A DNA stretch of 64,000 nucleotides from the NCBI RefSeq assembly GCF_008831285.2, contig NC_045143.1:3791503-3855502 (forward strand), given 5' to 3'. This document shows, one piece after another, positions 1 through 64,000 of the stretch. Source of the DNA: Nymphaea colorata. Lineage: Eukaryota > Streptophyta > Magnoliopsida > Nymphaeales > Nymphaeaceae. The position numbers and the translations under genes are program-made. A model generated the notes under the pieces. The model saw only the letters and a program-made list of their open reading frames with translations, did not search any database and had not been told where the DNA came from. Numbering within the stretch: the stretch's first letter is position 1; every line of letters begins with the position of its first letter.

Positions 1-192
1 AAGTTCTCCAATCAGCAGAAATGCATCTGCAGAAACCATGATTACACTCAATAGAACTTCTATAATATGAAAGTCAAGCTCTCAGGAGCCCAAGAACTGA
101 ATGACCCCAGAAGCTGGGAAGAATAAATAACTTAGCAAGCACAATTGCACAACCAAATTTTGAGAGATATGTCAAAGATAATACGAATGTAC

Positions 193-887
193 CGCTTCCT
201 GGTCGATCCGGTGGAAAGGAAGCTTCCGGCGGGCCCTGCAACTAGTTCGGTACGCCACCACGACATGCCCTAGAGCGAAAACCATAGACGACATGAAAAG
301 CGCCGGCATGCCCCATGACTGCTTCAAGTGGAGTTTCCTTTGCACCACGAACGCTTCTGGCGAGCTCATGCCCTCTGATTCGCCCTCCTGGATCGGGCGG
401 AAGAGGCATGCTTTCACCGAAAGGATAAGGATCGACGACAGAGAGCAGAGCACCGCTGTACCGACGTAAGGCCCGTGGGATAGTCCCGGCGCATCACACA
501 GTGAGTAAACGCCTAAACAGACATTGAACAACACAGGAAGATCGTAAGCCAGTGCTTTTTCTCTCGGCAAACAGAAACAAGCCGAAAGAGAAACGGCTGA
601 ACCTTGACCATAGCGCTAGATAGGGGCTTACATAGTACGATGAGGGATCTGATCACGGAAATGATGGAGACGTCGACGAAGGAATGGCGAAAGCCGTACC
701 TCTCGAACTGAGACCTCAAATTCCCGCCGGCGAAGACCAGGAGCAGGGCGGAGGAAACTAAGACGTCTGCGACTGCCGCTAGGACAGTGGCGGAGCAGAG
801 GAGAAGCGAGGTCAGCAATGCTGCCATGAAGTACAACGTCCGTAGCGCCCTTCGGAACTTCTCCCCTAGGCCCTTCCCGGAAGCCAT
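193..887 (-). CDS. Partial multi-pass membrane protein of a plant alpha/beta-hydrolase-like family, first two exons
   Basis: Two exons are visible. Exon 1 (887-632) starts at the ATG at 887. Exon 2 (512-193) joins it across a GT-AG intron, splitting a Cys codon. A donor at 192 sends the gene off the left edge, so only about 192 residues are seen. The N-terminus is short and basic, followed by a hydrophobic segment (about residues 20-52). Two more hydrophobic stretches flank a conserved-looking VYSLCD.PGLSHGPY block, and a basic RTSCRARRK stretch follows. This order matches, from memory, a plant family whose Arabidopsis members (for example At3g09690/At5g02970) are annotated as alpha/beta hydrolases with an N-terminal membrane region. 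The hydrolase domain would lie outside the window, so no catalytic residues can be checked. Family assignment is moderate; the exon structure is well supported. Confidence 0.65.
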
Positions 888-3800
888 TCGTTACCTCACA
901 GAAGCCTCGAAATCACAAAGAGGAGAATTTCCTGCGGCTAGACTGAGCATGACCCAAGGAGAAGGCCAGGCAGGAAAATGATGGCGCCGTCAGTACGGTC
1001 ATTGGCTTTCCGACGACCACTCTTCCGTTTTCAACCCGGCGCGTCGTCAAATTCGCCGGATTTTTCCTTCGACCCTTTTCCTGAACTTTTGATGCAGGAA
1101 AAAGGAGATGCAGAGCGGCGAGCGGAAGGAGGCGGAGAAAGACGTTTGAAGCAAAAAGCTGACTTTGGTCCTCAAATCAACTTGAATTACAATAATGTCA
1201 TCAAGAGCATTCCATCATGTTCATTTCCACCAAAGCATGCCTTTCCTTTTGAAACTAAAGGCACTTTTTCTAGGTCGTGTGAGAAATTGTTTTCCCACGT
1301 TAATGAGAAAATGGTGCCCATGAGCCCCAATTTCTTGTGCTAGTGCAACGCCATGGGAAAGAAAATGCAAGAAAAAAATCGAGGCTAATTATATTTATAA
1401 GCACAAGGTATTGAAAAGTTGTCACCTTCAATTTTTGGTGCAACGTGAACTTAATGAGTTAAGCATTATATGTTTAATCTTCTCTTGATAACTATGTTGT
1501 AAATGTAATGAATTAATGAGTTCAAGTAAGTTGGCTTTTGTTCATAAATTAGATATGCGGCTCAATGAGAGCCTGTTCGTCAGTTTGATTCCAGATATGC
1601 GGCTCAATGAGAGTCTGTTCGTCAGTTTGATTCCATCAACATTATACTCCTAGATTAACGGTTTAAACCTTATGTTAGACTCATCTCCAAACAGCCATAA
1701 ACCAACATAGCCCTTGTGACAAACAATTGAATCAATTATTTTTTGCAACGATACATATCATTTATATGTCTAAGAATAATGTTTTATTGGGTAAGTGGCT
1801 TTTGTACTGTCTTCGGCAGCCTCTTCCCCCTCCCTCATCATTTACAGTGTTCGCAGAACTTGCTTCGAAACTTATTATCTAAAAAATAATGGTATTGTTA
1901 TAAACCCATATGAATCGAGCCGATTTCCCATTAAAATAAATAATAAGGTCCCGTTTATCTATGGCTGAGCCAAAAACCAGCAGTGCTATGAACCTACTGC
2001 TGATATCAGCTGCGCGGAATTGAGTTCAGGCCTCTGTTGGATCTCATTTCGGTTTGAGATTCCCTCGGATTTGAAATCCGAGGGAAAACAAACGCAGCCT
2101 ATGTGAAAAGAAAATTGGAACCGAAACGGCGCCAGGGCGGACGGAGGTGCCCATTTCGTAATTTCGTTATAAAAATAAGGGTTAGGTGGGGCTGTGGAGC
2201 TGACCGTTAGGGGGAGGGAGGGAATCGTGGTCGGGCCCAGAATCCTATGCAGATTGCTGGGTTGGGGGAGCGTCAGTGGGGGCCACCCCTTGGTAGGGCC
2301 CACCATATCAAGTGTGGTCACCATCGTATCGGCCGATTCGAATCGGTCGACAGACAGCCCAAGGACGTCGATTCCTTTCAGCCCATCCTTTTTTTTATTA
2401 TTATTAATTAATATTGTTTCCCCATTTAATTAAGTACCTATTTTTTTTCCTGAAAAATGGCTCGTACATTTTTTTTTCTTAAATGAGAGTGGGCCGGGAC
2501 TAGAGAAAGAACAAAATGAAAAATCTTTGATAATTAGTATTTATTTCGAATATGTTTGTAACAAATAGGCCTACTTTTTCTTAAAGCTTTTGGTTGTTTT
2601 GAATGTTTGCGCGAGTTTTTGAGCTGAAATTTTTATTTTGAATCTGATTTCTGATTCTACCCAACTTTTTAGGAACCGATTTTACTTTAACAATTCTGAT
2701 TCGTGCAAACTTCTTGAAAAGCCAAATTTAACTCATCAATTCAAGTCGAGTTTTTATTTTGTATGCTTCGAAGGGTGTAGCATAGCTTTTTCGGCTGGCT
2801 GGTAGGCTGCCGAAAGCTTAGCCGCTCATTCTATTCACGTGAAAGTTACTTCTTTAGACCGCAAACGGTAAAATAATAATACTCTGATTGTTGGGTGTTC
2901 CATATCCTATCTAGATTCTAAAGTTTGGAAACATAAAGTGCGTCTTATTTAAATAAATGTGTTTAAAACGTTAACAACAAGTCAACCGAATAAAACGTGA
3001 AAAAAAACAATTCTTTTAAAAGTGGATAACAAAATTTGGGAGACCAGTTTTTTTTTTCATTTTTTTCTTGTTTTTTACAGTTTAAATTTACCAGATTTTT
3101 TTTCACATTTTTGTTTTTTAGATATTGGCCACATTTTTTTTTTCTGGCTAAAAGATTAATTGTTTTAAAGCTTTTCAAAACTTTCCCATTTTTCTCAATC
3201 AAAAGCAACTTTACGGTTTTATAACCGTAAAAACCTCACCACTTAAAACCCGAACCAAGGACTGCAGCCTCGATCAGATCCAGTTGTAAGGACCATGTGG
3301 TCCAATGTTCCAAGCTTTTTGTTGGCCTATTAGTATTGAGCTTGGGTCCCTTTCACCGGGGCACAAGCTTTGTCCCTTTCAACAAGCAGATTCTAACTGT
3401 AGGCATGGTGTGGACCTCAGTTTTAAAGTTGATTAATAGCTGGACTCTGCTTGGCATTTAGACATATCGGTTCTTACACTGTAGCAGATCCATTGAATGG
3501 AAAAAAGTAGAGTAAAAAAATGGAAAACTTTGAATTACTACCATATTAAATATCAGGAATGCGGCCGAATCGAATTTGAATCGGATGTACCCTTAACCAT
3601 ATCCAATTTATCGGATGTTTAAGAAAAAAGCTTGGCACCATATCTATATCCGATTTTTAAATTCACAATCTGAATCAGATATACATCTGGATTTCGAATC
3701 TGTCTTTTGGATAGTTAACTGAATCTAAACCGCATTCTGATTTAGTAATAACCGACTTTCAAAATGTATGGATAATGGGTATGGGACATTTATTTTAAAC

Positions 3801-5179
3801 TAAATCCAAATCCGATCAGATGCATATTTAAAGCCAAATTCAAACCAATTTCTTGATCGAATGCTAATCTTTTTTTTTTTTCATATCTGACATTTTTTGA
3901 AGCAATTTGGTCAGATTCCCGCTTCATGAGATCTCCAATTTATATCAAACTAAGCATCATATTATCTTCACTTGCTGTCACATGGGGTTGGACCGAAGAA
4001 TCATCATCCCCGAGAACATGGGTGTACAACAAGATGCATGCATTTTCTCCCTTATTAAATTCTATGGGAATCTTTGTACTTTTCTCGACACATGGTGGTT
4101 TTGGTTTAGTATGGCCGTGGCCATAAGGGTGACCAACGAGCCTAGCAACTCGAGCTCGGCTCATTAAAACTCGGTTCGAAATCGAGTTCGAGTCGGCTGT
4201 TTTAGGGTGGATTCATAAATCAGTTGCAAATTGTTACATTTATCAAATAAGCACCACATGTTTTTGTTTTTTATGCATTATTTTCATTTCAAATTATTTT
4301 TAAAACTAAAAAATACAAAATAAGGCAGTACAACCGATACAAAATGAAACCTATTCGCTGTGTAAGGATATTTACAAGAATTGGAAACTCTGAAGAGTTG
4401 AAAAACAAATAAATAGGATTCACAAGAATCAATTAAGAGTTAAATGGTTGTTGGCACAATTTGTTCTTCTTTCTAAGGAAGAAGGATCACTAGAACGATG
4501 CTAAAATCAAGATAAGAACCTGGTTTTCACATCAAAACAAGTTTGTTTAAGCTTATTTTGATCTAAAGCCAGGTTTTTCACATTATGTACCATCAAACTA
4601 AGTGGAAATGATAACTCAGACCCCTCTCTTTAAGGGACTTAATATATATAACACGAAGTCAGGTGCTACCATTGTTCCCCAAGATCTTCTTTAGTGAAAA
4701 AATGTAAAGAAAGTACAGACATTTACCAAAAAAGAGACACTTAGCAAATTATGTTTCATAAACATAAGGGTAGGATGGATTTCCTTGTGCTTTCTAAGTG
4801 ATCGTTTAAAGGTTTCAAGAATCTACCTTAAAAGATTAAGATAAATCTATAAATTACTAGAATTAGATGTCCGAAACTTTACGACAAATTCATGTAACAG
4901 TTACAAAGTGTTTTATTGAAACTCTACAACCTACCATCTAAAGTCACACCAACTTGAGAGAGAATTTAGGCTGCACTTTTCGTCTTTCCCAGCACCCGAA
5001 TTCCTTGAGGAAGGCAAGCAGTTGTATTCTCGTTTTTGAAAAAAGTAGTAGGTAAGTTCTACTAATAGACCAGACTCATCTTCACCACCAACTTGGTGCT
5101 ATTGCTCATCCGACCAAACCAAGGTACAGCAACAGCAAAATTGTAGACGTCGGTCTACCGTTAGGCCGACTGGGCTCGA
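888..5179. other. Intergenic, AT-rich, no gene recognised
   Basis: About 4.3 kb without a supported gene. The first 100-150 bp must hold the 5' UTR and promoter of the membrane-protein gene to the left. A 42-bp direct repeat lies at 1552-1635. A small GC-richer island (about 2100-2370) contains a near-perfect palindrome at 2333-2346. Positions 3541-3860 are rich in GAATC/GGATAT-type words also seen near 7300-7400, 18880-19030 and 21840-22060, which suggests an old dispersed repeat. The rest is low-complexity T- or A-rich sequence. Short open frames here are neither long nor family-like. Confidence 0.6.
1552..1635. repeat. 42-bp direct tandem repeat, two copies
   Basis: Two adjacent 42-bp units (1552-1593 and 1594-1635) begin GATATGCGGCTCAATGAGAG and differ at one visible position (gCc versus gTc). 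It looks like a recent local duplication in intergenic DNA, with no gene associated. Confidence 0.9.
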
Positions 5180-6157
5180 CTAATCGAGGACGCGTCCGAG
5201 CCCAGTCTTGGCTCGGGCGTCGAGCCACTCTCTTATGTCCGCCAGCACCTTGGTGCTGTTCTCCTCGGGCTCGCCTTCAATCAACGCGTGGTACATCCCC
5301 TCGTACAGCTTCACCGACTTGTCCTCGCTGGCCGCCTTCTCGTACAGCAGCGTGCTCGACTCCGGCGCCGTGATGCCGTCGGCGGTGCCGTGGAGTGTGA
5401 GGAACGGCGCCCTTACCTTGTCGAAGTTGGCCTGGATGTAGTCGCAGACGCGGGAGAGCTCCCTCATGGTGCCCACCCGAGGGGGACCGGCGTACCGCCG
5501 GGGGTTGGCGACCATAATCTTGAGCTTTTCGTGGTCCTTCACGGAGCCTATCATGTTCAAGGCGGGCATGGCGGCCCAGGTATCTGCAAGGCCGAGGAGG
5601 AGGCCGAAGAGGAAAAGGCGCAGGCGGGAGGGCTTCATCTTTTCCGGCATGATGAAGAGCGGGGCGCAGAAGATGAGGCCGGACCAGCCGTCGGGGTCCT
5701 GGAAGTACATGAGCATGGTGGCGGCGCCGCCCATGGACGCGCCATAGAGGAAGGCGGGGAGGCCGCGGAACGAAGGGGAGTCGCGGACGGACTGGAAGAA
5801 GAGCAAGGAGGAGGAGGCGGTCTTGGAGAGGTCGCCGACGTAGCCGCGGAGGCCGTCGGAGCGGCCGTGGCCCAGGAGGTCGGCGCCAAAGACGGCGTAG
5901 CCGCAACGAGCGAAGAACATGGCGGTCTTCTGGAAGACCCAGCTGGTGTCCTCGCTGTAGCCGTGGGTCATGCAGAGGATGGCGTGGACGGAGGCGGAGG
6001 AAGGGAGCCATGACTGGGTGAAGATGGTGCCATTGGGGGTGCTGAAGTAGGACTGCGTGTGCTTCACTCCCTGGGAAGCGTAGTACTCTTCCTCCGGCAT
6101 GTCCCCCCAGAAGTTGGCCGGCGTCCCCGAGTCCTCCGCCGTCGGCGTTGAACCCAT
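5180..6157 (-). CDS. CSE: Caffeoylshikimate esterase / monoacylglycerol lipase-like alpha/beta hydrolase
   Basis: Single-exon 325-residue serine hydrolase. The N-terminal NFWGDMPEEEYYASQGV and internal GLADTWAAMP blocks are typical of plant caffeoylshikimate esterases (CSE, formerly LysoPL2). CSE hydrolyses caffeoyl-shikimate to caffeate in lignin synthesis; relatives cleave monoacylglycerols or lysophospholipids. Visible elements are an HGY oxyanion region at 65-67, GHGRSDG at 96-102, nucleophile elbow G-A-S141-M-G-G, Asp260 in HGTADG and His290 in GMYHALIEGEP. This completes a Ser-Asp-His triad at normal spacing. The elbow reads GASMGG where CSE/MAGL enzymes usually have GESMGG, a change next to the nucleophile. 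There is no signal peptide, so it is probably cytosolic or membrane-associated. The coding region is strikingly GC-rich against AT-rich flanks, so several other frames are open and meaningless. Substrate is not provable from sequence. Confidence 0.85.
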   Translation of the reverse strand: MGSTPTAEDSGTPANFWGDMPEEEYYASQGVKHTQSYFSTPNGTIFTQSWLPSSASVHAILCMTHGYSEDTSWVFQKTAMFFARCGYAVFGADLLGHGRSDGLRGYVGDLSKTASSSLLFFQSVRDSPSFRGLPAFLYGASMGGAATMLMYFQDPDGWSGLIFCAPLFIMPEKMKPSRLRLFLFGLLLGLADTWAAMPALNMIGSVKDHEKLKIMVANPRRYAGPPRVGTMRELSRVCDYIQANFDKVRAPFLTLHGTADGITAPESSTLLYEKAASEDKSVKLYEGMYHALIEGEPEENSTKVLADIREWLDARAKTGLGRVLD

Positions 6158-6583
6158 TTTTTCCGGTTGGTGTTTGCCGAACTACCGGAAAAGCTGAAGG
6201 ATTTGGTCGATCAGGTCGTTTCCTGTTGAATCAGGTGGTGGGTAGATCAGATTATATCTTGAGCAGAGAAGGAGCTCTTCACTACTTAATATAAAAGGAT
6301 AATTGTCACAAGGTTCACCGGATTCAAACGATTTTCAAGCTTGAAAATCAAGCAAAGAAAGATCTAAATTTTCTCGTTCGAATTCAAGGTATTTAGAAAG
6401 CGGTAGGTTTTCTCTCCCTTTCCATTGCCATCTCTGTTGATCTCCACCTGCTTTCTCCCCCAGCTCGTGAAACGTGTTGGTGAGAGTAGGAAAGATGGGC
6501 CGGCCGTGTAGGAGCTGCCACCTACCAACCAACCACATCCCAGCCAAACTGATTAAGAAGGGGCGGGGAAACAAAGATAAAAG

Positions 6584-6644
<61 letters not shown>

Positions 6645-7695
6645 TCTGTTGATCTCATTTATATCATCCCAGATATTTTAATAAGTATTTATGTACAAGG
6701 GTGTTTCAGTAATTTGATGCTTAATGTGATAAGCCCACCCATATCGGATTAGTAGTAGGTAAAAGTCCGATTAGTAGTAGTAAAAGTCCGGTTGGTAGTT
6801 GGATTTTAGTGGACACTATACCAACTGTAACTGTATGCACTATACCTACTACTCTCCACTTACCTACTACTCTCCACTAATGTTCTCAAACCCAGTGAAG
6901 AAAATAGGGAGGGGCGTTGATACCATCATAAGTTTTTGAAAAGATCAACTAAGATTTTCAAAGTTCCTCTGTTGTTCCTTTTAAGATCTTAATAACAGAT
7001 ATATTATGATCAGTTTCCCCGAATTTCCCGGTAGCGCATAAGGTGCTTCGGGTCGTGGAGCATAAATAATCAAATTGCTTGACTTGCAATGAATAGTTTT
7101 GATACTAAAGTCCTGTTCAGAAGCTTAGAGAAACTATTATGAGCAATGAGCTGAGTTCAGCTTGACTTAGCATGTTGAGTTCAATTTCATTGATTTAAAC
7201 CGTGACAGTATTTAATTCTTGAATTTGAAACGAACCTGCCTATGGTAGCTGCATTTACAAATATTTTCTAGTGATCTTTAGAATTTTATTCGATCATGTT
7301 AGGGATGTCAACGGTATGAGTATAATTCAATATTTGATTGTGATTCATATCCAAGCGAACCGATTCCACCGGAAAATCGCATCTGAATTTGACACAGATT
7401 TTAATTTTTTATGAAATCGGACGAAAAATCACGCGGCCAATTGCTAATCAGATTTTTTTATTGTGACATCGGATGAGGTTAGATCTTGGCAGGCGTCTGA
7501 ATCCCATTCGTTGTACAATCAGATTTCGGGATTTTGTTCGCGTTCTCTTCGAGGAACCAAACGCGACATTTCTACCCACGGAACCGCCTGAGTCTGGCGG
7601 TGTATTTTCGTCAGACCGTGGCAGAGAAGAAGGTCTGCAGGAAACCCTAGAGGCTAGAAGAGTTCTTTCTCCTCTGCGTCCTTCCCGGAACATCG
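6158..7695. other. Divergent intergenic region between the CSE-like gene and the V-ATPase gene
   Basis: About 1.5 kb holding the promoter and 5' UTR of the CSE-like gene (left) and of the V-ATPase c'' gene (right; the 150 bp before its ATG are GC-richer). In between are a long (TA)n tract, an imperfect direct repeat of TTAGTAGTAG-like words (about 6750-6800) and AT-rich sequence resembling the dispersed repeat at 3541-3860 (about 7300-7400). No coding signal was seen. Confidence 0.5.
6588..6641. repeat. (TA)n microsatellite
   Basis: An uninterrupted TA dinucleotide tract of about 54 bp, 430 bp upstream of the CSE-like start codon. Read in frame it gives a meaningless Tyr-Ile polymer. Confidence 0.98.
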
Positions 7696-9857
7696 ATGTC
7701 TTCTCCCGCTGCGATGGTCGATCCGAGTTCTTGGTCATCCGCTCTTGTGCGGATCTCGCCTTACACGTTCTCTGCCATCGGCATTGCCGTCGCAATCGGC
7801 GTCTCTGTGCTCGGGGCCGCCTGGTAAGGACGATAGCAATTGAATTTTTGCTCGAGTTCTTCCATGATTATTATTTTTCTTGACTTAACAGCATCTACTT
7901 ATTATTGTATTGTTCGACTTTTTTTCCGGCTGCTATATATTAGGGGAATCTACATCACGGGGAGCAGTCTCATCGGCGCAGCGATTAAGGCTCCTCGAAT
8001 CACTTCCAAAAATCTAATTAGGTATCAATTCTGAAATCTACGATTCGTCGTTTTCCTTTTCATCTTCTCTGGTTCTTTGCACTAAATATTTGTGAGGAGC
8101 AATATTTCCATGTATATTTCGTTTTGGATGTAACAGCGGTGTGGATTCGATGTACTTGACTTTTTCAGCGTGGCGTTCACACGCTTAACTCTTATCAATT
8201 TATCTCTGCAATCAGATGTGCAAATTAAATTAGGCAATTTTAGTTCCCCATTGGATCTCAATAGTCCATGACCGATTAGAAATTGCAGCGTAATTTCCAA
8301 CTGCCAGAGAGAATCCATTTAGATGATGATCATATAAAAACTTTTTTTTTTCTGTCATGCTTGTTGTTCGTTAGGATGCCACTGTAATCCGCGCCCTACT
8401 ATGCTTGTATTACAGTATGTTTGAAACGTTGAAAGGGGAAACCAGCTAAATTATGTCAGGGTTGTCTAAGTCGCGTGAAATTCCTCCCGCGTTGATGTTA
8501 TTGCAGATGAAATCTCTAGGAAGGTTATATTTAACTGTATACTATAAGCATTGGCAACTGAACCACTGGATACATCAGGAGCTGCATCATTGGAACTAGT
8601 CGAATCCTCTCTTGGGACTATCACTAAAGGAGACAGTATGGGATACTCTTTATTTCTCATTCATTATTGTTGCAACAGTAACCCTGGGTAATGAATCTTT
8701 TCTCTACAAAACTGCCATGATCTCATGCTACCAACATATCTGGTGGCACTTGTATCGAAGATCGGATGGTAACTATATCCAGTTATCAACAACTCGCTGT
8801 AGCTTCTTAAAACCCGAGTAGGTTATATAAAACGTATAAAATGGCGACTTTGCTAGCAACTTCTGGGCAACTCTGTCACATTTCGACATAACCATAGAAG
8901 AAAAGTTAAGACCGTTACGTAAAACCCTCGTGCAATAAATCTCTTTCCTGCACGTTACATGGCCATGTTTATCTGGAGCATGCGTTTGAAAGTTATCCGA
9001 AGAAATCTGGCTTTTGTGATTAGTTCATCGATCTCTATATATGTTTCCACTTATGTATCCTTGAACGAACATTAGAATCTGTTTATATTTGCTAGGTCGT
9101 GATTGTGGGGGCGTGCGCATCAGAGAGAAACCTGTGCATGTTAAAAGTACTTCAAGTTAATTTCCTGCTTAGAATTACCAAACAATCATCATACCCGTAA
9201 CTAGTGTATGGCACCTGTTCTCCTGCTCTCCTGCATGCTCTCTGATTGTGCTTACATTCAAATAGCTGTGATTTCATCTGATGGCTGCTTGTAGTTAATC
9301 ATGATTTATCTTAATTAGAAAATTGTGCCTTCAATGTCATGCTTCTTAGCTAGAAGATGCATGCTTCTATTCATCATTTGAATCTGCATGCCTTCCCTGC
9401 TATTGTTAATTTTTGGTACTTGGAAGTAGTTTTTGACTTCTCCATTTCAGTGTAATCTTCTGTGAGGCTGTTGCTATATATGGCGTGATTGTGGCAATCA
9501 TTCTACAAACGAAGCTAGAAAGTGTTCCACCCTCAAAGATATATGCCCCTGATTCTCTGAGAGCAGGATATGCCATCTTTGCTTCTGGAATCATTGTTGG
9601 TTTTGCCAACCTGGTTTGCGGGTAGAGTATCTTATCCTTTCAGGTTATTTAATTTTTGAGGAGACGGTTCATCCCACATCTTCTATGACAGGGTCTGTGT
9701 AGGAATAATAGGAAGCAGCTGCGCTCTCTCAGATGCTCAAAACTCATCTCTTTTTGTGAAGATACTGGTGATTGAGATCTTTGGTAGCGCACTTGGGTTG
9801 TTCGGGGTGATCGTAGGCATCATCATGTCTGCACAGGCAGTATTCACAGCAAAATAG
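7696..9857 (+). CDS. VHA-c'': V-type H+-ATPase 21-kDa proteolipid subunit c''
   Basis: Four exons (7696-7823, 7944-8021, 9451-9621, 9692-9857) with GT-AG introns give a 180-residue protein, the usual plant length. It is a membrane subunit of the V-ATPase V0 rotor, which carries protons into the vacuole and endomembrane lumen. Four hydrophobic helices are visible: about 24-44, 66-90, 108-135 and 148-175. Candidate proton-binding acidic residues are Glu74 ([11 protein letters not shown]) and Glu154 (KILVIEIFG). The motif [23 protein letters not shown] and the C-terminal GIIMSAQA are near-invariant in this family. An upstream in-frame start at 7696 gives [13 protein letters not shown]; a second Met six codons on is possible. 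The third exon follows a 1.4-kb intron. Sequence and phase agree at every junction, so this is a confident call. Confidence 0.97.
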
Positions 9858-10067
9858 TAATTACAGAGTGGGAACTAAAGCCTACATATTAAGCAGGGAT
9901 GTTTTGCTTTTGAGCTGTAGCATAGAGCTGGCTGTTGAACACCAAGCTGACGGTTGCCTCAGCAATTTTGCTCGTGTATACATTCTGCTAGAGAATATGT
10001 AGCATGGAGTTTTCTAATATATGTACTTTAACCCCTGATTCCATTCCATGTCTCCTCTTCAACGCTT

Positions 10068-10111
<44 letters not shown>

Positions 10112-10547
10112 TTCTGCCAGAGCCTATGTAGCACTAAGTTCTCTAATAAATGTACTGTTAACCCCTGGTTCCATTCCATGTCTCATCATCAACACCGTGC
10201 TTATACCTATGCCTGTCTCATACAGGCTCAGTGATTGCTGTGGATCACATTTTACTAATATCAGCACATCGTGGCCTTTCAAATTGTGCACATATGAATT
10301 GAACGAATACGATCATTGTGACCGACTGTGCTGAATTATTCATGAAGCCACTAAACTACCGTGTTTACTCAAACCAATACTAGACTGTTTCTACAGTAAA
10401 GCTTCCCCTGGTAATTTGGTAAAAAACGCTGGTGCTTTAACTAATATAAATAAATTGAACCATTTGAGAAGAAGGGGGCCTTCGCCATTTGTCCATCGGC
10501 ATTGGCATTATAATCAACTGACCACGGGAATGAGTGATTCAAAACTC
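9858..10547. other. Convergent 3' region between the V-ATPase and PPR genes
   Basis: The 690 bp hold the 3' UTRs of two convergent genes. Positions 9980-10065 and 10109-10195 are a diverged direct duplication separated by a (TA)n tract. No coding sequence is supported. Confidence 0.6.
9980..10195. repeat. Diverged ~85-bp direct duplication flanking a (TA)n tract
   Basis: Both units start ACATTCTGC(T/C)AGAG and end CCATTCCATGTCTC. They share about 80 percent or more of bases by eye. The (TA)n tract at about 10069-10107 lies between them. It sits in the 3' UTR or just beyond the V-ATPase c'' gene. Confidence 0.85.
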
Positions 10548-12722
10548 TCACCAAAAATCCTTACAAGAACAGAAACCATCATCAAAATGGTGGAAACGAG
10601 TGCGGTCCCTGATGACCACTTTCCTGCCGTACAGTTTTGATATGATCTTTATGGCAGAATGGCAATCGGGGCACATCCGTAGGTTCTTCACAATTCGGAT
10701 GGTTGCCTCTGGACCTGAGTTGATAAGGCCAAAAGCCAGTGCCAACTTCTCACTGTGGCGATGAAGTGCATCCTCCTTTTCTTCTTCCCCAAGATCAAGC
10801 AACACTTCCGATGTATTGGGCACGTATCCCGCTAACTTCAACTCACTTGCCATTTCGTCCAACTTTGAGTAAATAGCCTTTGACTGAGGATGAGAGCCAT
10901 CTCCAGCAACAAATTCATGAACAACCCCATTCATCTCAATCAAACTGCAACCAGGTGTCTTCTTCATCTTTTTGTCTGTCATCAAAGACCGCACCTTACG
11001 AACGTCATCCCATCTGTTACAAACAGCATAAATATTAGACAGGAGTACATATGCAGCACCATTTTCAGGCTCTAGTTCAAGGAGGTGTTTTGCGGCCTTC
11101 TCAGCCAGTTCTATGTTCTTATGAACCCTGCAAGCACCAAGGAAAGCTCCCCAAACAATGGAGTTGGGTTTCATTGGCATGTTATCGATCAGTTCCAGGG
11201 CTTCGTCTAGTTTTCCTGCCCTACCGAGAAGATCAACCATACACCCATAATGTGACACTGTAGGCAAAATTCCGTAATCTTTGACCATGCTAGAGAAGTA
11301 TTCCTTCCCTTTATCCACAAGGCCAGCATGAGTGCAGGCACTCAGGACACCAATATAGGTTATCTCATCTGGCATTGTTGAAGAAACCATTTTTGAGAAA
11401 AGATTAAGTGCTTCTTCTGCATAGCCATTAATGGCGAGCCCTGTGATCATTGCTGTCCAAGTAAACTTGTCCCTTTGAGGCATTCTATCAAAGATGTCTA
11501 TCGCACTTTCAATGCTACCACATTTTGAATACATATCAATGAAGGCATTCCCCACAAAAACATCAGTCTTTATATTGCTCTTCTCGATGTAAACCCTTAT
11601 CCACTCTCCAACATCAAGTGCCCCCAAGTGGGCACATGCTGTGAGTATGCTAACCATGGTGAACTCATCAGGCTGAACTTTTGCCATTTGCATCTCCCGG
11701 AAAACTGCCAAAGCCTCTTTGAACCTGTTTGCCCGGATGTAGCCGTCTATCATTGCAGTCCAAGACACGAAATCCCTATCAGGCATCTGATCAAACAATT
11801 CTCTCGCTTTGTCCACCTTCCCCATGTCTGTAAATCCAGTAACCATGGTCGTCCAAGAAATGATGTCCTTCACCGGCATCTTCTCGAAAATATTGGCTGC
11901 CTCATCCATTCTCCCACAAGTAGCATACATATCAAGTAGAGCATTTTCCAAGATCAAATTCAGCTCAATCCCGCTTTCTTCTATACACAGATGGATTCGT
12001 CTGCCCCACGCAAAATCTCTCAACTTCGTGCAAGCAGAAACCACCGAAACAAAAGTCACAGGAGTCGGCTTCACATTCTCGGCTCGCATCAAACTGAAGA
12101 GCGAAAGCGCTTCCTCGTACTTCTTGCTTTTGATGTACCCAGCAATCATCGCATTCCAAGCAATGGCATCCCGTTCAGGACTTTTATCAAACAGAAGGCG
12201 TGCATCGTCCACGCTACCGCACCCAGAGTACATATGAATCAGAGCATTCTGCACGAAAGAGAGCGAATCCTTCCCATATTTTATAATCTGCCCATGAAAT
12301 TCCTTTCCGCAATCCAACGCCAATTCTCGGTTAAACGCCTTAAGAACAAAAGGGAAGGTGTAGTTGTCGGGACGCAATCCATTGTTCAGCATGTCGACGT
12401 AGACGCCGGCGGCGGCTCTAGGATCGTTCCAGCGAGAGTAACATCTGATAATGGTGTTCCAAGCAAACGTGTTTGGTTGGTAATGCTCTTTGTTTCGGAT
12501 GAATTGAGCGTGAATTTGTCTCAATTCCTTAATGCTATTGCACTTCTCCAGGAGAAGGATTGACGGGTTGTGGTTCTGATTCTTTGGGTGGTGGACAATG
12601 GTGCCAATGGTGGTGGGGAGTGGTGGAAGAGTCTCTAGAGTGGAGGCCATGGGCGGCCTCATTCCGGAGAACGGGGAAACTGGAAAGCAGAGCTGTGGCC
12701 GGAGACGTGTGGAGAAGATCAT
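10548..12722 (-). CDS. PLS-class pentatricopeptide repeat protein with C-terminal DYW domain
   Basis: Single-exon 724-residue protein. A short N-terminal region (about 1-50) may be an organelle targeting peptide. Roughly a dozen tandem PPR motifs of P, L and S type follow (about 85-560; for example WNAMIAGYIKSKKYEEALSL and WTAMIDGYIRANRFKEALAV). Then come E/E+ motifs and a DYW domain (about 630-724). The DYW domain has the cytidine-deaminase-like zinc signature H656-S-E, C684-P-D-C687, then HHFDDGFCSC. The final tripeptide is DFW rather than DYW, a tolerated variant. Such proteins bind organellar RNA and specify C-to-U editing in plastids or mitochondria. The body resembles the Arabidopsis At3g15930 group, from memory, but one-to-one orthology is not claimed. 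The editing site is not predictable here. The gene is convergent with the V-ATPase gene. Confidence 0.93.
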   Translation of the reverse strand: MIFSTRLRPQLCFPVSPFSGMRPPMASTLETLPPLPTTIGTIVHHPKNQNHNPSILLLEKCNSIKELRQIHAQFIRNKEHYQPNTFAWNTIIRCYSRWNDPRAAAGVYVDMLNNGLRPDNYTFPFVLKAFNRELALDCGKEFHGQIIKYGKDSLSFVQNALIHMYSGCGSVDDARLLFDKSPERDAIAWNAMIAGYIKSKKYEEALSLFSLMRAENVKPTPVTFVSVVSACTKLRDFAWGRRIHLCIEESGIELNLILENALLDMYATCGRMDEAANIFEKMPVKDIISWTTMVTGFTDMGKVDKARELFDQMPDRDFVSWTAMIDGYIRANRFKEALAVFREMQMAKVQPDEFTMVSILTACAHLGALDVGEWIRVYIEKSNIKTDVFVGNAFIDMYSKCGSIESAIDIFDRMPQRDKFTWTAMITGLAINGYAEEALNLFSKMVSSTMPDEITYIGVLSACTHAGLVDKGKEYFSSMVKDYGILPTVSHYGCMVDLLGRAGKLDEALELIDNMPMKPNSIVWGAFLGACRVHKNIELAEKAAKHLLELEPENGAAYVLLSNIYAVCNRWDDVRKVRSLMTDKKMKKTPGCSLIEMNGVVHEFVAGDGSHPQSKAIYSKLDEMASELKLAGYVPNTSEVLLDLGEEEKEDALHRHSEKLALAFGLINSGPEATIRIVKNLRMCPDCHSAIKIISKLYGRKVVIRDRTRFHHFDDGFCSCKDFW

Positions 12723-14664
12723 GCAACTCCTACACCGTCGAGGCAGAGACTGTTAAAGGAACAAAGCGGACTACAATATGGCGGTGAGTAGCCGCTCCGA
12801 TTCAAAATGACACTCTGTTGGTCTATTCCATAGGTGAAGATAGACCTCTGCACTCTGATAGCGACAACTGATAAGGAGGTGCAATCCATCAGAGAGGAAG
12901 GCATCACTCCCTCTAATCAACAAGAGGGAAAACCAGCTCTAGCTTCTCACAAGAACAGCTGCATCCTCTCTCAAATGCTAATTGCAAATCCATCAGTTGT
13001 GACAAAGAAAAACTTTGTAAACGCCAGATTATATAGAACAAAGTAGAAGAATTTAATGAAATTAAGAACCTCCACCTCAATGTGGCAAAGCAGGAACAGG
13101 TAATGACAGGATGCTTAAACCTTTAACAACGGACGGCCATTTATTATAAAATGAGAAACGCCATTGATCGCGAGGTTGGCCTAGTTACCATAATTTCTAG
13201 ATAATTTCAACTAGATTTTGGAGGTCTTCTAGCAACCAATGAAGATAGAGATTAAACAGGGTTCTTGGGGGGAAATAACTGAACTGAATTTGCAAATACA
13301 TGTTAAGTGCCTGTTTCCAGCACCCCTCAAGAAGGAATAAATGGATGTTGAACATCTTGAAACCGTGTAGTTGACGAAATTATGTAACATAACCAGGCAT
13401 ATAATTCACTACCATTTAATTTATCTACAAAACATTGCCAAGTGGTGTGAAAGAAAGAAACTGTTGCTGAAACAGTAACTCAGAAACTTAGCAAGCTCCT
13501 AAGCAGTTATTCAGGAGGAAGATGGACTAGCCCGATCTCAATAGCCTACCTGGTCCGCGCTTTGAACCATAGTAGCAGCCGCTAAGGATGTCCATGCGTT
13601 CGAGTATTTGTAATCGAATTGGTTTCGAAAACAATTTTAAATTTTTGGCTGTCTGAAAATAAAACCAAAGCAGTTTCTGAATATGTAAAAAAAATATATT
13701 TTTATATTTTTATTAAAAGGCTGAAATGAAAAATATAAAAGTAAACAAGATGAAATAATAATTTGGCGAATAAACCAGTATTATCAATATGGCTTCGAAT
13801 CGGAGCATATATAGATAATATCGGCTCCTTGCCAATACGATACGAAACCAATACAAGTTTTATTTTTATTTTTTCAAAATAAATTTAAAACCTTTAAATT
13901 CAAAAATTTAACAAATAAAGCGGTACGTGACGATATATCATTGATACGTATCAGTGGATGTGTTGTAAATAACCAATTCCGATACGGGGTTCATACTCTT
14001 GCAACATTCAAAATCAATGAACTGTCCAAAAAAGAAAGTAAAATAAAGCGTTAGAAGGAAAATATAACATATTTTTCGGCCGCCCACAACATGCTCTAAT
14101 TAAAAAATAAAAAACAGAGCCGCCTAATCCCACTTGCACTACCTTATAGTTATCAAGAAGAAAGTGGGGAGCCTAAATGACGTCCAAAATTTTCTTGATG
14201 GAAAACGGCAAAATCGGTTGTTTGGATTTAGAAGGGAAAAAGGTTATTCCATGATTGCCGTTGCATGCATCGTTTCGATGCACAGGCTTCCAGCAACGAT
14301 ACTGAGGATCTAAACGGCAACAAGACAAATTACTACAAGTCTACAACCTTAGAGAACTAAACAATCAACTGCATCCACATTGATAAGCACCTCAATTCAA
14401 TTCATTCAAAGATGCCGAATGCATCTTACTGTTCTTACTTCCGAGAAAGAAAAAATATAAGAGAAGCAAAGACGGCAGCACAATTAAACTGTGAACGGCA
14501 AAGCATGTTTATTACTTCTCAAAAGAACATGACTGCTTCCTACCGTTATTCCTACTTGTGCCCGTCTTAAAGGTTGTCGCTTCTTCAACTTGTTCAACAT
14601 TACGTTCCAGTCAGGCAGTCACATTCCACAAGATCACCAGGATTCTCGTCGACCATGAAAATCT
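12723..14664. other. Intergenic region upstream of the PPR gene and downstream of NTT
   Basis: No gene recognised. The first ~100 bp should contain the PPR promoter and 5' UTR. A short open stretch after a TCCATAG acceptor-like site (about 12833-12900, + strand) reads like coding sequence but matches no family I know. Positions 13580-14000 are AT-rich and repeat-like, with GATACG(T/A)ATC words. Positions 14500-14664 are likely the NTT 3' UTR. Confidence 0.45.
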
Positions 14665-17600
14665 TTAGCTTCTTGGTAGCCTTGTTTCCTCTGAACTATC
14701 AGAGCCTTCAGTAGCTGGTTTTTTCAGAGCAGAAACATCAGAAGATTCAGTTTCATCACCCACAACTGAGCCATTTCCACTGTTTTCTTGTGATTTGGCA
14801 TAGGCTGAACCATTTGCATCTGATTCTGACGCTTTCGTTGTTTCTGTCACTAATTCTTCCTTTGCCAAAGTAGTGAACTGTGAATCCAGTGAACGAGCAG
14901 CAGCGATCCAACCAAGGACAATCACCAGGAGTATGCCTCCAAGGTAGGGAGTAGAATTAGCAAGAGAACCGAATGTAAGAATCATGAACTGTTGGATCAA
15001 TGCACCGCCAGATTTGCCTAGAGGATTGCAGACCACATCAATTGCAGCTTTTCCTTTCACCTGAAAAAGAAAATAAAAATTTGTAAATGAGAACCAGGAA
15101 GAAAGGATGTACGAGAAAAATGAGAATCAGGATAGCTGGGACAGCAGAATATGGCTGTGGCAGGACCGACCTTAGTTTCGTCATCCAATGGGATATAAGC
15201 CATCTCCTTGCAGGGATCAAATAAGCTGTACTTGGAACTCTTGCTGAAGATGTTTTGCAGAGCACCCACATAGACGGCTGCAAGCAGAGGCGTTAAACCA
15301 AACTGGCCAAGCATAGGAGTCAAAGGTTCACCAAACAGAAGAAGTGAGAAGAATCCAACTCCTGTTAGGAGCAAGACTGTGGGTGTGATCATGGCAGCAA
15401 CACCCCATCCGTATCTACGGAGGATCACCCGGCTGAGTAGCATCATGGTGAAAGTAGCAATTCCTGTGCAGGTTGAGAAGTCACCCATAAAGGATGAGTA
15501 CTCGTTCGGGCTAGGATACTGCAAATTAGAGATAAGAAATCATCAAACAATGAAATCGAGAAGAAAGAAGGCCACTGGATATGCAGGTTTACCTGAGCCT
15601 TGAGCTTTGATTTCCAAGTAACCTCTACAAGGTTGATGCTGATACCATATGCAACAACCAAGGTAGCAAGATCTCTCACATACCTCGATGACAGCAAAAA
15701 TTTCATGCTCTCTCCCACGCCCAATTTGAGTTTTTCCTGCAAATACCAACTCTCAAATTTACATCATCTGTTGCCTGCAACAAGAGGATTTCAACCACAA
15801 TAACTAAAGGTGAAAAAGTACCTTCTTCTTGCGAGCAGCAGGTTTGGGCACAGCTGGGTCAGTCAGAACGAATGTGTTCACACTCCAGTAAATTGCACAT
15901 ATTACAAATCCCAGCAACACTACTATTCCCATCATTCCTCTTAGAGAGATAGCCCAACCATCAACCCCTGGTGGTAAATTTTTGCGAAGGTTTGAGAAAA
16001 ACTTAACAGTGCGGCCGGAGAAAATAAGAGCAATATTTGCACCAAGCCCGAACAGTGGATAGAACTGTTTTGCTTCATCAACAGTGGTAATCTGCAGTGG
16101 ACACCATAGTGAGACCCAAGGAATGGCAAAACTCGAGGAGAAAAATAGCAAGGGCACATTGATATTTGATAGTCAGGATTATGGACAGAAATGGCCTTTT
16201 CACGTTCTTATTATCAGTAAGTTGAATAAGCGAGCCAGATATCATAATTAAACAGAACCAAAGAATAGACCAATTGAAGTAACAGATGATTATTGAATGA
16301 CATTCTAGTGGAGGCTGAAGTCAGATAGTAAACGCTAAATTCTTTTCAAATAAGCAAATCCATGAGGTCAACAGTGTCATGTTGAGTAACACAAAAATTT
16401 TATCATGAATGGCTCAAACATAGTTAAATAACAAGATCTAAGAAATTTATGCACCAGAATGGAATTTAATGAGAATTTTTGTATGTAAAGCATGATATAA
16501 CCCTCCTGTATTAGACTAAGAGTAATTAGCAATGTGATCTTAACTGTCAAAATTCAATAAGCATTTAATAAATAAACACGTTACACATATGTTCAGATCA
16601 CAGCAACAGCTTGTTAAGATCAATACACGAAGTCACGAACTAAGAAAACGCATGCTTAGCCAAGCTTGTCCGAGATATTAATTGGTACATTAAGTGACAG
16701 CTATTCAGTAAAAGCGACTACCCAGACACCATCAGAGCACATGATAAGGGTAGGTACAGGCAAGGGAGGGGAATGGTAGCTTAGACTACCATGTCACCAA
16801 TACGTCAACATGGCAAACTTAACCTAGTTCTGCTAAATGGTCTCTGTTATCGTCAGAACTAAAGGAAGTAAAAGGACAGAGAGACATTGTAGACGAAGGA
16901 TAGGCAAGCTGGGATTAGACAAAAGCCTACTAGCTTATCTCAGCAGAGCCACACGTTGGTACCAAATTTATCGACCCCCTTCAACTCGAACACTCTAAGT
17001 TGAACCCCCTAGAGAGACAAACCGTGAAACAGAGAGAGCAACCAACTCCTAATAGAAACTCTCAACCGAAGTGTCTCTCTTTGGTGCGAGCATGATGGTA
17101 AGAACATCAGTGCAACATAGTCTCGGAAGGTAGAACTAATTGCATAAACCGATTCACCTTAAAATGCAGAGTAAATTAGTTCATCATCTAAGCAATATCA
17201 TCGTTGTCGGAGAGCAGCAACTAAATCTGAATTTCCATCAGCTGAAAAAGGTAAATCATAAAAAAGAAGAAGCAAGCGTTTCAAAGATCGTAAGGCGAGG
17301 TAAATAAAGGGAAAGAAAAACGCAAACCAAAAGGACAGATACCCAAGGAAAAGAATTTTCATGTGTTCGACTAAACAAGGGAACCAAAGGAACCGTCCAG
17401 AAGTCACAAATACATATAAAATTCTTCCTGTATTAAAATAAACAGGGGACACAGAAAACCATTCCAGAAATCAACCTTCAAGGAGTACACCATTTGATAA
17501 CAAGAGTGTCGATTTCTATCAAAACCCACATGAGAATATTATCCCCGTGGCTACTTAAGGTATAAAAGAAGCTGAAAAAAAAATATATATCAAACAGATG

Positions 17601-18389
17601 ATCACAGGCACAAATGTATACCTGATTAGCAAATCCCCAGAAGAGAACAGAGATGACCACGCTACCCCACAACTCGGCCATGACATAGAAGAGGCAGAAG
17701 CTCCAAATCCTAAGAATAGCAATTGGACCAAGGAATCTTGGGCCTAGGGATGCCAGAAGCTTATCAGCCAAAGCTGTTGGATGAATATAGTTGCTAAGAG
17801 GATACAAAACAAAGCCAAACAGCCCGAAGAAAGCAATGAAGGGCAGGATAACAGTATAGAAAAGGGCCTCCTTCGATAGAACATTTGCAAGATTCGCGTA
17901 CAGAATCATGAAAGCAAAGGCCAATGGGAGGTTAACCCAAGTCTTAAGAAATGGGATAATCTCTGCACTGCTGCCTTTGGCTGTCACCACAAGCACATCC
18001 TTGGTGTCCCTAAGAATGGTGTAGTTGAAGAGGATGCAAAAGAACATCAACCCAAGTGGGAGAATCTTCTTCAGCGTGGTAACCTCCACCCCCAAAAATT
18101 TGTTGGCCTTCTGGATACCACTACCACCATCATCAGCAAATACCTCTCCAGCAGATGCTGCTCTGCGAATCTGCAGTCTCCCATCATCCCTGGAGCTCAA
18201 GGGTTGAACCTTTCCTCTGCTTCTGAGTCCTTGCAGGGAGCTTCCAAGCCCTTTGGCTTCAAATGATGGAAGGCTGCATATGGGGAGGTTGGGTCTGAAA
18301 CTGAGCCTAGATTTCAGACTCCTTGACGTCTGGGCTTTTGGGAGTGAAGGTGGACGGGAGAGCCCGTGCCGCTGGATGAGGGCCTCCAT
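14665..18389 (-). CDS. NTT1: Plastid envelope ATP/ADP translocase, intact copy
   Basis: Five exons (18389-17622, 16091-15822, 15736-15593, 15518-15171, 15060-14665) join in phase with GT-AG introns to give 641 residues. It is a nucleotide transporter (NTT/AATP, bacterial/chlamydial-type ADP,ATP carrier, not the mitochondrial type) that exchanges cytosolic ATP for stromal ADP across the inner plastid envelope. Residues 1 to about 95 are Ser/Arg-rich and look like a plastid transit peptide. The core starts GVEVTTLKKILPLGLMFFCILFNYTILRDTKDVLVVTAKGSSAEIIPF-like and has about 11-12 hydrophobic helices. The C-terminal ~60 residues are polar, Ser/Glu-rich. Total length is close to the ~620-630 of family members. 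The gene and its flanks are duplicated at 40.9-49.8 kb, where the copy is broken, so this is the only functional copy in the window. Confidence 0.95.
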
Positions 18390-19647
18390 CGTCTCTGGAG
18401 AGATAGACCAGGCAGAAGCAGAATTGCAGAGAGATAAGAGGGACTTAAATATTGGGTTTTTGATGAAGGAGAGGATGGTTCATGAAAGTAATGATCCATT
18501 AGACCAGGTGATGACAATAAAAAAATGTGTTTATGGAAGGAAAGAAATCCAACCAACAGCAAGATGCGATTTTTAAAGTACACAAACAGTTCAACGGGCC
18601 TTCTCTGACTCAGAGAGGGAGAGGGAGAGACAGAGAGGGGTTGGTTGGTGGCTGTACAATATAGAATTGATTTATGAGAAAATTTGGGAGCTAAGAATTT
18701 TTTGTTAATGAACAGCCTGTCTTTTCCTTTTGCAACCACAGATATTCTTCTCCATTGGTTACGTTGGGCCGTTGTTTCACCAAAAATGCTGTGTTTCATA
18801 CCAAATTAGTATATTCACAAATCACAACCTTCAAACACACTTTGATAGCATGGCACCCTGCATCATTGGGGATGTGAATGGTTAAGTTTCATAGTCTCAG
18901 ACCTCGATTTTTATTCGGTTAAAATTAGATTTTAGATTTTACAATGAGTATCAGACCAATTTGGATATCGGATATGAGTCTGTATCAACGAATATGCATC
19001 AGATTGTTTGCAACCATTTAATCTTGTACGGTTGATGTTTCAATGAAAAACTAATAGTGTTTCATTTAAGAAAAAAAAATCCACGTAAATTGATAATCAT
19101 TTTGGTTGTTGATACAAGTTCCTCAGGAGCCCAGACCGAAGCGCATGGAAATTCTAGTTTTAAGCTGTTCAGATAGGTATCTGGTATAACGGATCCAATC
19201 TGATCCAAGTCTGAGAAAAGGGGATCCAAGTCTAAGAGAAGGGGACTAGTTAGGTTAGTTCCAATTGAACCGGACCCAATAATATCTGGATCTAACCCAT
19301 TTCTTGTATACTTTGGCAGAGAACGATTCTCGACCTGCCCGTGATATCTTTTTTTGGACTTATCTTATTAAAAAAGGGTATCTTCTTTATAAACAAGTGG
19401 GCCCTTGAAAAATTTTACCACTATGCACTGACGCTGAAAGAAGTAGATATTTTTCTCCTTTTCCTTTCAAAATATCTCCTTTTCAAACGCAGAGGTCCAT
19501 AGGCTAAATTTGGATCGAATACCCAAAATAATCTGAATCCATTTGGTTGTGATTCGGCGGAGCATCGAGTACCCAATTCTAATTAGGTTCAGCATAGTCT
19601 TCTACATGGATCCAAATCCAGTTCCTTGTAGATTTTGAGCCATATAA

Positions 19648-19884
19648 GGTGTGTTTGATAGTCCTCCGATTTAAGATTTGAGGTGATTTGAGATCACTGG
19701 AATTTCAAATATGAGGATTCTAGGTTGGACTGCCCTCAAATCTGAGGTTTTCGCCATAATCTAAAGATTTCAAAACTTTTTCATATAGTGGTAAAGTTCG
19801 GCGTTTGTTTACACTCCGAGTCTCATAAAAGGGAGGGACTTCAGATCAATTTTGAATCTAAGATGCAAGACTATCAAACACACC
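19648..19884. mobile_element. 237-bp MITE with 16-bp terminal inverted repeats
   Basis: Starts GGTGTGTTTGATAGTC and ends with its exact complement. The interior is a partial foldback (ATTTGAGGTGATTTGAG-like arms). It has no coding capacity. The target duplication is unclear (flanks CATATAA and CATAAAG), so the superfamily is not assigned. The same element sits at 48211-48449 in the duplicate, so it inserted before the duplication. Confidence 0.8.
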
Positions 19885-20240
19885 CATAAAGAATTCAAGA
19901 CAATGAGATATGGATCATATATGACCAGTCGATATGAATTATAATGCCAACTTAGCTAGATAGAACTTTGGTATATACTAAAATTGACAGTTGAACCATT
20001 TTTTCAAGGAAAAAAAAATGTTTTTAGGACTTCCAATGCATGAAGATTTGAAGAATCTCAATGTCTAAACTACTGGAATTTTAGAACTTTAAGAACATGT
20101 GCACGAGTCATGGATCAGACAATTCAAATCTGGATTCTGATGATATGGAACGATGGTAGAAACAAATACAAGGAAATAAATATGACAAACCCACAAAAAA
20201 TATCTTGCGTGGAAGAAGTTTCAGAATTCAGCAGGAAAGG

Positions 20241-23088
20241 TAAGAACTATGCGTTTTTTTTTTCCGATTTCAACATGAAAATGAATTTGAGAAAAACTCT
20301 TCTTGCAAGCAACATTGAACTCATATTTTTGCAACAAAAAACTTACTTACTCCCCATCTTTAAGAAGTTAAACTTAAGACCTTCGATTTAGAGGATATCT
20401 TCTCTTAATTACAGCTGAAATTTCGTAGGCACCATCTTCTGTGTAAACTTAAGTAAATATAGACCAGAAAACTTAAATGAAGAAAACACACAAAAAAAAA
20501 AAGTTGGAGAATCTCGAACTTTGGATTCATTATAGACATCAATCTAACCCCAAAGAAAATGCTCCTAAGATTCCGTGCGTACTAACATTTTCTTTGCTGT
20601 TTTTTTGTTTCTTGAGTAAAATTTTTTATGGCTATGCGAATTGAATTGACATGAACCAATCAAATACAGTAAAAGTCAGATCAGAATCGGAACTGGTCCG
20701 ACGCAAAAGACAAAGGCTCATATGCTGCATCCACCACATTCCATTTTTTATTTATGTTCATGTACCTATGTTATAACAGTATGTTCCACTCCTACTCCCG
20801 GCTTGGACTCATAGTGTGTGACGGATTGATCCCCTTCTTTTCCTTAACAATCTTTTTTATAAGTCCCTTAAAATTTTTCAGGATCTTACATACAAGATTA
20901 AACTTTAGTACGTCACATGCATGTATTTGTGGAGTGCGTATATATTTTGGGTTGTGCGCCGGAACAATTGAATTGGTTGCAATCAGCAAACATTAAAAAA
21001 TAAACGAAGAATTATATATGCACAAATTAATTAAGAATAAAAATACTTAAAATATCTAAAAAAATAGTTTAAAATGACGCATGCTGCTCTTGAATTGGCC
21101 GGAGACTGATTTGATTTGAATCGATGGATTTGGTGACATTGGTTGCTAGAACATGGTTGTTGGGGCCATATGTATGATGACTCAATATTCATAAAAATCA
21201 GCTAACTATGATTTAATAAGCGGAAAACCGATCCAGCTTGCCAATCGATTAAAGGATGTCAAGTGGCATATAATATTCATTTATTATCACAACTTTAAAA
21301 TTTATAATGTATAAACTAATGGTTTTACAAATTTATAGCCAATTGAGCAGATCAACCAAATCCACTGAATTTGCAGTTTGGCCTCTCCAATTCAATTTCC
21401 CACATTGATAAGCATCGCTCTCCCATGCCAATTGGTAGTGTGCACAGCTCTTGTGGAAAGGCATTAATATATATATATATATATATAGTGTGAGAAAGAC
21501 AAAAAAAGTTTTGTTTGTTTGTTTTAGAGAATCGTATTGGGCTCTTTTATTTGGTCGCTGGGGGAAGACTGTTTAGAAGTCTCGTGACGGCACCTCCCTC
21601 GTAGTAGAGAAAAAATCTTTTGTTTTTTGTTTTTTTTTTTTTTGTGGTACGAGGATGAAAGAAGAAGAGAAATAGGATTTGTACAAGCAAGAAATTGAAA
21701 GCAAAAGTCAGATAAAGAAATTTCAATTAGTTGAGCATAACGTTTGATTTTTGGGAGATTTTCTTGAGTCTTTTTGGGTTCTTGGCAGAGTTCTCAAGTT
21801 GGATTCGATTGGGTTCCAGTCTTTACCGGTGACCAGTGGGAGGACCATATTTAATATGATTTGAATTTAGATTCGGCCTCAGAATTGTATTTTACTTATT
21901 TACTACCAAATTCGGATCCAAGTAGCATAAGATCCAATATTTATATTTAATCAAGTAGAGTTCTTATCTGATCTCATCACGAGTCCGTAATTATTCGATA
22001 CTCGGGTACAAATTTCTTTAATTAACTGATTAAAAACAACCAAAATCAAATCAACGAACAGATATATCCAACCCATATAGTTCACTTTTGAACCTTTTAA
22101 TAGCTATATCATGTTTTCCTTTGTTCCATTTAGTGTTTAGCAATAAACACACTTAACATAATGCTCCATAGTTCTGTCCAAAAAAATGAGATGGATTTAC
22201 AAAATACTAGAAAACAATGTTTCATGAATCTGCCTAAATCGCCAAAACCACCCTTGTTTCTCAGATAATATCTAAAAATGCATATGTTGTCACAATATGC
22301 ATCAAAGTCCCACTTATAACTTTCACGATTGCATAAATTTGACATTAATTAAGTTGGCGATTTTGTACTTTCAAGGGTCATTTAAATCACACTTAAAAAA
22401 GTGCATAGACAAAGTCAAGTTAGCTTCAAAGTATTGCTGAGAAGCTGCTCACCTTTTAGTATTGAATCCTCTCAATGTTAGTTTCATAATGAACAATTAG
22501 AAGCATTGTTGGTAGTATTTGTGTCTATCCACTCGAATTGGCTGATACACTTTAGAAGGTTGATCAAAATTAATTTAAGATTGGTTTAAATTTTAAGTTT
22601 GTTCCTTATTCGAGAAAAAACTGCACCCACGTCGAGAGACTTTGTTGTTTGCCGTGTTCGGTGGCGTAAAATTCCGGAGGCGACCCCACCCAGTAGCCAA
22701 TTCACATTTATACGAAAAAGAAAACAAGATTTACACGATTGATTGAAAGCTCTACAAGTTGACAAGAACAAGGCTTTCCATATAATTTTGGGCGTGGGGA
22801 CATTGTCTGTGCAGTTCTTTCTTTGATGAACAAATTGCGCACTACATTGAAGAGCTTTGTGGTCTTCTCTAGTGCTTGGATGGATAATGACTAAAGATTC
22901 CAAAAAGGACCACCAACATTATTTTCTCGCCATTTTGAACTGGATGTTTGTTGCATTATCTTGAAATTTCATGATCTCATCAATTAGTTTATCTTTCATA
23001 GGAAACTTGTTGCATTATCTTGAAATTTTAGGATCTCATCAATTAATTTACCTTTGTTCAGAAAAATCTTTAGAAGAAAGCACAAAAG
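20241..23088. other. 2.85-kb block present only in duplication copy A
   Basis: Copy B jumps directly from sequence matching 20240 to sequence matching 23089. Both ends of the block in copy A carry AAAG, so copy B most simply lost it through a short-homology deletion. Insertion in copy A with a 4-bp target duplication is the alternative, but no terminal inverted repeats were seen. The block is AT-rich with no supported gene. Confidence 0.7.
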
Positions 23089-23815
23089 TTTTTGTCTATG
23101 GAAGGTCCTACTTATTCACCTTGAACACCTACAGGTCCCATTCTGTATTTTTTTTTTTTTTGTGGGCAATCTTTGAGAGGAGAAACTTTTTGAAGGAGAA
23201 AAAGTTTTCCGTGTTTGGATTCTTATTTTTTAACTGGAAAAACCGAGTGAATAAAGTCAGACTGAAAAAATTATACTAAGTGAATATTTGCCACTGTTCA
23301 CCTTATCGATTGTTTTGTCTTTAGTTTCAGCCTAAAACCACAAACAAATGCACACAATCATGCACGAAAGGCACTTTCCATGTTATGCCCTTTAACACAG
23401 GGAACCATGTTCCCACCTTTTTGTGAGAGCACATTTTTCTGGTAATTTTAAGGGTGAAAATTTTTCAAGTTTCATTTTTGCCCTTATTAGGGAAAAGTTT
23501 TTCATTCAACTAGAAGGGTCATTTTAGTCATTTGGGCTCATAACACATTGTCCCTTGTTGAGGACTATATAATATATATTACTTGCTCTGATCAAGCACC
23601 ACCTAAATGAGCTCTTTTGCGTGTGGTTTGCATGCATGGCTCACGCTTGCTAAAAGCTTGAGTTTCTGACTCAACTCATATCGTAAACTTGTTGCTGTTT
23701 TTAAACTCAAACAGGTTGTTGAGAGAACGGCGGATTTTAGCTGTAGAAGAGCAGTTCTGGTTTAAATTTCTTGAGCGTTGTCCCTCCATCAAAGTTGAAT
23801 TGAGATGTACCTTTA

Positions 23816-23979
23816 GAGGGGGTTTAGCATAGAGACATCATGGAATGTCTCGTGAATCTACCAAAAAATGGGACAGATTCATAGAACACTAGAGCTAATC
23901 TCTCATGAATATACCCCAATTTTTGGGGCAAATTCGTGAGATACGTGCAAAGTGTTCCTGCTGCCAAACAAACAGTCAC
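23816..23979. mobile_element. Tourist-like (PIF/Harbinger) MITE, copy A
   Basis: A ~164-bp element between TTA trinucleotides. The imperfect terminal inverted repeats are of the G-rich then GTTTG type (left GAGGGGGTTTAGCA, right complement GTGACTGTTTGTTTGGCA). The interior folds back through CTCATGAAT/ATTCGTGAG words. The better-preserved duplicate is at 49159-49320. TIR and TSD both fit Tourist elements. Confidence 0.65.
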
Positions 23980-24710
23980 TTAAGCTGTTACAATGTTGCA
24001 TATAAAGCTACCACACTGAGAACTTTATTTTGTGTTCCATCATCCAAAAACATGTCATCCATATCAGGAAATTGTCTTTCACCATCATAGAAAGGAAATT
24101 GGCCTTGTTAAGTTCCGTTCAGACTCTGGCCCCATTCAGTTTTTACTGAATTCGATTAACTAGATTCTATATAATTGGATTTGCATCCCAAACTCTATTT
24201 TTAAACAAAAAATGAACTTTTATTTGTAATTCGATCAGATCTTTATATCAAGAACGGGTTCATAGTCAACTACGAAACTGCATATGGATTAGTAATTAAG
24301 CTCAAGGCATCTTTACATTTGCTTGATCCATCGCACTTCGTTTATTTTCAAGCTCTTTTTTCTTCTCGCTTCTTGCTAATAAAATATGTTGCCAGATTTG
24401 GACATGGGAGAATCATTTCCATGCGTATAATGGGCCTACGTAGTGACAAATGCAACATGGCCAGTGGCCACCACGTCTACAAGCATACTTGAAAAAACTT
24501 CACTAGATATCAATGGGGACACAGCAAAAATGTATTAAAAAAATCTATTAACGATGATGGGGTTATTCAAATTAACATGATAATAACAGTGACGTTTTAG
24601 CCGTTTAAAATTTGTGACCAAGACTGCTACATAAAGCGACGCCAGACTCCTGTCTGGAATATATTTTAAGAGCTAAAGTCACAGGTCGTGTTGTCCCATA
24701 CATAACATGG

Positions 24711-24712
<2 letters not shown>

Positions 24713-24797
<85 letters not shown>
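24713..24797. repeat. (TA)n microsatellite, ~85 bp
   Basis: Uninterrupted TA dinucleotide tract, the longest in the window. It lies a few hundred bases beyond the end of the segmental duplication. Confidence 0.98.
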
Positions 24798-24798
<1 letters not shown>

Positions 24799-25911
24799 CT
24801 GAAGTACAATGCAAGCTCCAACCTTGGTACAACCTAAGCAGTCTTGGAACCTAAGATGTAGAAGTGATAGGTCAATAGATTCAGATTCAAAACCACGACT
24901 GCCCGCTCAGAGAGGCAAAACCCACTTTGAGTCTAATAGAAGGTAAAATGGTGAAAGGTTCAACGCAATGCTCCTTTTTCTTTTTAAAATCAACCAACCC
25001 TATCAATAAATTATGGTTGTGCTTTCTCCCGAAGACACCGTACTTGGTTCTTGAAAAAATGGGGCAAGTGGAAGCGAGAGGCTCTAATTTTTTACTTTTT
25101 AATCCGATACCGTCGTCTTCCGCCTTGTGGTTCCTTATTTCAATGTTCTCATTGATCATCATGCTTAGCATTAATACCATTTCAATCGTACAAAGTCTCT
25201 CTCTCTCTCCCCCTCCCTCTCTCTTGCTACTTGTTTACCTTAACGAGTTGTGTGAATAGATCTCAAGCTTGTTTATAAGCGGGCCTAAGCATTTCTAGAG
25301 ACCGTCACTAACCCTTGGCAAAGCTTGAGCAAGTTCATGAAATATCCTCACATTAAAGTTATATAGGTTGGCATTTGTATGATTAAACAGTCTTGAACTT
25401 GGGCTGCTTAGCCAAAGCCTGTCCAAGCTCAAACGGGTAGTACAACCAGGCAATAACGTGACTCAGGATCCGAGATTTGAATCTCATGGTCATTATCGCG
25501 CCAGAGTGTGTTACTTTAGTGAAATACAAACAATCGTAAGTGCAACATTCTGAATTAAATGACTTAGTATAAGTCCACTCAAGCCTCACATGCGAGAATC
25601 TTGGAGGATTAAGGGTAATACCCTTAAACGGGACCAAGTAGCTTGCAAGGCGAAATGGGGGCTCATAAGGGGTTCACCTCTCGAGTCAGCAAGTGTCCTG
25701 TGTTTGAAGGAAACCTTGCTCTCAGAAAAAATAAAGAAATAGACACAAATAAACCATTGCCCCATAACTGGTGCCATTTTCTGATTTTCTGTGGAACAGA
25801 TGAATGTCAATGTATGCACCACTGATACAACTGGAAATCAGATTCTCAGCTATGAAGCTGCCCATCTGATCACTCACGAAAAAGACCAATACAATCGAAC
25901 CATACACGTGA

Positions 25912-26624
25912 TTACCGGGCATCAGAATCCTCATACATTTTCAGCGACTGATAATCATTTTTGAAGGCCAACTGACAAGCTAAAGCAAGATGATCGCTGC
26001 CCCATTTCTGCAATAATTTAAATCAATATAGCAATACATGTCCACAACAAATCAAAATCAGTTGACGTTTCAAAAAGAAAGCCGGTACCTTCAACATGCA
26101 CAGCAACAAGAACAGATAAAAAAATATAAACTTTAAACTGTAATATTTTAACACAAGTTTTTATAAAAAAAAAATTATAAACTTTGAACTGTAATATTTT
26201 AACACGAGTTTTTATCAAAGCACTTAGCAAATGCACTTGAAGCCACCTTTTCAGGAGAGGAATTGGACAAAAGCAGCATGTACACGTAAAGCCAGAGGTA
26301 ACAAAATATGGATGAGGGACAAGAACATGATGCAGAGCAGGGTATGAACCACAGTACGTATACACCGGCAGACACTGAAATAGAACATGTATCTCAGAAT
26401 AACAGGATAGCAATTGCTTTAATGTAATTGCATTAAAACAACTGTACAAATATTCAAACTAAAGACACCAAATAATCAAACTAAACTGAAAAGTAAAGTA
26501 TATAGCACTACTAATAGAAAAGTATAAGCTACGTCACACGGGTATGGGTACAGATTTTAGTATGGGAATTGGTATGGGTACTGGTGCAAAGAAATTTTCC
26601 AGAATTTGTGTACGGAAACAAAGC

Positions 26625-26661
<37 letters not shown>

Positions 26662-29600
26662 TTTAGCTAAATAAACACATGAATTTATTGTTTATATCCA
26701 TAAAAAATATATTACTGAACAAAAAATACTAAAATATACTCAAAAGGTAAAACAAAAAAATATAAAAATTAAGGCTGCAATCGAACCCGTGTGTGCACCG
26801 CCTTTTCAGGTGCACCCACCTTTCATGAAGTAAAAGTAAACATCTATTAAGAAATCAAAGTTTATAAAAGGATATAGGCAAAGTAACACAGATCATTTAT
26901 GGGGTATGATCACTCACGAACTGTCCAAATCTCATGTCGTCTCGAAAAAGAAAGATATACCTAGGAAAGTGTCAACTTGACACAGCCGTGGCTCTATAAA
27001 TAGAATAAAATAAAATAAAATGGTCAAGAGGGTTATTGGTGGATGTAGAGGATGAAAGATCACGTACATGTGTTGGGAATCCTCTAGTTCTTTGTAGAAT
27101 ATGTTTCGGCAATGTACCTAGCACTTTGATGGTCTGAAGACCTTCTGACCGCCTGCAAACAAACAAGAACTTATATTAACTCACATTTGAATTACCAAAA
27201 TCACAACCCATCACATGTATGAACTATGAACTACAATAGGGACGAAATGTATCTTAAGCACAAGAGACAAGGACTTGAAAGATACTTTTGAGGCAACAAC
27301 CATGCAATATTTGATTACTGAAAATCCATGTATCTAAAACACATATCACAGACAATTACCTCATAAAATTTCTGCAACATTAGTTAAATAAATGACCAAG
27401 ATCAACAATGAAGAAGCTATTTGATTTCCAAAAACTGGTTTGATTAGTTATTTTTGTAACAAATAGAAACAAATAATAGAGATAACATACCATATGTAGT
27501 CAACTGTGCCCATGAACCTTCTATTATAGCTGGTAACCTCGGGCTCCCTGCTTAAACCCCTTGTTCCAGAGAAATCCTATAAAGTACAGCAAAAAGTTCC
27601 AACAATTGACATAGCAGCCAAACAATTAAATCAAACATCTCAAGAGTTAAATGCTGGCCATTAAATCCATGAAAATGAAAATAAAACAAAATAACCATGA
27701 AATTTTTATTCCACCCAGGCAGTGTTTGATATTTTCTTGTTAAGTACTCCCACTCTCAGCACATCAACCCTAGAGACAAAGTCTTCCACATTCACCAAGT
27801 TAAAGGACATGCACAGTTCATCTAGGTAGCATGGGGTGTTCCTATTCACACTTCTAGCTAGGCAAATCAGAAAAATATGAAATAGATCTTTGAGAGAAAT
27901 GAACCATGTCACATGGGTGTGGAGTCCGGGTACGGGTGCCGCTGTGGGATGCAGCAAGTTCCAAAAGAAATTGGGTGCGAGTGCCGCGAGAGCATATATA
28001 TATATTATTTGTTATATAAGTAATTTTATTTGTCTATATTTTTAAACTTTTTTTTATCAAGGTTACCTTAATCTCATCAAAATTCAAAATTTGATGAAAT
28101 AAAATAAGGGGGAGAGAGGAGGGAAAGATAGGAGAAGAAAAACCCAGCCCGAGACGGGCCGGATGGACTGGCCAGGGTCAGCCCGGCCCCAGCCCGTTCC
28201 AGCCCGTTAAGAGGTAACCCTCTCGCAGCCTTGCCCCCCATTGATCCTCCCCTCCTCAAATCTGCGCATCTCTGCCTCTCCACCACAGGTAACCATCTCT
28301 CTCTATCTCTCTCTCTCGTAGTTGTTCGTCTGCCATGAAAGAGCAGCCATTTAATGTGCAGATCTGTGAAGACGAAGGAGTTTGAAGGATGCAACACTCG
28401 AACACGCCGTGGGCGAACATCCCCTTTCCTGCACGCACCTTTCCGAAAGTCAAGACAGACGGTGCCGGAATAGCTGAACTGCCGGGGATCGCGACGCGGC
28501 GCCTTTTCCCCCGGATGGGCAAAAGGGCAGTCAGTGCAATTGTGGCTCCGGGCTTGGGTACCATAGTTTGCGCATCCGTGTGACTCAGGAAAGGAATTAA
28601 AATTTGAAAACAACCCAAGTATCACCAAACAAACATGCACTTACAGAATTTCATCTAGAGAATAAGATTCTAGCAATTCATGTCAATAGTTCCATGTTGA
28701 CATCACATTTAAAAAAGTTCTGTTTAAAGTCTACAAACATTACCATGAATAATGCCAGATCAGACCAGTTATATGGAAGATAAGATGACGAACCATGTTT
28801 AAAGATATAAAACTGTAAAAGTAATACCTTCACTTCAGTGTAAACACTCCTTAGTTGCAGCTGGTGTTCGGCACAAGGGCACTCAGCATTCCCAGTTGCT
28901 GCTTCTATTTCTGTTGAACTCCATATGTGTGGATCATAGTCTTTCTTTACTGCATCATCACCATGACCAGTAGGGATAAAAGGTTCTCCCTGAGATGTTA
29001 CTTCCAAGGAGCGCAGCCTTGAATCAAGTGAAGAAGTCAGACCATCCATTATGAAGTCAATTTCTCCATCTCCACTGACAATGTTATCCACTGAGGAAGA
29101 TGAATTGGTAACAGTTGTACATGCTGACACTTCTGACCTTTCTAAGTATAACTCCTCATATTCTGCATTCCTCTCGCAAGATTGTTCTGATTCTTGTAAG
29201 AGATCTGCTGCATTTCTAGGATTTGATGTCAGTTCCAAACTACAGGATGCATCAGAAGTAGAGACGTAATCAACAGAACTAGAATGGAGATCCAATACAG
29301 CCTCATGTACTTCCTGATCACAACCACTCAGCCTAGTGTCACACAGTTCAGTTGATTCCCCAAAAATTGGCATGTCGGCATTCTGCTTGATGAAGTTTGT
29401 CATGAAATCAGACTCCAAGACAGAGGAATTCTCACACTTAACATGTGTCTTCTCCTGCATAGCCTCAGATTCTCTGTCCCTTGGGCCAGCATTGTCAACG
29501 CTTTCTATTTTCTCAACCAATCCAAAAGAAAGGTCAGTCATTTGCTGGACGCTTGGAGTAGAAGAATTAAACGACCTAGGACTGCGACTAATCTCTGGAC

Positions 29601-32050
29601 AAAGAAATACAGAAAATTTGTCAACTAGACGAACAACAATGCATATTTGAAATTGTCAAGAAAAGGAAAACTCATAGTTAGCTACAAAACTAGCATAAAG
29701 AACGGAAATACATAAATAGCATGTGACATTTTATTAACAAAAAATTTGGACCAGGAGAAAAACTAACAAAAAACAGAGCCTTATTGAAGTTCATGATCTT
29801 GATCTCTAGTGAACTACTAAGTGTCCATTCCTGGTGTAATCCCATGGATATGCTTACTCATTTACATATTTAAAGCAATGTTTCTGCACTTACGTGTTGA
29901 ACCTAAACCAGCCTCGGGCCCTTCTTTGTCTTCTAAAGAGCTCAAGCTTAGGTCCTGCATGCCGATATCCGTATCTAACAATATATTCCTGGGATCAGCC
30001 ATCTCAGATGTAGCTTCCAAACTCTGACATGGTTCCTCTGATTTCCCTACATCATTCAGTGGTAACTTTTCACCCTCAATCTTCAGTTCCACAGAACACA
30101 GATTGACATGATCATCCTTATCATGCATTGCAGCAGGTATAACATCTGCAGTATCAGGCGCTGCATTTATTCGTTCGTTTTCTGATAAACAACCTAGTGA
30201 AGATGCATGTCTGATGTTACTCTCTATAGGCTGATTACATATTTCTTTCATATAGGACAAATTCCCAGCTGTTGGTCCACTGCCTTGGATATAAGGTGAA
30301 GCTTGTGACCTGCTCCAAGTGAGGACTGTCATTTTAAGAGTGTTTCTCTAAAAAACTAGGAGCCTTTTCAGTGACTCGGGTTTAACCTGTGCAGATCCCG
30401 ATTGTAATCTAAAACTGGTAGACCAACATGAGCTGAGTATTGCCCAGATATCTCCTTCCTGGAAAGTCCAGACAATTCTAACTGCACCGAAAATTATGAT
30501 TAGGAGATGGAGCACACGATACTCTATCTGCCTCTAAATGAAGTAACATAATGAGAACCAAGCATTTTACCTTCTGCTGAGAAATGAACTTGTATAATGG
30601 ACTCTGGAAAATGTACAAACCATTAAAAAATAAAATCCCACATTACAACCACAAGCTAGTATAATAATATATGATATTTCATAGATTTAAGGAAGCATAT
30701 TGTTGTTGCCTCAGGAGTGCAGTTGAAATCGCCACATACGACAACAGGAGCATCATCCCAGAGCCTTGACACAACGTGTGCACGATTTAGCAACACCCTA
30801 ACCTAACAACATGGAGAAAAAATGTCAGTGTCCTGTGACTCTCACAGAGCATCCCTCGAAGAAACAATTTGTAGCTGGGTCCAGAAATCAGGGAATACTG
30901 GAAGCTCTTGAACTGGGCATTCATACACTATTCATCATATTTTTAGCAAATGCCAAACATTTCAAGCAGCTAACTTCTTAGACCACCATGCCTAGTAAAC
31001 CCTAAAGCCCAAAAATCAGTAGTGAGGCTAGATCAAAGATTCCGCTTGATTTAAGCACAATCCTGCAGTACAAAATTTTGCAGTGCCCACCCTGAACCGT
31101 ACGTAGTGCCCAACCCCCACTCCCCCCCCCCCCCCACCACACAAAAACAAAACCCCACAAAAAAAGAAAAAAAAAAGAAAAACTCTTTAAGCACTATTAA
31201 AAAGAAGGCTTTTGTTTACAGTAATTCCACTCTTATTGTTTAATTCCAAATTTGGTCTTGTTAAAGTGGACTTTTAAATCCGTTTTCTCCTTGACCATTA
31301 CAAACCATCATTTATGTTTATTTTCCCTTAGGGGCATCACATAAGCCATCAATTTTACCCTTATTGGGAAAATATGGGGCATGCTCAACCGCAAAAACTT
31401 TAACAGGGTAGCTCAGTGATGCCTTTTCCACAAATCTAACTGTACAGGTGTGATCTCCATGTTTGTAAACCTACATATGGAAAATGAACAATAATAACAA
31501 TCTTGTAAACATAGAGATTTCCTCCATGACACATAATTCAGGTGCCAAGCATGAGACACGCACTTACAAACTTCTGTAATTGCCAATGGTGGTCTCATCT
31601 TTATTCCACACTATATATGCATGTGCAAGATTATGTTGTCTTGAGTAATCTATAATCTAGAGACATAAAACCTACTATATGAGTTGTAAAGAAGCCAGCT
31701 CTGTACTAGTTTGACAATTCAAGCAAAAGACACCACCATGATAGCATAACTAATGCAAGGTTCTTATGAAATAATAATTTCACAACTTCCACAAAAATTG
31801 GTAGACAAGATTCTGGGTGTCTGTCTGGATATTCAAGCATAACTGGGGACATGCATAACTAAAGCAGGGCACATACATACACACAGTGTATATATATATA
31901 TATATATATATATACACTATGTGTGTATGTATGTAAGAGGGGGAAATCCTCACCATCCAATTATAGATGACCAATGCATGTGCTGTGAGAGGCCAGATGA
32001 TTTATCCGGCCAAACCCGGATGGAGAAATCCAAGGGTCCTATATAAATAA

Positions 32051-32112
<62 letters not shown>

Positions 32113-35100
32113 ATGACAAGAGACAAACATGATTTATTATATCATTATATATATGATCCATAAAATATCTCTTTCCACTATTCTCAACCCAAGACTTCTC
32201 CAAATCTTGACTTTGCTTTCCTTTTATTGCAAAGGGTCCCATAGAGGCTACATTAGGTGATTAACCCAACCTACAGAAAGTTTATCTACAACTTATAAGT
32301 TACAATATGCCGAGGGGTTTAAAAGCAAAAGCAAAAAAAAAGTACAGAAGGAGAGGAGCTATCTTGGTCTCAAGAGAACAAGTCAATAAGTCGGACCGAA
32401 AAATTGAGTGCCTAAAGTTCAGGCGTCTAGGGATCCAAAACCCCTTTTATTCCCATCAAGGAGCAAAGCTAACGTTTCCAGATTTCAGTGATAACCAATC
32501 CATATACACATCCAACATTAGCACATGGAGGGTTGTCGTATACAAATACATAACTAAGCACCTTTATCAGAATGCTCAAAACTTACAGATTTAAGAGCTT
32601 GGCAGGTATATTAGCTATTCATGACATACTCTTCTCAATAAGCCTAAAAAATTTTACTAAATTATTTATTTACTTATAGCATGAGAATATGTTATCAGAA
32701 CTGTCTCTCTCCCTAGACATCAGCAGGCTTATAGTGTCACATGCTAAGAACTAACAAAGTGCAAATTTTACACTTCGAAGCAGTAACTTACAGGATCATT
32801 GTTAAGAAAATAATTCATAGAAAACATTGCATTACCGAGGAGGAGAAAGCTTGTGCCATCACACCTAATCCAGCTGAGTATATTCATGATCACAAATCTG
32901 AATGTCCACTCATATCCCATAACCAAAAGAAAATGCCTAGAAAATGTTTGTATCTAAGAGAGAACCCTCATGTCATATTCCCTTTAAATATACATTTTCA
33001 TTCAACAAAGAATAACAAGTCTCAAGCATTTAAGTTACTGAGAAAGGAATACCAGAAAACCTTCAAGAGAAGTCCAATATAGCTGGCTGATAGAATTTAT
33101 TTGAATTAAGGATGCTTAAATTCATAAACCAAATGATGCTTTTTTGTACCTGCCCTAACTTAATTTCTCCACGATTGGGATTGTAATGAACATGGATGTT
33201 GCAGACCACGAGTCTCTTTGGCTTCTTTGCCCAGTGAAAGCTGCAAAAAAATCAGCAATTGAAAACTGCACCTAATATTTCATTTCTTTTCTACAACTTG
33301 CATGCTTGCAAAATAACTGCACTACAAAGAACAGGTTCAGCAATTTGATACAGAGTCTAAACGAAGCAAAGAACTACAACAAAAAGAAAGTACAGGGCAA
33401 AAAAGAGCTTATCTGCTAACTAGATTGCACAAAGTTCTAATCTTTAACCATCTGATATTGCCCACTTGAGCAGACAATGGCCGTTTAATATAGCAAAGGT
33501 TCATGTCTTATACCTAATGACACAATTTTTACTAAGATCTAGAATGATATAGTAGCTTTAAATAATTACTAGGAAAATAAATTCAGGCAAAAATTCTGAA
33601 ATTAGAGTTAAAAGAATACTGAAAGATATGTAGACACCTGGCAGATGAGGATCCTGATCCAATTTCAGCTTGACTTTGACTCTTAGACTGGCAAAGGCAC
33701 AAAAGCGACATCAGGAAAAGTAACCAACACATAATGAAAAGAAAGTTGAGAGAAAATAAGACCACAATCAGAGCATCAAGAAACAGCCACCAAAGATGGA
33801 GGCACTATAAAAAAATTGTCTCCATGATTCATGGAACATTAAGTGCATGAACTAGAGATAATAACAGTAGATGGGTGGACCACACGATTCAAACAAAAGC
33901 ACAACATATCTCCAAGAACAAAATCGGGTTGCTAGATTGTCACAGGCTGCAACACAGGGAAATGTAAGTGCACACTCTAGAGAAAATAAAAAATATGTAG
34001 ATGAAGTGAAACTATCAAAGTTCCAACAAAAGCAAAATATACCTCCAAGACACAGATCTGTGCAACATTGTCTCGAAGGCCAAGCTGATTAAATTCAATA
34101 TTCTCCTCATGAGCTAAAACAAACCTACAGTGAAGATTACATTCATAACCATATGAAGAAGAGGGTGACACTACAATTGCAAAGATACAAGCTCTTATTT
34201 GGTTGCAACTTAGGAATCAATGGAGTAGTCAAAATAGGAAGATATTGCAGGAAGCATGCAGAACTTAGAAATCCAATATTTTCAAAAAAGGAAGATATTG
34301 AAGGAAGCATGCAGAACTTAGAACTCCAATTTTTTTAAAGCCTTGTTTAACCTCATAATGATACTAAATTTGGTTTTTGATCGTTCAAAAGCTAGCAAAT
34401 GATTGTTTTCTTGGAAGGAATTGGCTTTCAGCAATAGTCTGAAAGTCAACAAAAGGTGTAATAGCTTGAAGCATTTGTTTAAGCTAAAACATTCAAAATG
34501 ATCAGCTAGACAATAGATTATTACTATGGTCATGCTATGCTACCAGTAACTTATGGTTGTCTGCCACCACAAATTATGGTGATATATGGTACCACAATTA
34601 CCAAGGGATTAAAAGAAAATTATGGCAGTATGCCTTTGACTTGCAAAATCTGACCTTGGAAAAGAGAAACAACCCATGTGATGTTTAACATAATTCATCT
34701 ACTAATTTGATAAATTGGGACGATCATGATTATCGAGATTGCTCTTGAACCCACATAATGTTCATTAAACAGTTACTGTAAATCAATAACTATCAAACAT
34801 GTATATGCAATTACATTTAACCCTGTGTATGTCTTTGTGGCAGAGCATATGCTAGAGCCTAGCACAACAGAAAGAGACAGACAGAAAGAGGGAGAGGGAG
34901 GGATTGCCAACTTTCCTCTGGCTCAGGAAAGTGGAGCGGGAAAAAAAAAATCATTGAGCTTAGGGTTGGAAATGGACCAGGTACAAAACAGCATTAGGCG
35001 ACAAAGCAGAAACACATCAGGTACATTAGAAATTAGTAATACACTAAAACTATATCCAGAGCACTTGCAACCCTAGTTGAGTTGGATTGAGCAAGCTGCA

Positions 35101-37758
35101 CCAACCGACAGACTATGTTGACATCTGCGACAAGGTATTTTTGGTTTCACTTGAAACAATATAACAACATAGGAATCACTCTCTTTCCTTTGGCTTAGGA
35201 AGGAGGATATTTTGCATATATGGATAGAATCAGCTGAACCAACTAACACAATATGCTGACTTCTGCCATATAGGACTTCAGTTTCCGCCTAAACAGTATA
35301 AGTCTCTAAGAGCATATTTAACCAGTACAACAAATAATTAGCTTGTCTTGTACAGCAACATAATATTGTTCTAATACATGAAAGAGTAATCAGTTTGACT
35401 TGTTCTGGTTGCTCAGTATACATACTGAAACCAACCTTGTTCTCATGCATATCAGTTGGACTTGTGCAGCGACATGCTTAGAGAAAACCTTGTTCTCATA
35501 CTTAAAGAACAACCAGCTTTGGAGCAACAACATACTTAAGAAACCTTGTTCTCATCAATACAATGAATAACCAGTTTAATTTGTGCTAAACTTAATATTA
35601 TTCATCCAATAACTTAAAATGAATTTCCAGCAAAAAGGTTATGCTTCAAGAATTTATGACCATGAACCGAGAAAAATCAGGAAGTACAGACAGTATTACC
35701 TGTCATATCGCCAAAACATTGCACATCCATCAACAGGAAGGCCAGTTCGCATCTGCAACATGAAAATAAAACCATTAATGTGAAGCAATTACCAAACTTT
35801 TCCAACTCAGAACTTATCAATATTTAGGCCACTACATGCACTGAAATTGAGAGTGAGAGAATGCAATCAACCGGGCCAGCCCAAAAAAGGAAATGGTAAC
35901 ATGATATTCTCACGTCCTTAATTTTCTCTGGGTTTCATGATCTACATAAGATATTGTCAAATCTAAAAGAATGAAGCACTAACTTGAGAAGAAACCAATG
36001 TTAACTTTGACCAGTCAGCAATCACTTTAGGTATAGAATTTTTCTGTAAAACACATATTTAACCAGACAAAAGTTTAACATGAGGAGACCTTCCAAGTGC
36101 CACTGTAACCTCTAAATTTAAGCTCTTCTTGTAGTTCTTGGAACCTGTCTACCTCCTGAAAGAAATTTAAGTCAATAAGTATTACCTTAAACAGAATATA
36201 AAAGAGTAGCCTAGATAACAAATGTGAAGAAAATGAGACTAAATGAGGTCAGGATACACAAACAGCAAAAAGTTAAGATGAATGAAAATGCCTCAACTCC
36301 CTTAGGTCTCATTGTAATCTCATCAACCTAGACAACTACCTGCCATTAAGTGCCGTAGAAAAAGCATCAGAAAGAATTTAAAGAGAAAGGTGAGGGTGTC
36401 TTGGCGCTGAGACAGAGAAGTGATTATGAAGAACCTCATCCTCATACCAATCTATCCAGAGAGAGAGAGAGAGAGAGAGAGGCTGAGGAACTTGAAAGCC
36501 AATATGAAAGAAAATGAACTTGATCTGGAATACTGAAGCTCAGCTACCACAATTGTAATGGTTGAAAATGATTTACTCACCTTGTTATATGAATACTTGA
36601 AAGTCCAAGTCATTAGGGTCCAGAAAGGAATGTGCAAGCTCGAATAAAACTAGAATCCTATACGTTCAATAATTTGTCCAAGAAAGGAAAAGTAGCTATA
36701 GGAAATCCAACAATTCAAAAATACATACAAGTCACGGACCAGACAGAATATAGAAAAAAAACCTGAAGACACATGATATCAGGACCCCAAAGCCCAAGCT
36801 CCATAAGGATTCTGCTCTTACGCCATTCCCAATCCAATATATGTGGAGGTATGTGATCATAAAGCTTCATCTGATGATCCCTAGCGAGATAATCAGCAAG
36901 GATATTGTATGAAACAACAACGAATTGTTCTGTAAAGACAAGTTAATTCAATCAAGAAGACTGGACAAAAAATAGGCTATGCAGTTCATAGAAATACCCT
37001 TAATAGTGAAGCATCAAATCATTAATGCAAACTCAAACCAGGAAAAAAAAAATAATACATCAGGGTATGCAGGAAAAAATGGTAGGCGCCAGGAAAACAA
37101 AATTGCTCTAAGCCTTTTCAAGTTTTCAACAGCAAGCTATGACAAAGAAGTTTCGCAATCTTAGAAAAATATTCATTCAGAAGGAAAACTGGAACTGAGA
37201 GGGAAAGCTGAAGCAGATAAAAATAAACAACCGACCGATTCTCTGTAGCTATATCATGTTCAAGTTCCACAAAAATTGCTTAGAAAACAAAAGCAGAAGA
37301 AACGAATGGAGATATATAAAAGGGTACCAGAATCGCTCGGCGGCAGGGTTGCAGCGTACTCCCAGTGACGATAATCATCAGTTCTACGAGGCGGTCTCGG
37401 CCGGAATTGCATCCTTGGAGCGCCAATAAAAGATCCACCTCTCCCTCGATATGCAAAGCCCCCATTTTCTCCCTGCCGGACACCAAAGTCCCCACCTCTC
37501 CCTCTCCTAAAACCCGGTTCCCCAAAAACCTCTTCGTTCGGCCCTCCCCCGGAAAACCCTCGGCTTCCTCCGCCGCGCCATCGGCCTCGACCTCGAAACT
37601 GCAGATACGAACGAATCATCCACAGATTCCACACGCACACGCACACACACAGAAGGAGGGGGAGGAGAGAGGGAGAGAGAGTAATTTACGGGAGAACGCG
37701 GGTAAGACATCCTGCAATCAGCGAGTTCGACGAAGACACCGTAAAGAGTAGGCCTCAT
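25912..37758 (-). CDS. CCR4-6: CCR4-6-like poly(A) nuclease (endonuclease/exonuclease/phosphatase family)
   Basis: Sixteen exons: 37758-37690, 37598-37328, 36929-36763, 36155-36090, 35752-35700, 34124-34043, 33687-33638, 33240-33150, 30802-30710, 30603-30571, 30481-30387, 30309-29894, 29594-28828, 27576-27491, 27152-27068, 26007-25912. They join in phase to 839 residues. CCR4-type enzymes shorten mRNA poly(A) tails. The N-terminus (about 24-85) is an RGG-rich RNA-binding-like region. The EEP nuclease fold then shows SYN122ILADYLARDHQ, LQE170VD, GD308FN310CTP and the terminal GSD813H814 motif. As in Arabidopsis CCR4-6, a long acidic, Ser-rich insert (about 357-780) separates the last catalytic motif from the rest. 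The start is the ATG at 37758. Intron 9 uses a GC donor, and the acceptor of exon 12 (at 30310) was chosen by phase and is the least certain. The intron after exon 13 carries a foreign CCCH fragment. Confidence 0.9.
26115..26216. repeat. ~50-bp direct duplication in the last CCR4-6 intron
   Basis: Two adjacent units share AACTGTAATATTTTAACAC(A/G)AGTTTTTAT with poly-A between them. They differ at a few bases, lie entirely within the intron and have no evident effect on splice sites. Confidence 0.8.
26527..26700. repeat. Dispersed GGGTATGGGTAC-type repeat next to (TA)n, member 1
   Basis: Begins CGTCACACGGGTATGGGTAC and runs into a (TA)n tract (about 26632-26659) and AT-rich tail. A relative lies at about 27900-28030. 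Both sit in CCR4-6 introns. The shared order (CACAYGGGT core, AAAGAAATT, then TA repeats) suggests an old transposon family, not classified. Confidence 0.45.
27900..28030. repeat. Dispersed GGGTACGGGTGC-type repeat, member 2
   Basis: Contains CATGTCACATGGGTGTGG, GGGTACGGGTGC and AAAGAAATTGGGTGC, followed by a short TA tract. It resembles the member at 26527-26700. It lies next to the CCCH fragment, so both may belong to one inserted element. Confidence 0.4.
28379..28583 (-). pseudogene. Fragment of a plant CCCH (tandem zinc finger) gene inside a CCR4-6 intron
   Basis: The minus strand encodes a run resembling the conserved block of plant TZF/AtC3H proteins: [28 protein letters not shown], then CLDFRKGACRKGD. 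After a frame change it continues FAHGVFECC. The break falls where MCEYA/MCEFA normally stands, consistent with loss of roughly ten bases. Family members at this place read [23 protein letters not shown], then PC.(E/D)FRKGAC, so several positions are also substituted. It has no start, no second finger and no stop in context. It is a captured or retroposed fragment in the intron between CCR4-6 exons 13 and 14. It is GC-rich against the intron. Confidence 0.75.
30604..30709 (-). other. GC-AG intron in the CCR4-6 gene
   Basis: Exon 9 ends CCTGAG at 30710 and the intron begins GCAACA, not GT. It ends TTTCCAG before exon 10 at 30603. Splicing here keeps the frame and gives FNCTPE-SPLYKFIS, the expected EEP order. 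No GT lies within reach in phase. GC-AG introns are a known minority class spliced by the major spliceosome. Confidence 0.8.
31123..31134. repeat. Poly-C tract in a CCR4-6 intron
   Basis: A run of about a dozen C residues inside a C- and A-rich stretch (about 31110-31165) in the 2.3-kb intron between exons 8 and 9. Length is uncertain because such runs are error-prone. Confidence 0.85.
31868..31934. repeat. Palindromic (TA)n with ACATACATAC / GTATGTATGT arms
   Basis: A central TA tract is flanked by ACATACATACACACAGTGTA on the left and the near-complement TACACTATGTGTGTATGTAT on the right. It would form a long hairpin within the CCR4-6 intron. Confidence 0.9.
32050..32111. repeat. Compound (AT)n(GT)n microsatellite
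   Basis: About 25 bp of AT repeats run directly into about 37 bp of GT repeats in the same CCR4-6 intron. Confidence 0.98.
36458..36482. repeat. (GA)n microsatellite in a CCR4-6 intron
   Basis: About 12 GA repeats between exons 3 and 4. Confidence 0.95.
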
Positions 37759-38044
37759 CACGATGACAACGAAGAAGAAGGCTCCTCCTCTAAAGTCTCT
37801 TCATTTGGGTCGTGACGGGGTCGGGCTCTGGACAGTGGATGCAATCTTCCCTCCCACGGAGACCGTGCGCGACCCCACCCTGCATGCTCACCATGGTCAT
37901 GGAGGGTGGAAGGCACGACTGCGCTTTTGCCGCCTTTCCCCCTCCCGCTTGCGCTGAAGGGTCCACAATGACCCGATCCGACCCTACAAGCCCGTTTGGA
38001 TTCAGATGTGGAGATATAATAGACCCAAAGTCCAGAAAAGGTCA
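37759..38044. promoter_or_regulatory. CCR4-6 upstream region
   Basis: The first ~285 bp upstream of the CCR4-6 ATG include GC-rich sequence that should hold the 5' UTR and core promoter. No clear TATA box was identified. The FDM-derived duplicate begins immediately beyond, so the CCR4-6 promoter abuts rearranged DNA. Confidence 0.4.
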
Positions 38045-40278
38045 ACTCAGTTGTGCAATCTTTTTCTTTTGTTTTGCCTGTGATTAACTGTCAAGGGTCA
38101 TCGTGGCGTTACTATAATGAGAAGAAGAAAAATCAACTGTGCATGAAAAACGATAATCGCAATTTCTTTGTATCCTGGTGGCTATTGGGGGAATGAGCAG
38201 TCGGAGCTCGAAACCACGCCGACGACAATGATGGCGTCGATCGATTGGAGAACCGGACTTCCGCAGTTTCAGACAAGATCGATGTGCCGTCGATGAGTCA
38301 CATAAGTATAACAGGAGAGAGAGGGGAACCTACTGTCAATGGCAAGCGACCGGCGGCCACGGTCGCTCCTTGCAGGAACGGCGGCGATGGAGGCTCAGCT
38401 GGCTGCTGTCCAGAATAACTGATGCGAAAGGGAGAGGGAGAGGAAAGGACCAGGTGCGATGGGACCGGGAGACTTCCCGTCGTCTATTTTCCTGTCGGGG
38501 GTTAAGCCCTCCTTCCGATCGGGGATGATACGGACGGATCATCGGACATGGATTTTAAATTTTAAGTTTATTAGCATACGGATCAAACGCCAGGCTAACA
38601 AATACGATTACATGCCGTGATTGCTGCAAATAGGGAATCAGTTCAAACTTGAATTCTTATTTTTCAAAAAACCATTTTCTATACTGAATATTTTCTCTTT
38701 CATACTTTGAATAATTAGGTATAAACGTACTTGAAAAGTTGACATTAATTATTATAATTAAATAGTTACTCTGCTAGACCATCTTCTAATCTGCGCGTCA
38801 GCTTCAGATTTGCCTGCTGAAATTAAAAATATATATATTTAAAAATATATAAATTTTTTTTATTAGCATATCAAGTCATGTGAGTCTTCAAAGTTCCTTA
38901 ACAGGATACCTTCCACTTGCATTGTATTCATTAAGCTCCTTAAGGGCAGTCATCCGGCTTTCAGCTCTTTTAACCTTTCATCGTCTTCGTTTATGATTTC
39001 CTGTCAGCAACAATGTCATCATCAGAAACTCATTGCTTCAGTTGAGCGTAAAAAAAAAGAAAAAGGAAAAAAAAAAAGGGTGTACATGTTGCATAACAGC
39101 AGAAGCTAAAGATTCAAAATCAAAATAAAGAACAAGAAAGCCGCATTTCAACAAATAGCACAGTTCAACTTGTTCATAGACCTTTTTTTTCTCTGCTTTG
39201 GATGAACCTATCTTCATTATCAAAGAGTTTCAAATTTCAATCAGTTTAAGTAGAAAATTCCCTATTTTCACAAACAAATAGAAACATGTTTTTCACTCTT
39301 ATTTCTTAATTGCTCCACCGTATCATATCACAAGTTCACAACATTCATCCCAATCAATGTCATTGGCATTAATGCCACCAGCCACAATGTTACCACCATA
39401 ACCATGATCACTACCACGCCACAAACACGTGTTTGGCCTTGCAAAACTCTCATCATCCCTACCATTACCAACTACGGTAAATTTTTAAAAATTTTTAAAA
39501 ACTAAAAACAAATGAAAAATAAAATAACTAAGAAACTAACAATACAAACATAAAAAAATAAGTAGATTTGCAACAAATAAAAAATAAAAAACGAAAAAAA
39601 ATTGTTTGACATTGAAAAACTAAAAAAAAAAAGTAAAAAACACGTAAAAACGCGGTAAAGACGTATTTTTTTCGTTTTTTAGTATTTTTTTTAAAACACT
39701 TTTTTTGAAGTTTTAAATGACCATTTAATTTAGCTCACATTTTTTTCGAGAAAAACGCGCTTTCTATGACCATGACTACAAGTAATGCTGCCACCAGCAC
39801 CACCATCCCATCAACTTCCTTCACCCACCACCATCAGTTTCTGCCACTAGTGCCACCACTACTGCCACACGGTTGGCCACCACCAGTTTAAGCTGTTCCT
39901 TTTCAATTTATGAAACTAAAATGACAAAGTAAACATCATTTGGGGCATTAGTCCATGGCTTTTCTAAATGATCCTATATGCATGTGCTATTCTTATAAAG
40001 CTACTTGCAAATATAGGTTTTGAGTCATTTACAAGGTTAGAACTTTTTCATCATTTACGAAGTCTAAACAGCATTGAACTAAAGCAGTGGAACTGTGGAA
40101 CTCTATAGTTTGACAAAATAACAAAAAATGTCACGTAAATAAAACTTTTGCTAACCCTCGCATCTACTAACTACCACTTTTATAGTATTTCAAGAAAAGA
40201 ATAAACCTTTCATAAATTTGAAGTCCAACTTACAAACATAAAAATTGGAAATAAGGCCAACATGAACAATCTCTAATA
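38045..40278. repeat. Decayed direct duplicate of the FDM 3' region
   Basis: Aligns in the same orientation with about 52540-55235. Shared landmarks are GTGATTAAC...CGTTA.TATAATGAGA near 38080-38125 (52565-52625), the FDM last-exon remnant at about 38888-38999, the CAATGTTACCACCATAACC-type Thr/His-codon-like stretch near 39390, and AAGCTACTTGCAAATATAGG near 40000 (54885). The exon remnant has lost 27 or so internal bases and its stop end. A ~700-bp GC-richer block (about 38170-38880) has no match in the FDM copy, and no gene is recognised in it. Confidence 0.85.
38888..38999 (-). pseudogene. FDM last-exon (XH domain) remnant
   Basis: The minus strand carries EIINEDDERLKELKAG, then after an internal deletion ALKELNEYNASGRYPVKEL. 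This matches the C-terminal XH segment of the intact FDM gene (53078-52851). The segment between AG and the next Thr/Ala codons (about 27 bp) is missing, and so is the 3' end with the stop. The splice acceptor CTGACAG is retained. Non-functional. Confidence 0.85.
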
Positions 40279-40833
40279 CAAGCAGAATTTGAAGGTAAAA
40301 ATAGAGAAGTTGAAAGGAAAAATACAAATGATGGAGCATATGGAAGGTGATGATGTTAGAGACAAAATAGAATCCACTAGGACCATGCTAGAGGAAAAAG
40401 AGACTGAGCTGGATGACTTGGATCAATTGAATATCACCCTCTTAGCTAAAGAGCGGATTGCAAATGATGAATTACAAGAGGCCCGAAAAGAAATAAAACC
40501 TATATGGATCGCTCTCCTTTTCTTTTGCATAATGTTATTGAAGAGAAAGAGCGATGTATCAAAATATTTAAGCATAGTAACAATATGCGAAAAAAAACAG
40601 AGCGATTCATATAACTATTATTTTTTCTGGCCTCTTGTAATTCATCATTTGCAATCTGCTCTTTGGCTAAGAGGGTGTTATTCAATTGATCCAAGTCATC
40701 CAGCTCCGTTTTTTTTTCCTCTAGCAGGGTCCTCATGGACTCCATTTTGTCTTTAACATCATCACCTTCCATATGCTCCAACATTTGTAATTTTCCTTTC
40801 AACTTCTCTATCTCTACCTCCAAATTCTGCTTG
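40279..40833. repeat. Inverted repeat of an FDM coiled-coil exon (foldback)
   Basis: Arm A (about 40279-40540) reads NL-KVKIEKLKGKIQMMEHMEGDD on the + strand. Arm B (about 40578-40833) reads NLEVEIEKLKGKLQMLEHMEGDD on the - strand. Both continue to NDELQEARK and some intron sequence. Both match exon 4 of the intact FDM gene (55948-55670). Arms are about 90 percent identical over the exon part by eye, with a loop near 37 bp. Each arm keeps an open frame. A transcript across this region would fold into a ~260-bp hairpin. Arm B is in the gene's orientation; arm A is inverted relative to it. Confidence 0.93.
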
Positions 40834-40881
40834 TCCTCCAGCTTCTTTTACATATCAAGAACCTTCTTATCATTTCCACAA

Positions 40882-43800
40882 ATGAGCCATTTCCACTGTT
40901 TTCTTGTGATTTGGCATAGGCTGAACCATTTGCATCTGATTCTGATGCTTTCTTTGTTTCTGTCACTAATTCTTCCTTTGCCAAAGTAGTGAACTGTGAA
41001 TCCAGAGAACGAGCAGCAGCGATCCAACCAAGGACAATCACCAGGAGTATGCCTCCAAGGTAGGGAGTAGAATTAGCAAGAGAACTGAATGTAAGAATCA
41101 TGAACTGTTGGATCAATGCATCGCCAGATTTGAATAGAGGATTGCAGATCACATCAATTGCAGCTTTTCCTTTCACCTGAAAAAGAAAATAAAAATTTGT
41201 AAATGAGAACTAGGAAGAAAGGATGTAAGAGAAAAATGCTGATACCATATGCAACAACCAAGGTAGCAAGATCTCTCACATACCTCGATGACAGCAAAAA
41301 ATTTCATACTCTCTCCCACACCAAATTTGAGGTTTTCCTGCAAATACCAACTCTCAAATTTGCATCATCTGTTGCCTGCAACAAGAAGATTTCAACCACA
41401 ATAACTAAAGGTGAAAAGTACCTTATTCTTGCGAGCAGCAGGTTTCGGCACAGCTGGGTCAGTCAGAACGAATGTGTTCACACTCCAGTAAATTGCACAT
41501 ATTACAAATCCCAGCAACACTTTCCCATCATTCCTCTTAGAGAGATAGCCCAACCATCAACCCCCGGTGGTAAATTTTTGTGAAGCTTTGAGAAAAACTT
41601 AACAGTGCGGCCGGAGAAAATAAGAGCAACATTCGCACCAAGCCCAAACAGTGGATAGAACTGTTTTGCTTCATCAACAGTGGTAATCTGCAGTGGACAC
41701 CATAGTGAGACCCAAGGAATGGCAAAACTCAAGGAGAAAATTAGTAAGGGCACATTGATATTTGATAGACAGGATTATGGACAGCAATGGCCTTTTCACG
41801 TTCTTATTATCAGTAAGTTGAATCAGTGAGCCAGATATCATAATCAAACAGAACTAAAGAACAGACCAATTCAAGTAACAGATGATTATTGAATGACATT
41901 CTAGTGGAGGCTGAAGTCAGAGAGTAAACGCTAAATTCTTTTCAAATAAGCAAATCCATGAGGCCAACAGTGTCGAGTAACACAAAAATTTTATCATGAA
42001 TGGCTCAAACATAGTTAAATAACAAGATCTAAGAAATTTATGCACCAGAATGGACTTCAAAGAGAATTTTTGTATGTAAAGCATGATATAACCCTCCTGT
42101 TGTAAGACTAACAGTAATTAGCAAAGTGATCTTCACTGTCAAAATTCAATAAGCATTTAATAAATAAACACATATGTTCAGATCACAGCAACAGCTTGTT
42201 AAGATCAATACACGAAGTCACGAACTAAGAAAACGCATGCTTAGCCAAGCTTGTCCGAGATATTAATTGGTACATTAAGTGACAGCTATTCAGTAAAAGC
42301 GACTACCCAGACACCATCAGAGCACATGATAAGGGTAGGTACAGGCAAGGGAGGGGAATGGTAGCTTAGACTACCATGTCACCAATACGTCAACATGGAA
42401 AACTTAACCAAGTTGTGCTAAATGGTCTCTGTTTTCATCAGAAATAAAGTAAAAGGACAGAGAAACATTGTAGACGAAGGATAGCCATCTGGGTTTAGAC
42501 AAAAGCCTACTAGCTTATCTCAACAGAGGCATACGTTGGTACCAAATTTATCGAACTCCCTTCAACTCGAACACACTAAGTTGAACCCCCTGGAGAGACA
42601 AACCGTGAAACAGAGAGAGCAACCAGCTCCTAATAGAAACTCTCAACCGAAGTGTCTCTTTTTGGTGCGAGCATGATGGTAAGAACATCAATGCAACATA
42701 GTCTCGGAAGGTAGAACTGATTGCATAAACCGATTCACCTTAAAATGCAGAATAAATTAGTTCATCATCTAAGCAATACCATCCTTGTCGGAGAGCAGCA
42801 ACTAAATCTGAATTTCCATCAGCTGAAAAAGGTAAATCATAAAACAAAAGAAGCAAGCGTTTCAAAGATCGCAAGGCAAGGTAAATAAAGGGAAAGAGAA
42901 ACGCAAACCAAAAGCACAGATACCCAAGGAAAAAAAATTTCAAATATTCGATTAAACAAGGGAACCAAAGGAACCGTCCAGGAGTCACAAATTCATATAC
43001 AAGTCTTCATGTATTAAAATAAAAAGGGGAAACAGAGAACCATTCTAGAAATCAACCTTCAAGGAGTCCACTAATTGATAACGAGAGTGTCGATTTCTAT
43101 CAAAACCCACACGAGAATATTATCCCCGTGGCTACTTAAGGTATAAAAGAAGCTGAAAAAAAAAATATCAAACAGATGATCACACGCACAAATGTATACC
43201 TGATTAGCAAACCCCCAAAAGAGAACAGAGATGACCACGCTACACCACAGCTCGGCCATGACATAGAAGAGGCAGAAGCTCCAAAACCTAAGAATAGCAA
43301 TTGGACCAAGGAATCTTGGGCCTAGGGATGCCAGAAGCTTATCAGCCAAAGCTGTTGGATGAATATAGTTGTTAAGAGGATACAAAACAAAGCCAAACAG
43401 CCCGAAGAAAGCAATGAAGGGCAGGATAACAGTATAGAAAAGGGCCTCCTTCGACAGAACATTTGCAAGATTTGTGTACAGAATCTTGAAAGCAATGGCC
43501 AAAGGGAGGTTAACCCAAGTCTTAAGAAATGGGATAATCTCTGCACTGCTGCCTTTGGCTGTCACCACAAGCACATCCTTGGTGTCCCTAAGAATGGTGT
43601 AGTTGAAGAGGATGCAAAAGAACATCAACCCAAGTGGGAGAATCTTCTTCAGCGTGGTAACCTCCACCCCCAAAAATTTGTTGGCCTTCTGGATACCGCT
43701 ACCACCATCATCAGCAAATGCCTCACCAGCAGATGCTGCTCTGCAAATCTGCAGTCTCCCATCATTCCTGGAGCTCAAGGGTTGAACCTTTATTCTGCTT

Positions 43801-43967
43801 CTGAGTCCTTGCAGGGAGCTTCCAAGCCCTTTGGCTCCAAATGATGGAAGGCTGCATATGGGGAGGTTGGGTCTTAAACTGAGCCTAGATTTCAGACTCC
43901 TTGACGTCTGGGTTTTTAGGAGTGAAGGTGGACAGGAGAGCCCATGCCGCTGGATGAGGGCCTCCAT
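40882..43967 (-). pseudogene. Plastid ATP/ADP translocase pseudogene, duplicate of the NTT at 14665-18389
   Basis: Exon 1 (43967-43200) is still open and full length but has 15 amino-acid changes from the intact copy, including G242C and M161K. Exon 2 (41687-41422) has lost 4 bp near 41520, shifting the frame. Exon 3 survives only as 41337-41239, carrying one extra A. A 516-bp deletion (equivalent to 15123-15638 of the intact copy) has removed the rest of exon 3, intron 3, all of exon 4 and part of intron 4. The last exon begins at 41176 but is cut at about 40882 by the FDM-derived inverted repeat, losing the last ~33 codons and the stop. It cannot encode a transporter. A truncated transcript from its duplicated promoter is possible. 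Confidence 0.95.
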
Positions 43968-44587
43968 CGTCTGTGGAGAGATAGACCAGGCAGAAGCAGA
44001 ATTGCAGAGAGATAAGACAGACTTAAATATTGGGTTTTTGATGAAGGAGAGGATGGTAAATGAAAGTAATGATCCATTAGACCAGGTGATGACACTAAAA
44101 AATTGTGTTTATGGAAGGAAGAAATCCAATCAACAGCAAGATGCGATTTTTAAAGTCCACAAACAGTTCAACGGGCCTTCTCTGACTCACACACAGAGAG
44201 AGAGAGAGAGGGGTTGGTGGCTCCACAATATAGAATTGATTTATGAGAAAAATTGGGAGCTAAGAATTTTTGGTTAATGACTAGCCTGTCTTTTCCTTTT
44301 GCAACCACAGATATTCTTCTCCATTGGTTATGTTGGCCCATTGTTTCACCAAAAATGTTGTGTTTCATACCAAATTAGTATATTCACAAATCACAACCTT
44401 CAAACACACTTTGATAGCATGGCACCTTGCATCATTGGGGAAAAATTAGATTTTCGATTTTACAATGAGTATCAGACCAGTGTGGATATCGGATATGAGT
44501 ATGTATCAACAGATATGCATTAGATAGTCTGCAACCATTTAATCTTGTACCGGTTGATATTTCAATGAAAATATAATAGTGTTTCAT
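43968..44587. other. Duplicated 5' flank of the NTT pseudogene
   Basis: Close match to 18390-19065. It contains the equivalent of the NTT 5' UTR and promoter, plus a short (GA)n at about 44190-44212. The match ends at the transposon insertion. Confidence 0.7.
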
Positions 44588-44590
44588 TTA

Positions 44591-47609
<3,019 letters not shown>

Positions 47610-47737
47610 TTAAGAAAAAAAAATCCATGAAAATTGATAATCGTTTTGGTTGTTGATACAAGTTCCTCAGGAGCCCAGACCGAAGCTGTTCAGATAGGTA
47701 TCTGCTTTAACTGATCCAATCTGGTCCAAATCTGAAA

Positions 47738-47835
47738 AAGGGGATCCAAGTCTAGGAAAAGGAGATCCATATCTGAGAAAAGGGGATCCAAATCTGAGAA
47801 AAGGGGATCCAAATCTGAGAATAGGGGATCCAATT
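47738..47835. repeat. ~24-bp minisatellite, about five units
   Basis: Units of the type GGGGATCCAAATCTGAGAAA are repeated about five times. The equivalent site in copy A (about 19197-19245) has only about two units, so the array expanded after the duplication. Confidence 0.88.
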
Positions 47836-48210
47836 GAACCGGACCCAATAATATCTGGATCTAACCCATTTCTTATATACTTTGTCGCAGTGAACGATTC
47901 CCGCCCGTGATATCTTTTTTTTGGACTCATCTTATTAAAAAAGGGTATCTTCTCCGCTTTATAAACAAGTGGCCAGTGGGCCCTTAAAAAATTTTACCAC
48001 CATGCACTGACGCTGAAAGAAGTTGATATTTTTCTCCTTTTCCTTTCAAAATATCTCCTGTTCAAACGCCAAGGTCCATAGGCTAAATTTGGATCTGAAT
48101 CTATTTAGATGTGATTTGGCGGAGCATCGAGTACCCAATTTTAATTAGGTTCAGCATAGTCTTCTAACATGGATCCAAATCCAGTTCCGTGTAGATTTTG
48201 AGCCATATAA

Positions 48211-48449
48211 GGTGTGTTTTGATAGTCCTCCGATTTAAGATTTGAGGTGATTTGAGATCACTGGAATCTCAAATACGAGGATTCGAGGTTGGACTGCCCT
48301 CAAATCTGAGGTTTTCGCCATAATCTAAAGATTTCAAAACTTTTTTCATATAGTGGTAAAGTTCGGCGTTTGTTTACACTCCGAGTCTCATAAAAGGGAG
48401 GGACTTCAGATCAATTTTAAATCTAAGATGCAAGACTATCAAACACACC
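48211..48449. mobile_element. MITE with 16-bp-type TIRs, copy B
   Basis: The 239-bp duplicate partner of the element at 19648-19884, with one T inserted in the left terminal repeat (GGTGTGTTTTGATAGTC). Confidence 0.8.
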
Positions 48450-49158
48450 CATAAAGAATTCAAGACGATGAGATATGGATCATATATGACCAGTCGATAT
48501 GAATTATAACGCGAACTTAGCTAGATAAACCTTTGGTATATACTAAAATTGACAGTTGAACCATTTTTTCAAGGAAAAAAACATGTTTTTAGGACTTCCA
48601 ATGCATGAAGATTTGAAGAATCTCAATGTCTAAACTACCGGAATTTTAGAACTTTAAAAAGCATGTGCACGAGTTATGGACCGGACAATCCAGATCTGGA
48701 TTCGGATGATATGGAACGATGGTAGGAACAAATACAAAGAAAGAAATATGACAAACCCACAAAAAATATCTTGCGTCGAAGAAGTTTCAGAATTCAGCAG
48801 GAAAGTTTTTTTCCTATGGAAGGTCCTACTTATGAAGCACAAAATTTTTCAAGTCTCACTTTTGCCCTTATTAGGGAAAAACCTTTCATTCAACCAGCAG
48901 GAGCATTTTGGTCATAACACATTGTCCCTTGTTGAGGACTACATATATAACCTGCTCTGATCAAGCACCACCAAAATGAACCCTTTTGCGTGTGCTTTGC
49001 ATGCATGGCTCATGCTTGCTAAAAGCTTGAGTTTCCGACTCAACTCATATTGTAAACTTGTTGCTGTTTTTAAACTCAAACAAAGTTTTCGAGAGAACGG
49101 CGGGTTTTGGCAGTAAGAAGTTGTCCCTCCATCAAAGTTGAATCGAGATGTACCTTTA

Positions 49159-49320
49159 GAGGGTGTTTGACATCAGAGACATTATGGAATGTCTCATGAA
49201 TCTGCCAAAAAAATAAGATAGATTCATAGAACACTAGAACTAATCTCTCATGAATATACCCCAACTTTTGAGGCAAGTTCGTGAGATACATGCAAAGTGT
49301 CCCTGCTGCCAAACAGTCCC
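49159..49320. mobile_element. Tourist-like MITE, copy B
   Basis: A 162-bp element flanked by TTA at 49156-49158 and 49321-49323. The ends are GAGGGTGTTTGACA and, on the other strand, GGGACTGTTTGGCA. It is the better-preserved partner of 23816-23979. Confidence 0.7.
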
Positions 49321-49786
49321 TTAAGCTATTACGATGTTGCTCGCAAAACTGCCAAACTAAGAACTTTATTTTGTGTTCCATCATCCATATCCGGAAATTG
49401 TCTTTCACCATCATAGAAAGGAAATTGGCCTTGTTAAGTTCCGTTCAGACTCTGGCCCTATTCAGTTTTTACTGAATTCGATTAACTAGATTCTATATAA
49501 TTGGATTTGCATCTCAAACTCTACTTTTAAACGAAAAATCAACCTTTATTTGTAATTCGATAAGATCTTTATATCAAGAACGGGTTCATATTCAACTACG
49601 AAACTGCATATGGATTAGTAATAAGCTTAAGACATCTTTGCCAGATCCGACTGAACAAATCAGTAACACCATATGTTTGATTCATTTGTATAACCAAATA
49701 CAGGAATGTCAAATAATTCAGAAACATCTAAAAGAAAGTCACCTTTCGTCTACATTTGCTTGATCCATCGCACTTCGTTTATTTTC

Positions 49787-50788
49787 AAACAAACTAATAT
49801 GCTAAGAGCATTAATTAAGCACTAGTATGCTAAGCGCATTAATTAAGCACTACTATGCTAATCGCATTAACTGGATAGTATGCAGAAATTTCAAATGTTG
49901 ACATTTTCCAAAATTAATTTGATTGGATCTATGTATAATATGTTAGCTAGCTTTTCGTATGTAATGGAGTTAGCTAAGCACTAGTATGCTAAGCGCATTA
50001 ATTAAGCACTAGTATGCTAAGCGCATTAATTGGATAGTATGGAGAAATTTCAAATGTAGAGATTTTCCAAAATTAATTTGATTGGATCTATGTATAATAT
50101 GTTAGCTAGCTTTTCATATGTAATGGAGTTAGCTAAGCAAGTATGCTAAGCGCATTAATTAAGCACTAGCATGCTAAGTGCATTAATTGGATAGTATGCA
50201 GAAATTTCAAATGTAGACATTTTCCAAAATTAATTTGATTGGATCTATGTATAATATGTTAGCTAGCTTTTCGTATGTAATGGAGTTAGCTAAGCACTAG
50301 TATGCTAAGCGCATTAATTGGAAAATGTCCACATTTGAAATTTCTGCATACTATCCAATTAATGCGCTTAGCATACTAGTGCTTAATTAATGCTCTTAGC
50401 ATACTAGTGCTTAATTAATGCGCTTAGCATACTAGTGCTTAGCTAACTCCATTACATACGAAAAGCTAGCTAACATATTATACATAGACCCAATCAAATT
50501 AATTTTGGAAAATGTCTACATTTGAAATTTCTGCATACTATCCAATTAATGCGCTTAGCATACTAGTGCTTAATTAATGCTCTTAGCATACTAGTGCTTA
50601 GCTAACTCCATTACATACGAAAAGCTAGCTAACATATTATACATAGATCCAATCAAATTAATTTTGGAAAATGTCAACATTTGAAATTTCTGCATACTAT
50701 CCAGTTAATGCGATTAGCATAGTAGTGCTTAATTAATGCGCTTAGCATACTAGTGCTTAATTAATGCGCTTAGCATATTAGTTTGTTT
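49787..50788. mobile_element. 1-kb foldback element built of tandem modules
   Basis: Left and right halves are inverted copies, meeting near 50320. The ends are AAACAAACTAATATGCTAAG and its complement. Each arm (~460-530 bp) is a series of ~190-bp modules (GGATAGTATGCAGAAATTTC ... GTAATGGAGTTAGCTAAGCA) separated by 28-bp spacers of the type ACTAGTATGCTAAGCGCATT. Arms are almost identical, so it is young or gene-converted. It has no coding capacity. It lies exactly at the end of the segmental duplication. No target duplication could be defined. Foldback (FB-like) elements have this architecture. Confidence 0.9.
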
Positions 50789-50799
50789 CGGTGAAGAAC

Positions 50800-50990
50800 T
50801 TCGTATAATTTTTGCTGATCGGAATAGTTATGTCGTACTTTAAAACTTTGTATGATTTTTGCTGATCGGAATAGTTATGTCGTACTTTAAAACTTTGTAT
50901 GATGTTTGCTGATCGGAATATTTACGTTGTGCTTTAAAACTTCATATAAATTTTGCTGATTGGAATATTTACATCGTGCTTTGAAATTGG
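50800..50990. repeat. ~47-bp tandem repeat, about four units
   Basis: Units contain TTTTTGCTGATCGGAATAGT followed by TATGTCGTACTTTAAAACTT. The first two are nearly identical and later ones are more diverged. It abuts the foldback element. Confidence 0.88.
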
Positions 50991-52850
50991 CTCTGGATAA
51001 TTGTCTTCATTGGTGAAATCAAGAGGGAGGTTTGATCTGATGCTGTGGCATTTAAACTATTGAGTTCATTGTTCTTTAGATGCCGTTACAGGTAGTGTAC
51101 AGTAATTCCTACTGAATTCTGCAAGCTATACAATCCATGCAAATACCACTAAAATAACATAATCCCAATTTGGCTCTGGTTTTTTCCTTTAGATATCTCT
51201 CTCCGTAGAGTTCATGAAGATCTGAATTGGACCAACTGGTGTTCTTCCTGCATTTCATCGCCTATATGCAGTTGACATCTTTGGACATTCTATCTATCCG
51301 CCTCTGCAATTAATCAATTACCAAGTGAAAGCCCATTTACTTATTTGCCTAGTTCTTTAGGATTCCCTTGTTTGTCCATGTTGCTCCTACATACTCTTGT
51401 TTATGAATGTATCATATAGCATTATGGTACAGAAACATGCATTCCGCTGTGAACTGATCAAATTAATTCACTGTTTCATTGCAATCGCCAGAGAGCAAGC
51501 CCATCTCAAAGAGTGTAAAACCAATGGAAAGAGATGCATTCATAGTGACTTTTCATTTCAACAGTGGTAACAGAAATGTTGACCTAATGTTTAAGACTCC
51601 ATCAATATCGTAAGGAGGCAAGAGGAAGCTTGATCCCGGTTCTAAGGGCAAGAACTTCACAAAAAAAAAATGCATCTTTTCTTTCTATACAGGCTGGAGT
51701 CTACCAGTTCAGAAGATGAAAGTTTACGACACACACACGGTCTATTCCGATCTGTGGTCTTTGAGATTTGGGATCCTTGAATTGAAGGTCAGACCTTCCC
51801 CCTCTAATCTTAGATCATACTCTTTTAGGAGGATTTCTATTGTGGATCTTAAATCTAGCCAAAAAATCCTTAGTTTGATGAACCATGACTTTAACTAAAC
51901 ATCCTTTCTGCAACATCAAGAAAACTAGGACACATTTGATCCATTAATCTTAAATATGTAATCGTACACCAACTTGGGACAGCCCGAAGCCAATCACAAT
52001 CTTGGCACAAAAGATCACTTAAATTTTATTCCAATAAAAATTTTTACTGCAGTGGCAATTTGTGATTCTTAAATCAATGAAAATCAAGGCTGCTTAATTC
52101 AATTGTCCGCTCCAAAGCATTGGTTGTCATGTATACGCAAGCTGGGTTAACAGAAATTATTCCAGATAAATATTAGATGCATGGAAGAACTTTCATTAGA
52201 CCAAATCAAAATATGAATTTGTTTATCTGGAGTTTTTTTTTTCTTTCATTTCTTTTCATCATTCTTTTTTAAGTATCAAATGAAACGGAAACCAAAGAAT
52301 GTTAGAGAACAAGAAAAAAAAAATCATGTAGCGTTTATTGCTAAATATTATTATACACACACACACAAACCATACAAGGGAGGCCACACATGGGGCCAAC
52401 TAAAGACAAGTCACCATACCCAGTTACCAAATACCGGAACCAGATTGCTATCAGAAAACACAATAAGATAAATGACACATAGAGAACAACTAACCAACCT
52501 CGCATCTCCCGTCAGCCTCTCCGTAGCAATTCCCCCATCTGTGCAATCTTTGGACTTTGAAACGTGATTAACTTGGGTCTGCCAAGCGTCATCGTCATAA
52601 GCTAGCGTTATTATAATGAGACGAAGAAAAATCAGCTGTACATGTGACCAATATCAACAACAGGCAAAATATATACATCATATGAGCCACCAAAACTGCT
52701 CAATCCTGAAGTCAATGACCCACTACCGTTTTCATTTTCAGTTTGAAGTTCAGATTTGATCGGAGCAAAAATGTGAGAACTTCCCCCATAAAAGGGCAAA
52801 AAGTTTTCAGTTCCTGACATATACAAATAAGCGAGTTACGTTAAGCACTC
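50991..52850. other. Intergenic region downstream of FDM
   Basis: No gene recognised in 1.9 kb. The last ~200-300 bp should include the FDM 3' UTR. Positions from about 52540 onward have a decayed duplicate at 38045 onward. Confidence 0.5.
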
Positions 52851-55800
52851 TCATTTCTTGCGCTTATGCAACTTGCAGGACTTGATGAGGTGCTGGGCAG
52901 CCTCCTTCAAGCTGGCTTTTCTCCCAGCTTTGAAGTTCCAAAGTTCTTTAACAGGATACCTTCCACTTGCATTGTATTCATTAAGCTCCTTAAGGGCAGT
53001 CACCACGGCTTCATATATGCCTTCGCCACATCCGGCTTTCAGCTCTTTTAACCTTTCATCGTCATCATTTATGATTTCCTGTCAGCAACAATTTCATCAT
53101 CAGAAACTCATTGCTTCAGTTGGGCGTAAAAAAAAAAAAAAAAAAAGGTGTACATGTTGCAGAACAGCACAAGCTAATTACATGCAACTGAATCTTTCGA
53201 AAGAAAAATAAAGAACAAGAAAGCCCCATTTCAACAAATAGCGCGGTTCCACTTTTTTATAGACATTTTTTCTCTGCTTTGGATGAGCCTATCTTCATTA
53301 TCGAAGAATTTCAAGTTTCAATCAATTTAAGTAGAAACTTCCTTATTTTCACAAACAAATAGAAACATGTTTTTCCACTCCTATTTCTTAATTACTCCAC
53401 ACCGTATCATATCACAAGTTCACAACATTCACCCCAATCAATGTTACTGGCATTAATGCCACCAGCCACATCATGATGTTACCACCATAACCATGATCAT
53501 TACCGCCAGTAACACTACTGCTGCCACCATCATCTCTACCATTACCATCAAACTCTCAGACACCATTACTACAAGTAGTCAAGTACTGCTGCCACCAGCA
53601 CCACCATCCCATCAACTACCTTCAACCACCACCATGTCAGTTTCTGCCACCACTACTGCCAGCCACCACCAGTGCCACACGGCCCACACCACCCCCCACC
53701 CCCCAACCCAAAAAAGAGAAATTGCCATGACTGTTCACTATCCAACACCATAAACCATCCAGTTACAACATATTCTATGTAGCATAGTATTTGTGTCAAC
53801 CGTAATTCACAACCAATAGGAAATCTCACTCACTGAAGCATATCAGTTAGAGAAATTCCATGATATTTTTACCATTTTTGTCTCTGTAATTTTTTTAATA
53901 TGACTTTTCCCTTGAGATTAACGTAAGTATAATACACAGATTAGAAACTTACGAGGTGCAGAATAAAAAAGAAAACTACTTTACTAGGTTAATAGTGATG
54001 ATCTTTGTTATTCCTTCATCTTCCCACCACCAAACACTTTCTTAGGGTACCGAAGATGTGTGTGCATGTGTAAGACAGAGAGAGAGGGAAACAAAGACAG
54101 AGAGACTAAAATAACATTGAAAATGCCCAATGAACAGTTGAGACCAAGACCACAGTACATGAGAAAAGAGAGGAAGGAGAGAGAAAGAGAAGGTAAGAAA
54201 CAAAATAGTGCTAAGCTGAATAATAACTCAAAAATTTTACCATTAGGACAATGCAATGGCTGTGATGTGGATTCGACTAGTTTTTGACTAATTTCATAAG
54301 GACATCAGACCAAAACATGCCCGACAACCAAGAAAATATTACAACTAAACTTGCATAAAATTTTAAAAACATTGTCGTATCAATTCCTATATACAGTAAA
54401 AATTTAACCAAATAATTTTCACAAGCATCTTCACAGCTTATTCACATTCATGGTTGATGAAATATGTGCATTAAGTAAATATAAAAGATTTACGAGTCAT
54501 TTAAACAGCCTGATTGATGGTTTACAAGGTGCTACATGCAAAACTACTAAAATGAATGACAATTTGGACTTTCATAGTTTCATTATACCATATGAAAGAA
54601 CGAGCAAATTATTGCAAACTAGATCCAAAGATCTCAAAACATGAAAATCCACTGCCATGTCTTATCATTTATTATTGTATGCATTTTCAATAATGATAGA
54701 AATAGCGATGGTAGTCAGACCCGTTAACAATCTAGAAGCCAAAAGAAGAATGCGATAAAAAATTTTCATTTTTAAGCCGTTCATTTTCAATTTATGAAAC
54801 AAAAATGACAAAGTAAACATCATTTTGGGCATTAGTCCATAGCTTTTCAAAATGATACTCATATGCATGTGCTATTCTTATAAAGCTACTTGCAAATATA
54901 GGTTTTGAGTCATTTATAAGGTATGAACTTTTTCATCATTTATGAAGTATAAACAGCATACTGGTGAACTAAAGCGATGGAACTGTATAGTTTGACAAAA
55001 TAACAAAAAATGTCACGTAAATAAAACTTTTGCTTACCCTCAGGAGAAGTTTTAATTATATTTATAAATGAATGGTTAAAATATTACTGAAAAAGGAGAA
55101 AAAAAACTTTTCGCATCTACTACTACCACTTTTATAATATTTCAAGAAAAGAATAAACCTTTTATAAATTTGAAGTCCTACTTCAACAAACATAAAAATT
55201 CAAAATAGGGCCAACAAGAACAATCTCCAAACTCCATACCTTACAGTTGTCTCCATCTTGGACCACTTTGAAGGGGAACCAATTTGGATCTCGCAATGAA
55301 GCATCCCATGAAGAGGCCATTTCCACTGCTTTGATTTCATAATCCTTGGGATACTTTTTCTTGCATTCCTCTTTGAAGGCCTTCGAATCAAGCTCACCCA
55401 TTCGTTTAACTCCAATATGACCACGATTGCTAAATAACTCATCAAAACCCTACAATAGCAGCAACTTTGACTTAAGAGATGGTCCAACAAAAGTTTCAGA
55501 CAATGTGTAGCTTACACAAAACCAACCAGAAAATGAACTATAAATCTATAGATAAAAGCAGTACCAACTCAGACTTCAGTAGAGCATAGGATAATGAAGA
55601 GAAATAGCGATGTACCAAAATATCTAAGCAAAATAACAATATGCAAAAGAAAATGAGAGTGATCCATACAGCTATTATTTCTTTTCGGGCCTCTTGTAAC
55701 TCATCATTTGTAATCCGCTCCTTGGCTAAGAGGGTGGTATTCAATTGATCCAAGTCATCCAGCTCAGCTTCTTTTTCCTCTAGCAGGGTCCTCAATGATT

Positions 55801-58800
55801 CAATTTTGTTACTATCATCACCACCTTCCATATGCTCCACCATTTGTATTTTTCCTTTTAGCTTCTCTATCTCTACCTCCAAATTTTGCTTGCCCTCCAA
55901 CTTCTTTTGCATATCAAGAACCATCCGGTGTGCTTCCTCTTTCTCTCTCTGCACATTTAATAAACACTATTTAGCCCATACTCAATTTTTGTATAAAGAG
56001 CAATAGATTTTGTTAAACTAAACTATGCATCAAAAATTTTCAATAGAGAGAAGCTTTCATAGACCTTATGATCCTCCAATAGCTTCATTAAATTTTCATC
56101 GGTCTTCTTCTGCTCCATACTGGCAGCTTGAAGATCAGCATCTCTGGCAGCATACTAGAAATATGGAAATTTAACATAGTAAGCTAACATGTACACATTT
56201 TAGAAGACACCTCATCCATTATGCACGTATACAGTACCAAGAAAAGACAGGTCATAAAAACATGAAATTCAGATACCCATTAAAAAACAGCTACGCATCA
56301 CCAGACATTGTGAAATGCTGAAAGAAAAAGTTACAACGATTTGATCCTCACAACAGCCTATAAAACAGTTCATACAAGAGGCAGTTGGGATTATAAAAGA
56401 GTTTATGCAAGTAGACAGAAAATTAATAATACAGCATGTCAAAAATACTGTTTTGTAAGTAATGAAATTCAAATCCATGACTTTTTGCTCATTTCAATTT
56501 TCATGCTATACCCATAGAACATAGTAGTAGATGTACTTGGGATTCATATTCTAAAAATAATCAAGAAGTATAAACCATGTATCATCAACGAAAGACTTTC
56601 TTCAAAGTCATTTCCGACAAAACTCCCAGTTTGTGAAGTGATGGAGGTGACATACATGGACACTGGAGTTTTTCCCTAACATGAACACCAAAATTATGAT
56701 GGCTCTAGCACAAAATGTAATTACAAACCAAAATGCTGACGTGTAAGTAGGTCAAACTTGTAAATAATGCATTGTCCAGGATTACAAATAGATTGATGGA
56801 CAGAAGCTCTAGGCACATCTGATACTATTGGTTAACGTTAGAAGTTCTTGATAAAGGCACATTTAGTGGCATCCTGCATGAAAACTGAATTGATTACTCA
56901 TATTTAAATCAAGATTTATGTGCAATGCTATTCTCGTAAGTCACATGTAACAAAAAATGTTCTACCCAAAAGTTCAAAATGTGAAAGTTTGTGATATATA
57001 ATGACAATAATGAGCACTACAAACTACAAAGCCTCAATGACTCAACTTGGAATTTTTCAGATTTATGCAGAAACAACGATCAAACTAAAGCCATCAAGGA
57101 TCAACAATGTGGAAGCACTGTGCAAGATGATTATTAACCATGTATACATGCAGCAGCATTGTAGATAGTGTGCTATATTTTACAATTTGTTATGGAATGT
57201 GACCTACTGTGAAAACCAATATGCTACACCCTGAAACTAGTTTCAAGAGTGCACTGTGCGTGTAAAACCTCATAAGATATGGTGCAACATGTTTTGAGTC
57301 ATGCAATACTGACCTGGTGGCGAAAAGGGAACCAAACCCCCCTTTCTTATTTTGAGCTTTGCGGGCACCTCATACTTGATTTCAACACATGTTGGAGTTC
57401 ATTTGTGCATTTGAGGATAAAGACACTGTTTTTAAAAGTCAATTTTGTGCATAGGAGACTTATTTTTGTTAAAGACCCAGGTTTTTCGCATTTTTCAGCA
57501 TCCAAGGACCACAGCATAAATGTTTGACTGTTACTGTAGTTCTTTCAACCAGAAGATCTAATGACCCTACATATGAAGACCATCAGACAGTCATGTTTAA
57601 ATTTTAGAAGGACTGCAACATGCTTTTATTTGCAATCAGCAACCAAAGGATGGAAGTTCATATGTTCAAGTTACACTTCATTAGCACCATGACAACAGCT
57701 TATGTTATGCCCCATGCATTTACATAAAAAAGCCACCCGATTTTTGTATATGATTCATATAGGAATTCATGCAGAGAAGAATATAGATTCCAATTGGCAA
57801 CCCCACAAATCATTGTTTCCATCTCCAAAAATACACTAAGGAAATCTGATTGCCTCTGATTCTCAAAATGAAGATGTTTCACCAACATCAGTTATATGAC
57901 CATCGCATCAAAAGGAATTAGTGGAGAGAGAGAACATAGTGGAATAGAAAAAACTGGCAAAACAGAAGAACCTAGTGAAGCCATCAGGTTGTTACTGCAA
58001 CTACATATTGGCTCTTACTTTGAGCAGTAAAAAAGCCTTGCTATTAGGAATTTTCTTTGCATGGGACTTTATGGTTACTATACAAGGCTTGTTAAATTGG
58101 TGTTTCATGGTTGTCACCTGTTACATTCTTGTGTAACTTATATTCAGGCAATTCATGTCTTCCTATAGGTAACTATTTCTTATGTTTTCATTATTTTTTG
58201 TAATTTTCTCAATGATTTTCAGTACTTTTTCAAGAAATTTTGATACGTTAGAAAAAAAAAATTATTATGATTTTTTATGTTATGTTGCAAATCTAATTAT
58301 GGTTCTGATTAATAGACATTATAATACAAACCTTATGGCATTTCCCAGCTGTCATAAGGCAAAGTTTTATTTGTCAAGCCACATAAAACTATGTAGCAAT
58401 AGCATAATCCTCCTGAAAGAAGGAAGGGGAGGCAAGGAAGGAAGGAGGGACTAGGGAGGGAGAGAAGGACAGAAGGAAAAAAGTATTTTTGTACCTTGAC
58501 GCCCCATTTTTTCCCCCTTTCTCTCCAGAAAATGCTTGAGATCCCTGGCCAAATCTTAATACTGAACTTGGTGTGGAACCTAACACTACCTAGAAAGGTA
58601 TGAATATTGTGTGCAGCTGCTTCCCTGTCAGCCTAATGGCAGAAGAATAATTGTGCATCCATTACACAAGTACCAATGATGTGCCTAAATGGAGACTAGA
58701 CCTAATGGTTATGACTTCACAAACTAAAAGGCCTCCTGGCTTAGAAAAGGGAAAGACAAAAAAGGGTCTGGATTTTCTAACAGTGGATTGAAAGAAACAA

Positions 58801-61800
58801 AAGGTATGTCAGAGCTCTGGAGGATGTTAGAGATCACATTATAAAATCTGAGATTCTGAACATGAATTTTCATTGAAGGGACAGTTTTTAATGATATAAA
58901 TGAATCTATAATGTACTTATACTGGTCCTATCTTCTTTCCAGTCTTCATTTGTATAGAGTAACTCCTCGATAACTGTTTTTTACCTTTTCAACAGATGCT
59001 TAAATTCCTGTCACAGAAACAGGAATTACACTTAAATTTGGCACCTATCTGATAGACTTAAAACTTAAAAGAATCCTGTGCCATTAGATTGCCAGTCTGT
59101 GACGTCATACATATGGATACTACAAAATGTGCTATTTTATTGCTTGTTGCTTGATAAACAAACTGAAAAAAGAAACCCCACTGACATGCCACAACAGGAA
59201 ACTCTAGCAAATGATTTTTACAAACTGGAAACTAATGAAAGATGAACATGGGCAAAGAATAACAAATTTTCATCAGTGGCTCCAGACAAAGTTCATTGAA
59301 CAACTTTGAAAGCTTACACAAAACAAAAAACCTAAGCACCAATTTAAAACAGGCAAAACTTCAAAGGCCTTACAATGCCAATGGTATGAACTATAAACCA
59401 AGTGCTCGATCGCAAGTGGAACCATGCCCCATTGAACCAGACAAGCACAAGCAAGCAAAAGATGCATACAAACCATAGAATACTGAAACTATGAGTGAGG
59501 CAGTTGACAAACCTGTTTCTTTTCATCTTCAAATTTTTTCTTCTCGTAATCATTTTGTGCTTCCTGTTTCAGCAACTCCTTTTGGCGACTTGCTAGTTCT
59601 TTCTTTTCCTTTTCTAATTCTAAGCGACATGTCTCACGCTCCTGAAGAACTTCCATCCACAAAGCATGCTGCCTTCTTTGTGAATTCCTCATTTCTGACA
59701 AGATGAGCACAAAAGCACAATAATTTTAGAAATAGTTTAGAGACAAGTATAAATAGGAAGACTAATGGAACTCCCAAATAAAGCTTCAGAATACTTCTAT
59801 TAAACCACATATCAAGAATAGCCGTCTTCACTTAAAATTGAGAGCAATTTTAACATACTTCCCATATGAAAAATATTCACCATGAAAATGATTGTTCTAT
59901 ATAAACAGGCATTACTTTGCTGTTCGTGTTACAACACACTCAGTTTTCTCAACACATACAACAAATCGACATAGAAAAACTTCTAATAATCCTCTCACCT
60001 GTGATAATAGAAATTTTTTGTAGTTCAATCAAGTGAGGCAGTATGAGTTCCAAAAGACCAGAGAAAAAACAGCAAAAACAGAATTTCTTAAAACAAAGAA
60101 CTCACATGCTACTTGCACATGTACCACCATATAGGTACATGTGCATAATTCTCTGCTGGGACTAAGGGTGATTAACCTCTATGCAGACTAAATTATACTT
60201 TTCTAACATTATTATATCTATATGGGCTGTCTTCAAGCCTTGGAACTATTCACATATAAAGAGTTCTAACAGGCACCATCACCATTAACGGCAGTCACAC
60301 ACTACTATCCTCAGCGGATGTTCATAGAAAAGGGTGAGTCACATTCTTCCACAGAAAGATCAAAGTTCAACTGCAATATACAAAGATTAAGCTTTAAAAC
60401 CAAATGAATAACAATGGATGGAAGAGGTTGTGCATGCACGATTGCAATCAAAAGTCATCCAATCGAAATGCATATATGTGTTAGAATTTTTTAGAGCACT
60501 TCAAAGTTCAAGCCTATATTCGTCATTTGAATCTTTCTCACGGATATATTAACTAGATGAAGCTAAATCAATAATAAATTTGAACGAGTGATCAACCAAA
60601 GAGTTTTTCACTATAGCAACACATTCATAAAAAATTGACTACCCCACATGTGTCACAACGATAGAATCTAACATGGACATGGCAAATTCATCCCCAGGAC
60701 ATGTTTTGGGTTGGGTCTGGGTCAGACCTGATCCAGATCACATTAAATCCTTTATCTTTTCAACAAAATGCATGCATTTTTTGTGGGATTTTGTATCTAT
60801 GTATGGACATATATATACATATAACACTTACTTCAAAATGCATTAAACCCTTCTTTTTCACAAAATGAAAAAATTTTTATGCTATATATCCCCATTTGCA
60901 CATTTTCTAGAGTCGTACCCAAACCCATGCGACCTACCATAGAATGGAGTATACAGAGGCAAAAGAATGGAAAATATATCCACGATAAAGAGTCCAACAC
61001 CACTAGCATAAAGAAGTATCACAGAAAGTGCAGTAGTGCATCAACCTCCATGTAAGTGAAAAAGAAAAAATAAGAAAAACTCATGCAGATGAAAGGAAAA
61101 TAAAAAGGTAGACATATGGAATAACCTTCATTATATTGGTCCATTAACCTGGCCATATCGCTTTCCTTTTCTTCGAGAGAAGCCTTAGTCTGCTCCAGTA
61201 CATACGTAACCTCCTTCAGCCGCATCCCAGATGATTCCAAATCCTTGTTCTTTAAATCTATTTGTTCTTTAAGCCCATCAACAAGGATATCTTTCTTTCG
61301 CTTCTCCTCATCTTCGAGCTCAGTAACAGTTCTGAGATCACCATGCTTCCGCAGATGCTCCCTTATACACCTATCAACACTGTTGTAGTCATCCTCACGA
61401 GCCATCCACCCATACATTCTTGACCCGTGCCCTTGGAATTCTATCCATTCTTTTTTCCCATGATGATCCACCTGAAAAGACCGCTCAAACGAATTCGCAG
61501 CGTGATACCCACTCCACTCCTTGTTAAATTCTAAAATGGCCGTCCCCCGGAAGCCCTTATAATCCCACAGTGGATAAGCTCTTACGGGATTGAACCAAGC
61601 AAACTCCTCTTTCAATCTAGAAGCAGTCGCAAAGTGTTTCCCATCCTTCCCCTTGGCCTGGATATTCACAACGATTCCCATCCAAGGCCAAACAAAACGC
61701 TCCTCCTCAGCGTCCTTTTTGAAACGTTTGGATGATGGAGCAGATCTCGGAAATGAAGGGGTAATAGAAGGTCCAGGCTTCTCTACAAAATCCAACTGCA

Positions 61801-62056
61801 AGAACTTCGCCAGTGCTCGATGCTTCGCAGTTTCCTTTAATCTCTTGTTGGAGTTTCCAACTCCTGTTGCATGCTGAAGAAGATCCTTGTATTTGTAATC
61901 TTGTTTCTTCCTCCCAAGGCAGTAGGGGCACCTAAGGAAGCCATCAGAGCTCCCAGTGAAGACATTCTTCTCCTTCAATTCCTTATATAACTTTTCCACT
62001 CGCTCTTCGATTTCCCCCTCACTAAAATCACTGCAATCATCTGAACCAGACGACAT
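52851..62056 (-). CDS. FDM1: XS/XH-domain factor of RNA-directed DNA methylation (FDM/IDN2 family)
   Basis: Six coding exons (62056-61126, 59694-59513, 56154-56065, 55948-55670, 55449-55240, 53078-52851) join in phase to 639 residues, normal for the family. Domains in order: zinc-finger-XS (about 43-82, C43PYC46 and LLQH62), XS RNA-binding domain (about 121-232, WPWMGIVVNI to YGWMAREDDYNSVD), long Lys/Glu coiled coil (about 245-490), XH domain (about 495-637, GFDELF.NRGHIGVKRMGELD and YPVKELWNFK). FDM and IDN2 proteins form complexes that bind double-stranded RNA and are needed for DRM2-dependent DNA methylation guided by Pol V transcripts. The subgroup (FDM1 versus FDM2-5) is not certain, so the symbol is provisional. 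The 3' region and exon 4 have duplicated relics at 38-41 kb. A 5'-UTR intron (62933-62081) likely links the start to an exon in the tandem array. Confidence 0.94.
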
Positions 62057-62080
62057 CCCCTCCTATGCAAAGCAGATCAC

Positions 62081-62315
62081 CTAACAAGAAAACCAAAAGT
62101 GACCAATAAAATTGATGATCAGGACAATGATCTACAAATTACAACAAACTTTAAAAACCAAACAAGGGAAAACAAACCCACTTAATAGTATTGAGAATTA
62201 TGAATATTTTGATATGTTTCAGATATTTTAATTATTTGTATGTATATTGTCAATGGTTCCTTATACCTATCAAATGAGACAAAATATTTCATTTAAGGAA
62301 ACACATTTCTTTATC

Positions 62316-62366
<51 letters not shown>

Positions 62367-62933
62367 CCGACATTTGTTAAACAATAAAGCCCATTACATC
62401 CCTTAGAACAAAAAAAAAATTGACAAAAGAAGGTACACGGCAGTGGAAAGGCCACAAATCAATCTGGGAGACAGAAACTAATGAAATGCATAAAGGCTTT
62501 CCAGAATTTTCGCATAAATCACATGTTTCTCAATCAGAGTCACGATATACTTGACAGTTGATACATGACGACCTCAAACCAGCAGCAACTTCAGTCAACA
62601 ATTGGCTTTTCAATAGTAACCCAAACTTTACAAGTTGACACATGGCACAAAAGGTTCTAAAACAGACATAAAGAAATAAATAAAAGGCCATCAGAGGGAG
62701 TCCGCTGACCCCTTGTTCGTTATTTTCATGTTAAATTTGGGCATATTGAAGCTTTACTTAAGGCAATGAGTTAGGCTGATTTTTATTAAACATTCCAGTA
62801 ACATGGCCTTGTACAGGTTCTTTTCCTTGTTTTCTGTTTCACCAACCATCATATTAGAGAATGATAGGAGTAAACTCAGAGATGAGTCGATAGAGAAGAA
62901 AACGTAGTTAAAACGAGAGAAAGAAAAAGTAAC
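62081..62933 (-). other. Probable 5'-UTR intron of the FDM gene
   Basis: A donor GAG/GTTACT at 62934/62933 and a pyrimidine-rich acceptor TTTCTTGTTAG ending at 62081 bracket 853 bp. This would splice an upstream untranslated exon to position 62080, 24 bp before the ATG. The intron contains a (TA)n tract at 62320-62365. Inferred from splice signals only. Confidence 0.55.
62320..62365. repeat. (TA)n microsatellite
   Basis: TA tract of about 46 bp inside the probable FDM 5'-UTR intron. Confidence 0.97.
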
Positions 62934-64000
62934 CTCAGAGGTGCGCGGTGCCTTCAAGCGGTGACAGATGCTGGTGGCCTCTGGGACGTTCGGGCTGCAG
63001 TTGTCCGGCAAGGAGAAAACGACAGAACGAGAAATGGAGGGTGAGAGTCAGCGAGAGGACAGAAAGAAATGAGGGAGGTAGAGAGGGAGATTCGACCTGT
63101 CACCGGCGCTGCGAGTGGCCGTCGGGAGAAAGGGTTTGGGTTGCAGCTGCTGCCGATGAGTCGATAGAGAAGAAAACGTAGAAAGAACGAGAGAAAGAAA
63201 GCAGAGATGCGCGGTGCGTTCAAGCGGTGACAGATGCTGGTGGCCTCTGGGACGTTCGGGCTGCAGTTGTCGGGCAAGGAGAAAACGACAGCACGAGAAA
63301 TGGCGGGTGAGAATCAGCGAGAGGACAGAAAGAAATGAGAGAGGTAGAGAGGGAGATTCGACCTGTCACCGGCGCTGCGAGTGGCCGTCGGGAGGAAGGG
63401 TTTGGGTTGCAGCTGCTGCCGATGAGTCGATAGAGAAGAACACGTAAAAAGAACGAGAGAAAGAAAGCAGAGATGCGCGGTGCCTTCAAGCGGTGACAGA
63501 TGCCGGTGGCCCCTGGGACGTTCGGGCTGCAGTTGTCGGGCAAGGAGAAAACGACAGCACGAGAAATGGAGGGTGAGAATCAGCGAGAGGACAGAAAGAA
63601 ATGAGAGAGGTAGAGAGGGAGATTCGACCTGTCACCGGCGCTGCGAGTGGCCGTCGGGAGAAAGGGTTTGGGTTGCAGTTGCTGCCGATGAGTCGATAGA
63701 GAAGAAAACGTAGAAAGTACGAGAGAAAGAAAGCAGAAATGCGCGGTGCCTTCAAGCGGTGACAGATGCTGGTGGCCTCTGGGACGTTCGGGCTGCAGTT
63801 GTCGGGCAAGGAAAAAACGACAGCACGAGAAATGGAGGGTGAGAATCAGCGAGAGGACAGAAAGAAATGAGAGAGGTAGAGAGGGAGATTCGACCTGTCA
63901 CCGGCGCTGCGAGTGGCCGTCGGGAGAAAGGGTTTGGGTTGCAGCTGCTGCCGATGAGTCGATAGAGAAGAAAACGTAGAAAGAACGAGAGAAAGAAAGC
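62884..64000. repeat. 266-bp tandem array over the probable FDM first exon and promoter
   Basis: Units repeat with an exact 266-bp period (equivalent ATG-like sites at 62948, 63214, 63480, 63746). At least four copies are visible and the array runs off the right edge. Copies differ by only a few bases. The unit is GC-rich with many CpGs, such as GTCACCGGCGCTGCGAG. On the minus strand it is pyrimidine-rich (CTCTC runs) like a plant 5' UTR. Only the copy nearest the gene ends in a usable donor (GAG/GTTACT at 62934). Both strands have short open frames in each unit because 266-bp units lack certain stops; these are not taken as proteins. Confidence 0.95.

Follow-up and report, generated by a model that had tools for sequence, protein, structure and literature searches.

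An ageing inverted repeat of an IDN2/FDM-like exon at a probable tandem-duplication junction in Nymphaea colorata

The locus and its genes

The DNA considered here is a 64,000-nucleotide stretch of the Nymphaea colorata genome, referred to as the window (C6:3791503-3855502 in the 407.8-Mb assembly used for the genome searches). It holds an intact plastid ADP/ATP translocase gene and an intact IDN2/FDM-like gene (FDM), and between them lie partial, rearranged duplicates of both. The features that matter for what follows are these, in window positions:

14668..18389, minus strand: intact plastid ADP/ATP translocase gene (641-aa database protein, P0241)
38889..40276, minus strand: remainder of the truncated FDM duplicate, comprising parts of intron 5 and disrupted remains of exon 6; exon 5 is absent
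40279..40539, plus strand: left arm of the inverted repeat, an inverted FDM exon 4 (to ~40501) and the start of intron 4, from self-alignment
40540..40569, no strand: loop between the arms, ~30-40 nt by RNA folding
40536..40866, minus strand: right arm, what is left of exon 4 in the truncated FDM duplicate with the intron 4 sequence next to it, in parent orientation
40865..40876, no strand: junction of the translocase last exon with FDM exon 4 through ~12 nt of filler, from block matches
40876..44590, minus strand: plastid ADP/ATP translocase pseudogene (NTT'), from block matches
44591..47609, minus strand: 3-kb insert on the upstream side of NTT', with terminal inverted repeats of 15 bp and TTA as its target duplication
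47610..49639, minus strand: duplicated upstream region of the translocase, from block matches
52851..62056, minus strand: intact IDN2/FDM-like parent gene, six exons, 639 aa; exon 4 is 55948-55670

The protein of the parent gene is 100% identical, over its full length, to the N. colorata 'protein INVOLVED IN DE NOVO 2-like' (P0001), and of the features that define the IDN2/FDM family (zf-XS, XS, coiled coil, XH) the three Pfam domains zf-XS, XS and XH score above their cut-offs. On these grounds the gene is of the IDN2/FDM type that acts in RNA-directed DNA methylation (RdDM), as a first-pass annotation of the window had supposed. PMC7544125 places the action of IDN2 at a late step of RdDM, on the Pol V scaffold. 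Given that a near-full-length paralogue lies at C6:0.24 Mb (~50% identity over the first exon, both XH exons open) and an additional XH half at C6:0.254 Mb, the parent is not the sole member of its family.

Two blocks of the window recur between the intact genes. The translocase with its upstream DNA (14760-24314) matches 40876-49639 in four pieces (14760-15122, 15636-19068, 19066-20239 and 23457-24314), and the 3' part of FDM (52939-55925) matches 38889-40866 in five; both genes are complete on the outer side of the duplicated blocks and cut on the inner side. In gene direction the order is NTT', the filler, exon 4 with intron 4 as far as parent position 55592, the inverted exon (55632 to 55892) and intron 5 from 55230. 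The joins, which by eye share 0-1 bp, would fit template switching, or end joining that took in an inverted insert of local origin. On the simplest reading, each gene was broken once in a local tandem duplication, and the inverted repeat lies where its two units meet.

NTT' has no match to residues ~385-509 of the intact protein (a deletion of ~0.5 kb) nor from residue 611 on, and its exon 2 carries a 4-nt frameshift. GT/AG is kept at the sites checked (the first donor, the acceptor and donor of exon 2 and the acceptor of exon 3), and ~620 bp of contiguous upstream sequence is retained. The 3-kb insert sits ~620 bp upstream of the NTT' start codon. Its terminal inverted repeats and TTA target duplication are like those of PIF/Harbinger elements, and its coding pieces resemble casein kinase 2 alpha in motif; the insert is possibly a gene-capturing DNA transposon in the pseudogene's upstream region. 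It gives one weak Pkinase match, below the cut-off.

The copies in the window are related as such a duplication would suggest, albeit unevenly. In 1101 columns compared among four copies, 15 sites join the truncated FDM to the intact gene, while the two other groupings have 7 and 3. The K2P distance between the translocase copies is 0.031 in the last exon, 0.046 in the body, 0.054 in the near upstream and 0.091 in the far upstream region, and that between the FDM copies is 0.070, 0.099 and 0.071, with 0.142 in the right arm. A single event predicts equal divergence, but the FDM copies differ more, and gene conversion, constraint or separate events must consequently be assumed. Likewise, the middles of the blocks lack a match (24.35-38.89 against 49.79-52.94 kb), so that later insertions or losses have to be assumed. 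No named protein corresponds to the fused pseudogene among the best 120 of 2884 matches, and just one translocase protein named as N. colorata is found among the same 120.

Elsewhere in the genome a 2.7-kb translocase piece occurs at five places. The idea that translocase copies also adjoin other copies of FDM was rejected, the nearest, at C6:2.972 Mb, being more than 170 kb from an FDM copy. C6:2972346-2972906 holds a solitary 0.56-kb stretch of translocase-region DNA that shares 93% identity with the pseudogene copy. Other repeats of the window include a near-perfect palindrome at 49787-50788 (353-nt arms, 98%), built of 159-bp tandem units and both longer and more alike in its arms than the exon 4 inverted repeat, and a tandem repeat at 62881-64000 with 4.2 copies of a 266-bp unit that reaches the window end.

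Anatomy and folding of the inverted repeat

Self-comparison of the window returned a single palindromic alignment, of 40278-40834 with its own reverse. The left arm (40279-40539) corresponds to parent 55892-55632, inverted, at 88.5% identity and is antisense when the locus is read on the minus strand; the right arm (40536-40866) corresponds to parent 55592-55925 in the parent's orientation at 87.1% and carries an in-frame stop and a 2-nt deletion. With their inner parts included, the arms pair over 40279-40539 and ~40570-40833, and the best ungapped arms are 225 nt long, 89% complementary and 133 nt apart. Identical ungapped columns number 230/258 between the two arms, 226/258 between parent and right arm and 231/261 between parent and left arm.

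A 621-nt RNA spanning the repeat folds at -375.9 kcal/mol on the minus strand (shuffle mean -146.1, z -40.1) and at -369.7 kcal/mol on the plus strand (z -33.4), with 0/20 shuffles equally stable in either case. The stem has ~240 pairs, and its longest unbroken helices, G-U pairs counted, are 44 and 49 bp. The long inverted repeat with a stable stem that is expected of a hairpin-siRNA locus is thus present, and so are the arms from a coding gene, still intact in the genome, that are expected of a gene-derived inverted duplication able to act on its parent.

Alignment and folding together confirm the head-to-head exon 4 hairpin that the first-pass annotation had described at 40279..40833, and its loop of ~37 bp and its distance of 14.8 kb from the intact exon were also correct. 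What the annotation had not seen is that the right arm is the exon 4 remnant of a truncated FDM duplicate and hence part of a block duplication.

Other copies of FDM exons 3 and 4

The left arm has at least 29 matches in the genome. The 29 listed comprise 13 in an array at C6:10.994-11.005 Mb (L011, L012; 1762-bp period, one strand), 6 on one strand at C1:10.717-10.722 Mb (L013) and 10 others on C2, C6 and C10, the window's own three included, and among them only the window locus has close copies that face each other. Both arrays repeat a stretch of exon 3, intron 3 and exon 4, which is found as a single copy at C2:26.672 Mb (L016). A 431-base piece of the array spacer holds a short dispersed repeat of many chromosomes, with at least 42 matches (40/77 candidates scored). 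The arrays are a possible separate source of siRNAs, or possibly an unrecognised repeat family built on a fragment of an RdDM gene. BLAST suggested an edge common to the right arm and the arrays (parent 55586-55592), but the arrays extend further and the parent lacks a few bases there, and the edge was put down to coincidence.

A further FDM copy, at C6:3.147 Mb (L009), carries a direct duplication of part of its exon 4. Two database fragments of N. colorata, P0002 (exon 1) and P0122 (XH part), may derive from such FDM copies.

Divergence of the arms

Differences between the arms were polarised with four other genomic copies, namely those on C10 and at C6:3.147 Mb and one from each array. Among 43 variable columns of 258, the left arm has 10 changes of its own, the right arm 11 and the parent 14; 1 is derived in both arms, 2 are shared by parent and left arm, and 5 are three-way or ambiguous. 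The flanks of the truncated copy, with the right-arm segment left out, have 33 changes of their own in 770 columns (4.3%). As these rates are similar, divergence of the arms began at roughly the time of the duplication and has kept approximate pace with the pseudogene DNA around them; the dating of both is relative only. The proposal that the arms are sister copies made long after the duplication finds little support: they share a derived state at just 1 column of 258, against 14 changes in the parent alone.

Nor do the changes themselves bear a mark of maintenance. Exonic changes of one arm fall on codon positions 4/2/4 in the left arm and 4/3/2 in the right. The arm differences do not favour retention of G-U pairs in the putative transcript either, since one-arm transitions that keep such pairing number 8 on the minus strand and 9 on the plus strand. 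As to a possible deamination footprint of past methylation, C-to-T or G-to-A accounts for 11/24 one-arm changes and the reverse for 6/24, figures that stand without a polarised control. Pairing conserved beyond neutral drift, the hallmark of a maintained regulatory hairpin, is not seen in these comparisons, and the drift of the arms argues against a hairpin under selection, as far as sequence comparison can tell. A conserved stem segment was likewise rejected: the 28-nt stretch that is identical in both arms and the parent is at chance level, as 19% of random placements of the 43 variable sites leave a run of this length.

The position of the parent is less straightforward. A tree of 25 copies leaves the relationships of the arms ambiguous, and by raw identity the arms are nearer the C6:3.147-Mb copy (90.0% and 90.7%) than the parent (88.5% and 87.6%), which we attribute to faster change in the parent, although origin from another copy gives the same pattern. 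Exon 4 and intron 3 of the parent (55670-56064) differ from two agreeing copies at 27/395 columns, against 178/4666 in the other parts of the gene that were compared (Fisher p 0.007, for a contrast picked post hoc, with polarisation by further copies confined to the exon 4 part), and the ratio of parent-only to truncated-copy-only changes is 17:14 in the right-arm segment and 15:33 elsewhere (p 0.06). Escape from siRNAs could yield this excess. The exon 4 differences of the parent from the agreeing copies comprise 11 nonsynonymous and 7 synonymous changes, a ratio of ~0.4, which is no mark of positive selection.

Transcription, targeting and the sign of a feedback

The hairpin lies directly downstream of NTT' and in the same orientation, NTT' ending in the sense arm. 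An NTT' transcript would run straight into the hairpin, and NTT' is thus a possible driver of it. Transcription of the hairpin, which the first-pass annotation had allowed for, is accordingly possible in view of this co-oriented remnant with its upstream sequence and checked splice sites. Polyadenylation-like hexamers on the minus strand between 41200 and 38800 occur at 40622, at 39729 and further on.

To score targeting, a simple miRNA-style scheme was devised in which a 21-mer passes at 3 or below with no central mismatch. Against the FDM mRNA, 121 of 241 21-mers of the left arm and 139 of 277 of the right arm pass, 15 in each arm matching exactly; five simple shuffles of the left arm gave 0/1205 21-mers with a score of 3 or below. 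The longest exact matches are 30 nt (left arm) and 28 nt (right arm). By this simple score the stem is complementary enough to target the parent's mRNA, and siRNAs from the hairpin could be directed against FDM.

The consequences of such targeting for its own maintenance may be judged from hairpin transgenes. In Arabidopsis, PMC9263138 (section 8) reports that ordinary hairpin transgenes silenced in 84-100% of lines in nrpd1a and ago4, compared with 57-65% in wild type, and that the inverted repeat's own methylation was retained in those tests; that section includes no IDN2/FDM mutant. Since hairpin silencing was more uniform in RdDM mutants, lower RdDM would not simply relieve it, and the sign would be the opposite of that proposed. 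In nrpd1a, however, PDS silencing was weaker per line and the target gene less methylated (PMC9263138, same portion of the paper), and RdDM thus contributes to part of the hairpin effect. The abstract of PMC9263138 describes hairpin transgenes with mismatches or G:U pairs that silence stably and avoid self-silencing, and the 11% mismatch of the arms is therefore no bar to siRNA production.

Comparison with known systems

Rearranged copies that face each other, as here, are known from Arabidopsis PAI, soybean CHS (the I locus) and maize Mu killer. Those duplications are long, their copies nearly identical, and siRNAs or methylation have been demonstrated for them, whereas the hairpin arms here are 89% identical and the locus is known from its sequence alone. 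Young MIRNA loci are reportedly born by inverted duplication of their target genes (Allen et al. 2004). They resemble the present locus in having fold-back arms of a coding gene downstream of a possible promoter, and drift and death is 'perhaps most common' of their three fates according to PMC1790633. In contrast to them, the stem here is of ~240 pairs with no segment conserved beyond chance.

The nearest precedent is an inverted pseudogene pair of rice, which likewise consists of two facing pseudogene copies of a coding gene. According to PMC2708354 its arms are 83% identical over 185 nt and yield strand-biased small RNAs, with none detected from the parent gene. It differs from the present locus in its loop (1283 nt against ~30-40 nt here), and here the repeat lies on a gene-fusion junction, has an RdDM parent and was recognised in genomic DNA only. 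The Tpd1 hairpin of teosinte pollen drive is similarly a natural non-coding hairpin with gene-targeting siRNAs, in a system that includes the silencing gene Dcl2; its target is a pollen lipase, for which 22-nt siRNAs and cleavage products are shown in PMC11390486, while the putative target here is a gene of the methylation machinery itself. Tpd1 demonstrates how much such a locus can matter. Among the titles that literature searches listed, none was a small-RNA study of N. colorata and none concerned the hairpin locus.

Origin and possible function

With a probability of roughly two in three, the inverted repeat is a hairpin pseudogene that arose where the units of a local tandem duplication join and has since aged, a by-product on the path of decay and not a feedback device. 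As the anatomy records, duplication took in a block with the translocase and the 3' portion of FDM, presumably in a single event, and its internal junction would have joined a 3'-truncated translocase to a 5'-truncated FDM copy. At about that time, to judge from the divergence of the arms, exon 4 would have been copied back in inverted orientation beside itself and exon 5 lost, as might be expected of a template switch, or of end joining in which the repair brought in an inverted fragment from close by. A transcript begun in the translocase remnant would then pass through the sense arm, the loop and the antisense arm and yield double-stranded RNA, a substrate for Dicer-like enzymes; siRNAs possibly cut from it would be directed chiefly at the hairpin locus, with a weak effect on FDM. 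As far as the data reach, the two arms appear to have diverged like unconstrained DNA and the hairpin is not visibly maintained, for which reason it is most likely a by-product. Counted against this account are the unequal divergence of the translocase and FDM copies, the closeness of the arms to the C6:3.147-Mb copy, the exon 4-intron 3 excess of the parent and the unmatched middles of the blocks, as well as a hairpin that is still very stable and of which half the 21-mers score as FDM-targeting.

An active hairpin-siRNA locus, in which NTT' is transcribed and the hairpin gives rise to 21-24-nt siRNAs that lower FDM mRNA or methylate its exon 4, is a tentative alternative and on the whole unlikely. 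The great stability of the hairpin, the passing and exact 21-mers, the co-oriented gene remnant upstream and the stable silencing by mismatched and G:U hairpin transgenes (PMC9263138) all speak for activity, yet the arms give no sign of maintenance, the insert lies close upstream of NTT' and transcription is still hypothetical. In a wider version, the non-coding copies of the RdDM gene, that is, the hairpin together with the exon 3-4 arrays at two other chromosome regions, would feed siRNAs against the intact gene, and the rapid change of its exon 4 would mark its escape from them. As hairpins can silence in the absence of Pol IV or AGO4, that loop would be self-reinforcing (bistable) and no negative feedback; we regard it as a long shot. 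The first-pass annotation had gone further and read the repeat as a negative feedback on RdDM or a sensor of its dosage. Its structure, parentage and possible transcription stand, but regulation of this kind is unsupported and highly improbable. In its favour are a parent of the IDN2/FDM type, IDN2 being an RdDM factor at the Pol V scaffold (PMC7544125), and the reduced methylation of target genes when ordinary hairpins act in a Pol IV mutant; against it, changes accumulate in the arms about as fast as in the local pseudogene DNA and show no leaning towards preserved pairing, a near-full-length paralogue is present, and the persistent, more uniform silencing in nrpd1a and ago4 makes the proposed sign doubtful (PMC9263138, in the sections cited above).

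The stem of a MIRNA gene is usually far shorter than the present one. A proto-microRNA, in which one stem duplex is kept while the rest decays, could point to the 28 nt identical in both arms and the parent, but such a run is common in random placements and a search of the window gave 0 Rfam families at the gathering score, so little credence can be given to it. Finally, palindromes are common artefacts of long-read assembly, and the fold-back kind gives identical arms. As the arms here differ at 28/258 columns, each with changes of its own, and the outer flanks also differ, an artefact is very unlikely indeed.

Implications

If active, the locus would be a natural case in which RNA silencing is turned on a component of the RdDM machinery. 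If silent, it would be a clear example, in an early-diverging angiosperm, of hairpin loci that arise at duplication junctions and then decay, and of a gene fusion by which an inverted repeat came to lie downstream of a remnant gene when the repeat arose or soon thereafter.
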